Position numbers and translations under genes: made by a program. Below are positions 1 through 64,000 of a stretch of 64,000 nucleotides of DNA, piece by piece. The notes under the pieces were generated by a model that saw only the letters and a program-made list of their open reading frames with translations, was not told the origin of the DNA and made no database searches. How positions within the stretch are numbered: position 1 is the stretch's first letter; every line of letters begins with the position of its first letter. Source of the stretch: an uncultured Porphyromonadaceae bacterium (GTDB taxonomy: Bacteria; Bacteroidota; Bacteroidia; Bacteroidales; Muribaculaceae); the NCBI GenBank assembly GCA_947073495.1, contig CAMTMX010000005.1:1-64000 (forward strand). Reading direction: 5' to 3'.

Positions 1-2
1 TA

Positions 3-137
3 TTTTTTCTGACGAATTGTATCAGCATGGCGAAAGGTCAGTCTGATACGCCACGTCGGGAGACTGTGACCATTACCGGGCAAGTAACCTACTATGAAGG
101 TCTCGGTTGCAGGATATTGAAGAGAGGATGTTGTTGA
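3..137 (+). CDS. possible 3' end of an unidentified (lipo)protein gene truncated by the window edge
   Basis: Frame open from the left edge: FFLTNCISMAKGQSDTPRRETVTITGQVTYYEGLGCRILKRGCC*; short, no recognised family. Confidence 0.25.
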   Translation, partial: FFLTNCISMAKGQSDTPRRETVTITGQVTYYEGLGCRILKRGCC

Positions 138-165
138 TTTTTAGGAATGACGCTGATTTTTAGGA

Positions 166-275
166 GATGTTACTGATTTGAATGAATATGATACGAAAAG
201 AAACGAGAGCGATGAAATATGAAATGACAGCGTTACATTATTAAAGCCGTATTTGAATTATCGTTGTTAATTTTG
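166..275 (+). promoter_or_regulatory. putative activator-dependent promoter upstream of HTCS: conserved element 166-198 plus -7 box TAATTTTG 268-275
   Basis: TAnnTTTG -7 box; upstream 33-mer matches 8667-8699 at 27/33 positions at identical spacing. Confidence 0.5.
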
Positions 276-380
276 TATTCTAATTAAAAACGAGACAATG
301 ATAATAAAAAGAAACGACATTTGTGTATTTGCTTTCGACCATGGGATTGAGACTGTCTTTAAAATGATAATCTATGAGAA

Positions 381-412
381 TTTGGATGGTTGAATCGAAT
401 TCGTTATTTTTG
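381..412 (+). promoter_or_regulatory. putative Bacteroidota promoter (-33 TTTG 381-384, -7 TATTTTTG 405-412) for HTCS
   Basis: Matches TTTG-N20-TAnnTTTG. Confidence 0.5.
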
Positions 413-445
413 CAACAAATAGTGCGATTAAAAATTAATGATATT

Positions 446-480
446 ATTGAAATTGTTTGAACTTTTTTACGGAGATTGAT
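446..480 (+). repeat. GTTTAAAC-type leader element, short form
   Basis: TGAAATTGTTTGAACTTTTTTACGGAGATT resembles 31395-31426. Confidence 0.5.
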
Positions 481-540
481 ATTCTTATGACTTTTTACGT
501 TAAAAAGACCTCTTTCTCAACCTTATGTCATCTTTTCGGA

Positions 541-653
541 AGCTTTTGAACCTTTGATGGGTTGTTTAGCCAGCTGAACCCCCTCTTCAAGTTTCAAAAC
601 CGTCTCTAAAATATGACGAAATCTTGAAAAAGAAAAAAGTTTAAACAACTTCA
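541..653 (-). repeat. GTTTAAAC-type intergenic element, long form
   Basis: Shares CTTCAAGTTTCAAAAC...TGACGAAATCTTG...AAAGTTTAAACAAC with 42291-42370. Confidence 0.6.
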
Positions 654-737
654 TTAAAAGGGATTTTTTACCTGCCGGGCAAATATATCCTTTCGCGATT
701 AGTTAATAAAAAAGTGTTCAATTATCTATAATTTACC

Positions 738-3700
738 ATGAAACGACTTGAATTTATCCTTTATCTCGTTATCTCGGGAATATTTATATGTCTTGAGACA
801 TGGGGAAATACCACTCCGGTGAGAACCGGTCATCTGTTTGATGCTCCTGAAGTTACAATGAGCGATTATACAGATTTTTGCCGTGATAAGGAGGGGTATC
901 TATGGATCGGAACGGAAAGAGGTCTTATAAGATTTGACGGTGCCGGGTATGATATATATCGCCATGAGGAACAGGAAAGCGGTTCCTTGTCTGACAACCG
1001 TATCCTTGATTTGCTCTACGATTCAAAAGGGAGGCTTTGGGTTGGCACTGCCAACGGTCTGAACCTTTATGACCGGGCTTCAGATTCATTTCAACTCATA
1101 AAAATACCCGGAAAAGCTTTTAATGGATATATCATTGGAATGGATGAACAGGTCGACGGTACAATCACGTTTGTATTGTCGGGAGTTGGTTTGTATGTAA
1201 TTGATGATAAGAAGGGGAATGAAATGAATGCTGTCAGGTATATGCCACAGCTTCTAATGGAGAAAGAATTTAATTCACTTAAATGTGCACGCGATGGAAA
1301 AATGTATGTCGGCGACCATTTAGGATCGGTGCATGTCATATTTCCAAACGGAAATGAAAAGGTCATTCCGGTAGGCAATTCCTATATAAATGGAATTGCC
1401 TTAGAGGAAGATGGCAATCTTATCATCTCTCTTCTTAATAACTTATATAGGCTCGACACCAAGACCCTGAAGATTGAAAATTTACAAAATTGGGGGGGTA
1501 ATAGATTGAATATTAGTAAGATGTCAAGCGATGTCATAGGCGGTGATATTTATGTGGGCACTTATGGAGAGGGAGTGTGGCGCATAAGCCCTGCCGATCC
1601 TGTGGTCAAGCCATGTAAAGATTTCTATTCCCCTTTTATGGATATGGGAAGTGCTGAGGTGTCGGCAATCTATGGAGGGGGTGAGGAGAATCTGTGGCTT
1701 GGTTGCAACTATAAAGGGATAATGATGATCCCGTCACAGCGAATCCCATTTGTGTATAGGCGTATGTCGAAATACCTCCCGGGATTTGTAGGAGGCATTT
1801 CTGCATTGGCATCATCAGGCAACAATTTGCTCGCGGCAATAGGGAAAGACAAAATTTGCATTATTTCAGAAAACGGGGAATTAATAAAATCATATAATCT
1901 TCCGGAAGGCGGGACGGCTACTGACATTGAGCCATTAGGTGCCGGTAAATTGCTTGTCGGAGTTGGAAATCAGGGGGTATGGCAATTGTCGTTGACTGAT
2001 GGAAGATGGTCGCGTGTGGTAGATGTGGCGGGAGATTGTCCGTCTATATCTTTGAATTTGTGCAATAAAGAAGATCTCTTTATAGGCGCTCACGGCATAG
2101 GGATCATGTCCTACAATATGGTATCGGGAGAAAAGAAATGGCTTGATGTAGATCCGGAAGGAGACCGCCTTACCAATACTTATACCAATGAGATGGTGAA
2201 GAGCGATGATGATAAATTGTGGATAGGGCTTTATGGCGGTGTTGCATGCTATGATTTAAAGGGGGATTCACTTTTGGAAATCAATCAGGATCCATTCTTA
2301 TCGGGCTCCACCTATACTTTTGCACCTCTCGGGGGAGGAAGAATGCTTGCCGCTACAAGCCATGGACTTATAGAGGTGCATCCTGCCAAGGGAGTGACAG
2401 CTAAATACACTACTATCGACGGACTTACCGATAATGATGTAAGATCAATCACGATTGATAAAAACGGGGGAAGGTGGATAGGGACAATGAGTGGATTGTC
2501 TTATCAGGATCCTGAGACAAAAAACATCTTTGCCTATCATGGCAATTACGGATTGGTGGAAAATTCCTTCCGTCTGTCGGTGATATCAGAATCGGATGGG
2601 AAAGTATATTTTTCAAATGATCAAGGTATCACTTGCTTTATTCCGGAAGATGTATCTTCTCCACAATTCAAGTCAGACGTTAAAATCTCGGCATTATATC
2701 TTAAAGGCATTAGAGTGGCTCCCGAGACCAAGGCGGGGCGCAGGATGGTGATTGAAGGCGACCCTATGAAGCCGACGGTTGTCAATCTACCGTATTCCGA
2801 CAATGCGTTAAGTCTGCGTCTGAGCACTATGGATTTTCGTGATGCAGCAAACATTGTCTATCGGTGGAGAATGGCAGATGTGAGCGAAGAATGGATAGAG
2901 ACTCGTCCCGGGGAAAATGTGATCTATCTTCCTTATCTTGAACCCGGCTCGCATGTTTTGCAGATACAGGCGAAAGAAAACAAAGAGCTGTCTCCGGTCA
3001 CGGAGATGAAAATAAGGATTTCTCCCCCATGGTATCTTTCCACATGGGCGAAACTGTTTTATCTGCTTGTGCTTGCCACTCTTCTTTTATTGGGATGGCT
3101 TGTAATGCAGAAGAAAAAAGAGGAAAAAATCAACGATGCCAAAATTAAATTTTTCATAGATGTCTCTCACGACATACGTTCTCCGATCACCCTTATTCTC
3201 AGTCCGTTGGAATCATTGTTGAAGCGCCCGTTTGATGAGGATGTCAAACGGCAGCTTAAAACGATGCAGCGTAATGGACAAAGAATACTTAGTCTTGTGA
3301 ATCAATTGCTTGATATACGGAAGCTTGATAAGGGGAAGATGCGGTTGTCTTGCCGTAAGACCGATGTCAATTCTTTTGTAGGGGAATTGGTGGACATGTT
3401 TATTCCTCAGGCGGCGGAATGCGGGCTTACTCTTGACTTTGAGCCGAAATCAGAACTCAATAATATTTGGATCGATCGCGATAATATTGATAAAGTGCTT
3501 GTAAACCTTATCTCAAATGCGATAAAATATACGCCGAAAGGGGGGGTCATAAAGGTTGAGACTGAAAAGATGACTGATGAAAAGTTGGGAGAATGTGTCA
3601 GGATCAGTGTCATCGACACAGGAATCGGTCTTGACAGTAAAACGGAAGCGAAAATTTTTGAACGATTCTATAGGGTAAGAGAGAGTCATGCCCCGGCGAC

Positions 3701-4763
3701 TCCGGGATTTGGAATCGGGCTTGACCTGTGCCGACGTCTGGCTGAACTTCATCATGGTTCAATTTCCGGAAAAAACCGTAGGGATGGTGTGAAAGGAAGT
3801 GTATTTTCTATCCGTATCCCTATAGATGAAAGTTTTTACAGTGCCGAAGAATTTCAGATTTCTTACCACTCGGAAGAAGTTAAGGAGGAAGAGGCAAACA
3901 AACATCTCAATATGCCGGAATTGGGCGTCGGTGGAGATTCCGAAAGATTGTCAAGGAAAAAATCAATGATTTCAAAAACGGTTCTTATTGTCGACGATCA
4001 TGAAGAACTGCGTAATTATCTCTGCTACCAGCTGGCATCGTCATATAAAATGATAGGTGCAAAAGACGGGGAGGAAGCTTTGAAAATTATAATGGACAAT
4101 ACTCCCGATATCATCGTCAGCGATGTGATGATGCCCGGTATGGACGGTCTGGAACTTCTGAAAAGGGTGAAGAGCAACTCCACCACCCATCATGTCCCGG
4201 TGATTCTTTTGAGCTCGAGAAATGAACTCGCGGACCGCATGAAGGGGTGGGATAAAGGAGCCGACGGCTATCTTGGTAAACCTTTTAATATTGAGGAGCT
4301 TGAAGTGGTGATAGACACTCTCATCGAAAACAGATTGAGGGTTAAAGGCAAGTTCACCGGTGTGCGTGAGGTAGAGGAGAAGATCAGTGTCCCAAAGGTG
4401 AAAGGGAATGATGAAAAGCTGCTTGAAAAGATTATAAAGGTGATTGAAGACAACATTGATGATTCCGAATTCAATGTGGAGAAACTTTCTATTGAGGTTG
4501 GTATGAGCCGGGCACATCTGCATAGAAAGATGAAAGAGAAAATGGGATTGAACCCAAGTGATTTTATCCGCAATATCAGGCTGCGCAGGGCTTGTGAACT
4601 GCTTCGGAAACCTGACATTGAAGTCACCCAGATAGCTTATCTTGTAGGCTACACCTCGCAGCCGCATTTCTCGACCGCCTTCAAGAAATTTACAGGTTAT
4701 ACACCTTCTGAATACCGTAATAAATGCCAGACGGATTCCATGCCCGACACTTCAGACACATAA
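738..4763 (+). CDS. hybrid two-component system regulator (HTCS): signal peptide, beta-propeller repeats, Y_Y_Y, histidine kinase, receiver, AraC-type HTH
   Basis: Repeats such as GYLWIGTERGL; kinase H-box FFIDVSHDIRSPITLILSPLESL; receiver VLIVDDHEELR...DIIVSDVMMPGMDG; C-terminal AraC HTH VGYTSQPHFSTAFKKFTGYTPSEYR. Confidence 0.97.
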   Translation: MKRLEFILYLVISGIFICLETWGNTTPVRTGHLFDAPEVTMSDYTDFCRDKEGYLWIGTERGLIRFDGAGYDIYRHEEQESGSLSDNRILDLLYDSKGRLWVGTANGLNLYDRASDSFQLIKIPGKAFNGYIIGMDEQVDGTITFVLSGVGLYVIDDKKGNEMNAVRYMPQLLMEKEFNSLKCARDGKMYVGDHLGSVHVIFPNGNEKVIPVGNSYINGIALEEDGNLIISLLNNLYRLDTKTLKIENLQNWGGNRLNISKMSSDVIGGDIYVGTYGEGVWRISPADPVVKPCKDFYSPFMDMGSAEVSAIYGGGEENLWLGCNYKGIMMIPSQRIPFVYRRMSKYLPGFVGGISALASSGNNLLAAIGKDKICIISENGELIKSYNLPEGGTATDIEPLGAGKLLVGVGNQGVWQLSLTDGRWSRVVDVAGDCPSISLNLCNKEDLFIGAHGIGIMSYNMVSGEKKWLDVDPEGDRLTNTYTNEMVKSDDDKLWIGLYGGVACYDLKGDSLLEINQDPFLSGSTYTFAPLGGGRMLAATSHGLIEVHPAKGVTAKYTTIDGLTDNDVRSITIDKNGGRWIGTMSGLSYQDPETKNIFAYHGNYGLVENSFRLSVISESDGKVYFSNDQGITCFIPEDVSSPQFKSDVKISALYLKGIRVAPETKAGRRMVIEGDPMKPTVVNLPYSDNALSLRLSTMDFRDAANIVYRWRMADVSEEWIETRPGENVIYLPYLEPGSHVLQIQAKENKELSPVTEMKIRISPPWYLSTWAKLFYLLVLATLLLLGWLVMQKKKEEKINDAKIKFFIDVSHDIRSPITLILSPLESLLKRPFDEDVKRQLKTMQRNGQRILSLVNQLLDIRKLDKGKMRLSCRKTDVNSFVGELVDMFIPQAAECGLTLDFEPKSELNNIWIDRDNIDKVLVNLISNAIKYTPKGGVIKVETEKMTDEKLGECVRISVIDTGIGLDSKTEAKIFERFYRVRESHAPATPGFGIGLDLCRRLAELHHGSISGKNRRDGVKGSVFSIRIPIDESFYSAEEFQISYHSEEVKEEEANKHLNMPELGVGGDSERLSRKKSMISKTVLIVDDHEELRNYLCYQLASSYKMIGAKDGEEALKIIMDNTPDIIVSDVMMPGMDGLELLKRVKSNSTTHHVPVILLSSRNELADRMKGWDKGADGYLGKPFNIEELEVVIDTLIENRLRVKGKFTGVREVEEKISVPKVKGNDEKLLEKIIKVIEDNIDDSEFNVEKLSIEVGMSRAHLHRKMKEKMGLNPSDFIRNIRLRRACELLRKPDIEVTQIAYLVGYTSQPHFSTAFKKFTGYTPSEYRNKCQTDSMPDTSDT

Positions 4764-4807
4764 AAAGGTGTCGGAATATGGATTTCAAAAATTCATTTAG
4801 ATATAAA

Positions 4808-4848
4808 AATAAACACCCGTGGTCACAATCTTTCCACGGGTGTTTATT
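4808..4848. terminator. bidirectional hairpin terminator between convergent HTCS and GH115 genes
   Basis: AATAAACACCCGTGG / CCACGGGTGTTTATT, 15-bp perfect stem. Confidence 0.85.
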
Positions 4849-4873
4849 GTCCTGTAATCTTGGTAATGGTGTG

Positions 4874-7459
4874 TTATTGGTTTCGGATACAAGGCGACTC
4901 TGTGCCGAATAGATATTCCGGCTGATACCCTCCGCAGTCAACCACGATCTTTTCAAAAACGATACCCGGATCGAGTGGCTTAAGATATAGATACATAGCG
5001 CCATCATTGTCAGGATCGGGCAGCGGAAGTCTGACAATCTTTTCTACAACCCTGCGTGCCACTGTGGGATAAAACACGGAATAGATATTATCGGGATGTT
5101 CGTTAAGGTCACTATTGAAATTTATTTCCTGTTCCCCGGCGCCTTTGAACCCCACTACATACCTGTGTCCCTCCTTGCGAGAGAATGCCAATGTGGATTT
5201 GACCACAATATGCACGTCAACACTGTCTTTCTTTTCGGGTATGGTTATTTTGTATTCCACTGTCGCCCCTTCGGGTGAAGACGTATAAGGGGTGACAGCT
5301 ATTCCCCCAAGAGTTCTTCCCATATCCTTAAGGAGCTTCCATTCGAGATTTTCCGAAGGTGATGAAACTTTGTAGAAGTGAGGAGCCTCGATGACAACCA
5401 TTCCGTCTTTTCCGGTGTGTTGGAATCCTCCTGACAGTCCGTCGGTGTCAGGCACCCTGGAAACTTCCGGCATTTTGTCCGCCGGGAAATCGTCGTTCCA
5501 TCCGGTGTAGCCTATATGTTTCTGAATCATCATCCCGTTCCATTTCCCACCTGCAATACAATTGTTGTAATCGTGCATAAGAAGAGAATCACGTTCAAAA
5601 CATTTTTCCACCCTGTCTGCCCAGATGTTTGCCTCCGGAAGATTTGCCTCCGATTCCCGGCGGTTCATTGCCTGTGAAAAATACATATCATAAAGGTTAG
5701 ACATCAGTTGCACAGGAAACAGGATAAGTTCACGATATGGGTCTTTATATTCATCCGGAAGCGAGATAAACTGACGGAGCGCCTCGGCTTCGAGTCTTGA
5801 AAAATCTCCAGCCACTTTTCCCCATTCCCCCGTGTGGAGATTATATGTGTCGCAGTCAAGAAGTTCGGGAGTGACCCTGCCATTATATTTGCATAATAGA
5901 TTGAATATTCGGGCTGCCTCTTCCGCCTGATCAGGTCCAAGTTGTTGCTCAAAAAATTTCCGGGTATGGAGGTAGAGGTTTTCACTGTCGAACTCCTCAG
6001 GATTCCAAGCCATGTCAAGGAAAAGCGTTATAGGATATTCCATAGGTTTAAGATCGCCGACATTCAGAATCCACATACGGTCTACGCCATAATCATATGT
6101 AAGGCGCATCTGTTCCCACATATTTTGTATTGGGGTACAGTTCAATGTCTTGCTGTTGCGAGGAGCCCCCACATAGTCCACATGGTAATACATTCCCCAT
6201 CCTCCGGGGTGTTTGCGTTCCTGTTCATTGGGAAGACGCCTGACATTTCCCCAGTTGTCGTCGCAAAGAAGTAGAGTCACATCGTCGGGCACACGCAGTC
6301 CGGCATCATAATAGTCAAGCACCTCCTTATATAGAGCCCATACCTGCGGTGTCTGTTTCGGGTCATGTCCTGTCTCTTTGCGGATTATGTTTCTCTGATT
6401 TCTGATGATTTGCTTCAGAAGCTTCACATCGGCATCCGCACTCATTGCCTCGTCGCCGTCACCTCGCATTCCGATAGTCACCACATCCTCTGTGCCTTTC
6501 ATTCTTTTGATACCTTCGGAGAAAAATTTATCGAGAGTTGCACGGTTGGAAGTATAGTTCCATGCTCCGTAATCTTTCCTTTTGCGCGCCCATTCCTGAT
6601 GATTTCTTGCCATCGGTTCATGATGAGAAGTGCCGATTATGATTCCGGTTTTATCCGCAAGCGCGCTGTTTTCCGGGTCATCGGCATAGAATGCCCACGC
6701 CCACATTGCAGGCCAAAGGAAATTCCCTCTTAGCCTGAGAATAAGTTCATACACCCTTGCATAGAAACGGTGGTCACCATAATCTGTGCCATAAGTGTTT
6801 TTGACCCATTTCATAAGACATGGTCCCTCGTCGTTAAGGAATATGCCACGGTATTTCACTGCAGGTTCGCCTGCGGTATAAGTGCCCTTATCAATATAAA
6901 GCTGTTTGTGCTTGACGGGTGGCACATCTGCCCAATCATACCAGGGGGATACACCTATCTGCTCGGAGAGCTCATATAGACCATAGATGGTGCCTCTCCT
7001 GTCGCTGCCGGCAATCACGAGAGCCTCGTCTATTCCCGGAAACGGATTGATGACAGTGGTGAGAAGGTATTTTTCCCTTTTCCCTTCGATATCGGAAGCC
7101 GATAGTTTTCCATTTTTTATCAAACCGGAGATCAGAGGAGTGCCGAAAGTGCCTGCGATGATTGGAAATTTACGGGTATGGATAGAATCGTTGACAGAAA
7201 TAACAGGCGCTGACACACCGCATACCCGTTTGAAATCCAGGGAAACATTGGAGGCAGCGATCCATACCCCTTCGTTATCAGCCGGATCAAGAATCAAAGT
7301 GCCCGGATGGCTTATGCCATTATCAAGAAAAATAAGGGGAAATCTCCCTTCTTCCGGAGATTCTGAAACTATCCCCGGGTGATCAAGTGCCATTACAGGG
7401 TTTGCCATCAGTTGGAGAATGACACACACGAGAATAATTGAAATCGTTTTAATTTTCAT
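4874..7459 (-). CDS. GH115-family alpha-glucuronidase (xylan alpha-1,2-glucuronidase)
   Basis: Signal peptide; GH115-like motifs YRGIFLNDEGP, LRGNFLWPAMWAWAFYADDPENS, GTSHHEPMARNHQEW, LLLCDDNWGNVRRLP. Confidence 0.92.
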   Translation of the reverse strand: MKIKTISIILVCVILQLMANPVMALDHPGIVSESPEEGRFPLIFLDNGISHPGTLILDPADNEGVWIAASNVSLDFKRVCGVSAPVISVNDSIHTRKFPIIAGTFGTPLISGLIKNGKLSASDIEGKREKYLLTTVINPFPGIDEALVIAGSDRRGTIYGLYELSEQIGVSPWYDWADVPPVKHKQLYIDKGTYTAGEPAVKYRGIFLNDEGPCLMKWVKNTYGTDYGDHRFYARVYELILRLRGNFLWPAMWAWAFYADDPENSALADKTGIIIGTSHHEPMARNHQEWARKRKDYGAWNYTSNRATLDKFFSEGIKRMKGTEDVVTIGMRGDGDEAMSADADVKLLKQIIRNQRNIIRKETGHDPKQTPQVWALYKEVLDYYDAGLRVPDDVTLLLCDDNWGNVRRLPNEQERKHPGGWGMYYHVDYVGAPRNSKTLNCTPIQNMWEQMRLTYDYGVDRMWILNVGDLKPMEYPITLFLDMAWNPEEFDSENLYLHTRKFFEQQLGPDQAEEAARIFNLLCKYNGRVTPELLDCDTYNLHTGEWGKVAGDFSRLEAEALRQFISLPDEYKDPYRELILFPVQLMSNLYDMYFSQAMNRRESEANLPEANIWADRVEKCFERDSLLMHDYNNCIAGGKWNGMMIQKHIGYTGWNDDFPADKMPEVSRVPDTDGLSGGFQHTGKDGMVVIEAPHFYKVSSPSENLEWKLLKDMGRTLGGIAVTPYTSSPEGATVEYKITIPEKKDSVDVHIVVKSTLAFSRKEGHRYVVGFKGAGEQEINFNSDLNEHPDNIYSVFYPTVARRVVEKIVRLPLPDPDNDGAMYLYLKPLDPGIVFEKIVVDCGGYQPEYLFGTESPCIRNQ

Positions 7460-7466
7460 AACCTTT

Positions 7467-8510
7467 TCAATTGGCAGATGATAAGGTATTGCTATTTGTC
7501 TGAATAACCGGAAGCATCATTCCGTCCGGATCATAGCGGAGAGTGTCTACGCATACGGATCGCCTTCCGATAGCGCCTTTGTGACCATCTATTTCAAGCA
7601 CAGCGTTATGATAAAATAAATACCATCCGCCGTTGAATTCGATAATTCCCGGATGAATCGTGAAACTGTTTTCAGCCGGACCTGTCAGCTCTCCGCGGGG
7701 AGTCCACGGTCCTTCAATAGAGGGGGAGGTTGCATACGAAATGGTTTCCGTTCCATTCCCGATTGAGGCGTATGTGAGATAATACATCCCGTCTTTCTTA
7801 TGCAACCAGGGACCTTCTACGTATTTGGGCAAATCTATCACCCGGATTTCCCCGTCAATACCTGTCATATCCGGGGTTAGTTTCGCCATAAAACATGTGC
7901 CGTTGCCCCAGCATAACCAAGCATTGTCACCGTCAATCAGCACGGTTGGATCTATGTCGTTCCACCATCCCCGGGCACCATTGTCAGTCATGTTGTCGCT
8001 GACCAATGGTTTTCCGATGGCATCTTTAAATTGCCCTGTCGGAGAATCTGCTACCGCGACACCAATGGCTTTCCCTGTCCAGGGTTCGCCTGCCTGTACG
8101 GTTGTGAAATAATAAAACTTACCGTTCTTTTCCACCACTTGAGATGCCCATGCCTCGCCTGTAGCCCATTTGAAATCTGCCGGGCTGAGCACTGCTCCAT
8201 GGTCTGTCCAGGTCTTCATGTCGTTGGTTGAATAGCAAAGCCATTCTGTGATGTTGAATTCCTTACCCCCGGAGGCAGTATCCTGACCTTCATAATATTC
8301 ATCATGTCCGACATAGAGATACAGCCGTCCGTCGTGTACCATCGGAGCCGGATCTGCAGTGAATTTATCTCTGATAAGGGGATTTCCGTTGTAGACAAAA
8401 GTCTTCAATGAATCTGTGGAACTATCGTTGTCAGCAGTTTTTTTTGCACCTCCGCCACATGCACCGAGAATCAGGAGGCAGCTGAAAGCCATAGGAAAAA
8501 ATTTTTTCAT
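7467..8510 (-). CDS. GH43-family lipoprotein (beta-xylosidase/alpha-L-arabinofuranosidase type)
   Basis: Lipobox LLILGACGGG; TADPAPMVHDGRLYLYVGHDE, NDIDPTVLIDGDNAWLCWGN, YVEGPWLHKKDGMYYLTYA. Confidence 0.9.
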   Translation of the reverse strand: MKKFFPMAFSCLLILGACGGGAKKTADNDSSTDSLKTFVYNGNPLIRDKFTADPAPMVHDGRLYLYVGHDEYYEGQDTASGGKEFNITEWLCYSTNDMKTWTDHGAVLSPADFKWATGEAWASQVVEKNGKFYYFTTVQAGEPWTGKAIGVAVADSPTGQFKDAIGKPLVSDNMTDNGARGWWNDIDPTVLIDGDNAWLCWGNGTCFMAKLTPDMTGIDGEIRVIDLPKYVEGPWLHKKDGMYYLTYASIGNGTETISYATSPSIEGPWTPRGELTGPAENSFTIHPGIIEFNGGWYLFYHNAVLEIDGHKGAIGRRSVCVDTLRYDPDGMMLPVIQTNSNTLSSAN

Positions 8511-8611
8511 GAAATATTATTATTGTGGTTCGATAATTCTGAAATTTCACTAAGATATTCTCATGATCGATTCCCGATTGAGCATATCGAAGTCCGACGA
8601 CGTCCATATCG

Positions 8612-8619
8612 CAAAATTA
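8612..8619 (-). promoter_or_regulatory. putative -7 box (TAATTTTG on minus strand) for GH43-GH115
   Basis: CAAAATTA on + strand about 100 bp upstream of the start codon. Confidence 0.4.
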
Positions 8620-8666
8620 AAGAAAAAAAGTGAAGGAAAGATTCATGTATGTCTTTCAGTTTTTAT

Positions 8667-8776
8667 GATGCTACCGATTTGAATTGATAGGATACGAAGG
8701 GATATGAAAGGTATCCGTTTAAATACGTCTGTATTACATAGATGAGGGTGGGAGGGTCAAATATTAAGTAATTTTG
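8667..8776 (+). promoter_or_regulatory. putative activator-dependent promoter for GH43 gene: element 8667-8699, -7 box TAATTTTG 8769-8776
   Basis: Element aligns with 166-198 at identical distance to the -7 box; no TTTG at the -33 position. Confidence 0.55.
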
Positions 8777-8809
8777 TAAATGAAAAACTAATCTAACTTC
8801 CGTTAAACA

Positions 8810-10444
8810 ATGTCTGTACAAAAACTCATAAAAGGGATAGCTTGTATGGCTTTTGCCGGCTTTGTGCCGGGATTTGCAGAAGCTGAAGCCGTGGTGCCTC
8901 CCGCCACTCAAATGGAATGTGAAACCTCCGGATTCTGCAATCCGGTGATATGGGCGGATGTGCCTGATCCGGATGTGATACGTGTGGGCGACTGTTTCTA
9001 TATGGTGAGCACCACCATGCATCTTATGCCCGGGTGTCCGGTGATGCGGTCGCGCGATCTCGTAAACTGGGAAACCATAAGCTATGTTTTCGATAAACTT
9101 GAAGACACCTCCCGTTACAATCTTGAAGGGGGCACTGTATATGGGAAAGGGCAGTGGGCTACATCCATCCGTTATCGTGACGGACGTTTCTATGTATTGT
9201 TTTCTCCCAACGACGAGCCATATAAATCATATATATATACCACTGATAATCCGGCAGGGGAGTGGACTCTTCTGTGCCGAACAAATCATTTTCACGATTC
9301 TTCCCTACTGCTTGATGACGACGGCAGGGTATTTGTGTTCAGTGGCGGAGGCGATATCCATCTCACGGAACTCAAACCGGATCTGACGGGAATACTTGAA
9401 GGTGGCATAGACAAGGTGGTGATACATCCCGACAGCACCGAGACGGGACTTCATGAAGGCAGCCGTGTGATAAAACATAATGGTAAATACTATGCATTTG
9501 TGATTTCATGGCGTGCGGGCAAGCCGCGCCGTCAGCTTTGCTATAGGGCTGACAACATTGAGGGCCCTTATGAAAAGTGTGTTGTGCTCGAATCCGAGTT
9601 CGGGGGCTTCCCATACGTGGGGCAGGGATGCCTTGTCGACGATCCGGAAGGGAACTGGTGGGGGATGATTTTTCAGGACCGTGGAGGAGTGGGGCGTGTG
9701 CTCACATTGAACCCCTGCACGTGGAAAGACGGATGGCCGATGCTTGGCGACAGCGATGGTAAAGTGCCTTTGAAAGTGAACAAGACCATTGTGCCTGATG
9801 GAAACGCAGGGGTATTGGTGTCAGATGAATTTTCAGATGGGAAGAAATCAATACTTTGGCAATGGAATCATAATCCTGACAACAGCAGCTGGTCGCTGAC
9901 TGATCGTCCGGGCTTTTTGCGTCTCACCACATCAAAAGTGGTGAAAGATATTTTCCATGCCCCAAACACAATTTCCCAAAGAATGGTGGGACCCAGGAGT
10001 GAGGCTGCCATAAGAATGGATGTGAGCAAAATGAAATGTGGCGATGTGGCTGGGCTTTCTGCATTTAACGGGGATTCCGGATTGCTGTCGGTTGTGGCTG
10101 ATAAAAATGGAAAATGGATTGTCGCTTCCACATCTTCAGTAGCTTTCGGTGATAAAAATCATGCTATTGCCGGAGTGACCGATAAGGAGATGGCACGCAT
10201 ACCATTGAAAGGCGACATCGTTCATTTCAAGGTCGCAACAGATTTCAACCCCGGTGAGGATATGGCTGATTTCTACTATAGCCTTGATGGTGAAAACTGG
10301 ACTCCTATCGGAGAAAGATTCAAGATGAGATTTGATTTCTCAAGATTCTTCATGGGCACACGGTTTGCGATATATAATTATGCCACTGAATCTTCCGGCG
10401 GAATGGTAGATATCGACTGGTTTCATGCATCTGTAATTGATTGA
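8810..10444 (+). CDS. GH43-family glycosidase with C-terminal beta-sandwich (beta-xylosidase C-terminal-like)
   Basis: NPVIWADVPDPDVIRVGDCFYMVSTTMHLMPGCPVMRSRDLVNWE; C-terminal SDEFSDGKKSILWQWNHNPDNSSWSLTDRPGFLRL. Confidence 0.93.
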   Translation: MSVQKLIKGIACMAFAGFVPGFAEAEAVVPPATQMECETSGFCNPVIWADVPDPDVIRVGDCFYMVSTTMHLMPGCPVMRSRDLVNWETISYVFDKLEDTSRYNLEGGTVYGKGQWATSIRYRDGRFYVLFSPNDEPYKSYIYTTDNPAGEWTLLCRTNHFHDSSLLLDDDGRVFVFSGGGDIHLTELKPDLTGILEGGIDKVVIHPDSTETGLHEGSRVIKHNGKYYAFVISWRAGKPRRQLCYRADNIEGPYEKCVVLESEFGGFPYVGQGCLVDDPEGNWWGMIFQDRGGVGRVLTLNPCTWKDGWPMLGDSDGKVPLKVNKTIVPDGNAGVLVSDEFSDGKKSILWQWNHNPDNSSWSLTDRPGFLRLTTSKVVKDIFHAPNTISQRMVGPRSEAAIRMDVSKMKCGDVAGLSAFNGDSGLLSVVADKNGKWIVASTSSVAFGDKNHAIAGVTDKEMARIPLKGDIVHFKVATDFNPGEDMADFYYSLDGENWTPIGERFKMRFDFSRFFMGTRFAIYNYATESSGGMVDIDWFHASVID

Positions 10445-10481
10445 ACGTAGAGGCAAATAAAAACTTGTTGACAATATAATT

Positions 10482-11840
10482 ATGAAAAAGTTATTGATAT
10501 TCGGAGCTGTTTTACCTATGGTTATAGGCATGAGTGCCGTCAATCCTGTGGTAAAGACAACATTCACACCCGACCCGGCTCCGTATGTACACAATGATAC
10601 GGTTTACATGTTTACAGGTCATGACGAAGACGACGCACAGTATTTCAAGATGAAAGACTGGCAGCTGTTCTCAACCACTGATATGGTAAACTGGACATAC
10701 AGGGGCACTCCCCTGACAACGGCGGCTTTCAAATGGGCGAAACAGGGTGACAATGCATGGGCTTCGCAGGCAGTGGAGCGCAACGGGAAATGGTACTGGT
10801 ATATCTGTGCCGAAGACACCGCCTGCGGACTGCATGGCATAGGGGTGGCGGTCGCCGACCGTCCCGAAGGTCCTTACAGTGACCCGCTTGGCAAGCCGCT
10901 TGTGCCCGGCTCATGGGGATTCATTGATCCCACGGTATTTATCGACGATGACGGGAAGGCGTATCTTTTCTGGGGTAATAACGGACTGTGGTATGCCGAA
11001 CTGAATCCCGACATGATCTCTTTGGCTTCTGAAGTAAAGCCTGTGGCAGACCTTGACAAGCCTGAGGCGTTCGGACCTCTCCGTCTCAAACATGACTGGC
11101 AACTTGGAAAAAAGGTGATGAAAACAAATTTCGAGGAAGGTCCCTGGCTTGACAAGAGAAACGGTATCTATTATCTTTCTTATGCTGCGGGAGGTGTGCC
11201 GGAACACATGGCTTATTCCACTTCCCGTTCCATACATGGACCATGGAAATATGGAGGCAGAATCATGAACGAGTCTCCAGGAAGTTTCACCATCCATGGT
11301 GGGAATATCCATATCAATGGAAGAGACTTCATGTTCTACCATCAGGGTCTGGCTCCAAACGGCTCAGGTTTCAGGCGTTCGGCTGCAGTGGAGGAGTTTG
11401 AATGGAAAGGCGACAGCATACCGTTCATCCCGTTTACGGATGCCGGTGTTATCAGACCTTTGAAGAACCTCGACCCGTTTTCGACAGTCGAGGCGGAGAC
11501 GATGTCAGACTCATGGGGTGTAAAGACAGACCGCACGGCGGGCACCTCCCATTATCTCACATCTATTCATAATGGCGACTGGACACGCTTGAAAAGTGTT
11601 GACTTCTCAAATGGTGCGTCAAGACTGACAGCCAAGGTGCTAAATATAAAAAATCCGGGTTCCATAGAATTTTTTATAGACGGAGTAGAGAAACCTTTCG
11701 CTGTAGTGCCGGTCGAGAAAAACGGAGATATAAGCGTGGATGTAAATCCAGAGGTAAAGGGAGTTAAGGATGTATATATCCTCTTTAGGGGAGGCGACAG
11801 CGAATTGTTTGATTTCGATTCCTGGCATCTTGTCAGATAG
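10482..11840 (+). CDS. GH43-family glycosidase with C-terminal CBM6-like domain
   Basis: TPDPAPYVHNDTVYMFTGHDED, FIDPTVFIDDDGKAYLFWGN, EGPWLDKRNGIYYLSYAAGG; C-terminal VEAETMSDSWGVKTD...FDFDSWHLVR. Confidence 0.93.
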   Translation: MKKLLIFGAVLPMVIGMSAVNPVVKTTFTPDPAPYVHNDTVYMFTGHDEDDAQYFKMKDWQLFSTTDMVNWTYRGTPLTTAAFKWAKQGDNAWASQAVERNGKWYWYICAEDTACGLHGIGVAVADRPEGPYSDPLGKPLVPGSWGFIDPTVFIDDDGKAYLFWGNNGLWYAELNPDMISLASEVKPVADLDKPEAFGPLRLKHDWQLGKKVMKTNFEEGPWLDKRNGIYYLSYAAGGVPEHMAYSTSRSIHGPWKYGGRIMNESPGSFTIHGGNIHINGRDFMFYHQGLAPNGSGFRRSAAVEEFEWKGDSIPFIPFTDAGVIRPLKNLDPFSTVEAETMSDSWGVKTDRTAGTSHYLTSIHNGDWTRLKSVDFSNGASRLTAKVLNIKNPGSIEFFIDGVEKPFAVVPVEKNGDISVDVNPEVKGVKDVYILFRGGDSELFDFDSWHLVR

Positions 11841-11897
11841 GTCTCCGTTAATAACATGAATTGTCAGTTTTTGCGTATGTGGAAAGGTGTTTGAGGG

Positions 11898-12007
11898 ATT
11901 GTTACAAATGGTAATGGTTTTGAAACATACACGAATCCATATGTCGCGATTAAGAATATGTATGCGACATATTTAAAGGCCTGACAGCAATGTTCTGAGT
12001 AATTTTG
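11898..12007 (+). promoter_or_regulatory. putative activator-dependent promoter for xylA: TGTTAC element at 11900, -7 box TAATTTTG 12000-12007
   Basis: Same phase relation to the -7 box as the HTCS and GH43 promoters. Confidence 0.45.
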
Positions 12008-12086
12008 CAACAGAGACCAACATGTGTTTGGGATAATTGATAAGGTGTTAACAGGTTAATTTGTATATTTTTTATGGATGCTTATG

Positions 12087-12167
12087 AGGTTAGGTTTTAA
12101 CCTTAATTAAGGTATCAAGTTTGTTTTAGGTTACTATTGAGGCGACATTGTTTTGTCGCCTCAATAG
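12087..12167 (+). promoter_or_regulatory. structured xylA leader: alternative pairings at 12087-12113, terminator-like hairpin at 12134-12167
   Basis: ACCTTAATTAAGGT palindrome with competing upstream AGGTT; CTATTGAGGCGACA / TGTCGCCTCAATAG 14-bp stem about 35 nt before the ATG. Confidence 0.5.
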
Positions 12168-12201
12168 AATTTTCAAGATTTTTATTTAAACTATATATAA
12201 A

Positions 12202-13518
12202 ATGGCAAACAAGGAATACTTTCCCTCGATAGGGAAAATCAAGTTCGAAGGCACATCAAGCTACAACCCTCTCGCATACCGCTACTACGACGCTGAGCGC
12301 GTGGTTCTCGGCAAACCGATGAAGGAGTGGCTCAAATTCGCCATGGCTTGGTGGCACACACTCTGTGCAGAAGGTGGCGACCAGTTTGGCGGCGGCACAA
12401 AGAAATTCCCCTGGAACGAGGGTGAGACAGCTCTCGAACGCGCGAAGAACAAGGCTGACGCCGGATTCGAGATCATGGAGAAACTCGGCATAGAATATTT
12501 CTGCTTCCATGACGTGGATCTCATCGAGGAAGGTTCTTCAGTAGAGGAATACGAAAAGAACGTGAAGGATATCGTGGCATACCTCAAGGAGAAGATGCAG
12601 GGCACAAACATCAAGAACCTCTGGGGCACAGCCAATGTTTTCAGCAACGGCAGATACATGAACGGGGCTGCCACAAACCCTGATTTCGACGTTGTGGCAC
12701 GTGCAGCCGTGCAGATCAAGAACGCTATCGACGCCACAATCGAGCTCGGAGGAAGCAACTATGTCTTCTGGGGCGGACGCGAAGGCTATATGAGCCTCCT
12801 CAACACAGACCAGAAACGTGAGAAAGAGCATCTTGCGATGATGTTGAAAATGGCGCGCGACTATGCCCGCAGCAAAGGGTTTACAGGCACTTTCCTCATT
12901 GAACCGAAACCAATGGAGCCTTCAAAGCATCAGTATGACGTCGACACCGAGACTGTAATCGGCTTCCTCAAGGCTCACGGTCTTGAAAAGGACTTCAAGG
13001 TGAACATCGAGGTGAACCACGCAACTCTCGCAGGCCACACATTCGAGCATGAACTCGCCGTAGCAGTCGACAACGGCATGCTCGGCAGCATCGACGCAAA
13101 CCGCGGCGACTACCAGAACGGCTGGGACACCGACCAGTTCCCCATCGACAACTACGAGCTCACCCAGGCAATGATGCAGATCATCCGCAACGGCGGTCTC
13201 GGCAACGGCGGCACGAACTTCGACGCCAAGACACGCCGCAACTCCACCGACCTTGAAGATATCTTCATCGCCCACATCGCCGGAATGGATGCAATGGCTC
13301 GCGCCCTTCTCAGCGCAGCAGACGTGCTTGAGAAATCTCCATATAAGAAAATGCTCGCCGACCGTTACGCATCGTTCGACGGTGGCGAGGGCAAGGAGTT
13401 TGAGGAAGGCAAGCTCACACTCGAACAGCTTGCAGAGATCGGTCGCCGTGTCAACGAACCGGCACTGACTTCCGGTAAGCAGGAGCTTTACGAGGCTATC
13501 ATCAACATGTACGCTTAA
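12202..13518 (+). CDS. xylA: xylose isomerase
   Basis: [67 protein letters not shown]. Confidence 0.99.
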
Positions 13519-13592
13519 TAAAGCCATGTCAGCACTATGGATGAACCGAAAAAAGCGACATAAATCTCGACATTAAAATCTCAACTCCTGTT

Positions 13593-13630
13593 AAAAGTTC
13601 CACAAATATGCTTATATTTGTGGAACTTTT
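13593..13630. terminator. hairpin terminator downstream of xylA
   Basis: AAAAGTTCCACAAATAT-GCTT-ATATTTGTGGAACTTTT, 17-bp perfect stem followed by a T-rich run. Confidence 0.85.
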
Positions 13631-13643
13631 ATTTTATTCTACT

Positions 13644-14387
13644 ATGACTTCATCCAAGATAATCAGTCCGAATATTAGAACCCATTATCTCGATTTGGGA
13701 ACGGGAGCGGAAGGCTGTGTGTTTGCTAACGTGGCTGACGCAATCCTGCCTGAAGGGTTCAATGCGATTGTCACTCCGAGGCAGACCCACACCTCTAATG
13801 TGGCTGTTGTGACCTCTCCCGATCAAAGCTTCCCTGACACCGACGCTCTTATCACTCAGCGCCCCGACATAGCTGTCGGGGTGAGGACTGCCGATTGCGT
13901 TCCTATCCTCCTCCACGCACCCGACATAAAAGCTGTGGCGGCGGTACATGCCGGATGGAAAGGGACAGCCGGAAGAATCGTAGGGAAGACAATCGAAAGA
14001 CTGATTTCACTTGGTGCAGACCCGCACCACATACATGCCGCCATCGGTCCGTGTATCTGCGGAAACTGCTACAACGTTAGCGAAGACCTGATAGAGTTAT
14101 TCGAAAATATCGGTCTTGGAGCAAGCATCCGGAGATGGACCATAGATTATGAATCAGGTAAACGGATTGACGACGGCTCCCCCCGCATCAACCTTCCCGA
14201 AGCAAACTGGATAATCATGCGTGAATATGGCATCGACAATAATAATATCGAGTCAACCCCATTCTGCACCCTGCATTATCATACGGATAAAACAATATCA
14301 ACTTCCGGAATGCGATACCCGTTCCCTTCCTGGAGACGGAATCCCGGAACCACCTCCCGTCTTCTCTCGATAGCATATCTCACCTAA
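13644..14387 (+). CDS. pgeF: YfiH/PgeF-family polyphenol oxidase-like (laccase-domain) protein
   Basis: PRQTHTSNV, GVRTADCVPILL, AVHAGWKGTAGRIV, AIGPCICGNCYNVSED; start moved to ATG 13644 because the ORF start at 13608 lies inside the terminator. Confidence 0.9.
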   Translation: MTSSKIISPNIRTHYLDLGTGAEGCVFANVADAILPEGFNAIVTPRQTHTSNVAVVTSPDQSFPDTDALITQRPDIAVGVRTADCVPILLHAPDIKAVAAVHAGWKGTAGRIVGKTIERLISLGADPHHIHAAIGPCICGNCYNVSEDLIELFENIGLGASIRRWTIDYESGKRIDDGSPRINLPEANWIIMREYGIDNNNIESTPFCTLHYHTDKTISTSGMRYPFPSWRRNPGTTSRLLSIAYLT

Positions 14388-14401
14388 ACTTCTTAAATAC
14401 C

Positions 14402-15682
14402 ATGTCTTACAAAAATCTTTTATTAGTTATGGCAATCATTGCAAGCGGTCTTTCATCCCATGCAGCCACTACCTCCGACTCGGTCTATTCAAAACTTAAA
14501 ACCGGTTTTGTGGAACTCAGGAAACAGGTGGTCCGTGAACCGCAAGGTTTCATCAAATATCCCTATCTCATCCCCGCCGGATTCTATTCGCAGTTGTGGG
14601 ACTGGGACGCATTCTTTATGGCGAACCATTTCATATCCAAAGGTGAACCGGAGTATATGAAAAACTGGGTGATGACATTCTCCCAAGGTATCGACAATGA
14701 TGGATATGTGGCGGGATGCATGACCAAAGACGGACCTCGCAACGTCTACAGCGGCAGGTTTGCCATGAAACCGTTCCTTTCGCAAGGCGCCTACCAATAT
14801 GGGAAAGCGACAGGCGACTGGGAATGGATCCGCCCGATATATAAAGATTTGAAAAGCGTGATCGACTATCGCAAGAAAACCCAATGCGATTCAATCTCAG
14901 GGCTGTATTATTGGGAAATAGCGATGCAAAGCGGCGCGGACAACAATCCGGCACTCAACTATTTCAAAGACGACACCCGTACGTTTATAAGCACCGATGC
15001 CACCGCTTTCCAATATGGTGAACTCCTTGCACAGGCGGCAATAGCATCGAAACTCGGCTATAAAGAGGATGCGGAAGCATACCGCAAGGAAGCGGAATCC
15101 TTGAAAAAAGGTCTTAACGAGATATGCTGGAACGAGGAGGATCAATGCTACTATAATGTTGACCGCGAGACACGTGAACAGTATCGCCGTGTAGGATACT
15201 CCACTTTCGTGCCGTTGATGTATAAGATGGCGCCCGAAGATAAAGGGAAAGCAATGGTGGAACGCTACATGCTTTCAGAAGACCACATGAAAGCACCCTA
15301 CGGATTCAGGAGCCTCTCAAAAAGTGATGTCGACTATAACAACAAAAACATCATAGTGCCCTTCTCCAACTGGCAGGGTCCTGTGTGGGGTATATGCAAC
15401 TACATATATTCCATCGGATTGCACAACTATGGGTTTGACAAAGATGTGGAATGGCTTGCCGAAAAAGTGGGAGGGCTGATGGCTAAGGACATCGACACTT
15501 ACGGCACCATGCACGAGACATATCATGCCGACACCGGCGAACCGCTCGCCCCGTCCAATTTCAAATACCGTACTCCCGACGGCAAGATTCAAGGTTTCGT
15601 AAGCTGGAATCTCTGCATGGAAAACGTGTTTGAAGGATTGCGTCAAGGCAAATGGATGCTCCTCGACATCGAAGGGATGTAA
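14402..15682 (+). CDS. secreted (alpha/alpha)6-barrel glycosidase, MGH1/GH63/trehalase-like
   Basis: Signal peptide; GFYSQLWDWDAFFMA, WEIAMQSGADNNP, NWQGPVWGICNYIY, YHADTGEP. Confidence 0.75.
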   Translation: MSYKNLLLVMAIIASGLSSHAATTSDSVYSKLKTGFVELRKQVVREPQGFIKYPYLIPAGFYSQLWDWDAFFMANHFISKGEPEYMKNWVMTFSQGIDNDGYVAGCMTKDGPRNVYSGRFAMKPFLSQGAYQYGKATGDWEWIRPIYKDLKSVIDYRKKTQCDSISGLYYWEIAMQSGADNNPALNYFKDDTRTFISTDATAFQYGELLAQAAIASKLGYKEDAEAYRKEAESLKKGLNEICWNEEDQCYYNVDRETREQYRRVGYSTFVPLMYKMAPEDKGKAMVERYMLSEDHMKAPYGFRSLSKSDVDYNNKNIIVPFSNWQGPVWGICNYIYSIGLHNYGFDKDVEWLAEKVGGLMAKDIDTYGTMHETYHADTGEPLAPSNFKYRTPDGKIQGFVSWNLCMENVFEGLRQGKWMLLDIEGM

Positions 15683-15685
15683 TTC

Positions 15686-15766
15686 AAATAACAAGGGAGC
15701 TGTTTAGTGCGCAAAATTTTAAGGAAGCTGTTTAAATCCTGAGATTAAACAGCTTCCTTGTTATTT
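15686..15766. terminator. bidirectional terminator with two competing hairpins
   Basis: 15-bp perfect stem 15721-15735/15745-15759, and alternative 21-bp stem 15686-15706/15746-15766 with one non-Watson-Crick position. Confidence 0.8.
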
Positions 15767-16545
15767 TATTTTGGTTGGGGCAATAATTGCTGAAGCTCTT
15801 CGGGTCGGTTCGTTGTGATATAGTCCACATCTTTGAGGATGAGACTTTTCATCATTTCCGGATCATCTACCGTCCAGACATTCACCTCCAGTCCGAGATT
15901 CTTTGCTTCATCGATCCATTCCGGATGTTTTTCAAACACTTTGTAGGAATAGTCAAGTCCGGCGAAACCCAACTTCTTCACCTCCTCCGGAGAAAGATCC
16001 CCGTTCAGGTAATATACCGGTGTTTCAGGCGACAACCGGTGCAGCTCCTTGCATGCAAAAAGGGAAAAGGCTATATAGTCAACCCTGTCCTGAAGTTTGA
16101 AACCGTTGACCATATCCACAATCTTTTGGCAAGCCAACGTTTGTCTCACACTGTCGTTGCCATGCGTCTTTACCTCAAGCACCAATCGGATATCCGGATG
16201 CTTCAATGCCGTAGCCAGATATTCTTCCAAAGTCGGCACCTTCTCCCCGTTATCAAGACGAACCGCTGAAATCTCCTCCATAGACGCTTCCGGGAAATTC
16301 ACACCCTTGAACACCATGTCGTGGTTCACCACAAGATTGTCGTCGGCAGTAAGCCATACGTCAAACTCGCTTCCGTATGCTTTTATCGAATCCGCCTTCA
16401 CCAACGAAGCGATAGAATTTTGGGCAGATCCTTCCGTTTTCCAATACCCCCTGTGAGCCACAACCTTTGTATCCGCTTTGACACTACCGCCGTATGCAGC
16501 AGACATCATAATTAACATCGAACAAAAGAAAACCGATATTTTCAT
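15766..16545 (-). CDS. glycerophosphodiester phosphodiesterase
   Basis: Signal peptide; VVAHRGYWKTEGSAQNSIASL, GSEFDVWLTADDNLVVNHD, VNVWTVDDPEMM. Confidence 0.93.
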   Translation of the reverse strand: MKISVFFCSMLIMMSAAYGGSVKADTKVVAHRGYWKTEGSAQNSIASLVKADSIKAYGSEFDVWLTADDNLVVNHDMVFKGVNFPEASMEEISAVRLDNGEKVPTLEEYLATALKHPDIRLVLEVKTHGNDSVRQTLACQKIVDMVNGFKLQDRVDYIAFSLFACKELHRLSPETPVYYLNGDLSPEEVKKLGFAGLDYSYKVFEKHPEWIDEAKNLGLEVNVWTVDDPEMMKSLILKDVDYITTNRPEELQQLLPQPK

Positions 16546-16803
16546 ATTTATTGAATATTTTCCTCAAATTTAATACTTTCCCTTAACATTCCCATAAATT
16601 TAGAGCGCGTTCCTTAAAATTTATCCCGGAATATGACTATTCTTCTTTTTCATAGGTCATTTTCCCTTATTTGCCTCCGACTTCTTTTTATCATCACCGA
16701 CTTGCCGAACTTTACCCATAAAAGAATGTTATTCACTTAAAAGACATCTTCAATCTGTGCTTATACGAATTTGTCTTTATGTGATTTACAATAACACCTC
16801 GCT

Positions 16804-18447
16804 ATGAAAAACGCCCGCAAGACAGAATATGATGTGATTATTATAGGCGGCGGCGCCACGGGCGCCGGAACAGCCCGCGACTGCGCCATGCGCGGTCTGA
16901 AAACAATCCTTATCGAACGGCTCGACTTCACTGCAGGAGCCACCGGACGCAACCACGGTCTGCTCCACAGCGGAGCCAGATATGCCCACACAGATCCCGA
17001 ATCGGCTGCCGAATGTATCAAAGAAAACATGATATTGCGCAAGATCGCACGTCATTGCATAGACGACACCGGCGGACTTTTTGTCACTCTCCCCGAAGAC
17101 AGCCTCGAATATCAGGATGCGTTCGTGAAAGACTGCCTCAAATCCGGGATCCCTGCCGAGATTCTGGACCCGGAACAGGCTATAAGAATGGAACCTGCTG
17201 TCAATAAAGACATAATCGGAGCGGTGAAAGTGCCCGACGCATCGGTCGACCCCTTCCGCCTAACCACCGCCAACATCCTTGCCGCACGCATTAACGGAGC
17301 CGACATAATCACATATCATGAGGTTATCGGCTTCGAAAAAGACGGAAACAGGATTGTGGGTGTCAAAGTGAAAAGCCAACGTACCGGAGAGGAAGACATA
17401 ATCCGGGGGAAAGTGACCGTAAACGCCGCCGGAATATGGGGGTACCACATCGCTGAACTCGCCGGAGTGAAAGTAAACATGTATCCCGCCAAGGGGGCTC
17501 TCCTGATTTTCGGGCATAGGGTAAACAACATGGTGCTCAACCGTTGCCGCAAACCGGGAGACGCTGATATCCTTGTGCCGGGCGACACCATATCCATTAT
17601 AGGCACAACCTCCACACGCATACCGTTTGACGAAATAGACCACATGGACGTAACTCCCGGAGAAGTGGACCTTCTGCTTCGGGAAGGGGTGAAACTCTCC
17701 CCTTTGCTCGCCACTACCCGTATCCTACGCGCATACGCCGGCGTGCGTCCGCTCGTTGCCGACGATAAAGACCCCACAGGACGAAGCATCAGCCGAGGAA
17801 TAGTCTGTCTTGACCACGCGAAACGCGATGGAGTGGAAGGATTCGTCACTATCACAGGAGGTAAACTCATGACCTACCGACTTATGGCTGAAGAGGCTAC
17901 AGATATGGTATGCCGCAAACTCAACATCGACCGTCCATGCGAGACGGCAGTAGTGCCGCTCCCGGGTTCCGAACCGACAGCGGAAGATGAAGAACGGCGC
18001 GCCCACATAATCGAGCTCAGCACCGAACAAAAGGCAGCGGAAGAAAGGCATGGCAGCTGGACAGGAAAAATCAAAGCCACCTCCGATTCTGACGACGCCC
18101 TCGTCTGCGAATGCGAGCAGGTGAGCGTGGCGGAGGTGAACTACGCTATGGACGAGCTTCACGTACACAACCTGGTGAACATGCGCCGGCGCACACGTCT
18201 CGGAATGGGCACCTGCCAAGGGGAGCTGTGTGCATGCCGTGCAGCCGGCCTACTTGAGCGCCACGACAAATGCACGGAGCGGAATATCGATGACCTCGCC
18301 TCTTTCATGCAGGAACGGTGGCACGGTATGTATCCGGTATGTTGGGGCGAGACCCTCTGTGAAGTTCAATTCACTTCCTGGCTCTATCAGGGAGTGTTGG
18401 GTCTTGACCCGGAAGACAGCAAAGACATTGATCCTTCTTCATTTTAA
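16804..18447 (+). CDS. glpA: anaerobic glycerol-3-phosphate dehydrogenase subunit A
   Basis: FAD motif DVIIIGGGATGAGTARDCAMRG; C-terminal BFD-like [2Fe-2S] region VCECEQVS...GMGTCQGELCACR. Confidence 0.95.
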   Translation: MKNARKTEYDVIIIGGGATGAGTARDCAMRGLKTILIERLDFTAGATGRNHGLLHSGARYAHTDPESAAECIKENMILRKIARHCIDDTGGLFVTLPEDSLEYQDAFVKDCLKSGIPAEILDPEQAIRMEPAVNKDIIGAVKVPDASVDPFRLTTANILAARINGADIITYHEVIGFEKDGNRIVGVKVKSQRTGEEDIIRGKVTVNAAGIWGYHIAELAGVKVNMYPAKGALLIFGHRVNNMVLNRCRKPGDADILVPGDTISIIGTTSTRIPFDEIDHMDVTPGEVDLLLREGVKLSPLLATTRILRAYAGVRPLVADDKDPTGRSISRGIVCLDHAKRDGVEGFVTITGGKLMTYRLMAEEATDMVCRKLNIDRPCETAVVPLPGSEPTAEDEERRAHIIELSTEQKAAEERHGSWTGKIKATSDSDDALVCECEQVSVAEVNYAMDELHVHNLVNMRRRTRLGMGTCQGELCACRAAGLLERHDKCTERNIDDLASFMQERWHGMYPVCWGETLCEVQFTSWLYQGVLGLDPEDSKDIDPSSF

Positions 18448-18448
18448 T

Positions 18449-18472
18449 TCAACTTTTGCAAGCGAAAGTTGA
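18449..18472. repeat. hairpin just after glpA
   Basis: TCAACTTT-TGCAAGCG-AAAGTTGA. Confidence 0.5.
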
Positions 18473-18574
18473 GGGGTATGAGTATAGTAGGTTAAAAGGT
18501 CAATCTCAAATTGTGGAAAGATATCCGGCTTTGTAATGCATTATGTATAAACTTAACCCCTTAACCCTTAAGTA

Positions 18575-18592
18575 AGCTTGCGAAACTTAAAT
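18575..18592. repeat. dispersed 18-mer AGCTTGCGAAACTTAAAT, copy 1 (before glpB)
   Basis: Identical to 22710-22727. Confidence 0.7.
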
Positions 18593-18611
18593 AATAAATC
18601 TGATATTATCT

Positions 18612-19850
18612 ATGAAATTCGACAATATAATAATTGGAGGCGGACTCAGCGGGCTCGTGGCGGCGATAGAATCTCAACGCGCAGGAAAACGTACCGCCAT
18701 AGTTTCTGCCGGACAAAGCGCACTTCACTTCTGGTCGGGCGCCTTTGAATTTCTCGGAGGTTCCGGTCCGCATCCCGTCATTGACAACCCGCTTGGAGAA
18801 GCGCAAAAGCTCCCCCCTTCCCACCCTTATCAAAAGATAGGGGTCAAACGGACTCAACAACTTCTTGAAAAAGTGCCGGGGATTCTTGCCGATGCCGGAA
18901 TAAAAGTGGAGGGGACGCTCAGTCGCAACCACTACAGGCTTACCCCGTTGGGATTTCTAAAACCGGCTTGGCTATCGCTCGACGACTATTTTATGATCGA
19001 TTCTCCCGACAATCTGAAAGATAAGAAATATTCTATTGTCAACATAGAGGGTTACATAGATTTCTATCCCCGGTTTCTCGCCCATGGTCTCCTGCAACAT
19101 GGCGCTAAATGCGAAGTGACGGCTGTAGACATCCCGGCTCTCGCTCCCCTGAGAAAAAGCACAACAGAAATGCGCGCCACAAATATATCGCGCTTCCTTC
19201 GTGACGACGCCGTGGACGCACTGGCAAGAAACGTCAACGCGGCATCCTCCGGTGCCGACGCAGTCATCATGCCCGCAGTGCTGGGTATGTTTTCCGACGC
19301 TCCCGTTCAGAGGCTCCGTAGCGGAGTCGACCGTCCGGTCTACTTCATAGCCACTACTCCGGCATCGGTGCCGGGGGTGAGATGTCAGCTAAGCCTGCGC
19401 GACTGTTTCACCCGCATGGGGGGCACGTTCATGCCGGGCGACACTGTCGTGAAAGGGGATATCGAGGGGCACCGTCTCCGCAGGATATATACCTACAACT
19501 TCGGCGACATGCCATTGGAGGCTGACAATTTCGTGATCTGCACAGGTAGTTTCTTCGGACATGGACTGATAGCCAATATCGACCGTATCTATGAGCCAAT
19601 CTTTGGTCTTGACCTCAACGTAGAGGGTGGCCGCACCGAATGGTATGACACAAATTTCTATGCTCCCCAACCATATATGGCATACGGGGTTGTGACAGAT
19701 CAGGAATTCCGTCCGTCGCTCCACGGCGAGACCGTTGAGAACCTTTATGCCACGGGCGCCCTGCTCGCCGGATTCAACGCCCTTAAAGAAGGATCCGGTG
19801 CCGGGATCACCCTCGCCACCGCCCTCCATGCGGCATCACGCATAATCTGA
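18612..19850 (+). CDS. glpB: anaerobic glycerol-3-phosphate dehydrogenase subunit B
   Basis: MKFDNIIIGGGLSGLVAAIESQRAGKRTAIVSAGQSALHFWSGAFEFLG; C-terminal LYATGALLAGFNALKEGSGAG. Confidence 0.93.
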   Translation: MKFDNIIIGGGLSGLVAAIESQRAGKRTAIVSAGQSALHFWSGAFEFLGGSGPHPVIDNPLGEAQKLPPSHPYQKIGVKRTQQLLEKVPGILADAGIKVEGTLSRNHYRLTPLGFLKPAWLSLDDYFMIDSPDNLKDKKYSIVNIEGYIDFYPRFLAHGLLQHGAKCEVTAVDIPALAPLRKSTTEMRATNISRFLRDDAVDALARNVNAASSGADAVIMPAVLGMFSDAPVQRLRSGVDRPVYFIATTPASVPGVRCQLSLRDCFTRMGGTFMPGDTVVKGDIEGHRLRRIYTYNFGDMPLEADNFVICTGSFFGHGLIANIDRIYEPIFGLDLNVEGGRTEWYDTNFYAPQPYMAYGVVTDQEFRPSLHGETVENLYATGALLAGFNALKEGSGAGITLATALHAASRII

Positions 19851-19923
19851 CCCGATTCAAATTGAAAATTTGAAAACCGAAGATCTACCCTTCAAAATTC
19901 AAAATTCAAAATCATAATAGTCC

Positions 19924-21171
19924 ATGATGACACTACAGCAACAAAATATAAGCGACAACAATTTCGAGTCGTGTATCAAATGCACGATCTGCACGGTCTA
20001 TTGTCCTGTCACTGCCGTAAATCCCGACTATCCCGGGCCGAAACAGGCGGGGCCCGACGGGGAGCGCTACCGCCTTAAAAAACCTTTTTTCTACGATGAG
20101 GCGCTCAAATACTGTCTTAACTGCAAACGGTGTGAAGTGTCGTGTCCTAACAATGTAAAAATCGGCGACATAATCCAGGCGGCGCGTATAAAATATAGCA
20201 CTCACAAACCGTCGCTCCGCGACTCCATGCTCGCCGACACAGACCGTATGGGCTCCATTGCCACACGCATGGCTCCCCTTGTGAACTTCACTCTCGGACT
20301 CAAGCCGGTGAAACTGATAATGGATAAGGTGCTGAAAATCGACGACAGGCGCACGTTCCCGAAATATTCCCCCATAAGATTCGAGACTTGGTATAAGAAA
20401 GAGGCGGCGCAGACTCAGGAGGCATTCACAAAGAAAGTGTCTTATTTCCACGGCTGTTACGTCAACTACAACTATCCGCAGCTTGGCAAAGACCTCCTGA
20501 CTGTGCTCAACGCCCTCGGATATGGCGTCAGGCTACTTGAAAAGGAGAAGTGCTGTGGAGTGGCGAAAATAGCCAACCGTTGCATTGACCAGGCTACACG
20601 CGACGCCGTTTTCAATCTCAAATATATCGGTCAGGCAGTGGATGAGGGCGACGAGGTGCTCCTCACATCCTCCACCTGCTGCTTCACCATACGCGACGAA
20701 TATCCCCACCTTCTTCATCTTGACAACCACGACGTACGCGATCATGTCATGCTCGCCACAAGGTTTATCTATCATGTTCTTGACGAAGGGAAAGCGAAAA
20801 TCGCCTTTAAGGAAGATTATAAAAAGAAAGTGGCTTACCACGTGCCTTGCCACATGGAGAAGCTCGGATGGACAATCTATTCCACCTCCCTGTTGAAGAT
20901 GATTCCGGGAGTGGAGTTTATAAACCTTGACTCCCATTGCTGCGGTATAGCCGGCACATATGGATTCAAGAAAGAAAACTATGATTATTCACAAGGGATA
21001 GGCGAACCTCTATTCCGCCAGATACTCGACAGCGGATGCGACTTCGTGGCGTGCGACTGCGAGACATGCAAATGGCAGATCGAAATGTCGACCCAAGTCC
21101 CGGTGCTCAATCCGGTTTCCGTACTCGCCGAAGCCATTGATATAGAAAAAACCAGACAACTCAACGCTTAA
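19924..21171 (+). CDS. glpC: anaerobic glycerol-3-phosphate dehydrogenase subunit C (Fe-S, CCG domains)
   Basis: CIKCTICTVYCPVTAVNPDYPGPKQAGPDGERYR, CLNCKRCEVSCPNNV, CCG motifs EKCCGVAKIAN and SHCCGIAGTYGF. Confidence 0.95.
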   Translation: MMTLQQQNISDNNFESCIKCTICTVYCPVTAVNPDYPGPKQAGPDGERYRLKKPFFYDEALKYCLNCKRCEVSCPNNVKIGDIIQAARIKYSTHKPSLRDSMLADTDRMGSIATRMAPLVNFTLGLKPVKLIMDKVLKIDDRRTFPKYSPIRFETWYKKEAAQTQEAFTKKVSYFHGCYVNYNYPQLGKDLLTVLNALGYGVRLLEKEKCCGVAKIANRCIDQATRDAVFNLKYIGQAVDEGDEVLLTSSTCCFTIRDEYPHLLHLDNHDVRDHVMLATRFIYHVLDEGKAKIAFKEDYKKKVAYHVPCHMEKLGWTIYSTSLLKMIPGVEFINLDSHCCGIAGTYGFKKENYDYSQGIGEPLFRQILDSGCDFVACDCETCKWQIEMSTQVPVLNPVSVLAEAIDIEKTRQLNA

Positions 21172-21183
21172 TCTCACAACACT

Positions 21184-22683
21184 ATGAAAGACTACATTCT
21201 CTCCCTCGATCAAGGGACAAGCAGCAGCCGAGCTATAGTATTCGACCGCGAAGGAAACATCTGTTCGACAGCGCAACACGAATTTCCCCAGATTTTTCCA
21301 AAATCCGGATGGGTGGAGCACGATCCACACGTCATCTGGGGCTCTCAGGCGTCGGTGGTGGCGGAAGCCATTTCCCAAATCGGGATAAACGGTCATGACA
21401 TCGCCGCATTGGGGATCACAAACCAGCGCGAAACCACAATTGTGTGGGATGCCGAGACCGGCGAACCGGTCTACAACGCCATCGTATGGCAAGACCGGCG
21501 CACATCGGAATATTGCGACCAACTACGTGAGGATGGGTATGCCCCGATGATCCGTGAAAAGACCGGCCTAATAATCGACGCCTATTTCAGTGCCACCAAG
21601 ATAAAATGGATCCTCGACAACGTTCCCGGAGCCCGCGAACGTGCAGAAGAAGGGAAGCTACGTTTCGGTACAGTCGACACATGGCTCATATCGTGCCTGA
21701 CACGCCATCAGGTGCACGTCACTGACGTCACAAACGCATCACGAACGATGCTCTTCAATATTAACACTCTTGAATGGGACTCTGAATTGCTTGAACTTTT
21801 CAACATTCCCCGCTCCATGATGCCGGAAGTGAAACCGAGCAGCGGCATAATGGCATATACCACCACAACAATTTTCGCTCACGAAATTCCGATAGCTGGT
21901 GTAGCCGGCGACCAGCAGGCGGCTCTATTCGGACAGATGTGCGTGGAGCCGGGTGCGGTCAAAAACACCTACGGCACAGGATGCTTCCTGCTTATGAATG
22001 CAGGCAACAAACCTATCCTTTCCAAAAACCGCCTTCTCACCACCATAGCGTGGCAGATAGGAGATGACGTGACGTATGCTCTTGAAGGCTCCATATTTGT
22101 AGGAGGCTCAGTGGTGCAATGGTTGCGCGACGGACTCCGCTGCATTCAGTCGTCGTCTGAGGTGGAAGAGCTTGCCGCATCGGTGCCTGACACCGACGGC
22201 GTATACTTCGTGCCCGCCCTCACCGGACTTGGAGCTCCATATTGGGACCAGTATGCACGCGGAGCGATATCCGGCATTTCAAGAGGAACCACCGTGGCAC
22301 ACATCGCACGCGCCGCACTTCAGGGTATCGCCTATCAGACATACGACATTGTTAAAGCAATGGAACGGGACTGCAACCTGAAACTCACCAATCTGAAAGT
22401 TGACGGAGGCGCATCGCGCAATAATCTGATGATGCAGTTCCAAAGCGACATCCTTGACACGGAAGTTCTCCGTCCGGCAATCACTGAAACCACCGCCCTC
22501 GGAGCCGCCTATCTCGCAGGACTCGCGGTTGGGTTCTGGAAAGATATCGACGAGATCAAGAAGCAATGGAAGATTGAACACCGATTTAATCCTCACGCCG
22601 ACAAAGAGACTGTAAAAAAAGGACTCGAAGGCTGGCACGATGCCGTAAGACGTGTGCTATCTCCCGACGCTATTAGTAATTAG
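21184..22683 (+). CDS. glpK: glycerol kinase
   Basis: [53 protein letters not shown]. Confidence 0.98.
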
Positions 22684-22709
22684 CATTTAGTAATTGGTAA
22701 TTGTATCTG

Positions 22710-22727
22710 AGCTTGCGAAACTTAAAT
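22710..22727. repeat. dispersed 18-mer AGCTTGCGAAACTTAAAT, copy 2 (before glpF)
   Basis: Identical to 18575-18592. Confidence 0.7.
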
Positions 22728-22735
22728 TTTAGATT

Positions 22736-23497
22736 ATGGAAGAAGTTGAAATCCCGATATTCCTGCAATGTTTCTTTGAATTTCTCGGCACATATATAAT
22801 GATTCTGCTTGGATGCGGGGTTGTGGCGTGCACCACTCTGAAAGAGTCGAAAGGCAACGGAGGCGGCTGGATTGTCATCACCCTCGCCTGGGGTCTCGCC
22901 GTGATGTGTGGCGTGTTTATCGCCGGGCCCTACACGGGAGCCCACCTCAATCCGGCTGTCACTCTTAGTCTTGCCATGGCAGACAAATTCGATTGGGGGA
23001 TGGTCATCCCTTATATAGTGTCGCAATTCATAGGAGCTTTCCTTGGCGCCGCCACAGTGTTTATATTCTATAAAGACCACTTCGACGCCACTGAAGACAA
23101 GGATACCAAACTCGGAGTGTTCGCCACTATCCCGGCAATCCGCAACCTGAAGCGAAATTTCTTATCAGAAACCATCGGCACGTTCGTCCTGATTCTTGTG
23201 ATTCTTTTCCTTGCTGAAAGAGGCAACACTTCGGAAGTGGGACTCGGATCTATCGGTGCGCTCCCCGTGGCGTTGCTCGTTGTGGTGATAGGTATGGCTC
23301 TCGGCGGCACAACCGGCTATGCCATAAATCCGGCGCGAGACCTTGGACCGCGTCTCGCCCACCATCTGCTCCCCATCAAAGGGAAAGGGTCGAGCCAATG
23401 GAAATATGCCTGGGTACCAATAGCAGGACCGATCCTCGGAGCCGTCTTCGCCGTCCTCGTCTTCAAGCTCTACCTCCTCCTCTACCCCGCCCACTGA
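22736..23497 (+). CDS. glpF: MIP family glycerol uptake facilitator
   Basis: Two NPA motifs (GAHLNPAVTLSLA and GYAINPARDLGPRL) in a multi-TM protein. Confidence 0.95.
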   Translation: MEEVEIPIFLQCFFEFLGTYIMILLGCGVVACTTLKESKGNGGGWIVITLAWGLAVMCGVFIAGPYTGAHLNPAVTLSLAMADKFDWGMVIPYIVSQFIGAFLGAATVFIFYKDHFDATEDKDTKLGVFATIPAIRNLKRNFLSETIGTFVLILVILFLAERGNTSEVGLGSIGALPVALLVVVIGMALGGTTGYAINPARDLGPRLAHHLLPIKGKGSSQWKYAWVPIAGPILGAVFAVLVFKLYLLLYPAH

Positions 23498-23525
23498 CCC
23501 TCACAAAATGAACATTATACCAATG

Positions 23526-23570
23526 GATAATCGATAATTTAATGCTCAGAGCGTTAAATTATCGATTATC
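23526..23570. terminator. AT-rich inverted repeat downstream of glpF
   Basis: GATAATCGATAATTTAA / TTAAATTATCGATTATC, 17-bp stem. Confidence 0.55.
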
Positions 23571-23663
23571 TATTATCCTTCTTCCGCCTCCTTCCTAAAT
23601 CTATGCTGAAATTTTGACGTTTTGCAAAAAAGTGTTAACTTCGCATAGCTAACCTTTTATCTT

Positions 23664-25046
23664 ATGAAGAAACTGATATTTTCCACTCTTTTTTGCGCTG
23701 TAGCCGCAACCGGCTTCTGCGCCACTCCCGACAAGGGGATAGATGAGGCAATGATGGCGCGCCTCCGCCAGTCTTATAAAAACGACGCCAACGATAAGGC
23801 TATCTCCAACGCCCTACGTGGCAACGACATCGATGCACTGGCAACAAACGCCGACACCAAAAACAATCTTGACGACAATTTCACCTACCGCGTAAAAAGC
23901 AAAGGTATCACAAACCAGAAATCGTCAGGCAGATGCTGGCTCTTCACAGGTCTCAACATGTTGCGCTCGCAAATCATGGCAGACAACGACATGCCCATGA
24001 TAGAGTTCTCCCAGAATTATAATTTCTTCTTCGATCAGCTTGAGAAAGCAAACCTTTTCCTTCAGGCAATGATCGACACTGCCAATAAGCCTGAAGATGA
24101 CCAGACCGTAGACTGGCTGTTCGCCCACCCTATCCAGGACGGAGGTCAATACACCGGTATCGCAGACAATCTTATGAAATATGGCATCGTGCCAAAGAGC
24201 GTCATGGTTGAAACCTATTCAAGCTCCAACACCACAAAACTCCGCAAGATGCTTTCACGCCGTCTCCGCGAAGACGGACTCAAGCTCCGCCGCATGGCTG
24301 CCAAAGGAGCAAAGCCACAGGCTCTCCAGGCAGAGAAAGAGCAGATGCTTCAGGGTGTTTACCGCATACTTGCCCTCACCCTCGGCGTGCCCCCCACAGA
24401 GTTTACATGGACAAGGAAAGACAGCAAAGGGAACATTGTAAGCAAAAAGACTTATACCCCTCAGGAATTCTATAAGGAATTTGCAGGCAACGATCTCAAA
24501 AACGACTATGTAATGTTTATGAACGACCCAACACGTGAATATTACAAAGTCTATGAGATCGATCTCGACCGCCACGCTTACGACGGCAAGAACTGGACTT
24601 ATGTAAACCTTCCAATAGACGACATCAAGAAGATGGCTATCGAAAGCCTTAAGAATAACCAGATGATGTATTCTTCCTGGGATTCAGGCAAATTCCTTGA
24701 CCGCGCAGCCGGCACCGCAAATCTTGACAACTATGACTACGACTCATTGTTCGGCATGACTTTCGGAATGGACAAGGCTGACCGTATCCGCACAAAAGAC
24801 AGCGGCTCAACCCACGCCATGACTCTCGTTGCAGTTGACCTTGATGAAAACGGCAAGCCCGTAAAATGGATGGTTGAAAACAGCTGGGGTCCCGGTTCAA
24901 ACGAAGGCCATGTGATCATGACCGACGACTGGGTAAACGAGTATCTCTACCGTCTCGTGGTGAACAAGAAATTTGTTCCCGCCAACATCATGAAAGTCCT
25001 TGACCAGAAGCCTATCCTCCTTCCTGCATGGGACAATATGTTCTAA
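23664..25046 (+). CDS. exported C1-family (bleomycin hydrolase/PepC-like) aminopeptidase
   Basis: Signal peptide; ITNQKSSGRCWLFTGLNMLRSQ; catalytic His/Asn regions GSTHAMTLVAVD and KWMVENSWG. Confidence 0.93.
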   Translation: MKKLIFSTLFCAVAATGFCATPDKGIDEAMMARLRQSYKNDANDKAISNALRGNDIDALATNADTKNNLDDNFTYRVKSKGITNQKSSGRCWLFTGLNMLRSQIMADNDMPMIEFSQNYNFFFDQLEKANLFLQAMIDTANKPEDDQTVDWLFAHPIQDGGQYTGIADNLMKYGIVPKSVMVETYSSSNTTKLRKMLSRRLREDGLKLRRMAAKGAKPQALQAEKEQMLQGVYRILALTLGVPPTEFTWTRKDSKGNIVSKKTYTPQEFYKEFAGNDLKNDYVMFMNDPTREYYKVYEIDLDRHAYDGKNWTYVNLPIDDIKKMAIESLKNNQMMYSSWDSGKFLDRAAGTANLDNYDYDSLFGMTFGMDKADRIRTKDSGSTHAMTLVAVDLDENGKPVKWMVENSWGPGSNEGHVIMTDDWVNEYLYRLVVNKKFVPANIMKVLDQKPILLPAWDNMF

Positions 25047-25061
25047 CCTCATAATTAGCCA

Positions 25062-25109
25062 AATACAAAAAATGAGCGCAGTTTTAAAACCGCGCTCATT
25101 TTTTGTATT
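25062..25109. terminator. bidirectional hairpin terminator between C1 peptidase and gltB
   Basis: AATACAAAAAATGAGCGC / GCGCTCATTTTTTGTATT, 18-bp perfect stem. Confidence 0.9.
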
Positions 25110-25132
25110 CCGGATTTATTTGACCGGCAGTA

Positions 25133-28100
25133 TTATTGCGCCCCTTTAAGCGCGATACGCTTGTATTCAACGGGAGTGACCTTCAGGAACTGGGGAAGAT
25201 ATGCATCCCAATCATCGAGCATACGTTTTGCGAGCGCACTATGGGTGCGACGGTAATGCTCCTCTATCATCCCTTTCAATTCCGATATCTCATCTTCAAA
25301 CTGCAGTAGCGTCAGTTCCACCATATCCATATTTATATAGTAGTCCACATTACCGGTGCGATTCCAGATATATGCTATGCCACCGCTCATGCCGGCGGCA
25401 AAATTCCTACCGATCTTGCCGAGCACGACCACCCTGCCCCCGGTCATATATTCACATGCATGATCCCCAACTCCTTCCACCACCACATTGGCGCCACTGT
25501 TTCTCACTGCAAAACGTTCTCCGACACGACCGTTCACATACAGTTCACCCGCTGTCGCTCCATAAAGAAGAGTGTTTCCTGCTATGATATTGTTTTCCGC
25601 CTCAAATGTGGCATCACGTGGAGGGACCACCACTATCCTTCCCCCTGACAATCCCTTTCCGAGATAATCGTTGGCGTCTCCTTCCAGCTTCAACGTAACC
25701 CCCTTGCAAAGGAAAGCACCGAAACTCTGGCCTGCCGATCCATAAAATGTGAGTTTGATACTATCGTCAGGAAGACCTTCTCCCCCGAAACGCTTTGTTA
25801 TGTACCCACTGAGCATCGCCCCGACAGAGCGGTCGGTATTAACTATCGGCATGCCAAGAGAAATAGGCTGTTTTGCGTCGACGGCATTTCCTATGAGCTG
25901 AAGGAGCGATTCATCTTTTACTCCCGTCAGCTTATGCTCTTGCCCCGCCACGTAATGCAGCGTGGCTTCGGCAGCCCCCACAGGCATATAGAACAATTTT
26001 GAAAAATCAATTTTGGAAGCTTTTGAATCAGGAGCCTGCTCTCGCTTGCGTAAAAGATCAGCACGACCCACAATCTCATCAAGAGACTTATAACCCATCT
26101 CGGCAAGCCGTGAACGTATCTCCTGAGCCATAAATCTGAAATAATTGATAAGATATTCGTATCTTCCTACAAATTTCTTCCTAAGCTCCGGATTCTGGGT
26201 AGCTACTCCCTTTGGACAGGTGTTCGTATGACACTGACGGATCATGCAGCAGCCAAGGACCACGAGTGCAGCAGTGCCGAATCCATATTCCTCCGCACCG
26301 AGAAGCGCACTTACAATCACATCATGCGGACTTTTAAGCTGCCCGTCGACCTGAAGTTTCACCTTGCCGCGCAGATTATTCATGACCAGAGTCTGCTGTA
26401 TCTCAGCCAATCCGATTTCGGCAGGGATGCCGGCGTGTTTCATCGAACTTGCCGGACTGGCGCCTGTGCCACCGTCGCATCCGCTTATCAAAATCTTGTC
26501 AGCCTTTGCTTTCGCCACACCTGCCGCAATAGTGCCTACTCCGCTTTCAGCAACAAGCTTGACACTGACAGACGCCTCCGGATTGACATTTCTGAGATCA
26601 AAGATCAATTGTGCCAGATCTTCGATAGAATAGATGTCATGATGTGGCGGAGGCGATATTAGCGTTATTCCCGGTAACGACCTGCGGGTACGGGCAATCA
26701 CTTCATCTACCTTGAATCCCGGAAGCTGTCCACCTTCACCAGGTTTCGCACCCTGAGCCACCTTGATCTGAATCTCATCCGCATTTACAAGATATTCGGT
26801 GTCTACACCGAAACGGGCTGACGCCACCTGCTTCACGCTGCTGCGTGCCCATGTGCCATCTTCCCTCACCTTATTGCGGGCGGGATCCTCCCCTCCCTCA
26901 CCGGTGTTGCTCATCCCCCCGATCTTGTTCATGGCAATGGCAAGCGCCTCATGAGCCTCCTTGCTGATAGCGCCAAACGACATAGCCTCCGTGCAGAAGC
27001 GTTTCATCAGATTCTCTTCGCTCTCAACTTCCTCCAAGGGGATCGGCTTACGGTCGCTTTCCACTGCGATCAGTTCACGCAGAAAAATCGGCTCCGGCTT
27101 CTGTTCGACAAGATTTACATATTCCCGGAATTTTTCAAAGTCATTTTGCCATGTGGCAGCCTGCAAAGCCTTCACCACAGGAGGATTCCAGGCGTGAAGT
27201 TCCCCGGTTTTCCTGAAATTATAATTTCCGAAATCTTCAAGAGCCACATTTTCTTCCGAACCGAATGCCTTATCGTGATTGCACAGCACATCCTCCGCAA
27301 CTTCCTCTATGCCTATGCCCTCTATAGGAGACGGACCGCCACCCATATACCTGCTAAGCAACCGGGAGCTGACACCAAGCGCCTCAAACAGGGCGCAACC
27401 ACGATAGCTTCTTATTGTCGAAATACCCATCTTCGACATTATCTTCATTATACCCTTGTTTACAGCCTTGATATAATGCTTCTCGGCAGCTTCATAGTCA
27501 AGCTGCAATTCCTTTTTCTCCACAAGATCCTTAAGTATGGCGAATGCCATATACGGATTTACGGCACTTGCGCCATAACCCATCAGAAGTGCCACATGCA
27601 TCACTTCACATACCTCGCCGCTCTCCACGATAATAGCGATCTGGGAGCGTTTTCGGCGATTGACAAGATGATGGTGCACCGCAGACAATGCAAGTAAAGA
27701 AGGTATCGGGGCATGCCGGGCATTCACGTTCCTGTCTGACAACACCATATAATTATATCCGGCATCAACAGCATCCTCCGCCTCGGAGCAAAGGCGATCG
27801 ATTGCCTCCTCCATGGCTTTCACCCCGCCTTCAGCTTCAAAAAGCATCGGCAATGTGATTGTGTTGAACCCCTTATACTGAAGATGACGCAAGATGTCAA
27901 GTTCACTGTCTGACACTATAGGTGACGGCATCATAACTACATTACACAGATCAGCAGACGGGCGAAGGATATTCTTCCTGACAGACCCCACATAACTTGT
28001 AAGCGACATTACAAGCTCCTCCCGTATCGGATCGATCGGAGGATTGGTGACTTGGGCAAACTGCTGACGAAAATAATTGAAAAAGCGCTGGGGCATCTTT

Positions 28101-29662
28101 GAAAGGATTGCCGGAGGGGCATCATTTCCCATCGAGGCAAGCGGTTCCTGGGAAGTGGACGCCATCGGTTTGATAATTTTCTCAACATCCTCCTTATTAT
28201 ATCCAAAAGCCGCCATCAGGCGTTCCCTGTCAGCCACTTCGTGAGTGACTTTTCTCCCGCTCTTTATGTCGCTAAGCACAATACGGTTCTGTGCAATCCA
28301 TTCACTATAGGGATGCTCGTTGGCGAGTTCGCGTTTGATATCCCTGTCAACAAGAATCTTACCCTCTTCGGTGTCCACCATAAGTATCTTGCCGGGTTTC
28401 AGTTTAGCCTTATGCTCCACATCTGCCGCAGGAATATCGAGCACTCCGGTTTCAGAGGCAATTATCATCTCCCCGCTTTTTGTAATGAGCAAACGCGCCG
28501 GACGTAATCCGTTTCTGTCGAGCATTCCTCCTGCATATCTGCCGTCGGAAAATATTATTGCAGCCGGTCCGTCCCATGGAGCCATGAAGATTGAATGATA
28601 TTCATAGAACGCAAGCAGTTTGCGCGACAACGGGTTCTGTTCATTGCAACTCTCCGGGACAAGCATAGCCAAAGCATGCGGAAGACTCATGCCGGAACGC
28701 ACGAAAAATTCAAGGGCATTGTCGAAAGAGGCGCTGTCGCTCATTCCCGGCTGTATCACATTCCCGATTTTTCCCATTTCCCCGAGACTTTCCGATTCTA
28801 TCACAGCCTCTCTCGTCGACATCCAGAAACGATTGCCGCGTATCGTATTTATCTCCCCGTTGTGCCCGATAAGCCTGAACGGCTGAGCCAGACGCCATGT
28901 AGGGAATGTGTTGGTAGAGAACCGCGAATGCACCAAAGCTATCGCACTTGTGAAATACGGGCTTTGAAGGTCCTTGAAATATGCACGAAGCTGTAACGAA
29001 GACAGCAATCCCTTATAAATTAGCGTGCGCGTTGAAAGACTGACTATGTAACAAGAATCCTTATCTACAATATCTTCCGAATCAAGCACGGCATGCTCGA
29101 TTCGTTTTCTTATTACATAAAGGAGGTTTTCCAGACGTTCCCTATTGTCACATCCCACAATAAACAGCTGGCGGATCATCGGTTCAGTGATACGTGCATC
29201 GTGTCCCAGCACCGATGAATCAACCGGCACATCACGGGTATGCATAAGGAATAATCCCTGTCCCTTGATTTCCTTATCGATTATCTCTTCAAATTTAGTC
29301 CGGTCGGCGTCATTTTTGGGAAAGAACACCATCCCTACTCCATATCTCCCTTTTTCAGGAACAGGAATCCCGTTCAGCAGAATATATTCATGAGGGATCT
29401 GAACCATAATGCCGGCACCGTCACCGGTCTTGTCGTCAGCACCTTCCGCCCCGCGGTGCGCCATGTGTTCCAACACTTTCAGACCTTGGTCCACTATCGA
29501 ATGGTGCTTACTCCCGTCAATCTTGACGACAAGTCCTATTCCGCAGCCATCATGTTCATAATCCGGAGAATAGAGACCTTGTGGAGATGTGGAATAATTG
29601 TTTGACCCTCCGGATGACCGGGAACTGCTGTGTGGCATTGCGCCATTGTTTACCGTTACCAT
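25133..29662 (-). CDS. gltB: glutamate synthase large subunit
   Basis: GATase-II Cys in YEHDGCGIGLVV; SVKLVAESGVGTIAAGVAKAKADKILISGCDGGTGASP; Fe-S region CCMIRQCHTNTCPKGVATQ; GXGXG repeats at the C-terminus. Confidence 0.98.
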   Translation of the reverse strand: MVTVNNGAMPHSSSRSSGGSNNYSTSPQGLYSPDYEHDGCGIGLVVKIDGSKHHSIVDQGLKVLEHMAHRGAEGADDKTGDGAGIMVQIPHEYILLNGIPVPEKGRYGVGMVFFPKNDADRTKFEEIIDKEIKGQGLFLMHTRDVPVDSSVLGHDARITEPMIRQLFIVGCDNRERLENLLYVIRKRIEHAVLDSEDIVDKDSCYIVSLSTRTLIYKGLLSSLQLRAYFKDLQSPYFTSAIALVHSRFSTNTFPTWRLAQPFRLIGHNGEINTIRGNRFWMSTREAVIESESLGEMGKIGNVIQPGMSDSASFDNALEFFVRSGMSLPHALAMLVPESCNEQNPLSRKLLAFYEYHSIFMAPWDGPAAIIFSDGRYAGGMLDRNGLRPARLLITKSGEMIIASETGVLDIPAADVEHKAKLKPGKILMVDTEEGKILVDRDIKRELANEHPYSEWIAQNRIVLSDIKSGRKVTHEVADRERLMAAFGYNKEDVEKIIKPMASTSQEPLASMGNDAPPAILSKMPQRFFNYFRQQFAQVTNPPIDPIREELVMSLTSYVGSVRKNILRPSADLCNVVMMPSPIVSDSELDILRHLQYKGFNTITLPMLFEAEGGVKAMEEAIDRLCSEAEDAVDAGYNYMVLSDRNVNARHAPIPSLLALSAVHHHLVNRRKRSQIAIIVESGEVCEVMHVALLMGYGASAVNPYMAFAILKDLVEKKELQLDYEAAEKHYIKAVNKGIMKIMSKMGISTIRSYRGCALFEALGVSSRLLSRYMGGGPSPIEGIGIEEVAEDVLCNHDKAFGSEENVALEDFGNYNFRKTGELHAWNPPVVKALQAATWQNDFEKFREYVNLVEQKPEPIFLRELIAVESDRKPIPLEEVESEENLMKRFCTEAMSFGAISKEAHEALAIAMNKIGGMSNTGEGGEDPARNKVREDGTWARSSVKQVASARFGVDTEYLVNADEIQIKVAQGAKPGEGGQLPGFKVDEVIARTRRSLPGITLISPPPHHDIYSIEDLAQLIFDLRNVNPEASVSVKLVAESGVGTIAAGVAKAKADKILISGCDGGTGASPASSMKHAGIPAEIGLAEIQQTLVMNNLRGKVKLQVDGQLKSPHDVIVSALLGAEEYGFGTAALVVLGCCMIRQCHTNTCPKGVATQNPELRKKFVGRYEYLINYFRFMAQEIRSRLAEMGYKSLDEIVGRADLLRKREQAPDSKASKIDFSKLFYMPVGAAEATLHYVAGQEHKLTGVKDESLLQLIGNAVDAKQPISLGMPIVNTDRSVGAMLSGYITKRFGGEGLPDDSIKLTFYGSAGQSFGAFLCKGVTLKLEGDANDYLGKGLSGGRIVVVPPRDATFEAENNIIAGNTLLYGATAGELYVNGRVGERFAVRNSGANVVVEGVGDHACEYMTGGRVVVLGKIGRNFAAGMSGGIAYIWNRTGNVDYYINMDMVELTLLQFEDEISELKGMIEEHYRRTHSALAKRMLDDWDAYLPQFLKVTPVEYKRIALKGAQ

Positions 29663-29759
29663 AAAAACCTAAATAATACTGTAGAAACTGAGAGTGTTAA
29701 CCTACCACTCTTATTACCTAATGAAGCAATTATAAATTGTCCATTAACAAAACAACATG

Positions 29760-29790
29760 CAAAATTACAAATTTATTACATAAATGCAAA
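29760..29790 (-). promoter_or_regulatory. putative gltB promoter (-7 TAATTTTG, -33 TTTG on minus strand)
   Basis: CAAAATTA 29760-29767 and CAAA 29787-29790, spacer 19. Confidence 0.45.
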
Positions 29791-30006
29791 CCATTTCTAA
29801 ATTTTTCTTTCATTTTATTATATTCAAATGCTTATTATGAGCAATCGGCTATTATTCCCACAAAAATACTTGTCCTATGAAATAAGCCCCTCCCTCAAAA
29901 ATGATAAAGGAAGGGGCTAAATCAATAGAGCGCGGTACAATTCAATTTTATTTTGCAGAAATTGAAAGGGATAAGGGTTAGTGATTTTTGCGAAAATTGA
30001 ATGACT

Positions 30007-31203
30007 TTATATCAAATCGTCTGTCACGGGAATCGGTTCAATCGCTCTCTTCGGACGGAAATATTTATCTATGATCAGGGCTATGAAACCATCACCGGTC
30101 ACATTGCAAGCGGTTCCGAAGCTATCCATCGCTATATACAATGCAATCATCAATGCAAGATCTGCCTCTCCAAATCCAAGCATCGACGAAAGTATTCCGA
30201 GCGATGCCATAATTGCACCACCGGGTACTCCCGGAGCAGCCACTATCGAAATGCCGATCATACAGCAAAACCCAATCATTTCAGGAGTAGTGTAGGAAAT
30301 TCCCTGCATCAACATCAGAGCAACAGCACACGCCACTATTTTCATGGAACTACCCGACATGTGGATCGTGGCACAAAGTGGGATCACAAAACCTGCAATC
30401 TCCTCACTCACCCCCATCTTCACAGCTTGCCGTAAAGTTACAGGGATTGTCGCCGCGGAAGACTGGGTGCCCAAAGCCGTGAAATAAGCGGGCAGCATCG
30501 TAAACAATAGTTTAAATGGATTTTTGTGTACAAACAATGCCGCAATACAATATTGAAACACAAGCAGGAACACATGCATCGCGAAAATTACACCAATAAT
30601 CTTGATAAATGCCCCGACCACAGTGGCAACCTGTCCGCTGACAGTCATATTTAAGAAAATACCAAATATATATAACGGCAACAACGGGATAATTACAAAT
30701 CGTATTGTCATATTAATCACCTCAAGAAACTCTCCAAAACCTTTACGCAACACCTCTCCTTTAACCACGGCAAGGCATATGCCGGTCATGAATGCAGCCG
30801 CCAAAGCTGTCATCACATCCATCAACGGTGGAATTTCTATAGTGAAATAGGGTTGAAGACCTGCCGTCTCCGGAATTTCCTTAAGTTTTCCGGGTTCTAT
30901 CAACGAAGGAAAAAACGTATCGCCGACAAAAAAGCCCATTACTCCCGACAATGTTGTGGCGGCATACGCGATAACCACAGTGAGGGCAAGCACTTTTCCT
31001 GCCCCTTTACCCAAATCGGCAATCGCAGGAACCACGAAACCGAGAATAATCAACGGAATAAGAAACGAAAGGAATTGTGAGAAAATAGCATTGAATGTCA
31101 TAAATGCCCTTCCGAGCCACGTCGGGAAAAAATATCCACAACCGATTCCCAAACCTATAGCCATAAGAATCTTGACCAAGAGGTTAACTTTAGGTATTTT
31201 CAT
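30007..31203 (-). CDS. dicarboxylate/amino acid:cation (Na+/H+) symporter, DAACS family
   Basis: Multi-TM; ALGTQSSAATIPVTL, IHMSGSSMKIVACAVAL, MDSFGTACNVTGDGFIALI. Confidence 0.93.
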   Translation of the reverse strand: MKIPKVNLLVKILMAIGLGIGCGYFFPTWLGRAFMTFNAIFSQFLSFLIPLIILGFVVPAIADLGKGAGKVLALTVVIAYAATTLSGVMGFFVGDTFFPSLIEPGKLKEIPETAGLQPYFTIEIPPLMDVMTALAAAFMTGICLAVVKGEVLRKGFGEFLEVINMTIRFVIIPLLPLYIFGIFLNMTVSGQVATVVGAFIKIIGVIFAMHVFLLVFQYCIAALFVHKNPFKLLFTMLPAYFTALGTQSSAATIPVTLRQAVKMGVSEEIAGFVIPLCATIHMSGSSMKIVACAVALMLMQGISYTTPEMIGFCCMIGISIVAAPGVPGGAIMASLGILSSMLGFGEADLALMIALYIAMDSFGTACNVTGDGFIALIIDKYFRPKRAIEPIPVTDDLI

Positions 31204-31372
31204 AATCTTAATGTTATTAGATTGTATAAAGTGGATTATCGCGCAAGAGTATGACCGATATAAAAGCTGACTCTTTTAATTCAAACACACAAAAACTACT
31301 CATGGGTCGCCAATATATAAAATTTGTCATAAGATTTTTAACACGAATGAATCACAGAACGCTATTTTTTAT

Positions 31373-31380
31373 TAACTTTG
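31373..31380 (+). promoter_or_regulatory. putative -7 box TAACTTTG for C69 dipeptidase
   Basis: TAnnTTTG; leader element begins about 15 nt downstream. Confidence 0.4.
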
Positions 31381-31394
31381 AAATATCGAAGTTA

Positions 31395-31430
31395 TGAAGT
31401 TGTTTAAACTTTTTACGGAGACTTATAAAC
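31395..31430 (+). repeat. GTTTAAAC-type leader element, short form
   Basis: GAAGTTGTTTAAACTTTTTACGGAGACTTATAAAC; compare 446-480. Confidence 0.55.
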
Positions 31431-31493
31431 ACCTTGATTTACTTGATTCAACCTTCGTTTTAGGGAATTTGAATCAGCCAATACCTTTCAATC

Positions 31494-33143
31494 ATGAAAT
31501 TCTACCAAACTGCATTATTATTTGCATCCCTTACCCTACCGACAGCCGCTTACGCATGCACTAATTTCATCGCAGGCAAAAAAGCGACAGTCGACGGATC
31601 GATAATGGTCACATATGCGGATGACTCCCACACCCGTTTCGGAGATCTCTTTCATGCCGCCCGCGGGAAACATCTTCCGGGCACAATGCGCCAAGTGATC
31701 GACTGGGGCGACAACAGCTATAGAGGGGAGATTCCTCAGGCTGCCGAAACATATAACGTTGTCGGAAATATGAACGAACACCAGCTCGTGATCGGAGAGA
31801 CAACCTGGGGAGGTCATTCCGAACTGGAAGACACTACCGGAAATTCAATCCTTGACTACGGCTCTTTGATATACATCACCCTCGAACGTTGCAAGACCGC
31901 ACGCGAGGCAATCAAGACCATGACTGACCTTGTGGAAAAATACGGTTACGCAAGCACCGGCGAGACATTCTCTATCGCCGACAAAAACGAGGCATGGGTA
32001 ATGGAGATGATCGGGAAAGGGACAGAAAAAGGAGCTCTCTGGATCGCAGTCCGGATCCCCGACGATGCCATCTGCGCCCATGCAAACGAACCCCGCATAC
32101 GCAAAGTGAATTATAAGGACAAAGAGAATGTGATGTATTGCAAGGATCTTTTTTCATTTTCCCGCAAGCACGGATATTTCAAAGGGAAAGATGAAGATTT
32201 CTCTTTTGCAGACGCTTTCAAGGTTCATAATTCCGCAACACGCCGTTCATGCGACTCGCGTGTGTGGAGTTTCTTCCGTCGGTTCGCCTCTCCGGAAGAA
32301 GACCGTGCCTGGTTTGAATGGGTAAACGCCGACAGCGACACCCCGATGCCTCTTTATATTATTCCTGACAGGAAGCTGTCTCTAAAGGATATGCAAGAGC
32401 GCATGAGGGATCATTTCGAAGACACGCCCTACGAAATGACCAACGATCCCGGCGCCGGTCCCAACAAATCTCCCTACCGCAACCGCCCGACCCGCTACGA
32501 GGTGAATGGAAAAACCTACGCGCACGAACGTGCCGTAGCAACCCAGCAGACAGCGTGGCATTTCGTAAGCCAGAGCCGTGCCGACCTTCCCGATCCCATC
32601 GGAGGAGTATTATGGTTCGGGACCGACGATGCCAACACCTCAGTCTACATGCCGTTTTATTGTTCAATGACTGAGGTTCCGGAAGAAGTGCGTCCCGGCA
32701 ACGGCGACCTTTACACTTTCTCTCCGACTGCCAATTTCTGGATGACCAATTGGGTGGCAAACCAGGCATACCATCGTTATGACCTTATGATTGACGACAT
32801 AAGAAAAGTGCAGGGAAAGCTTGAAGACAAATTTACGTCCACCCGTCAGGAGAAAGAAAAAGAATTGCTCGCGCTATATAACGCCAACGACCTTACAGGA
32901 CTTGAGAAAAGCGTAAACGAAGAGGGGGCAGCAATTGCAAAAGAGGCTACAGATGCCTATCGGGACCTCGCCCATTTCCTTCTGATCAGATATCTTGACG
33001 GGAACCGCAAAAAATTAGACGACGATGGAAATTTTGCCCGTAATCCCCATGGCAAGCCATTGTCGCCTGATTTTACCGGCTACCCACAAGATTTTTATGA
33101 ACATATTGTAAGACAGACCGGGGACCGGCTTCTACTTAAATGA
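31494..33143 (+). CDS. C69-family dipeptidase
   Basis: Signal peptide then ACTNFIAGKKATVDGSIMVTYADDSH; WVMEMIGKGTEKGALWIAVRIPD. Confidence 0.95.
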   Translation: MKFYQTALLFASLTLPTAAYACTNFIAGKKATVDGSIMVTYADDSHTRFGDLFHAARGKHLPGTMRQVIDWGDNSYRGEIPQAAETYNVVGNMNEHQLVIGETTWGGHSELEDTTGNSILDYGSLIYITLERCKTAREAIKTMTDLVEKYGYASTGETFSIADKNEAWVMEMIGKGTEKGALWIAVRIPDDAICAHANEPRIRKVNYKDKENVMYCKDLFSFSRKHGYFKGKDEDFSFADAFKVHNSATRRSCDSRVWSFFRRFASPEEDRAWFEWVNADSDTPMPLYIIPDRKLSLKDMQERMRDHFEDTPYEMTNDPGAGPNKSPYRNRPTRYEVNGKTYAHERAVATQQTAWHFVSQSRADLPDPIGGVLWFGTDDANTSVYMPFYCSMTEVPEEVRPGNGDLYTFSPTANFWMTNWVANQAYHRYDLMIDDIRKVQGKLEDKFTSTRQEKEKELLALYNANDLTGLEKSVNEEGAAIAKEATDAYRDLAHFLLIRYLDGNRKKLDDDGNFARNPHGKPLSPDFTGYPQDFYEHIVRQTGDRLLLK

Positions 33144-33187
33144 AAATCAGACATTAACAAATACCGTTTGTCACACATTTAAACTGT

Positions 33188-33225
33188 TGAGAAGGCAAAC
33201 CAAAAAATTTTGGTTTGCCTTCTCA
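33188..33225. terminator. hairpin terminator after C69 dipeptidase
   Basis: TGAGAAGGCAAACCAAAA / TTTTGGTTTGCCTTCTCA. Confidence 0.85.
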
Positions 33226-33459
33226 GGTTAAACATAGTATAATGATTGCTAATTTATTATAACCAGCTTTACATTATGTCATGAAATATCAATGTTTTTT
33301 TCTACTTTTGCAGTCGAAAATGTTGAAGAGCCAAACAGCATCGACATTTCTTACATGTATGCGATCGCAATTGCCGTAGATTTCAATATGACATTTTCCT
33401 GAATCTTCAACATTTACATAAACCCTAATTAACAACTCAAAATTTAAATCTAAACATCA

Positions 33460-34497
33460 ATGCCTAAAATTACAGAAACGCGTGTCAGCATGCTTCATGG
33501 TATACTGTTGATAGCATTGTTCGCATGTGCTGCCTTTTATATAGGCGAGGCCCAAATTTTTAAAGAAATCTCTTTCAGCCCGATGATTATCGGCATAATC
33601 CTCGGTATGCTGTATGCCAACTCTCTCCGCAACAATCTTCCTGAGACATGGGTGCCCGGCATACAGTTCTGCTCTAAGAAAGTGTTGCGTATCGGCATCA
33701 TACTCTACGGATTCCGCCTTACATTCCAAGACATATTGAACGTTGGGGTTGCCGGTATAGTTATCGACGCGATCATTGTGGCTACGACCATCCTTGGCGG
33801 CATCTGGATCGGTAAATTGCTTAAGATGGACCGCGACACCGCGTTGCTGACATCTGTGGGAAGCGGCATTTGTGGAGCCGCCGCAGTTTTAGGAGCGGAA
33901 TCAACCATCCGTACCCAACCATATAAGACAGCTGTGGCTGTTGCCACGGTTGTGATTTTCGGAACAATCTCGATGTTCCTCTATCCGGTGGCATACCGTT
34001 CGGGATGGCTTGATCTCTCACCACAGGAAATGGGTATATACACAGGCTCAACACTTCATGAAGTGGCACACGCCGTTGGAGCCGGCAATGCCATGGGAAC
34101 AGATATTTCAAACGTGTCGATCATTGTGAAAATGATCCGTGTGATGCTTCTTGTCCCGGTGCTCCTTATACTCGGCTTCTGGATGGCACGCAGAAATGCG
34201 GCAAGCGGAACCTCTGCAGAAAAAGGGAAAGTCAATATTCCTTGGTTTGCTGTCGGATTCCTTGTTGTAATCGGGTTCAACTCATTGAATCTTCTGCCAA
34301 CCGTATTTGTAGATGCCATCAACTATTTCGATACATTCTTGCTCACAATGGCGATGGCGGCACTTGGAGCGGAGACAAGCATCGACAAATTTAAGAAAGC
34401 CGGCGCCAAACCGTTCGTCCTTGCTTTCTGCCTTGACGTATGGCTGATTATCGGCGGATACATCCTTGCCAAATACCTCGCGCCAATCTGGCTCTAA
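33460..34497 (+). CDS. YeiH/UPF0324-family putative sulfate export transporter
   Basis: Multi-TM; PMIIGIILGMLYANS, GSGICGAAAVLGAE, GSTLHEVAHAVGAG, MAMAALGAETSIDKFKKAGAKPF. Confidence 0.92.
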   Translation: MPKITETRVSMLHGILLIALFACAAFYIGEAQIFKEISFSPMIIGIILGMLYANSLRNNLPETWVPGIQFCSKKVLRIGIILYGFRLTFQDILNVGVAGIVIDAIIVATTILGGIWIGKLLKMDRDTALLTSVGSGICGAAAVLGAESTIRTQPYKTAVAVATVVIFGTISMFLYPVAYRSGWLDLSPQEMGIYTGSTLHEVAHAVGAGNAMGTDISNVSIIVKMIRVMLLVPVLLILGFWMARRNAASGTSAEKGKVNIPWFAVGFLVVIGFNSLNLLPTVFVDAINYFDTFLLTMAMAALGAETSIDKFKKAGAKPFVLAFCLDVWLIIGGYILAKYLAPIWL

Positions 34498-34518
34498 AAA
34501 ATTTGGGTAATAATACCT

Positions 34519-34579
34519 TAATCAAAATAAATCAGGCGGGCGACGCATTGTGCGTCGCCCGCCTGATTTATTTTGATTA
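34519..34579. terminator. very long hairpin (bidirectional terminator) between YeiH-family gene and pyk
   Basis: 29-bp perfect stem 34519-34547/34551-34579, TTG loop, GC-rich core flanked by A/T arms. Confidence 0.9.
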
Positions 34580-34625
34580 TTTGCTATAGACAATTATAGA
34601 TATGTATGCTATGGCAGTAAAAAAA

Positions 34626-36077
34626 TCATTTCCTATTTTTATCATTCTCTTCAAAAATCTCCTCGGGAGTCAGGATTTCAAGTGCCCTCGCCCCTTTCTT
34701 GGTTCCTGTGAGATATGCAATCCTATCTGTGGCGGAAAGACGTTTCTCTTCTACGATCTGCCTTAACGCATCCACTGAATGACGCGGCACATCACCTCCC
34801 GAATGAGGATAGTAATAGGCTTTCACACCATAGCTGAGCGCTAACCAACGCAACACACTTCTATTGTGACAAATAGCAAAAGTAGGATTATTTCCCCTGA
34901 ACGATGAGATGAAACGGGCGGATACTCCCCTATAAGCGTCTGTCAATATCGCCTTAGTGCCCACCTTGTTTTCCGACAACACTGCTTCATGAGCCAAAAA
35001 CGACACAATATCCGCATCCTGCATGGGGGGCACTTCCATCTGGCTACGTAAAGACGACTCAACCTCCTTTGCAACACCTGTCATAATTCTTACCGCCTCA
35101 ACCGGATATTTGCCATAAGCCGTCTCTCCGGAAAGCATCATGGCATCGGCACGTTGATAGACGGCATTTGCCACATCGGAAATCTCAGCTCTTGTAGGAC
35201 GTGGATGTTCTATCATCGAATGCAACATTTGGGTTGCCACAATCACAGGTTTATGGGCAGCGATACACTTATTAATCATCATGGTCTGCATGCCGGGAAT
35301 GCGCTCTGCGGGAACTTCTATTCCAAGATCACCACGCGCCACCATTATTCCATAAGAAGCATCAAGTATCTCCTCAAGATTGTCAATACCCTCCTGATTC
35401 TCTATTTTAGAAATGATTTTTGTATCAGCACCATAAGAGTCTAAAATATCTTTAACTTCTTTCACATCTTCAGCAGACCTCACAAATGAATGGGCGATAA
35501 AATCCACACCTAACTCCACTGCATAACCGATGTTTCGCCTATCCCTTTCCGTCACTGCCGGAAGATTTATACGCACACCCGGGATATTTACGCTTTTGCG
35601 TGATCCTACAGCCCCGTCGTTTTCAGCACGGGCATAGACAAATCCGTCTGCCACTTCCTCTACTTCAAATCCGATTTCGCCGTCATCTATAAGAAGACGG
35701 ACACCCGGTTTCAACACCTCCAAAAGATCCGGATAATTCAGACAGATGGAGTCTTGGGTTGTCTTTCCTTCTACATCCCCTTTTATCTTGACACGTTGTC
35801 CGGCTTTAAAATAGACAGACTCTCCTGACCATGTCGGCGTGGTGCGTATCTCCGGACCTTTTGTATCCATCATGATAGCAATCGATTCATCAGCGGCTCT
35901 GGTATTATCCACTATTTTTTTAAAGCCCTCATATTCAAGGTGGGCGGAGTTCATTCTCACGACGTTTACGCCCGCATCAGCCAACGATTTTATAAACTCC
36001 GTTTCGCATCTTTTATCGGAAACCGTGGCTACGATCTTTGTAAATTTTTGCATAACTGTTTTTACTGTCTTTCCCAT
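34626..36077 (-). CDS. pyk: pyruvate kinase
   Basis: TKIVATVSDKRCE, MMDTKGPEIRT, IISKIENQEGIDNLEEI, IMVARGDLGIEVP, MLSGETAYGKYPVEAV. Confidence 0.98.
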   Translation of the reverse strand: MGKTVKTVMQKFTKIVATVSDKRCETEFIKSLADAGVNVVRMNSAHLEYEGFKKIVDNTRAADESIAIMMDTKGPEIRTTPTWSGESVYFKAGQRVKIKGDVEGKTTQDSICLNYPDLLEVLKPGVRLLIDDGEIGFEVEEVADGFVYARAENDGAVGSRKSVNIPGVRINLPAVTERDRRNIGYAVELGVDFIAHSFVRSAEDVKEVKDILDSYGADTKIISKIENQEGIDNLEEILDASYGIMVARGDLGIEVPAERIPGMQTMMINKCIAAHKPVIVATQMLHSMIEHPRPTRAEISDVANAVYQRADAMMLSGETAYGKYPVEAVRIMTGVAKEVESSLRSQMEVPPMQDADIVSFLAHEAVLSENKVGTKAILTDAYRGVSARFISSFRGNNPTFAICHNRSVLRWLALSYGVKAYYYPHSGGDVPRHSVDALRQIVEEKRLSATDRIAYLTGTKKGARALEILTPEEIFEENDKNRK

Positions 36078-36247
36078 ATATTAACTCTTTTGTTGCGAAT
36101 AAAGTATATAACAAAGGGATAGCGTATTCCCTAAAAGTATAAACATTTCTAAGGCTTAGACAGTTGCATCGTAAAAATTTCAACAAAATATGGACTTTCC
36201 ACTATATGCCGTTTTTTATTTCAAATACGATATTGGCAGTCACGATA

Positions 36248-36279
36248 TTTGGTGAGACCAGAATTTATCATTAAATTTG
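36248..36279 (+). promoter_or_regulatory. putative promoter (-33 TTTG 36248-36251, -7 TAAATTTG 36272-36279) for DPP-IV gene
   Basis: Same TTTG-N20-TAnnTTTG layout as 381-412. Confidence 0.55.
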
Positions 36280-36314
36280 CAGACAACCTAACCATATGTA
36301 TTCTTTTAACCATT

Positions 36315-38618
36315 ATGAAACTTAAAAAATATCTATTGTCGGGGGCATTGATCGCATTCACTGCAAATGTTGGAATGGCTCAGATAATGCCATGGGAAAA
36401 CCGAACCGAGAATGATGACTCTCCATTCGCAGAGACCTCAGGGATAGCCCGGAAAGGACAACTTCACCTTGAAGACGTGGTCTACGGACGCCTGATCCAA
36501 ACAAAAGGCGCTGGAGCCATGAACTGGATGAAAGACGGCGAACGATATAGCCGGCTGGAGCCAAATGCCGAAGGTGGAAAAGATGTCGTGGCGTACCGTG
36601 CCAAAGACAACAAGCGGGAAGTTATCATACCTGCTTCCATGTTTGTCGACAAACAGACAGGGAAACAGATTCCTGTGAGAAGCATTTCCTGGAGCGCAGA
36701 CAATAGTAAAGTGCTCGTATATACCAACACCCGTAAAGTGTGGAGATATGACACACGCGGAGATTATTGGGTATTGACACCTGCCGACGGATCGTTCCGC
36801 CAGCTTGGGAAAGGTCTGCCGGAGTCTTCGCTCATGTTCGCAAAGTTTTCTCCCGACGGCTCTAAAGTGGCATATGTTTCAGGGAATAACATATATGTGG
36901 AGAATCTTGCCGACGGAAAGATTAGCCAGATCACAAAAGACGGCAATGACAAAATAGTGAACGGCACCTTCGATTGGGTTTATGAAGAGGAATTTGCTTG
37001 CCGAGACGGATTCCGCTGGAGCCCCGACAGTAAATATATAGCTTATTGGCAAAGCGATACTGACGGCACCGGATTTTTCGATATAATCAACAATGTCGAT
37101 TCAATATATCCCACATTTGACCGCTTCCCATATCCCAAGGCGGGAAGTGTAAACTCTGACGTGAAGGTTGGATATGTGTCTGCCGACGGCGGAGAGACCA
37201 CATGGGTAAAACTTCCCGGCGACCCACGCAACAACTATATCCCCAGAATGGAGTTTATTCCCGACAGCAACGAGCTGTTTATTCAGCAAATGAACCGTCA
37301 GCAAAACACCAACAATGTGTGGATTGCGAAGATTGGCGCAGGAGATCCGGAAAACATCTTTACTGATAAGGATGCCGCGTGGCTTGATACTAATGATGAT
37401 GTGGAATGGCTTGACGGCAACAAATATTTCACATGGCTAAGTGAACGCGACGGCTGGCGTCATCTATATAAAATCAGCCGCGACGGAAAGACAATTATCC
37501 CTATAACCAAAGGTAATTTTGATTTTGTAGAGCTCATAGGCACCGATACTAAAAACGGTCTTGTGTATTTCATAGCCTCCCCCGACAACTTCACTCAAAG
37601 ATACCTCTATAGCGCAAAACTCAAGGGGAACGGTGATGCCACCCGTCTCAGCCCGCTCGACCAGGCAGGACAGCACCGCTACAATATGTCGCCCACCTGC
37701 AAATGGGCAGTGCATACATTCAGCAATGCAGCAACCCCTCCTGTAATTGACATGGTGTCGTTCCCGAAACATCAATCCGTCAGAGTCATTGAAGACAATG
37801 CCATGGCACGCGAACAATACGCAACCCTGGGACTCAACCCTAAGGAGTTTGTAAAAGTCAAATCAGGCGACCTCACCCTTGACGCATGGATGATAAAGCC
37901 TATTGATTTTGATGCATCGAAGAAATACCCTGTAATCGTTGAAGTATATGGCGAGCCCGCAAGTTCCACAGTGCAGGACGTATGGGGCGGAGGAGATCTC
38001 TGGAACCAATATATGGCTAATCTCGGATATATCGTAGTCAGCATAGACAACAGAGGAGCCAACACTCCCAGAGGTCGCGAATGGCGTAAGTGTATCTACG
38101 GGGAAGTCGGTACGTTCGCTTCTCAAGACCAGGCTCGAGGCGTTCAGGATCTTGCAAAGCAATATTCCTTTATAGACCCCGAACGGATCGGCATCACCGG
38201 CTGGAGCGGCGGCGGCAGCCAGACACTGAATTCAATGTTCCGTTATCCGGATGTGTTCAAGACAGGAATAGCTATCGCCTTTGTAGCTGATCAGAAAACA
38301 TACGACACGATTTATCAGGAGAGATACATGGACACTCCCCAGAACAATCCTGAGGGCTATCGCAAAGGATCCCCGATCACATATGCCGACGGCTTGCAGG
38401 GAAATCTGCTACTTATCCACGGCACTGGCGACGACAACGTGCATTATCAGAACTGTGAGATGCTCGTCAACGAACTCGTGAAACATGGGAAAGTATTCAG
38501 CCAGATAAGCTATCCTATGCGAACCCACGCTATAAGTGAACGTGAAGGCACCACCCTACACCTCCGCAAGACAATGGCAAAATATTGGCTTGACTATCTT
38601 CCCGCCGGGGCACGTTGA
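36315..38618 (+). CDS. dipeptidyl peptidase IV (S9B) family protein
   Basis: Signal peptide from ATG 36315; GITGWSGGGSQTLNSMFRYPD nucleophile elbow, HGTGDDNVHYQNCEMLV; ORF start at 36249 overlaps the promoter. Confidence 0.95.
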   Translation: MKLKKYLLSGALIAFTANVGMAQIMPWENRTENDDSPFAETSGIARKGQLHLEDVVYGRLIQTKGAGAMNWMKDGERYSRLEPNAEGGKDVVAYRAKDNKREVIIPASMFVDKQTGKQIPVRSISWSADNSKVLVYTNTRKVWRYDTRGDYWVLTPADGSFRQLGKGLPESSLMFAKFSPDGSKVAYVSGNNIYVENLADGKISQITKDGNDKIVNGTFDWVYEEEFACRDGFRWSPDSKYIAYWQSDTDGTGFFDIINNVDSIYPTFDRFPYPKAGSVNSDVKVGYVSADGGETTWVKLPGDPRNNYIPRMEFIPDSNELFIQQMNRQQNTNNVWIAKIGAGDPENIFTDKDAAWLDTNDDVEWLDGNKYFTWLSERDGWRHLYKISRDGKTIIPITKGNFDFVELIGTDTKNGLVYFIASPDNFTQRYLYSAKLKGNGDATRLSPLDQAGQHRYNMSPTCKWAVHTFSNAATPPVIDMVSFPKHQSVRVIEDNAMAREQYATLGLNPKEFVKVKSGDLTLDAWMIKPIDFDASKKYPVIVEVYGEPASSTVQDVWGGGDLWNQYMANLGYIVVSIDNRGANTPRGREWRKCIYGEVGTFASQDQARGVQDLAKQYSFIDPERIGITGWSGGGSQTLNSMFRYPDVFKTGIAIAFVADQKTYDTIYQERYMDTPQNNPEGYRKGSPITYADGLQGNLLLIHGTGDDNVHYQNCEMLVNELVKHGKVFSQISYPMRTHAISEREGTTLHLRKTMAKYWLDYLPAGAR

Positions 38619-38688
38619 AATTATAGAATATAGAAGCCAACATTACAACCCAATAGCCTCACCTTCATGAGAGAAAGGTGAACATATC

Positions 38689-38734
38689 AAAAAAAGACAT
38701 TCCGGAGCCTACAGATTCCGGAATGTCTTTTTTT
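38689..38734. terminator. bidirectional hairpin terminator
   Basis: AAAAAAAGACATTCCGGA / TCCGGAATGTCTTTTTTT, 18-bp stem. Confidence 0.92.
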
Positions 38735-38901
38735 ACTAAGTACCTACGATAAATTGGCTTATAGAGTGAGCAAGATATGAAGTCGTGAAGATGGAATTAT
38801 GGGGTTCCATAACGACTGATGAACGGCTTTATAGATTGCCGAAATATATCCCTGGCATTTGTTAATTTATTATTCGTAGGACTTATTGTTTGTTTTGTTT
38901 T

Positions 38902-39849
38902 TTACTGCTTGTTTCTTTGTAACTTTTTGTTTCCTTTGGTGCGCAGAGTGTCGAAACCGTTACCATAAACACTTTGGGCAGCGGATTGGATTATGTAGGC
39001 ATTTCCATCGATGCGTTGGATTATAGCATAGATTTGCTCGGCATCATACTGGCGGCACCACACCACAAGCATCGTTCTTTCCTCCCCTGTCCATACTCCC
39101 TTGCCGTCGAATGATGTGACACCTCTGCCACACTCGTGCGCTATATGGTCAGCAATCTCTTTCCACTTTGACGAAAGTATAAAAAACTGGATTGTCTGCT
39201 TGTCAGCATTAACAATATAATTAGCCACGACAGAATATATCACAATCGATGCCCAACCATATAAAATGGTCTGTACGCGACTCTGTATCCTTGCATCCAT
39301 ATCTCCGTCGAAAGGGAGGAAAAAAGAGCAGGTCACAATAGCGACATCCATTATCATCATGGTTCTGCCCATGCTTACATTCAGTTTTTTCTCAAAAATT
39401 GCCGCCACTATATCTGTGCCGCCTGCCGAGCCTTTATGGGAATAATAAAGACCTATACCAAGTCCACAGATCACAGAACCCATGATAACACTCATGGTCG
39501 GATCAGTCACAAGAGGTGGGTGAGAAGTGAAATACCCCTCTATCATACCGATAATTCCGGAAAGAACGGTGGCACCGAAAACAGTGCCGATCACAAACTT
39601 ACGCCCCAAAGACTTATACCAGCATACGAGCATAAGAATGTTTGTGGCATACATTGTCACCGCTACCGGCAATAACCCCCCGCTTGCAAAATATACAAGC
39701 GTACTGAAGCCCGCCATGCCTCCGATGACGATCTCATGAGGCAAGATAAATGCCGTGAAACCGATTGCATAGATAGCCATTCCGGCTATGATGATCAGAT
39801 AGTCTCTGACATTAGGGATGGAATGAATCCTAAGATGTTGAAAATGCAT
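38902..39849 (-). CDS. YitT-family membrane protein (DUF161/DUF2179)
   Basis: Multi-TM GMAGFSTLVYFASGG, YSHKGSAGGTDIVAAI; C-terminal soluble domain RGVTSFDGKGVWTGEERTMLVVWCRQYDAEQI. Confidence 0.93.
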   Translation of the reverse strand: MHFQHLRIHSIPNVRDYLIIIAGMAIYAIGFTAFILPHEIVIGGMAGFSTLVYFASGGLLPVAVTMYATNILMLVCWYKSLGRKFVIGTVFGATVLSGIIGMIEGYFTSHPPLVTDPTMSVIMGSVICGLGIGLYYSHKGSAGGTDIVAAIFEKKLNVSMGRTMMIMDVAIVTCSFFLPFDGDMDARIQSRVQTILYGWASIVIYSVVANYIVNADKQTIQFFILSSKWKEIADHIAHECGRGVTSFDGKGVWTGEERTMLVVWCRQYDAEQIYAIIQRIDGNAYIIQSAAQSVYGNGFDTLRTKGNKKLQRNKQ

Positions 39850-39892
39850 GTATATATCTATTAGCTACAAAAATAACACTTTTTCAAGGATC

Positions 39893-42271
39893 TTAATCCG
39901 CTTCTACAGGAGTGATCAGACGTACATGATAGACACCACCCGCGGTATGACCCTGCTCGCTCGCAAATTTCACGGTTATGGCATCCTTGCGGTCAATCAG
40001 TCTTGCCGGAATGGCATATTCGCTATCCACAAAACCGTCTTTATTCCATTTCCCGGAAATGTCTTCTGTGGCAAGAACCTCATCATCCACAAGGATATTG
40101 AACTTTCTCGAACCGGTTTCATTACCCCAATACCTTACCCTAAGTATCAGGTCAGACTTTCCTCCGGTCTTCATCCGGTAAGAGAAGAAACCTCCGTTGG
40201 AGGCATCCCGCCATGCCTCACCGTTAAAATTACCGCTTACAGATGCTCTTGACTCCATGAAATGGTCAGCTTCAGGCTGCTGTTCTCCGGTATTGACTGC
40301 ATCTATCGTGCGGCGGTCAAGAGCCAGGCGGATCTCTTCATCCCGTTGCGCTGTCTTGACATACTGTGCATACCGCTCAGGTGTCATTGAAAGCCAATAC
40401 ATCATATAGCGGGAATCATGTATGTTATAGAACGGTTCAAGCACAATATCTCCATATTTACTGTCAAATAATCCCGGGACTGTATACTTCATTCCATCTC
40501 CTGCAGGTTGCATCCTGTTAAGTTTCTTCAAAAGATCCGAACGTTTCCCTATGAGCAACGGAGTGTCGAATACCGACACCAACGGTCCGTGAGCAATATG
40601 CGCCCAACGCGAATCATCAGCTATCAATCCCGGCATAGGGGCTCCATTGTCAAAACGCGCACCCATAACTATGGGACCACGCAATATGCTCACATAATCC
40701 GGAAGATAGTTCAGTTCTTCAATCGTGACTTTCATAGGCATATCAAGTTCCACTACATCCCCGTCTTTCCATACCCTGTCGAGTGCAAGATAAGATGAAG
40801 GTGACGACTTTTCCTTTATTGCCTTTCCGTTAACTTTCACAGTCATCTTGTCGCACCATCCCGGATGACGCAACAACAGACTGAATTTTCCGGGTTCAGC
40901 ACCGGAAATAGTAAGCTTCACAGATCCATTCTTGGGGAACTCTGTTGATTGGGTGATGCTTACATTCTTATCATTCCATTTCAACTCTGACGGAATAAAA
41001 AGATTCACCCAAATAGAATCAGATGAATGAGTATAAATAAACTGCCCGTATTTACCGTGGTTTTCCATTCCGGTCCCGACACAACACCACATTGCACTGT
41101 TAGGCTGAGAATAGACACGATAATGTCCGGGACGTGCAGACGTGAAATAGACATACCCTCCGTGCTCCGGATGCTGGGTTGAAAGGATATGGTTGAAGAG
41201 AGCCCTCTCATAGAAATCAGCATATTTCGCATCAGGATTCATTCTGAACAGCCCTTCAGTAAGCTTGAGCATATTGTTTGTATTGCAGGATTCAGGCCCT
41301 TCCCGGTCGTCGACATAACTCTTTGTATCGGATTCTGAAGCAAAATGCTCACGACGGCTGTTACCTCCGATAGACAGAGAACGGTTGCCAACCACAGTCT
41401 CCCAGAAAAATTCAGACGCCTTCCTATAATCAGAATCTCCGGAAAGTTCCGCAATGCGCTGATACCCCACCACTTTAGGCACCTGTGTGTTTGCGTGGCG
41501 GTTATCAAGATTATCAACCCCCTTCACAAGATCATCAAACAATTGATGATGAGTGAAACGTTTGGCGGCTTCAAGATATTTCTTATCGCCTGTAAGCGCG
41601 TATGCATCGGCATAAATTTCATCGATTCCACCAAATTCATTCCCGAGCATTTCCTCCATCTTGCCATCCGACAGATTCTTCGTCACATCTATACCCCAGT
41701 CGCAAAAATCCAGAAACAGATTCAATCCGGCTTTCGATCCGGCGTATATCCAGCTGTCGCGTAGTCCGGCATACATTTTATGCACATTATACCACGGCAC
41801 CCAATATTCCCATACTTTACCGGGGTTCCCTTTTCTGATCTCGTCCCAAAGCACATCACCTCCCGGCACCCCTCCAAGATACCCGTCGCCACGTGTCGCC
41901 GCACAAAGAGCCAGCTGACCCAGCATATAGTCCATGCGCTCTTTAAGACGCTTGTCTCCGGTGGCGGCATAATGGATTGACAAGGCGGAAAGATAATGGC
42001 CGCCGACATGTCCGTCAAGACCGTCCCAATTGCTGAAACTCTCCCCTTTAGGTTCCAAGCCGGCAGCCTTAAGATAAGGGGCAAGCAGGCGGTCTATGTC
42101 ATACTTCAGCAGAGTGTTGACGTTCAATTCCATTGCATCTTTAAAAGATCCGTCAAGGAGTTTCACATCTTCCAGAGGAAACTCATTCGGATAGATCACA
42201 GACTGTGCCGCAGAAAAACCGGGCACGCACAATGCTGCGACAGCAAGAAAATTTGTTAGATTCCGTATCAT
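39893..42271 (-). CDS. GH127/GH146-type (DUF1680) beta-L-arabinofuranosidase
   Basis: Signal peptide; SNWDGLDGHVGGHYLSALS, GGVPGG, WVPWYNVHKMYAGLRD, ESCNTNNMLKLTEGLF, NSAMWCCVGTGMENHGKYG. Confidence 0.9.
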   Translation of the reverse strand: MIRNLTNFLAVAALCVPGFSAAQSVIYPNEFPLEDVKLLDGSFKDAMELNVNTLLKYDIDRLLAPYLKAAGLEPKGESFSNWDGLDGHVGGHYLSALSIHYAATGDKRLKERMDYMLGQLALCAATRGDGYLGGVPGGDVLWDEIRKGNPGKVWEYWVPWYNVHKMYAGLRDSWIYAGSKAGLNLFLDFCDWGIDVTKNLSDGKMEEMLGNEFGGIDEIYADAYALTGDKKYLEAAKRFTHHQLFDDLVKGVDNLDNRHANTQVPKVVGYQRIAELSGDSDYRKASEFFWETVVGNRSLSIGGNSRREHFASESDTKSYVDDREGPESCNTNNMLKLTEGLFRMNPDAKYADFYERALFNHILSTQHPEHGGYVYFTSARPGHYRVYSQPNSAMWCCVGTGMENHGKYGQFIYTHSSDSIWVNLFIPSELKWNDKNVSITQSTEFPKNGSVKLTISGAEPGKFSLLLRHPGWCDKMTVKVNGKAIKEKSSPSSYLALDRVWKDGDVVELDMPMKVTIEELNYLPDYVSILRGPIVMGARFDNGAPMPGLIADDSRWAHIAHGPLVSVFDTPLLIGKRSDLLKKLNRMQPAGDGMKYTVPGLFDSKYGDIVLEPFYNIHDSRYMMYWLSMTPERYAQYVKTAQRDEEIRLALDRRTIDAVNTGEQQPEADHFMESRASVSGNFNGEAWRDASNGGFFSYRMKTGGKSDLILRVRYWGNETGSRKFNILVDDEVLATEDISGKWNKDGFVDSEYAIPARLIDRKDAITVKFASEQGHTAGGVYHVRLITPVEAD

Positions 42272-42290
42272 ATATCATTAGATTCATATA

Positions 42291-42370
42291 ATGAAGCTGT
42301 TTATCTTCAAGTTTCAAAACAGCCTTGAAAAGGCTGACGAAATCTTGTAAAAAGTTTAAACAACCTCAAT
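42291..42370 (-). repeat. GTTTAAAC-type intergenic element, long palindromic form
   Basis: Nested imperfect inverted repeats GAAGCTGTTTA...TTTAAACAACCTC, CAAGTTTC...GAAATCTTG, AGCCTT-GAA-AAGGCT. Confidence 0.65.
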
Positions 42371-42376
42371 TTTAGT

Positions 42377-44818
42377 TCAGATTGCCTTTATAACTTCGTA
42401 AGATTTGCCGGCTTCTGTATCGATATCATATTCATAAACCCGATAAATCACCGGATATTGTCCGTCCACCTCTTCCGATACAACAGCATCAGGTAAAGAC
42501 ACCGGAGCCATCAGTGGATTAGGACATTCCCCTTTCGCTTCATACAAACCGCTACCCCGTAAAGGTACATACGATCGAATCCTGACTTTTCCACCGATGT
42601 TTGACTTTATCAAGGCTTTTGACAGCTGACCTCCGGACCATTTCATATCAACAACGAAATTTCCTCTTGCCCTTAGTCCTTTCACTTCACCTTCACTCCA
42701 ACTTTCCGGGACAGCCGGCAAAAGATGAATAGCCCCGTCGTGACTTTGCAATAACATTTCAGCCACGCCTGCGGTAAATCCGAAATTACCGTCAATCTGA
42801 AAAGGAGGATGCGCATCAAAAAGATTGGGATAAAGTCTGCCGTTGCCTTCATATCCGTTCCCGCCCGATGCAGGAAGCAACGTCACAAAATTCCGGATTA
42901 TTTTATCGGCGTGATCACCGTCAAGGAGTCGTGCCCAGAGATTGATTTTCCAACCTATGCTCCAACCGGTAGCCATGTCTCCTCGCTGTGTCAAAGAATT
43001 TTTAGCCCCGGCAAATGCAAACGGAGTGGTGTAAGGAGTGATCTGACGGGAAGGATAAAGACCATAAAGATGCGACACATGCCTATGATCATCTTCCGGA
43101 TTGTCGGCATCCACACTCCATTCCTGTAGTTGCCTGTGCCGACCAACCTTCATTGGTTGAAGTTTCGATATGGCATCCTTAAGTCTATTTTTATATGACT
43201 CATCCTCCCCGAGCACCTCCGCACTCTGCAAAGTGTTATTAAGGGCATCGAAAGCGATCTGGTTGTCCATCGTGCATCCGGCTGTAATCCACGAACTGCC
43301 ATAACCATGTTCGGGCGACATCGACGGCACAGACACAAGATAGCCGGATTCAGGATGCTCCACCATATAACTCAGATAAAAATCGGCGGTACCCTTGATA
43401 ACCGGATAATAACGGCACAGGAAATCTTTGTCGCCTGTGAAAAGATAATGCTCCCAAAGATGAGTGGCAAGCCATGCACCTCCGTTAGCCCACATGCCAA
43501 ACTGCGCCATGTCAACAGGGCCGCAGATTCTCCAGAGATCAGTATTGTGATGGGCAGTCCATCCTTCGGCACCATAAAGGGTACGGGCGGTTTCGGCACC
43601 GGTGTGCGACAAATCTTCTATCAGATCAAACAATGGTTCATGACATTCAGGCAAAGCGGTCACTTCCGCGTGCCAATAGTTCATTTCAGTATTTATATTT
43701 ATCGTATATTTACTATCCCATGGGGCATGATAAGAGTTGTTCCATACCCCTTGAAGATTTGCCGGCTGACCTCCGGGCTGTGACGAGGAAATGAGCAGAT
43801 AGCGTCCGTATTGAAAAAGAAGCGCCAGCAGCGACGGATCATACTCCTTACTGAAGTCAGACACTCTCAAATCAGTTTCTTTTTGTGAACCGTTCCCTTC
43901 CGGAAGCATAAGACTTACCCGGTCAAATAAATTTTTATAATCCTCAGTATTTCTCTGACGCAATTGCTCAAAATCCTTTTTAACGGCTTTAGATAAAAGG
44001 TTGTCCACAATCTTCAGAGGATTCCCACTTATATCGTTGTATGATTTATAATTTGTGGCGGAAGCAATAAACAGGGTGGCATATCCGGCATTCTCAACGG
44101 ATATGCCACCTTTATTTGTCTTCACCTTTCCGTCTGTCTTTACCTTTATCCCGCACTTTGCCACAAGCTTCCCGGGGATTCCCTCCTGATCCGGACCTGC
44201 TATTGTAACAGTCATACCGCTTTTGGAGACGGACAACTTGCCTCCTTCCGGCACATCATAACCTAAAAAGAAATTCAATCCATTTTCATTACCGGCAGTC
44301 AGATGGACAGCGATCACCCCATCTGGCAACGAAGCAATCATCCGGCGCTTATAACTTATATCTCCAACTTTATACGACACCTCCGCAACAGCTTCAGAAA
44401 TATCAAGAGATCTTCTATAAGCCGACACATCTTCACCATGAGAAAAATCGATGGTAAGCTCCCCTAAGGTCAGATAAGACATCCCATGATGAGGTGTAAG
44501 ATAATAGCGGTCGATAAGTTTTTCCGCCTCTTTTTCTTTACCCTCGAATATCAATTTCCTTATCTCTTCAAGATGTTCACGTCCTTCCGGATTATTATTC
44601 GAATAAGGGCTGCCCGCCCAGAAGGTCTCGTCATTAAGCTGGATGCGTTCCTTTGTTATGCCCCCATAGATCATAGCTCCCATCCTTGAATTGCCTACCG
44701 GCAAAGCTTCCACCCATTCATTTGCCGGACTGGAATACCATAATTCCAGATTATTCCCCCCCTTGACAGAAAAACAAGCCAAGGCAGACAATATGCAACA
44801 TATTATTCTCACTCTCAT
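42377..44818 (-). CDS. GH95-family glycosidase (alpha-L-fucosidase/alpha-L-galactosidase type)
   Basis: [92 protein letters not shown]. Confidence 0.94.
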
Positions 44819-44850
44819 GATGCTTTTGACTTTATACCATGTTATAAAAA

Positions 44851-44889
44851 TATGTCGGGGATAAACGAACTTTATTTATCCCCGACATA
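44851..44889. terminator. hairpin between GH43 and GH95 genes
   Basis: TATGTCGGGGATAAA / TTTATCCCCGACATA, 15-bp perfect stem. Confidence 0.75.
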
Positions 44890-44903
44890 AATTAATTATA
44901 CTG

Positions 44904-45884
44904 TCAGTCTGCTCCGTCTATAGTCAGGATATTTCCGTCTTTGTCGTATGTCAGTTCACACACTTTAAGACTTCTCAGCCATGATTTGCCACCTGAAGGG
45001 ACACTGTCATGATGGAAAAGATACCATTTCCCTTCATATTCCACGATGGAATGATGAGTGGTCCATCCCACCACAGGGGTCAGTATCACCCCCTTATAGA
45101 CAAACGGACCGTAAGGGTTGTCGCCTACGGCATAGCAGAGAAGATGGCTGTCGCCTGTGGAGTAAGAGAAATAGTATTTCCCGTTATACTTGTGTACCCA
45201 TGATGCCTCAAAGAAACGGTGGGGATCATTAGCCTTCAAAGGATTTCCCTCTTCATCCACCACCTGCACCGGACGGGGCTCTTCGGCAAACTGATGCATG
45301 TCTTTGCTCAGCCTGACACACCGGCTCGGGAGCGACGGTTCTTCACCTTCCGGAAGTTCTGCCGATTCGAGCGCCTTGTTGTCCCGATAACGCTGAAGCT
45401 GTCCGCCCCACAGTCCCCCGAAGTATAGAAAATAGTCTTCACCCTCCTTTAGCACGCATATATCCATGGAATAGCTTCCCCGGATAGGATCGGGATCGGC
45501 AATAAACGGTCCTTCCGGAGAATCTGCAACCGCCACACCTATCCGGAAAATATCGTTCTTATCCTTCAACGGAAAATACAGATAATACTTTCCATCTTTT
45601 TCAGTGCAGTCACAGTCCCAAAGCTGACGTCCTGCCCAAGGCACATCTTTCATGTCGAAAGCTTTGCCATGGTCAGTCACTTTCCCGGTCATGGGATCGC
45701 CGTCGATAGAAAGCACGTGCATATCTTCCATCACATAACAGTCGCCATTGTCGTTCTCGACATTGTCAAGCTCTATGTCGTGAGAAGGATATATGTATAT
45801 TTTCCCGTTAAACACATGCACGCTCGGGTCCGCCATATAATCTGCAGGGAACAGATAACGTTTCGCAGTTTTTATTGGAGCCAT
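44904..45884 (-). CDS. GH43-family glycosidase without recognisable signal peptide (probably cytoplasmic)
   Basis: YMADPSVHVFNGKIYIYPSHDIE, YSMDICVLKEGEDYFLYFGG, FFEASWVHKYNGKYYFSYSTG. Confidence 0.9.
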   Translation of the reverse strand: MAPIKTAKRYLFPADYMADPSVHVFNGKIYIYPSHDIELDNVENDNGDCYVMEDMHVLSIDGDPMTGKVTDHGKAFDMKDVPWAGRQLWDCDCTEKDGKYYLYFPLKDKNDIFRIGVAVADSPEGPFIADPDPIRGSYSMDICVLKEGEDYFLYFGGLWGGQLQRYRDNKALESAELPEGEEPSLPSRCVRLSKDMHQFAEEPRPVQVVDEEGNPLKANDPHRFFEASWVHKYNGKYYFSYSTGDSHLLCYAVGDNPYGPFVYKGVILTPVVGWTTHHSIVEYEGKWYLFHHDSVPSGGKSWLRSLKVCELTYDKDGNILTIDGAD

Positions 45885-45912
45885 ATCGTATTATTTTTAG
45901 ATCACGTTTAAA

Positions 45913-47037
45913 TTATTTCTCAGCTTCCTCCTCAGCAAGTTCCTTGACCATAAACGGCTTCATTTCATAGTTGCGGTCAAAAAGAAGAGGATAGTCGGTA
46001 CGTCCGTGCATAGGCCAGTCGTTACGCCATGACATACCGTCGTGAGTGCCCCAGAAAGTCACTCTTGAAATAAGGTCGGAATGTTTCTTATAAAGCCGGA
46101 ACACACTTGCCATACGGTCGTTCCATTCCTTGGAGACTTCATCAGGAAGAGAGTCGGGATAAGGATTCTTATTTTCGTTGAAATTGACATTGTCATCAAC
46201 ATTGGCTCCGAAATTGACTGCGGGGAGAGCGGTCATGTCAAGTTCTGTCACCATCACCGACACACCGGCGTTTCCGAGAGCGACAATAGTCTTTTCATAT
46301 TCCTCCATATCAGGATAGTCAATACCTATATGACTCTGCATACCCATACCGTCTATGCGAAGTCCGCGATTTTTCAATTCCCCGATAATGCGTACGTATG
46401 CCTCACGTTTTGCCGGAATAGCCATCGAAAAATCGTTAAGATACAGCTCGGCATCCGGATCTGCTTCATGTGCATATTGAAACGCAAGTGGAATGAACTC
46501 CTCGCCAAGGATGTCATAAAATGGTGTATGACGATAACTGCCGTCATCTTCTATTGCTTCGTTTACCACATCCCAACCATGTATACGTCCCTTATAGCGG
46601 CCCACAATAGTGTGGATATGATCTCTCAGACGCTCCTTAAACACCTCAGCGCTTACATATTTCCCATTTTCATCATACGGGAACCAGGGAGCGAGCTGAG
46701 AATGCCAGACAAGGCAGTGCCCTATCACAGCCATATCCCTCTCTTCTCCATATTTTACAAACGCATCAGCGTCGTCCCAGAAATACCGGTCGGCTTCAGG
46801 ATGAATTTTTTCACATTTCATACAATTTTCCGCCACGACCGAATTGAAATGGAGGCTCACAACTGAATCCGCCTTTTGGTCAAGCCCGTTCACATGGTTA
46901 ACAGGTATAGCGGCACCAATCAAGAAATCATTCTTGAAATGATCTTTGACTGTGACAGTGTCGGCAGTCTTTTCCGACGATCCGCATGCGCTTGCAGTAA
47001 TTGCTAAAAGCGCTAATCCCCAAAACATTGTTTTCAT
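45913..47037 (-). CDS. GH10 endo-xylanase lipoprotein
   Basis: Lipobox ITASACGSS; NCMKCEKIHPEADRYFWDDAD, GHCLVWHSQLAPW, GWDVVNEAIEDDG, VMVTELDMTALP. Confidence 0.96.
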   Translation of the reverse strand: MKTMFWGLALLAITASACGSSEKTADTVTVKDHFKNDFLIGAAIPVNHVNGLDQKADSVVSLHFNSVVAENCMKCEKIHPEADRYFWDDADAFVKYGEERDMAVIGHCLVWHSQLAPWFPYDENGKYVSAEVFKERLRDHIHTIVGRYKGRIHGWDVVNEAIEDDGSYRHTPFYDILGEEFIPLAFQYAHEADPDAELYLNDFSMAIPAKREAYVRIIGELKNRGLRIDGMGMQSHIGIDYPDMEEYEKTIVALGNAGVSVMVTELDMTALPAVNFGANVDDNVNFNENKNPYPDSLPDEVSKEWNDRMASVFRLYKKHSDLISRVTFWGTHDGMSWRNDWPMHGRTDYPLLFDRNYEMKPFMVKELAEEEAEK

Positions 47038-47091
47038 AAATATTTACTGATTATTTGTTAGGTTATATCATTTTTCAATCATTGAAGTTGT

Positions 47092-48516
47092 TTAAACCAC
47101 TTCATTATTCCGCGCTTCAATCTGACGGTTGATATCATCTATCACTTCGTCGTCAAGTTCGTAGCGGGAGATGATAAACATAGCCACGACAAGCAGGATA
47201 GCCGGGATGACGGCTACGAGCCACAAAATTCCCTGTTGTGCGAAAAGGGTCTGCTCCGCAACGTCTTTATCAAACCCTACGAACGCCAATACAAGACCCG
47301 GCACAACTCCACCTAAAGCCATACCTGCCTTATAAAAAATGCCTGTCAAGGCGTTTACAATTCCTGCAATACGTCTGCCATGAGTATATTCTCCGAAAGA
47401 GATAACTTCAGGCACAAGCGCCCACATATATCCTGTGGCGACAATCACGCCGGTAGATTTTACAAACTGTGCCACATACACAAGCCACATCTGCGACTTC
47501 AACGACTCTATCATGGAGACGGCATAAAGCATAGCCATACCGACAATGGCTGTTATAAGGAAAATATGGAACATCCCTTTCTTCCCCACCATTTTCTTTA
47601 TTGCCGGAATCATGGGCATGAAGATAAATGCAGGGATGGAGCCGAGTCCCATGAAGATGGAGAGTTCTCCGGCACTCCCATGGAGATTGTAGTTGATATA
47701 GTATGCTCCGGCAGAGTTTCCTATAGCCATCATGGCAAAAGCAGTGATAAAGAAAAACGCAAGTATACGCAACGGACGGTTATGCACAAATTCCATCCAG
47801 AGATCTGAAACCTTTACATTCTCTGTGGCGCTTTTGTCCATCACCACACGCTCCTTGCATTGCGAGAAACAGAAAAAGAGGAGGAGCATCCCGATACCGC
47901 CATAAAGAGTCATTGTGGAAAGCCATGCGCTGTCGCTTGTCGACATGTCGGAAGTCTCCGACGGATCAAACAATTTCAGTATGATCGGAATGCCCATACC
48001 CACTGCAAGCCCGCCGACATTCGCCATAAACATACGCACTGACGTAAGTTTTGTGATTTCATCCGTATCGCGCGTAAGCGAGGCATTCAAGGCTCCGTAT
48101 GGCACATTTACAAGAGTATAACACATGGAAAGCCCCACATAAGTGACATAGGCATAGAGCAACGATCCGGAAAACCCGTTCCAGAAACAAAGTATAGCGA
48201 ATGCAGTCAGAGGGATTCCGCCTAAAACAAGGTAGGAACGGTATTTCCCCATTTTGGGATCATGCTTGTCGACAAAGGTTCCCACCAATGGATCCCATAT
48301 CACATCTATAATTCTCACGATGAGAAACATCACCGCAGCCACAGCCGGGTCAAGACCGTAGACATTGGTATAGAAAAAGAGGAGATACATGCTGATCGTC
48401 TGGTAGATCAGGTTCTGCGCAAGATCGCCGGACCCGAACCCGACACATTGCAACATCGAAAGCTTATAGAAACCTTTCGACTCGGCGGTTTTTCCCGTGT
48501 TTAAAGCTAATTCCAT
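47092..48516 (-). CDS. GPH-family (MFS) glycoside-pentoside-hexuronide:cation symporter
   Basis: GFGSGDLAQNLIYQTISMYLLFFYTNVYGL, RIIDVIWDPLVGTFVDKHDPKMGKYRSYLVLGGIPL. Confidence 0.95.
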   Translation of the reverse strand: MELALNTGKTAESKGFYKLSMLQCVGFGSGDLAQNLIYQTISMYLLFFYTNVYGLDPAVAAVMFLIVRIIDVIWDPLVGTFVDKHDPKMGKYRSYLVLGGIPLTAFAILCFWNGFSGSLLYAYVTYVGLSMCYTLVNVPYGALNASLTRDTDEITKLTSVRMFMANVGGLAVGMGIPIILKLFDPSETSDMSTSDSAWLSTMTLYGGIGMLLLFFCFSQCKERVVMDKSATENVKVSDLWMEFVHNRPLRILAFFFITAFAMMAIGNSAGAYYINYNLHGSAGELSIFMGLGSIPAFIFMPMIPAIKKMVGKKGMFHIFLITAIVGMAMLYAVSMIESLKSQMWLVYVAQFVKSTGVIVATGYMWALVPEVISFGEYTHGRRIAGIVNALTGIFYKAGMALGGVVPGLVLAFVGFDKDVAEQTLFAQQGILWLVAVIPAILLVVAMFIISRYELDDEVIDDINRQIEARNNEVV

Positions 48517-48566
48517 AATATTAAATTTTATTCGTTTGTCTATACTTATATCCGATCACGCCCATG

Positions 48567-49904
48567 TCATGATTGTCCTGCAGAAGATCCAAACGGGTCG
48601 CTATTTGTGGCAAAGACATGTTTTATACGGATCGGATGGACGCCACGGCAACAGAAACATACCCTATATACTTTCGAGGTGTCAAGCGCTACGATACCGC
48701 TGTCAATATTTTTCATCATCCCGTTGAGTTCCGCCACTATCAGTTTCTTCCCGGCGAATTTCCCTTCATACGATTTTTCATGGATAACCTTGGAATCGGA
48801 GACCCATAACTCTGTATTGTCGTTATCTTCTTCCTCAAGTTCAGCCACGAGATACTTATATCCCGACAAATCGACAGGGACATCATATTCCCAGCCTCCA
48901 AGCCCATTCTCCCCTGCCAAAAACTCTCGGGTGGCAAGTTCAAAAGATCCGGTCGCCCTGAGTGCGGGACTGAAATCTTTCAAATCGAAAACATAATCAC
49001 CTTCCCCCGGTTCAGGAGAAAGGACCACACCTGCCTCCCCATTATATGCAAGAAAGGGATCGGATATCCCCATAGTGGCAAGCATCTCCACTGCATACCT
49101 GCATCCCAGCACCCTATATGCGTGGGAAGTGAAATGCAAACCGTCCCCTTTCTGGGCAAGATCAGCGGAAGACACCACATGGGCAGTGCTCAAAGTCTGT
49201 GGAAGGGTTTGGATAATCGTATTCATCGCTCCACATATCCCTCCCTGCTCCGGAGCGACAACCTCCCCTGCAAGCAGGGGCACAGATTCAGGTGTCAGTC
49301 CAAGGTCGGAAAGAATATTGTCATACAATTTCTTCACTTTCTTACACCACTCCATGTCTCCGTTATTCGATTCCCCCTGATGAAGAAGTATTCCCTTGAT
49401 GACTCCCTCTTTCTGAGCTATTTTCGCACACTCTATTAAACGTCTATAAGGATAGTTGTCGTATGCACGCATAAAATTTCTAAACCATTCTGCCTCAGAT
49501 TCCAGTTCGACAGGATCAAAATCTTTGTCGAGATGCTCGATTTTACATCCACCCACTGCCACGGGAATCACACCGATTCTGACATGTTCCGGAAGATTGG
49601 CAACCATAGTACGCCCGAAATAATCTATCGGAGATAATCCGGTATATTCCCTCACCAATGGAGGTTCAGCCACATACCATTTCCCTTTACATCGCAACTG
49701 ATTGGAAAAATCGGTAGTGGACATAACCAGGAATCTACCGGGCACTTCCTGACGGTCGGCAGGCTCTATCAGGGCGTTCCCTTCCATGTTGGATTGTCCT
49801 ATGCACAGATATATATGGAAATCCGGATCAGGAGCGGCGGAAACGTTGCTCACGCATGCCGCCACAGCAAGAACTATAGACGCTATTCCTTGTAGTATAT
49901 TCAT
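48567..49904 (-). CDS. SASA/CE6-type carbohydrate (acetyl xylan) esterase with extra C-terminal domain
   Basis: IYLCIGQSNMEGNALIEP, VAVGGCKIEHLD, GILLHQGESNN, DGLHFTSHAYRVLG; about 145 unassigned C-terminal residues. Confidence 0.87.
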   Translation of the reverse strand: MNILQGIASIVLAVAACVSNVSAAPDPDFHIYLCIGQSNMEGNALIEPADRQEVPGRFLVMSTTDFSNQLRCKGKWYVAEPPLVREYTGLSPIDYFGRTMVANLPEHVRIGVIPVAVGGCKIEHLDKDFDPVELESEAEWFRNFMRAYDNYPYRRLIECAKIAQKEGVIKGILLHQGESNNGDMEWCKKVKKLYDNILSDLGLTPESVPLLAGEVVAPEQGGICGAMNTIIQTLPQTLSTAHVVSSADLAQKGDGLHFTSHAYRVLGCRYAVEMLATMGISDPFLAYNGEAGVVLSPEPGEGDYVFDLKDFSPALRATGSFELATREFLAGENGLGGWEYDVPVDLSGYKYLVAELEEEDNDNTELWVSDSKVIHEKSYEGKFAGKKLIVAELNGMMKNIDSGIVALDTSKVYRVCFCCRGVHPIRIKHVFATNSDPFGSSAGQS

Positions 49905-49976
49905 AATTATAACCTCAAATGAAGAAACATTGGTCTAAAATTTTCGTTTCAATATACCGAATTTATTCTGCAAGCC

Positions 49977-51230
<1,254 letters not shown>

Positions 51231-51260
51231 TTATTTTCAGCTAAAATTCACATGAACTGA

Positions 51261-53474
51261 TCAATTCCCCTTAAGACCGTCGGCAAAGCCACCATACGTA
51301 GGCTTGCGGCTGTAGTTAAGGTTCCAAAGTCCGATAGGTTCACCGGCACGCCATCCTGAACCTTCAGGGCTGTCGGTCTGTGCCCATTGGCATATGCCAT
51401 ATTGCTGAGGTTCAGGGATGATTTCGAAATACTTCTGAATGATCCATTTGTAGTGATCAGCCATAAGCTGTTGCTGTTCAAATGTCACATCAGCAGTTTT
51501 TATAGCGTTGCCTGATTCGTCACATATGCCCATGTCAAGCTCGGTGATACGTACAAGTTTTCCTGTAGCAGCCATGAGTTCAAACATCTTGACGATATGC
51601 TCCTCCTTGCTCTTCTGTGTTTGGGAGTTAAGGTAGTAGTTGATGTGCATCTGGGTTCCGATGCCGTCAATCTTGGTCACATTGTCGCTTTCCCATTGCT
51701 CTATCCAGCTGATAAGACTCTTAAGTTTCTGGTTGTCGTCCCAGTCACTTTCAAGATTGTAGTCGTTGATGAAGAGCTTGAGATCGGAGGGATTTCCGCC
51801 GTTCTCTTCAAAATATTGACGTGCGAACCTGACAGGCACACGAACATAGTCATCACCGAGATAATCTTGCCAATAGAACTTGTTGGAAGGGTTATCGCTT
51901 GTGGCGGCATGCTGAAGATCGTAACGCTGTCCCCAAGGACCGCCTGAAATCGGCTCGTTGACCACATCCCATGCCTTAACCTTACCTTCGGTAGCTTCCA
52001 TCATACCCTTCACCCAACGTTCCATTTCAGCAGTAAGCACTTCGGCTTTCTCTTCCGGAGTCAAAGGTATGGTGTTGCCGGTTTTTTCAATCTCAAACAC
52101 CACATTGTCGAAATAGTATTTATTTGCCTCAGTAAAATCGTTGAGATTCCATGCATAAGAGAGCATCCCGTCAGCACCTACATTGGCAGCCCCAAGAGTG
52201 AGGGTCTTGTCAAATAACTGCCAATCTGTGGTGAAGTTGAGATTAACACCACCGTCCCAATGGATATAAGAACCCGGATTCCCATGGTTCTGGGAAGATG
52301 CGGATGCCGGTTTGTCGGCACGATACATGAAGGAGATATGCACCTTGTTTCCTTCCACAAGAGGAGTGTTGGAAACGATGAAGAACTGGGTATCATAATT
52401 GTTGGCAGGATTATCTATTGACTGCACCACTATGCCCCGGCTGCCGTCGCAACCTGCTCCGGCAGTAAACTCAGGAGCATGATGCCCTCCGGTACCGGGT
52501 TCGCATACCCAGAAACTACCTGCATCATCACCTTCCATATCACCGTTGGCGATCAACGATTCCCAGAAAGAGACCGAGGGGGCTTCCTCATGAACAATCT
52601 TAACATACCTGATCTGCAAGGTGCCTACAAAATCTCCATGTTGGAAAAGGACAAAGTTATTCCCGTCGACAGTCGGGGTGAACTTAAATGTCTTCTCCTC
52701 CCAATCTTCATTGAAAGAAAGTCTGATACCGGGACCTCCTCCCCAGTCACCGACCTTACCTTGAATCACCCCTTCAGAAGTGCCCTTGACCATCACTTTA
52801 AGGATATACTCCTGTCCGGCAACCAAATTAACCTCCGGGACAATATGATACTGCAATTCCCAGAAATTTGGTGTAGGGGTATCCTGAGCAAGTTCAAAAC
52901 ATCCGTCGGCATTGATCACAGGGCCGGCACTGTTTCCGAACTGTCCCCAGCCCCACATGGCTCCCTGTGAGAAATCAGCCACAGCATCTTCCACTTCAAT
53001 CCGTTCGTTAGGATCGAAAGCCACTTCCTTATCAGCTATGAGGGAATTAAGCCATTTCACATTCTGCTGCTCATGCCAGCAGAGAGTGTGGCCATAGACC
53101 TCCAGACCAGCCTGGGTGGCTGCCGATACAAAATCACGGACAGTACCGAAATTCATTGTGCCGTCGTCTGCAACGACCGACGCATACTTCATGGCATTTC
53201 CGGCTGTGACCTGATCAAAGTTGGAATTAGTGAGAAGATAAACGTTATCCCCTTTGAGATAGTCGGCGGCACTCACCCCGGCTCCGAGAAGGAATCCGGG
53301 ATGAGATGCGCGATCAATATATTCTTTAAGAGGCTTATAGGCATTCAGATATTCATACTGCGCCATATTTTCCGGCTTATCTACCGTGTAGTTGTTTGTG
53401 TCGATATAATCGGCACATCCTGTCAGCATCGGGATAAGAGCCAGAGCCAAATAATATTTATTATCTATTTTCAT
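51261..53474 (-). CDS. GH10 endo-xylanase lipoprotein with two CBM-like domains inserted within the catalytic domain
   Basis: N-terminal GH10 part FLLGAGVS...YGHTLCWHEQQN; two CBM4/9-like segments; C-terminal GH10 part KAWDVVNEPISGG...LVRITELDMGI; start placed at ATG 53474 (MKIDNKYYL...LTGC). Confidence 0.93.
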   Translation of the reverse strand: MKIDNKYYLALALIPMLTGCADYIDTNNYTVDKPENMAQYEYLNAYKPLKEYIDRASHPGFLLGAGVSAADYLKGDNVYLLTNSNFDQVTAGNAMKYASVVADDGTMNFGTVRDFVSAATQAGLEVYGHTLCWHEQQNVKWLNSLIADKEVAFDPNERIEVEDAVADFSQGAMWGWGQFGNSAGPVINADGCFELAQDTPTPNFWELQYHIVPEVNLVAGQEYILKVMVKGTSEGVIQGKVGDWGGGPGIRLSFNEDWEEKTFKFTPTVDGNNFVLFQHGDFVGTLQIRYVKIVHEEAPSVSFWESLIANGDMEGDDAGSFWVCEPGTGGHHAPEFTAGAGCDGSRGIVVQSIDNPANNYDTQFFIVSNTPLVEGNKVHISFMYRADKPASASSQNHGNPGSYIHWDGGVNLNFTTDWQLFDKTLTLGAANVGADGMLSYAWNLNDFTEANKYYFDNVVFEIEKTGNTIPLTPEEKAEVLTAEMERWVKGMMEATEGKVKAWDVVNEPISGGPWGQRYDLQHAATSDNPSNKFYWQDYLGDDYVRVPVRFARQYFEENGGNPSDLKLFINDYNLESDWDDNQKLKSLISWIEQWESDNVTKIDGIGTQMHINYYLNSQTQKSKEEHIVKMFELMAATGKLVRITELDMGICDESGNAIKTADVTFEQQQLMADHYKWIIQKYFEIIPEPQQYGICQWAQTDSPEGSGWRAGEPIGLWNLNYSRKPTYGGFADGLKGN

Positions 53475-53481
53475 AAAACTG

Positions 53482-54531
53482 TCACTTTGTGTATATAGGT
53501 TTGAAATCAAACTCCGGAACAATCTCACGTGAGCGAACCACCAAAGTGTCTTTAGTAGTGAACTGACGGCTTCCGAAATTCACCTGATAATCAAGATAGA
53601 TCACATCGCGATCTTCATTATTCAAGCTGTGCTTGTCTCCAAGTTTCACAAACTTTCCTGTGCCTGAAGCAGACATCCCTTCGGTAGAAGTGGAGATGGA
53701 ACAGTCATCCCCGTTGAATGTCAGAATCATATCGCAGGTCAAAGTCTTGACAGATTCCTTGTCGGGCACAATAGTGGAGAGCGGGAACACCACTTCATTC
53801 ATAGATTTTGTCGTGAGCCTTACAACCTCATCTTTTTCCACATATTGTTCGTGACGGATATTGGTGGAAGATCCCTCCACGGCATCGTTGACCTGATCCA
53901 CTCCTCGGCGGCAATAACTTGCATCCCAAGGATTAACATATTTCACACAATAAAGGACATAATCCTGAGGGAGCACACTCCACGCGGAAGCATCGCATCT
54001 TGCAGGATTGCTTTCGGGATCTACCGGAGTGCCGGAAAGAATCCGGTCAGCACCGATCGCATTCACCATACGCACGGGGATCACATAAGTGTTCTTTATT
54101 GATGCGGGATCCGCGAAGAATGCATCTGTAAGTGTCACCTCGCTTCCAAAAAGATAATCTTTCTTCTTGGTGAATGTGGTAGACTCAAGCGAGTAATAGT
54201 TTTCTGGCATCACCTTTACAGGCGAGCCGTCAGGGAAGGTCAGATTCTCTACAAGCGACGGGTCAATCGCCACATCGATCTTGAGATTACGGGATTTATA
54301 GGCACCACCCTGGGTGGCGAGGATCATCACCTTGTGCTCATTATCAAGACTGTTGTCGCCATCGGGATAATTTCCCAGGACAACGCAACGTGCAGGATAT
54401 TGGTTTGCAAAATATGCTGTCACGCCTTTCTCATAGTCTGGAAATTCATTGTCGCCGTTCTTACAAGACACGGCAGATACCGACAGAAGGATTCCAAATC
54501 CTGCTATAATGCTATTTTTTAAGTTTGTCAT
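53482..54531 (-). CDS. SusE-position surface glycan-binding lipoprotein with N-terminal DUF1735 (BT_3987-like) domain
   Basis: Lipobox SVSAVSCKNG; NQYPARCVVLGNYPDGDNSLDNEHKVMILATQGGAYKSRNLKIDVAID; located directly downstream of SusD. Confidence 0.82.
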   Translation of the reverse strand: MTNLKNSIIAGFGILLSVSAVSCKNGDNEFPDYEKGVTAYFANQYPARCVVLGNYPDGDNSLDNEHKVMILATQGGAYKSRNLKIDVAIDPSLVENLTFPDGSPVKVMPENYYSLESTTFTKKKDYLFGSEVTLTDAFFADPASIKNTYVIPVRMVNAIGADRILSGTPVDPESNPARCDASAWSVLPQDYVLYCVKYVNPWDASYCRRGVDQVNDAVEGSSTNIRHEQYVEKDEVVRLTTKSMNEVVFPLSTIVPDKESVKTLTCDMILTFNGDDCSISTSTEGMSASGTGKFVKLGDKHSLNNEDRDVIYLDYQVNFGSRQFTTKDTLVVRSREIVPEFDFKPIYTK

Positions 54532-54555
54532 GTCGTTTCAGTTAAGGATTTTTGA

Positions 54556-56331
54556 TTACCAACCCGCGTTTTGTTCAAGATTGCTGAATTTCAGCACATC
54601 AGTATACGGAAGGGGTCCGTATATCATATAATCGCTGTAGTGGCGGGGCTCCACATCGATATAATTGTAAGAGGTCCCGTTGATCGATACTCCTTTGGCT
54701 GTTTCATTAAGGTCTGATTTCCAACGGCGCAGATCCCAGAATCTCTTGTTTTCGAAACAAAGTTCAATACGGCGTTCGTTGCGGATAAGTTCACGCATGC
54801 TTTCTTTGCTTGCCTTTGCTGATTCAAGATAGGGATCACCGTTGTCCACACCTACTTTGGCGCGTTGACGGATAGCCTTTATCACATCGTATGCCGAATA
54901 GCCATGAGAACCTGTCGCTGTAGGGCCCCATGCTTCGTTTGCAGCCTCGGCATATGCAAGGAATATCTCCGTAAAACGGATGCGTGTGGTGTAATGATAT
55001 TTCTTGATCTCATTTGTTGAGTTAGGATCTACATCATTACGGAGAAGCTTACGAAGATAATATCCCGTGCGGGTTGAGTAGCCTGATTCTTTGTTGATAC
55101 CGTCATTGTTAGATGAATTCACCCCTGTCGAGATCGTAGCGTTGTTCACACCGAGAGTACTTCCGTCAGTCACTATATATGCGGCAAGACGTGGGTCTCT
55201 GCCTGCATAAGGATTATCCTTGTCATATTCCGAACGGCTGTCGGAGATCGGATAACCGTTTGCCATCGGGAATGCATCCACGAGATTCTGAGTGGGATTT
55301 ACGCGGCCCTTTCCATACAACGAGGGGGGAAAATTGTCTCCCTCGATAGTGGAATTTTCTTCCGCACCACCACGCCAGATCACCTCGGGATGGTTTTCTG
55401 AAGCTGTGACACTACCACCGATCTGTTCGGCAGTAAACCAAAGATGACCTGAAGACGAAATACCGTTGACACCGCCGATACGGTCAAGAACTGCGCCGGC
55501 ACGGTTGGCGGCATCCTCCCAAGTTATGCCTGACTGATCAGAGAATGCAGGACTTGCAGCCAAAAGAGCTGCCTGGGCTGCAATCGCTTCAGCTATGCGG
55601 CCTGAAAGACGGAGTGCCGTGGTGGCACCGTTAACACGGTTGTACATTGCGCCCGACACACCTTTAGATGCATATTTGGCAGGCACCTCTCCGTCAGACA
55701 CGTCCTTATAATCAACCGGAAGATATGAGATGGCGGCATCAACGTCCTCAAACAACTGCTTCATACATTCTGCAAAGCTGTTGCGGGGCACATTCAAATC
55801 TGATGAAGCTCCAAAAGTCGAGGTCCAGACAGGCACACCCATCAACTCGCCGGAGGCAGTCTTTCCGGCATAATTCTGAAGAAGGTAGAGCATATTCAAG
55901 GCTCGCAAACCGTAAGCCTCACCACGGAGACGGTCCCTGAACATCTCATTGATCGATTCTGTTGTTGAGAACTGGATGGCATCCACATGCTCAAGAAGCA
56001 GATTACAATATTGTATGGAAGCGTTACGGTCTCGCCAGTTGTTGACCGAAACCCCTGTCTGTGAAGTCCAGGAACCACCTGCCAATGAAAGATACTCGTT
56101 GTTAATGTCATTTGAAACGGCATCATCCGTAGCCACATCGTTCTCAGGCACTGACGGATAGGGCATCAGGATATACGCGCTGCCAAGTATTGCGTCGGCA
56201 TAGTTCGGCTCAGTCTCCATCGAGTTTTCATCTTTGATGTTCTCGATGGCGGGCTCAAACAGGTCGTCGCAAGAGGCAAGACCCATCACAACAGAAGCGG
56301 CGGCTATATATTTTATTATATTGGTTTTCAT
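54556..56331 (-). CDS. SusD/RagB-family outer-membrane glycan-binding lipoprotein (pair A)
   Basis: VMGLASCDDLFEP lipobox; RGEAYGLRALNMLYLLQNYAG; RFTEIFLAYAEAANEAWG; ERRIELCFENKRFWDLRRWKSD. Confidence 0.96.
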   Translation of the reverse strand: MKTNIIKYIAAASVVMGLASCDDLFEPAIENIKDENSMETEPNYADAILGSAYILMPYPSVPENDVATDDAVSNDINNEYLSLAGGSWTSQTGVSVNNWRDRNASIQYCNLLLEHVDAIQFSTTESINEMFRDRLRGEAYGLRALNMLYLLQNYAGKTASGELMGVPVWTSTFGASSDLNVPRNSFAECMKQLFEDVDAAISYLPVDYKDVSDGEVPAKYASKGVSGAMYNRVNGATTALRLSGRIAEAIAAQAALLAASPAFSDQSGITWEDAANRAGAVLDRIGGVNGISSSGHLWFTAEQIGGSVTASENHPEVIWRGGAEENSTIEGDNFPPSLYGKGRVNPTQNLVDAFPMANGYPISDSRSEYDKDNPYAGRDPRLAAYIVTDGSTLGVNNATISTGVNSSNNDGINKESGYSTRTGYYLRKLLRNDVDPNSTNEIKKYHYTTRIRFTEIFLAYAEAANEAWGPTATGSHGYSAYDVIKAIRQRAKVGVDNGDPYLESAKASKESMRELIRNERRIELCFENKRFWDLRRWKSDLNETAKGVSINGTSYNYIDVEPRHYSDYMIYGPLPYTDVLKFSNLEQNAGW

Positions 56332-56341
56332 TTTGAGGAAT

Positions 56342-59176
56342 TTAGAAAGTTACTTTTGCTCCGAAGTTGTAGAAACGTGATTGAGGCGCTGTCCCCACAT
56401 TCATTTCCATAATCTTACGGTTCTTGCCGATTGTCAAGATGTCGTCAGCGCTTAGATAGAGCTGAAGGCCTTTCACCACCGGTCCATGAATGATGGATTC
56501 GGGGAAGTCGTAGGTGAGCTGAATCTTGTCGATGCTGAAGTTGTCTGTGCTGTAAAGCCAGAAATCGGAATCCACATAGTTGTTCGCACCATTTGTAGTC
56601 GTGAGGCGCGGCATAGTTGCAGTCGAGGCTGTTTCCGGAGTCCAGCGGTCGCGTGCAGCTGCTGTATACTTGGCATCACCCACCATCTTGTAATAAGAAT
56701 TGTTGTTTTTGAGCGCGTGTCCGCCAAAAGATCCGAGACCATGCACAAACAATGTGAAACCTTTCCATGAAGCTGCCAGATTCACACCCATAAAGAACGG
56801 ACTGCCATACCATCCACCTTTTGCAAGGAAAACCTGGTCATTGGTGTCGACCTTTCCGTCACCGTTGATATCTGCATACTTGAGATCGCCCGCCTTCAAA
56901 GTCGCGCTCCCGAGAGCCGCCTGGTTGGATGCGGCTGCCTCTTCGTCAGTCTTGAAGAAACCGAGACACTTATATCCCCAAATGCCGTCGATGGCTTTCC
57001 CTTCGCGATACTGATAGGCATTCTCCCAAACCTCATCACGCTTAGTAGCCTTGGTGTCGTAATAAGTACCGGTGACACCTACCTTAAGATCAAACTCGCC
57101 AAAGTCCTTTTTGAAGTTGACCGCGAAATCGAAACCTGTGCGACGGTTGTCGTTAAGGTTCAGATAAGGCACGAATGAAGCTTCCGGATAATAAGTTGAG
57201 AAGTAGGTCGGGAATTTGGATGAATTGTTGTTGATAAGTCCTTCTGTATTATAAAGGAAGAACATGGCATTGAAATCGATCAGACGATTGAACAGCTCAC
57301 CGCGCAGACCGGCTGTAAATTCTTTGCGCTTGATAAAGGTAAGGTCTACATTCTCACCGCGCTTTGGATATGCGGCTGCCGTTCCGCCTACAGCCCAGCT
57401 ATACCAACCGCCGTTGGTATAGTTCGCGCTATACATGTAATAATCCTTGATATCAATATCCTGATGAAGGATAGCTCCGGATGCGGAAAGCATGAGGTCG
57501 TTGACAATATCATTGTCTTTCAAGAAATCCTCACCGGTCAATCTCCAGCCGATCGTGGCGGAGGGGGACCACGCCTGACGATGTCCGGGAGCGAGGCGAG
57601 AAGAATGAACACCTGTCACAGCCAAATCGGCATAATAGCGGTGATCATAGTTGTAATCCACCTCAAACCCGATGTTTGCGCTGCTCAGACGGTGATATTC
57701 TCCTGAGAAAGTACGTTGCCAGCCGGCTGCCACAGCAAGAGCATGGAAATTATGCACATCGTCGAAACAACGGGTATAATCAAACTGTCCCGACCAATAG
57801 ATGGTCTGGCGGTTGGTGGAACCTGAAATATTCTGCACCCCTGAATGCTCGTCTTTCCCTTCGATTGTGATTGATGTGATCTCATCATAACCGTTGAAGT
57901 CATTCCATGTGGGAATAAACGTGGCGTAAGAGTTGGTGTAGCTTGTGTTGTAAGAGGTGGCATAGTCCACTGCAAAGCGTGTGTTGAAAGAGAGCCCCTT
58001 TGCAAGCATGGCAAGATCAAGATTCACACCGGTGTCAAACTGGAACTGACGGCTTGTGAACTTATTATATCCCTTTGCAAGATAATCAGCGAAGATATTC
58101 GTCTTGTCGATCTGAGAGCCGGCAAGAAAATATCCGTTGAAAATATTGCCGGTAGCACCGATCAGATCAAGCGAATTGGATGCTCCGGGATTGATCATGT
58201 CAACCGGTATGAGGGGGGTGATCCTGTTAGGACGGAATGTTGAGGCAGACTGCCAGTAATCTCCGTGTGCCGATCTGGCTCCATAGAATGTTGCGCTCGC
58301 GTTGACGTATGCGCTCACCCATTCGGTGATATCGACATCGATATTGCCTCTCACACTGAATCTGTCTGTGAAGTTGTCTTTTGCCTCTCCATATTTAAGA
58401 TAGTCGCCAAGCCGGTAATAATTCACATTCGTATAGAAGCGGGCACGCTCGTTACCACCTGAGATTTCAACAGTAGCATCCGAACGGTTGTACACTTTCT
58501 TCACATAATCCCTTGAATACATATTCAGGTCGGGATATTTATATGGATTGGTGCCTGCGGCGGTATTATAGATCTGTTCCGCGCTATAAGAGGGTGCCAT
58601 ACCGTCGTTGGCACGTGCCTCATTATATAGAGTCATATATTCTGCAGACCCTAAGTATTCGGGGAACGACTTGGCTACATGCCATCCTGTATTCGCCCTC
58701 ACATTTATGCTTAGGGGAGCGTTCTCACCACGTTTTGTCGTGATATAGATCACACCTTTTGCCGCACGGGCTCCATATAGCACCGTTGCCGCCGCACCCT
58801 TCAGGAATGTTACGGATTTCACTTCTGTTGACGACACGTTGTTCATGTCGCGGGCAACGCCGTCTATGAGCACAAGGAAACCATAGTCATTATCGGCATC
58901 CATACCCCAAAGAGAATTTCCATTGAAGCCTGAGACATAACCGGAGATCGTTGAATTATCAAGATTATTGATATAGTTGATCTCCATGAGTTTTTCCAGA
59001 TCAAGCACTTCCGCCCCACCGAGCATATCGGTCTTTTCGACGGTACGGAACGGCAGCTGCACCTTTGTGGTCTGAGCCAGCGAGTCCGGAGTCTCGACAA
59101 TAGCCGCCGAAGCATCTGCCACACACAAAGCTGCGGCAGTCACCATCGGGAGAAAAGTTTTATATTTTGATGTCAT
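56342..59176 (-). CDS. SusC/RagA-family TonB-dependent transporter (pair A), lacking the usual N-terminal carboxypeptidase-regulatory-like domain
   Basis: Plug motifs LVLIDGVARDMNNVSSTEVKSVTFLKGAAATVLYGARAAKGVIYITTKRG; DLKYADINGDGKVDTNDQVFL; short N-terminus. Confidence 0.95.
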   Translation of the reverse strand: MTSKYKTFLPMVTAAALCVADASAAIVETPDSLAQTTKVQLPFRTVEKTDMLGGAEVLDLEKLMEINYINNLDNSTISGYVSGFNGNSLWGMDADNDYGFLVLIDGVARDMNNVSSTEVKSVTFLKGAAATVLYGARAAKGVIYITTKRGENAPLSINVRANTGWHVAKSFPEYLGSAEYMTLYNEARANDGMAPSYSAEQIYNTAAGTNPYKYPDLNMYSRDYVKKVYNRSDATVEISGGNERARFYTNVNYYRLGDYLKYGEAKDNFTDRFSVRGNIDVDITEWVSAYVNASATFYGARSAHGDYWQSASTFRPNRITPLIPVDMINPGASNSLDLIGATGNIFNGYFLAGSQIDKTNIFADYLAKGYNKFTSRQFQFDTGVNLDLAMLAKGLSFNTRFAVDYATSYNTSYTNSYATFIPTWNDFNGYDEITSITIEGKDEHSGVQNISGSTNRQTIYWSGQFDYTRCFDDVHNFHALAVAAGWQRTFSGEYHRLSSANIGFEVDYNYDHRYYADLAVTGVHSSRLAPGHRQAWSPSATIGWRLTGEDFLKDNDIVNDLMLSASGAILHQDIDIKDYYMYSANYTNGGWYSWAVGGTAAAYPKRGENVDLTFIKRKEFTAGLRGELFNRLIDFNAMFFLYNTEGLINNNSSKFPTYFSTYYPEASFVPYLNLNDNRRTGFDFAVNFKKDFGEFDLKVGVTGTYYDTKATKRDEVWENAYQYREGKAIDGIWGYKCLGFFKTDEEAAASNQAALGSATLKAGDLKYADINGDGKVDTNDQVFLAKGGWYGSPFFMGVNLAASWKGFTLFVHGLGSFGGHALKNNNSYYKMVGDAKYTAAARDRWTPETASTATMPRLTTTNGANNYVDSDFWLYSTDNFSIDKIQLTYDFPESIIHGPVVKGLQLYLSADDILTIGKNRKIMEMNVGTAPQSRFYNFGAKVTF

Positions 59177-59207
59177 ATTGTTTCGCGTAAGGTTAGATTA
59201 ATTTCCA

Positions 59208-61154
59208 TTACCATCCCGGATTCTGTTTAAACCCTTCATAAATATAGGTGTCGTCGCGCAGCAACGGGAACCAATAATGTTTCGAGTCAAAATTACGGGT
59301 TAAAATAACTTCCTCGTGGAACTCGGCAACCTCGGCATCGGCAGGATCATTCTCGGCAAAGAATTTCTCGTCAGCACCTGAGACCCGGATAAATTCCTGT
59401 GATGTCTTGACAGTATATTCCGGTTCGGTGAGGAGAAGCCAACGCTGAAGGTCGTTGAATCTGAAACCCTCAAATGCAAGCTCCACGGCACGCTCGCGGC
59501 GAACCTCATCCATAAATGCGTTGCCTGTGAATTTGTCAGCCACATGCCCCGCACCTACACGGTCTCTGAGCCTGTTGATGGCATCAGCCGCGCTCAGGGA
59601 GCATTTGGCAGACTTGCCTGAAGGTCCACCGATCACTGCGGCAGCCTCTGCATACATCAGATAGACATCTGCAAGGCGCATGTAAGGGATATATGCATGA
59701 GGATTCGGACCATAATCATCGGCTGAGCCTGAATCATATTTTTGACAAGTGTGGGGAACAAGTTTCTGATAGAAGTATCCCGAACGGCTTGCATTGGTTA
59801 TAGCCCTCATCGATCCGCCGGTGGCAAGACCTGCATATTTCATAGATTTGTCGGCTGCATCAGGATCCGCATTGATATATTTCACTCCGTCAAATATAAT
59901 GTCGTGATAGAAACGCGGATCACGGTTCTTGAACGGATGTTTGGGATCCCAGCCTGAATCAGGATCATCCAAAGGAAGACCGTTTGCCATACCATAGTTT
60001 TTAACGTAGTTGGCTGTAGGCTGATGGATGTGGTTATCCTGCGCACACAACTGGTTGGGACCGAATGTGCGGGAGTAATTATAGCGGGTGTAAGACCAAC
60101 CTGCGGAAGGACCTCTTAAGAGAGCCTCCTTTCCACCGGGCTGCAGCCAGTTGCGCCCCGAAGTGAAGAAAATCTCGCTATAGCTTGTCTCCACACCTGA
60201 CGATTTTTTATGGTCGTAGATATTCTCATAATCGAAAGATGCAAATTCATATTGGGTCTGTCCTGATTCTACAAGAGTTATCACCTCCCCCAGGGCATCC
60301 GCTGCGAGACGGGCATAATCCTGACTATAGTTGTATGTATGTGCCCCGCCGGTCTGGGCTCCGTTCTGCATCAACGGGCTCCCCGCCCAAAGATAATTCT
60401 TGCCAAGATAAGCAAGCGCTGTGATCTTATTGATGCGAAGTTCATTTTTTCCAAGAGTTTTCTTTCCTGCCGTGGTATTGTCCCAGTTTACCGGCAACAA
60501 TTCCGCCGCTTTCTTGAAATCTTCTGCAGCCTTGTCAGCACATTCTATATACGACAGACGTTCCATACGGGGAGATTCACTTGCAGAAAACACCTGATCC
60601 ACATAAGGAAGCCCTCCAAGGAACTGCATCATTTCAAAGTGCCACCATGCACGGAAGAAATACAGCTGTCCGAGGATTAGATTCTTTTCTTCCGATGTGC
60701 CTGTGAAATAATTGTCGATTTCTTGAATACCCTTGTTGCACTTTGCAATGCAATACCAGGCATGACCTGCGAGGCGATGATTGAACGCATTGTTTGAAGT
60801 AGGATCAAGACCTTCTTTTTTAGCGGCAAACCAGAATTGACTGTTATCTTGCCATGCATAGAAGTTTCCAAGGTCTATCTGAGTCTGGATAAGGCGGTCA
60901 GACTCAGCCTGAGGATTCATGATCTCGTCGTCTCCAAGATTCCAGGAAGAGGTCCAATAGCATTTCGCCTTGTCGGGGATACAGTTATATATCTCCTCCA
61001 CATACCCCTGCATGTTGGTGAAATTCTTGAACGGTGTGTCAGAACTTACATCCGAATCCGGCTCTTTATCGAGATAATCCTCGCAAGAAGAAAAGCCTGT
61101 CATCAATGCCAGTCCAAAAGCCAACGCACCGACAGTTTTAAATATATTATTCAT
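59208..61154 (-). CDS. SusD/RagB-family outer-membrane glycan-binding lipoprotein (pair B)
   Basis: MTGFSSCEDYLDKEPDSDVSSDTPF; LGQLYFFRAWWHFEMMQFLGGLPYVDQ; MRLADVYLMYAEAAAVIGG; ERAVELAFEGFRFNDLQRW; start placed at ATG 61154. Confidence 0.96.
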   Translation of the reverse strand: MNNIFKTVGALAFGLALMTGFSSCEDYLDKEPDSDVSSDTPFKNFTNMQGYVEEIYNCIPDKAKCYWTSSWNLGDDEIMNPQAESDRLIQTQIDLGNFYAWQDNSQFWFAAKKEGLDPTSNNAFNHRLAGHAWYCIAKCNKGIQEIDNYFTGTSEEKNLILGQLYFFRAWWHFEMMQFLGGLPYVDQVFSASESPRMERLSYIECADKAAEDFKKAAELLPVNWDNTTAGKKTLGKNELRINKITALAYLGKNYLWAGSPLMQNGAQTGGAHTYNYSQDYARLAADALGEVITLVESGQTQYEFASFDYENIYDHKKSSGVETSYSEIFFTSGRNWLQPGGKEALLRGPSAGWSYTRYNYSRTFGPNQLCAQDNHIHQPTANYVKNYGMANGLPLDDPDSGWDPKHPFKNRDPRFYHDIIFDGVKYINADPDAADKSMKYAGLATGGSMRAITNASRSGYFYQKLVPHTCQKYDSGSADDYGPNPHAYIPYMRLADVYLMYAEAAAVIGGPSGKSAKCSLSAADAINRLRDRVGAGHVADKFTGNAFMDEVRRERAVELAFEGFRFNDLQRWLLLTEPEYTVKTSQEFIRVSGADEKFFAENDPADAEVAEFHEEVILTRNFDSKHYWFPLLRDDTYIYEGFKQNPGW

Positions 61155-61171
61155 AATTGATGTCTTGTGTA

Positions 61172-64000
61172 TTAGAGGTTGAACTTGATGCCTAAGTTGA
61201 AACGGCGCATGGTGGGATAAGCGCCGGAACCGGATCCACCCGAGAAGTTTGATTCGCGGTCGTCGGGCATTCTTGACCACAGCCAGAGGTTGTTGCCGTT
61301 AAGGTATATTTTCAAAGAGGATATTCCAAGTTTCTTAACCCAGCCGTCTGTCCAGGTATAAGCGATCTCCGCATTCTTCAGACGGACGTATGAACCGTCA
61401 TAAAGATATTGTGTGCCATTGCTGTATGCACTCGGTTGTGAATACCATCTGGGAAGGAGCACATCTCCTTCAAGATCATTGCCGTTCCACCATGACCCGA
61501 GATTGTAGACATTGTTTGTGTTGTGTGAGAATGAAACCAGATTCACATCGCGGGTCACATTGGTGACACCATAGAACTGAACGAAGCAGCTGAAACCTTT
61601 CCAATCAAAGCCTACAGTGGCATTGTATGTGTTCTGTGGAGTGCTGGAGTATCCATAAGGTGCCGAGTCTTCCACATCTATCTTACCGTCGCCGTTGAAG
61701 TCTACAATATAGTAGTCGCCGGGAAGACGGCTGCCATTGTTGACATCATGTATCGGGGAACCGTAAAGCTCGTCGAGCGAATTCATAAATCCGCCGTTGA
61801 TGTGAGAATGCATCTGACCTATTGCAAAACCTGCCTGCTTTTGATATGCCGGCTTCAGCTCCGGGTCATCACGGAATTTGATTTTGTTGGCGGCATGAGT
61901 CATGTTGAAGTTGCCCCAGATTCTCATGTCGGAAGAGATATTCTTGCTCAGACGAAGTTCAAATTCGTAACCCGACACCGTCGCGCTACCAAGGTTGGCA
62001 GTCGGAGGGGTCTGCCCGAAGAAAGATGGCATCGAGCGGTCGTTACCGTTAATCAAGATATCATCCCTGTTGTCTTTAAAGATTTCAACCGTACCGGCAA
62101 CCAACCCGTTGAGCATAGAGAAATCTATACCGAGGTTCATTTTCTTCACCTTCTCCCAATGTGCGTCGGGATTTCCGAGAGCACTCTGACGATAATAAGA
62201 ATAAATACTTCCATCTGCCCACACACCGGGTACGCTGATATCTCCATATCCTGTCGAAATAATTTTTGTATTGCCGCCGTATGCCCATTGATCCATATAA
62301 AGGAAGCGGGAGCCTGTGTCGTCTCCGATTTCTCCGTAAGAAGCACGTATCTTCAATTCCTGCCACCAATTGTCAAGCCCGATGGAACGCCAGAATTTTT
62401 CTTCCGAAGGACGCCATCCGATAGCGCCAGAATTAAAGAATCCGAAACGGTAGCCCTTACCGAATTTTTCAGAACCGTTGTACGCGCCGTTATACTCTAC
62501 GAAATAGCGGTCGTCATAGTTATAGGTCGTACGGAACACCCAGTCTTCCCTTCGGATAGGTATCATGTTGCCTGTGGCAATTTCCTGACGGGTCCATACC
62601 GCAGTGGCGCCTACATTGTTTTTACCGAATTCACGGTTGTAGTTTAACTGAAGCTGATAGTTAAGGTTGCGGACTGTATTCCAATCCTGGACGCTGCCAC
62701 CCTGCACAGTCCATTTGTTGCCGGGGATATAGTCAAACATGGTTGTCTTGTCCCATGAAGTTTCAGTCTGGACAACTCCTGTTTCCGGGTCTATCCATTT
62801 ATGCTGGGGAGAATTGTAAAGGTCGCTCACACCTCTGCCTGCCTCTACGAAATGGTTGTCCCAGGAAATCATGGCTTGAAAGTTAAGACCTTCAGTAATA
62901 AACCTGAGATCCTGATTCAATACGAAATCGGTATTGACCGATGTCTGAGTGGTCTTGAACGCACCGCCGGTGGCAAGAATTTCCGCAGAGTTGGCTACCT
63001 GAGATTTGAATGCGGGATAATAACCGAACGAGCCATCGGAATAAATAGGACGGAAAACGTCGGGCGCAATGTTGTAGACACCTGCCCAGACCTGCTGGTC
63101 GTTCCAGTTCCCTTGGTTGAATGAAGATCCGTCGCTCGGCCAGGTGGAACGTTTCTGACCTGTTGAACCTGCAAGATTCACCTTGAAGGTTGTGGTGGGA
63201 GTCAAAGAGAAATCAAGGTTTGAGCGGGCGTTGATTCTGTTGTAGCCGAATCCTGCGTCATACCCGCGGCCGTTATCTATGTTTTTGAAAAGGTCGCCTT
63301 CATGCACGAAGTCAATAACTGCGAAATATCTCACAAATTTAGTGCCGCCGCTCACAGAGACATTCCCGTTGTAAGACATGGCATGATCCTTGAACAGATA
63401 ATCCTGCCAATCCACATTAGGATAGCGTTCAAATTCTTCAAGGTTGGCGGGATGACGATATTTATATGCCACTCCTTCGGGAGTCATATAGCTCCAGGAA
63501 GAAGGCATGATCGGCAATTCATGAAAAATTGCCTTGTTACGCATCATCAACGCATCGTAAGAATCAGCTTTGTCAGGAAGCTTGGACACAGTTTTCATGG
63601 TGGCAGTAAAGCCGACGTCGATCTTCGCTTTTCCTTCCTGTCCACGTTTCGTGGTGATAAGCACAACACCGTTCGCACCTTTCACACCATAGACAGCTGT
63701 AGCCGACGCATCTTTAAGCACTGAGATAGATTTCACAGAACTGATGTCGACACTGTTCATGTCGCGTTCGATACCGTCTACAAGCACCAGAGGATTGCTG
63801 TTGTTCCACGAACTTGCACCTCGAATTGTGATTTGTGCGTTTTCTTCACCCGGCATACCGGAAGACTGAACTGTGATCACACCGGGCAAGTTACCGGTCA
63901 GGGCGGCACTGATGTCATGCACACCCGCCGCTCTCTCGAGCACTTCGCCTGTGGTCTGAGTGATGGCTCCGACAACGGAAGCCTTTTTCTGCTGACCATA
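61172..64000 (-). CDS. SusC/RagA-family TonB-dependent transporter (pair B), 5' end beyond window
   Basis: Frame stays open through 64000 (YGQQKKASVVGAITQTTGEVLERA...); NSNPLVLVDGIERDMNSVDISSVKSISVLKDASATAVYGVKGANGVVLITTKRG. Confidence 0.97.
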   Translation of the reverse strand, partial: YGQQKKASVVGAITQTTGEVLERAAGVHDISAALTGNLPGVITVQSSGMPGEENAQITIRGASSWNNSNPLVLVDGIERDMNSVDISSVKSISVLKDASATAVYGVKGANGVVLITTKRGQEGKAKIDVGFTATMKTVSKLPDKADSYDALMMRNKAIFHELPIMPSSWSYMTPEGVAYKYRHPANLEEFERYPNVDWQDYLFKDHAMSYNGNVSVSGGTKFVRYFAVIDFVHEGDLFKNIDNGRGYDAGFGYNRINARSNLDFSLTPTTTFKVNLAGSTGQKRSTWPSDGSSFNQGNWNDQQVWAGVYNIAPDVFRPIYSDGSFGYYPAFKSQVANSAEILATGGAFKTTQTSVNTDFVLNQDLRFITEGLNFQAMISWDNHFVEAGRGVSDLYNSPQHKWIDPETGVVQTETSWDKTTMFDYIPGNKWTVQGGSVQDWNTVRNLNYQLQLNYNREFGKNNVGATAVWTRQEIATGNMIPIRREDWVFRTTYNYDDRYFVEYNGAYNGSEKFGKGYRFGFFNSGAIGWRPSEEKFWRSIGLDNWWQELKIRASYGEIGDDTGSRFLYMDQWAYGGNTKIISTGYGDISVPGVWADGSIYSYYRQSALGNPDAHWEKVKKMNLGIDFSMLNGLVAGTVEIFKDNRDDILINGNDRSMPSFFGQTPPTANLGSATVSGYEFELRLSKNISSDMRIWGNFNMTHAANKIKFRDDPELKPAYQKQAGFAIGQMHSHINGGFMNSLDELYGSPIHDVNNGSRLPGDYYIVDFNGDGKIDVEDSAPYGYSSTPQNTYNATVGFDWKGFSCFVQFYGVTNVTRDVNLVSFSHNTNNVYNLGSWWNGNDLEGDVLLPRWYSQPSAYSNGTQYLYDGSYVRLKNAEIAYTWTDGWVKKLGISSLKIYLNGNNLWLWSRMPDDRESNFSGGSGSGAYPTMRRFNLGIKFNL

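Follow-up and report, generated by a model that had tools for sequence, protein, structure and literature searches.

In an uncultured Porphyromonadaceae bacterium (GTDB: Muribaculaceae), four promoters of a single xylan PUL carry TGnnAC half-sites every 21 bp, placed 100, 79, 58, and 37 bp upstream of a -7 box, and this ladder is very probably the operator of the xylan-sensing HTCS encoded in the same PUL. The window, i.e., the whole stretch of DNA that was analysed, comprises the first 64 kb of the 68,217-bp contig C5, which belongs to a 3.5-Mb draft genome. The PUL consists of the HTCS gene (738-4763, plus strand), a putatively regulated pair (8810-11840, plus strand) formed by a GH43 gene (8810-10444) and a GH43-CBM6 gene (10482-11840), a putatively regulated xylA, encoding a xylose isomerase-like protein (12202-13518, plus strand), and a co-directional GH43-SusC-SusD-SusC-SusD-GH10-esterase-MFS-GH10-GH95-GH127 run on the minus strand, the window part of which spans 38902-64000. 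This run extends into the window across its right end; SusC/SusD pairs and GH10 genes each occur twice in it, and one of its genes encodes an MFS transporter. Its short intergenic gaps, taken alone, suggest that it forms one transcription unit. The HTCS (1341 aa) contains Reg_prop, Y_Y_Y, HisKA, HATPase, REC, and HTH_18/AraC domains and is the candidate binder of the ladder; its REC and DNA-binding part covers about residues 1075-1341. The predicted regulon comprises GH43 with GH43-CBM6, xylA, and GH43-SusC-SusD together with the genes that follow.

The starting point was a sequence-only reading, which had described TGYTAC elements at 168, 8669, and 11900, each 100 bp from TAATTTTG at 268, 8769, and 12000; these positions and distances are correct. 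The identities it had given between 33-mers were reproduced when recounted by hand (27/33 for the pair at 166 and 8667, 19/33 for the xylA copy), and its three-way consensus is matched without mismatch at just three places in the window. The xylA promoter possesses the complete ladder (11900-11983, plus strand; 15 of 16 letters), with TGTTAC (11900), TGAAAC (11921), TGTCGC (11942), and TGCGAC (11963) preceding the -7 box at 12000-12007 (plus strand). In the HTCS promoter (168-251, plus strand), TGTTAC (168), TGATAC (189), and CGTTAC (231) occupy the -100, -79, and -37 rungs and the rung at 210 is degenerate; the -7 box lies at 268-275 (plus strand), 470 bp upstream of the HTCS ATG. The GH43 promoter (8669-8752, plus strand) is built in the same manner from TGCTAC (8669), GGATAC (8690), and TATTAC (8732), has no -58 rung, and has its -7 box at 8769-8776 (plus strand).

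A fourth site had been predicted upstream of the SusC gene beyond position 64000, and scanning the genome with the three-way consensus (at most two mismatches) indeed recovered, besides the three known sites and among weaker matches, TGATACGGATTTGAACGTATGTGAAAC at C5:66253-66279 on the minus strand. It is located 2.3 kb past the window end, precedes the GH43-SusC operon, and is followed exactly 100 bp downstream by TAATTTTG (66179-66172, minus strand), as are the other three. Its ladder (C5 66279-66217, minus strand) reads TGATAC, TGAAAC, and TATTAC at -100, -79, and -58, with no rung at -37. Thus, rung use varies by promoter, -37 being used in three and -58 in the fourth, and the sequence between the rungs differs among all four. 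The second half-site that had been placed 63 bp after the first is present in the three original promoters, but it is not a separate element: it is one rung of a 21-bp ladder (0, 21, 42, 63; 3 x 21), and the fourth site has a rung at +42 instead.

The ladder is highly specific to these promoters. The composite TGNNAC-N15-NGNNAC-N73-TANNTTTG has four exact matches in the draft genome, namely these four sites, and none away from the HTCS gene and the xylan/xylose genes; a control composite with a spacer one base longer gave a single exact match, on a different contig. One-mismatch matches were about as frequent as those of the reversed control. When spacings of 40-200 were tried on 216 kb of the genome's own DNA, matches appeared at spacing 100 only, and when lags of 12-40 were combined with the distances on C5, two or more matches were obtained only for lag 21 and distance 100. 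Among the 51 TAnnTTTG boxes on C5, those of the four sites are preceded by 11-15 of 16 ladder letters, and all others by at most 8. In particular, a second HTCS promoter (TTTG-N-TAnnTTTG, 382-412, plus strand; box at 405) scores 5/16, i.e., it has no ladder, and is a candidate basal promoter; the GH43/GH115 promoter in the window (box at 8619, minus strand) likewise has no ladder in phase. An Rfam search of positions 1-13000 returned no match. A near match, C96:40, sits at a contig end. As the draft is 91.5% complete, further regulon members may be absent from the count.

The architecture is conserved in relatives far above background. Relatives identified by protein search are mostly Muribaculaceae; 45 GH43-SusC relatives were retrieved, and their promoters were aligned on the gene-nearest TAnnTTTG, blind to the ladder, and thinned to <90% identity. 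One relative that carries the locus comes from a cultivable Muribaculaceae isolate. Of 26 Muribaculaceae promoters, the window's own excluded, 19 have TGNNAC at -79, 15 have it at -100, and 14 have it at -58, with no other offset reaching more than three; as the promoters are orthologous, these counts are not independent observations. The half-site consensus at -100 and -58 is TGTTACAAAT-N4-A, its final A (+14) being present in 88% and 96%; the consensus is weaker at -79 (TGANAC) and at -37 (TGANA). In 11 promoters from Bacteroides, Phocaeicola, and Parabacteroides, TGNNAC is found at -100 in eight and at -79 in six, and the majority letters read TGTNAC on each of the four rungs. Base-frequency autocorrelation is highest at lags 42 and 21 for the Muribaculaceae and at lags 21 and 42 for the Bacteroides group. 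GH43a orthologs keep the ladder at -100/-79, although for these the box was picked to maximise the ladder score, and all statistics therefore come from the GH43-SusC set. In the close relative G105, the xylA ladder is nearly invariant: 2 of 135 alignment columns differ across ladder and promoter, and 22 differ in the next 65 columns. Constraint thus ends just past the -7 box, where a boundary near the transcription start is expected.

Moreover, an exact composite ending in TTTGC was scanned over 111 genomes of the genus and gave 31 matches (30 in the table of places) in 23 genomes; the reversed pattern gave none. Matches are present in 18 of the 23 genomes with a GH43-SusC locus versus 5 of the 88 without it (Fisher p = 3.6e-12; 1.4e-11 with the own genome left out). 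Their targets are mostly GH43-SusC and GH43a; GH43-CBM6, xylA, an esterase, another SusC, and a secreted protein also occur. A few matches, e.g., in G096 and G116, look unrelated.

The copy upstream of the HTCS gene behaves differently. The ladder at 166-275 is not conserved in the relatives compared, including one whose HTCS is 70% identical, and autoregulation, with the HTCS gene as a member of its own regulon, is for this reason the weakest part of the proposal and perhaps holds. In several relatives, the region separating HTCS and GH115 has a palindrome in place of this ladder. Its TTTTAC half-site is located 100-101 bp (79 bp in one case) upstream of the GH115 box, and its TGTTAC half-site stands 46-47 bp upstream of the HTCS box. 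By these spacings GH115 is in register or off by one base in relatives, and HTCS autoregulation may be of a different arrangement or lineage-specific.

The four promoters also share a feature suggestive of activator dependence. As the sequence-only reading had pointed out for three of them, they lack the usual TTTG at -33; no good TTTG at that spacing was found in any of the four. Among GH43-SusC orthologs, at least three of the four letters of the -33 TTTG are present in 4 of 41, versus 29 of 72 in a comparison set of promoters (p = 0.0005); this set was taken from the surroundings of other HTCSs and is an imperfect background. This depletion fits an activator that would replace the -33 contact.

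That the adjacent HTCS is the natural candidate activator was part of the original proposal, which is supported for GH43, GH43-CBM6, and xylA and is weakened for the HTCS gene itself. The ladder could instead be bound by another AraC/XylS-family activator, such as a one-component xylose regulator, and this is improbable though worth weighing: 21-bp direct-repeat sites are general among AraC/XylS proteins, the cytosolic xylose gene xylA is among the targets, additional HTCSs are encoded elsewhere in the genome, and in the Bacteroides group the flanks examined around the GH43 locus are mostly devoid of an HTCS. However, in Muribaculaceae loci with sufficient flank, an HTCS (38-53% identity) is found upstream of GH43-SusC, often directly; P. 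vulgatus has a matching HTCS (45290-49210) near its GH43 locus, and in the Bacteroides loci inspected no stand-alone AraC gene occurs among the ORFs upstream. Moreover, the HTCS gene itself carries the ladder, and the form of the ladder is that predicted for HTCS sites. Sites of the global regulator BT4338/Cur are a very unlikely alternative. Cur acts on sugar-use genes, and TGTT resembles the half-site of its consensus TATGTTnTAnAACATA (PMC11501099); the elements described here are 21-bp direct repeats rather than a palindrome and are restricted in this genome to one PUL and its xylA, and by inspection neither TGTT-N-AACA nor TATGTTnTAnAACATA was seen at the four ladders. Recent duplication of one promoter segment, with no selection for a regulator site, would account for the similarity of the HTCS and GH43 33-mers, yet it is scarcely plausible, as the four promoters diverge between rungs and the rung letters and register persist across families and at non-orthologous genes in relatives. 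A chance match picked by eye can practically be dismissed: short motifs do recur in the AT-rich promoters of Bacteroidota, and the relaxed consensus (at most three mismatches) has 5 matches in the window versus 1.94 expected, but the out-of-sample fourth site, the specificity of distance and lag, and the genus-wide controls contradict chance.

Judging by its family, the HTCS would detect xylan oligosaccharides, the putative inducer, in the periplasm, upon which the protein would phosphorylate its own receiver domain. Its AraC-type domain would then bind the directly repeated TGTTAC-N2-AT-N4-A half-sites, with each 21-bp step taking up one monomer and all monomers lying on the same helix face. 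The alternation of stronger and weaker rungs suggests that the rungs 100, 79, 58, and 37 bp upstream of the TAnnTTTG box would hold two tandem dimers, the proximal of which would abut RNA polymerase and substitute for the absent -33 TTTG contact. A broader generalization is offered tentatively, at slightly less than even chances: HTCS-activated xylan PUL promoters across Bacteroidales might share one rigid four-rung architecture (-100/-79/-58/-37, counted from the -7 box), in which two tandem HTCS dimers on one DNA face replace the -33 element, i.e., a phase-locked two-dimer complex versus the single dimer proposed so far. Of the HTCS regions retrieved (38 from the Bacteroides group and 20 from Muribaculaceae), those of the Bacteroides group had too few strict TAnnTTTG boxes in a SusC/box search, and lag-21 similarity was noisy in promoters near other HTCSs.

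Among the regulators of PULs in gut Bacteroidota, HTCSs form a major class, yet their operators are so far mostly predictions. The ladder provides a candidate operator at the level of single letters together with a fixed promoter register, and the predicted inclusion of the cytosolic xylA would link periplasmic xylan sensing to xylose metabolism. The register rule can aid annotation of PUL promoters in uncultured Muribaculaceae, and its exactness and conservation make the regulon open to direct testing.

The ladder may be compared with several described systems. XynR of Prevotella bryantii and BACOVA_03437 of B. ovatus are also HTCSs that control a xylan PUL; the part of PMC8002723 considered here describes no operator for them, and they are likened by function, orthology not being implied. 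XylS sites at Pm have a period of 21 bp (15-bp repeats with a 6-bp spacer), every half-site consisting of box A and box B, and the XylS dimer contacts RNA polymerase (PMC5481539). The half-sites described here are likewise direct repeats of two subsites (TGTTAC plus AAT and an A at +14), with a proximal site near -35, since the proximal rung starts 37 bp upstream of the -7 box in three of the four promoters; Pm differs in being a sigma-70 promoter with a single half-site pair and a one-component cytosolic regulator. SusR-type operators, which according to the portion of PMC3878776 used here consist of two sites 67 or 77 bp apart, were rejected as a model, the period of the ladder being 21 bp. 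The closest likeness is to the HTCS operators of Ravcheev et al. 2013 (PMC3878776), which, in the sections considered, are predicted in Bacteroides thetaiotaomicron as direct repeats with a mean centre distance of 21 bp upstream of PUL operons and are read as dimer sites; in B. theta, HTCS DNA binding is phosphorylation-dependent (PMC11253607). The present ladder shares with these operators the repeat of about 21 bp, the AraC-type HTCS in the same PUL, and conservation upstream of orthologous genes, the last for GH43-SusC and GH43a but not for the HTCS gene. Whereas those sections describe two conserved sites, here there are three to four rungs whose register relative to the -7 box is fixed, a quantitative extension that does not exclude the ladder from the class. 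Thus, the tandem HTCS operator type is already predicted in related bacteria, and what goes beyond it is a stricter and longer architecture of three to four half-sites, putatively two dimers, in strict phase lock with the promoter.

In related genomes, the region between the gene for the hybrid two-component system (HTCS) and GH115 contains a palindrome composed of two divergent half-sites (loci L064, L065, L074, L075, and L079). One half-site lies 100-101 bp upstream of the GH115 -7 box (TAnnTTTG), and the other lies 46-47 bp upstream of the HTCS -7 box; in these loci the HTCS promoter thus has its own, conserved phase. Moreover, a CGCGCG-like stretch recurs approx. 26-20 nt upstream of the -7 box in Muribaculaceae GH43-SusC promoters (e.g., L074, L075, and L079), near the position expected for the -33 element (TTTG).

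At 12134-12167, downstream of the -7 box and upstream of the ATG, the xylA leader contains a strong hairpin, CTATTGAGGCGACA...TGTCGCCTCAATAG. Compared with shuffled sequences, this leader is much more strongly folded (z = -4.6), and the hairpin is identical in the window and the close relative G105, whereas the adjacent leader sequence is variable. An Rfam search of window positions 1-13000, which include the hairpin, returned zero matches; the hairpin is a possible attenuator. Beyond the window, the same contig, C5, carries another full-length gene for xylose isomerase (438 aa) at 66522-67838 (-) (L012); this gene is located immediately upstream of the GH43-SusC promoter and is preceded by the apparent end of a xylulokinase gene.

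A ladder similar to the predicted HTCS operator, with rungs TGTGAC, GCAAC, and GTTAC at -100/-79/-58, is found in genomes G063 (L230, contig C81) and G114 (L244, contig C43), in the latter upstream of a SusC gene. Because both genomes lack the GH43-SusC locus, this ladder may belong to a different HTCS. Near two other HTCSs, TTGTCCACC is repeated with a 21 bp period, approx. 51 and 30 bp upstream of a TAATTTTG box (L214, promoter of 11196; L219, promoter of 11154; both on the plus strand), hinting that a fixed register is a general property of HTCS promoters.
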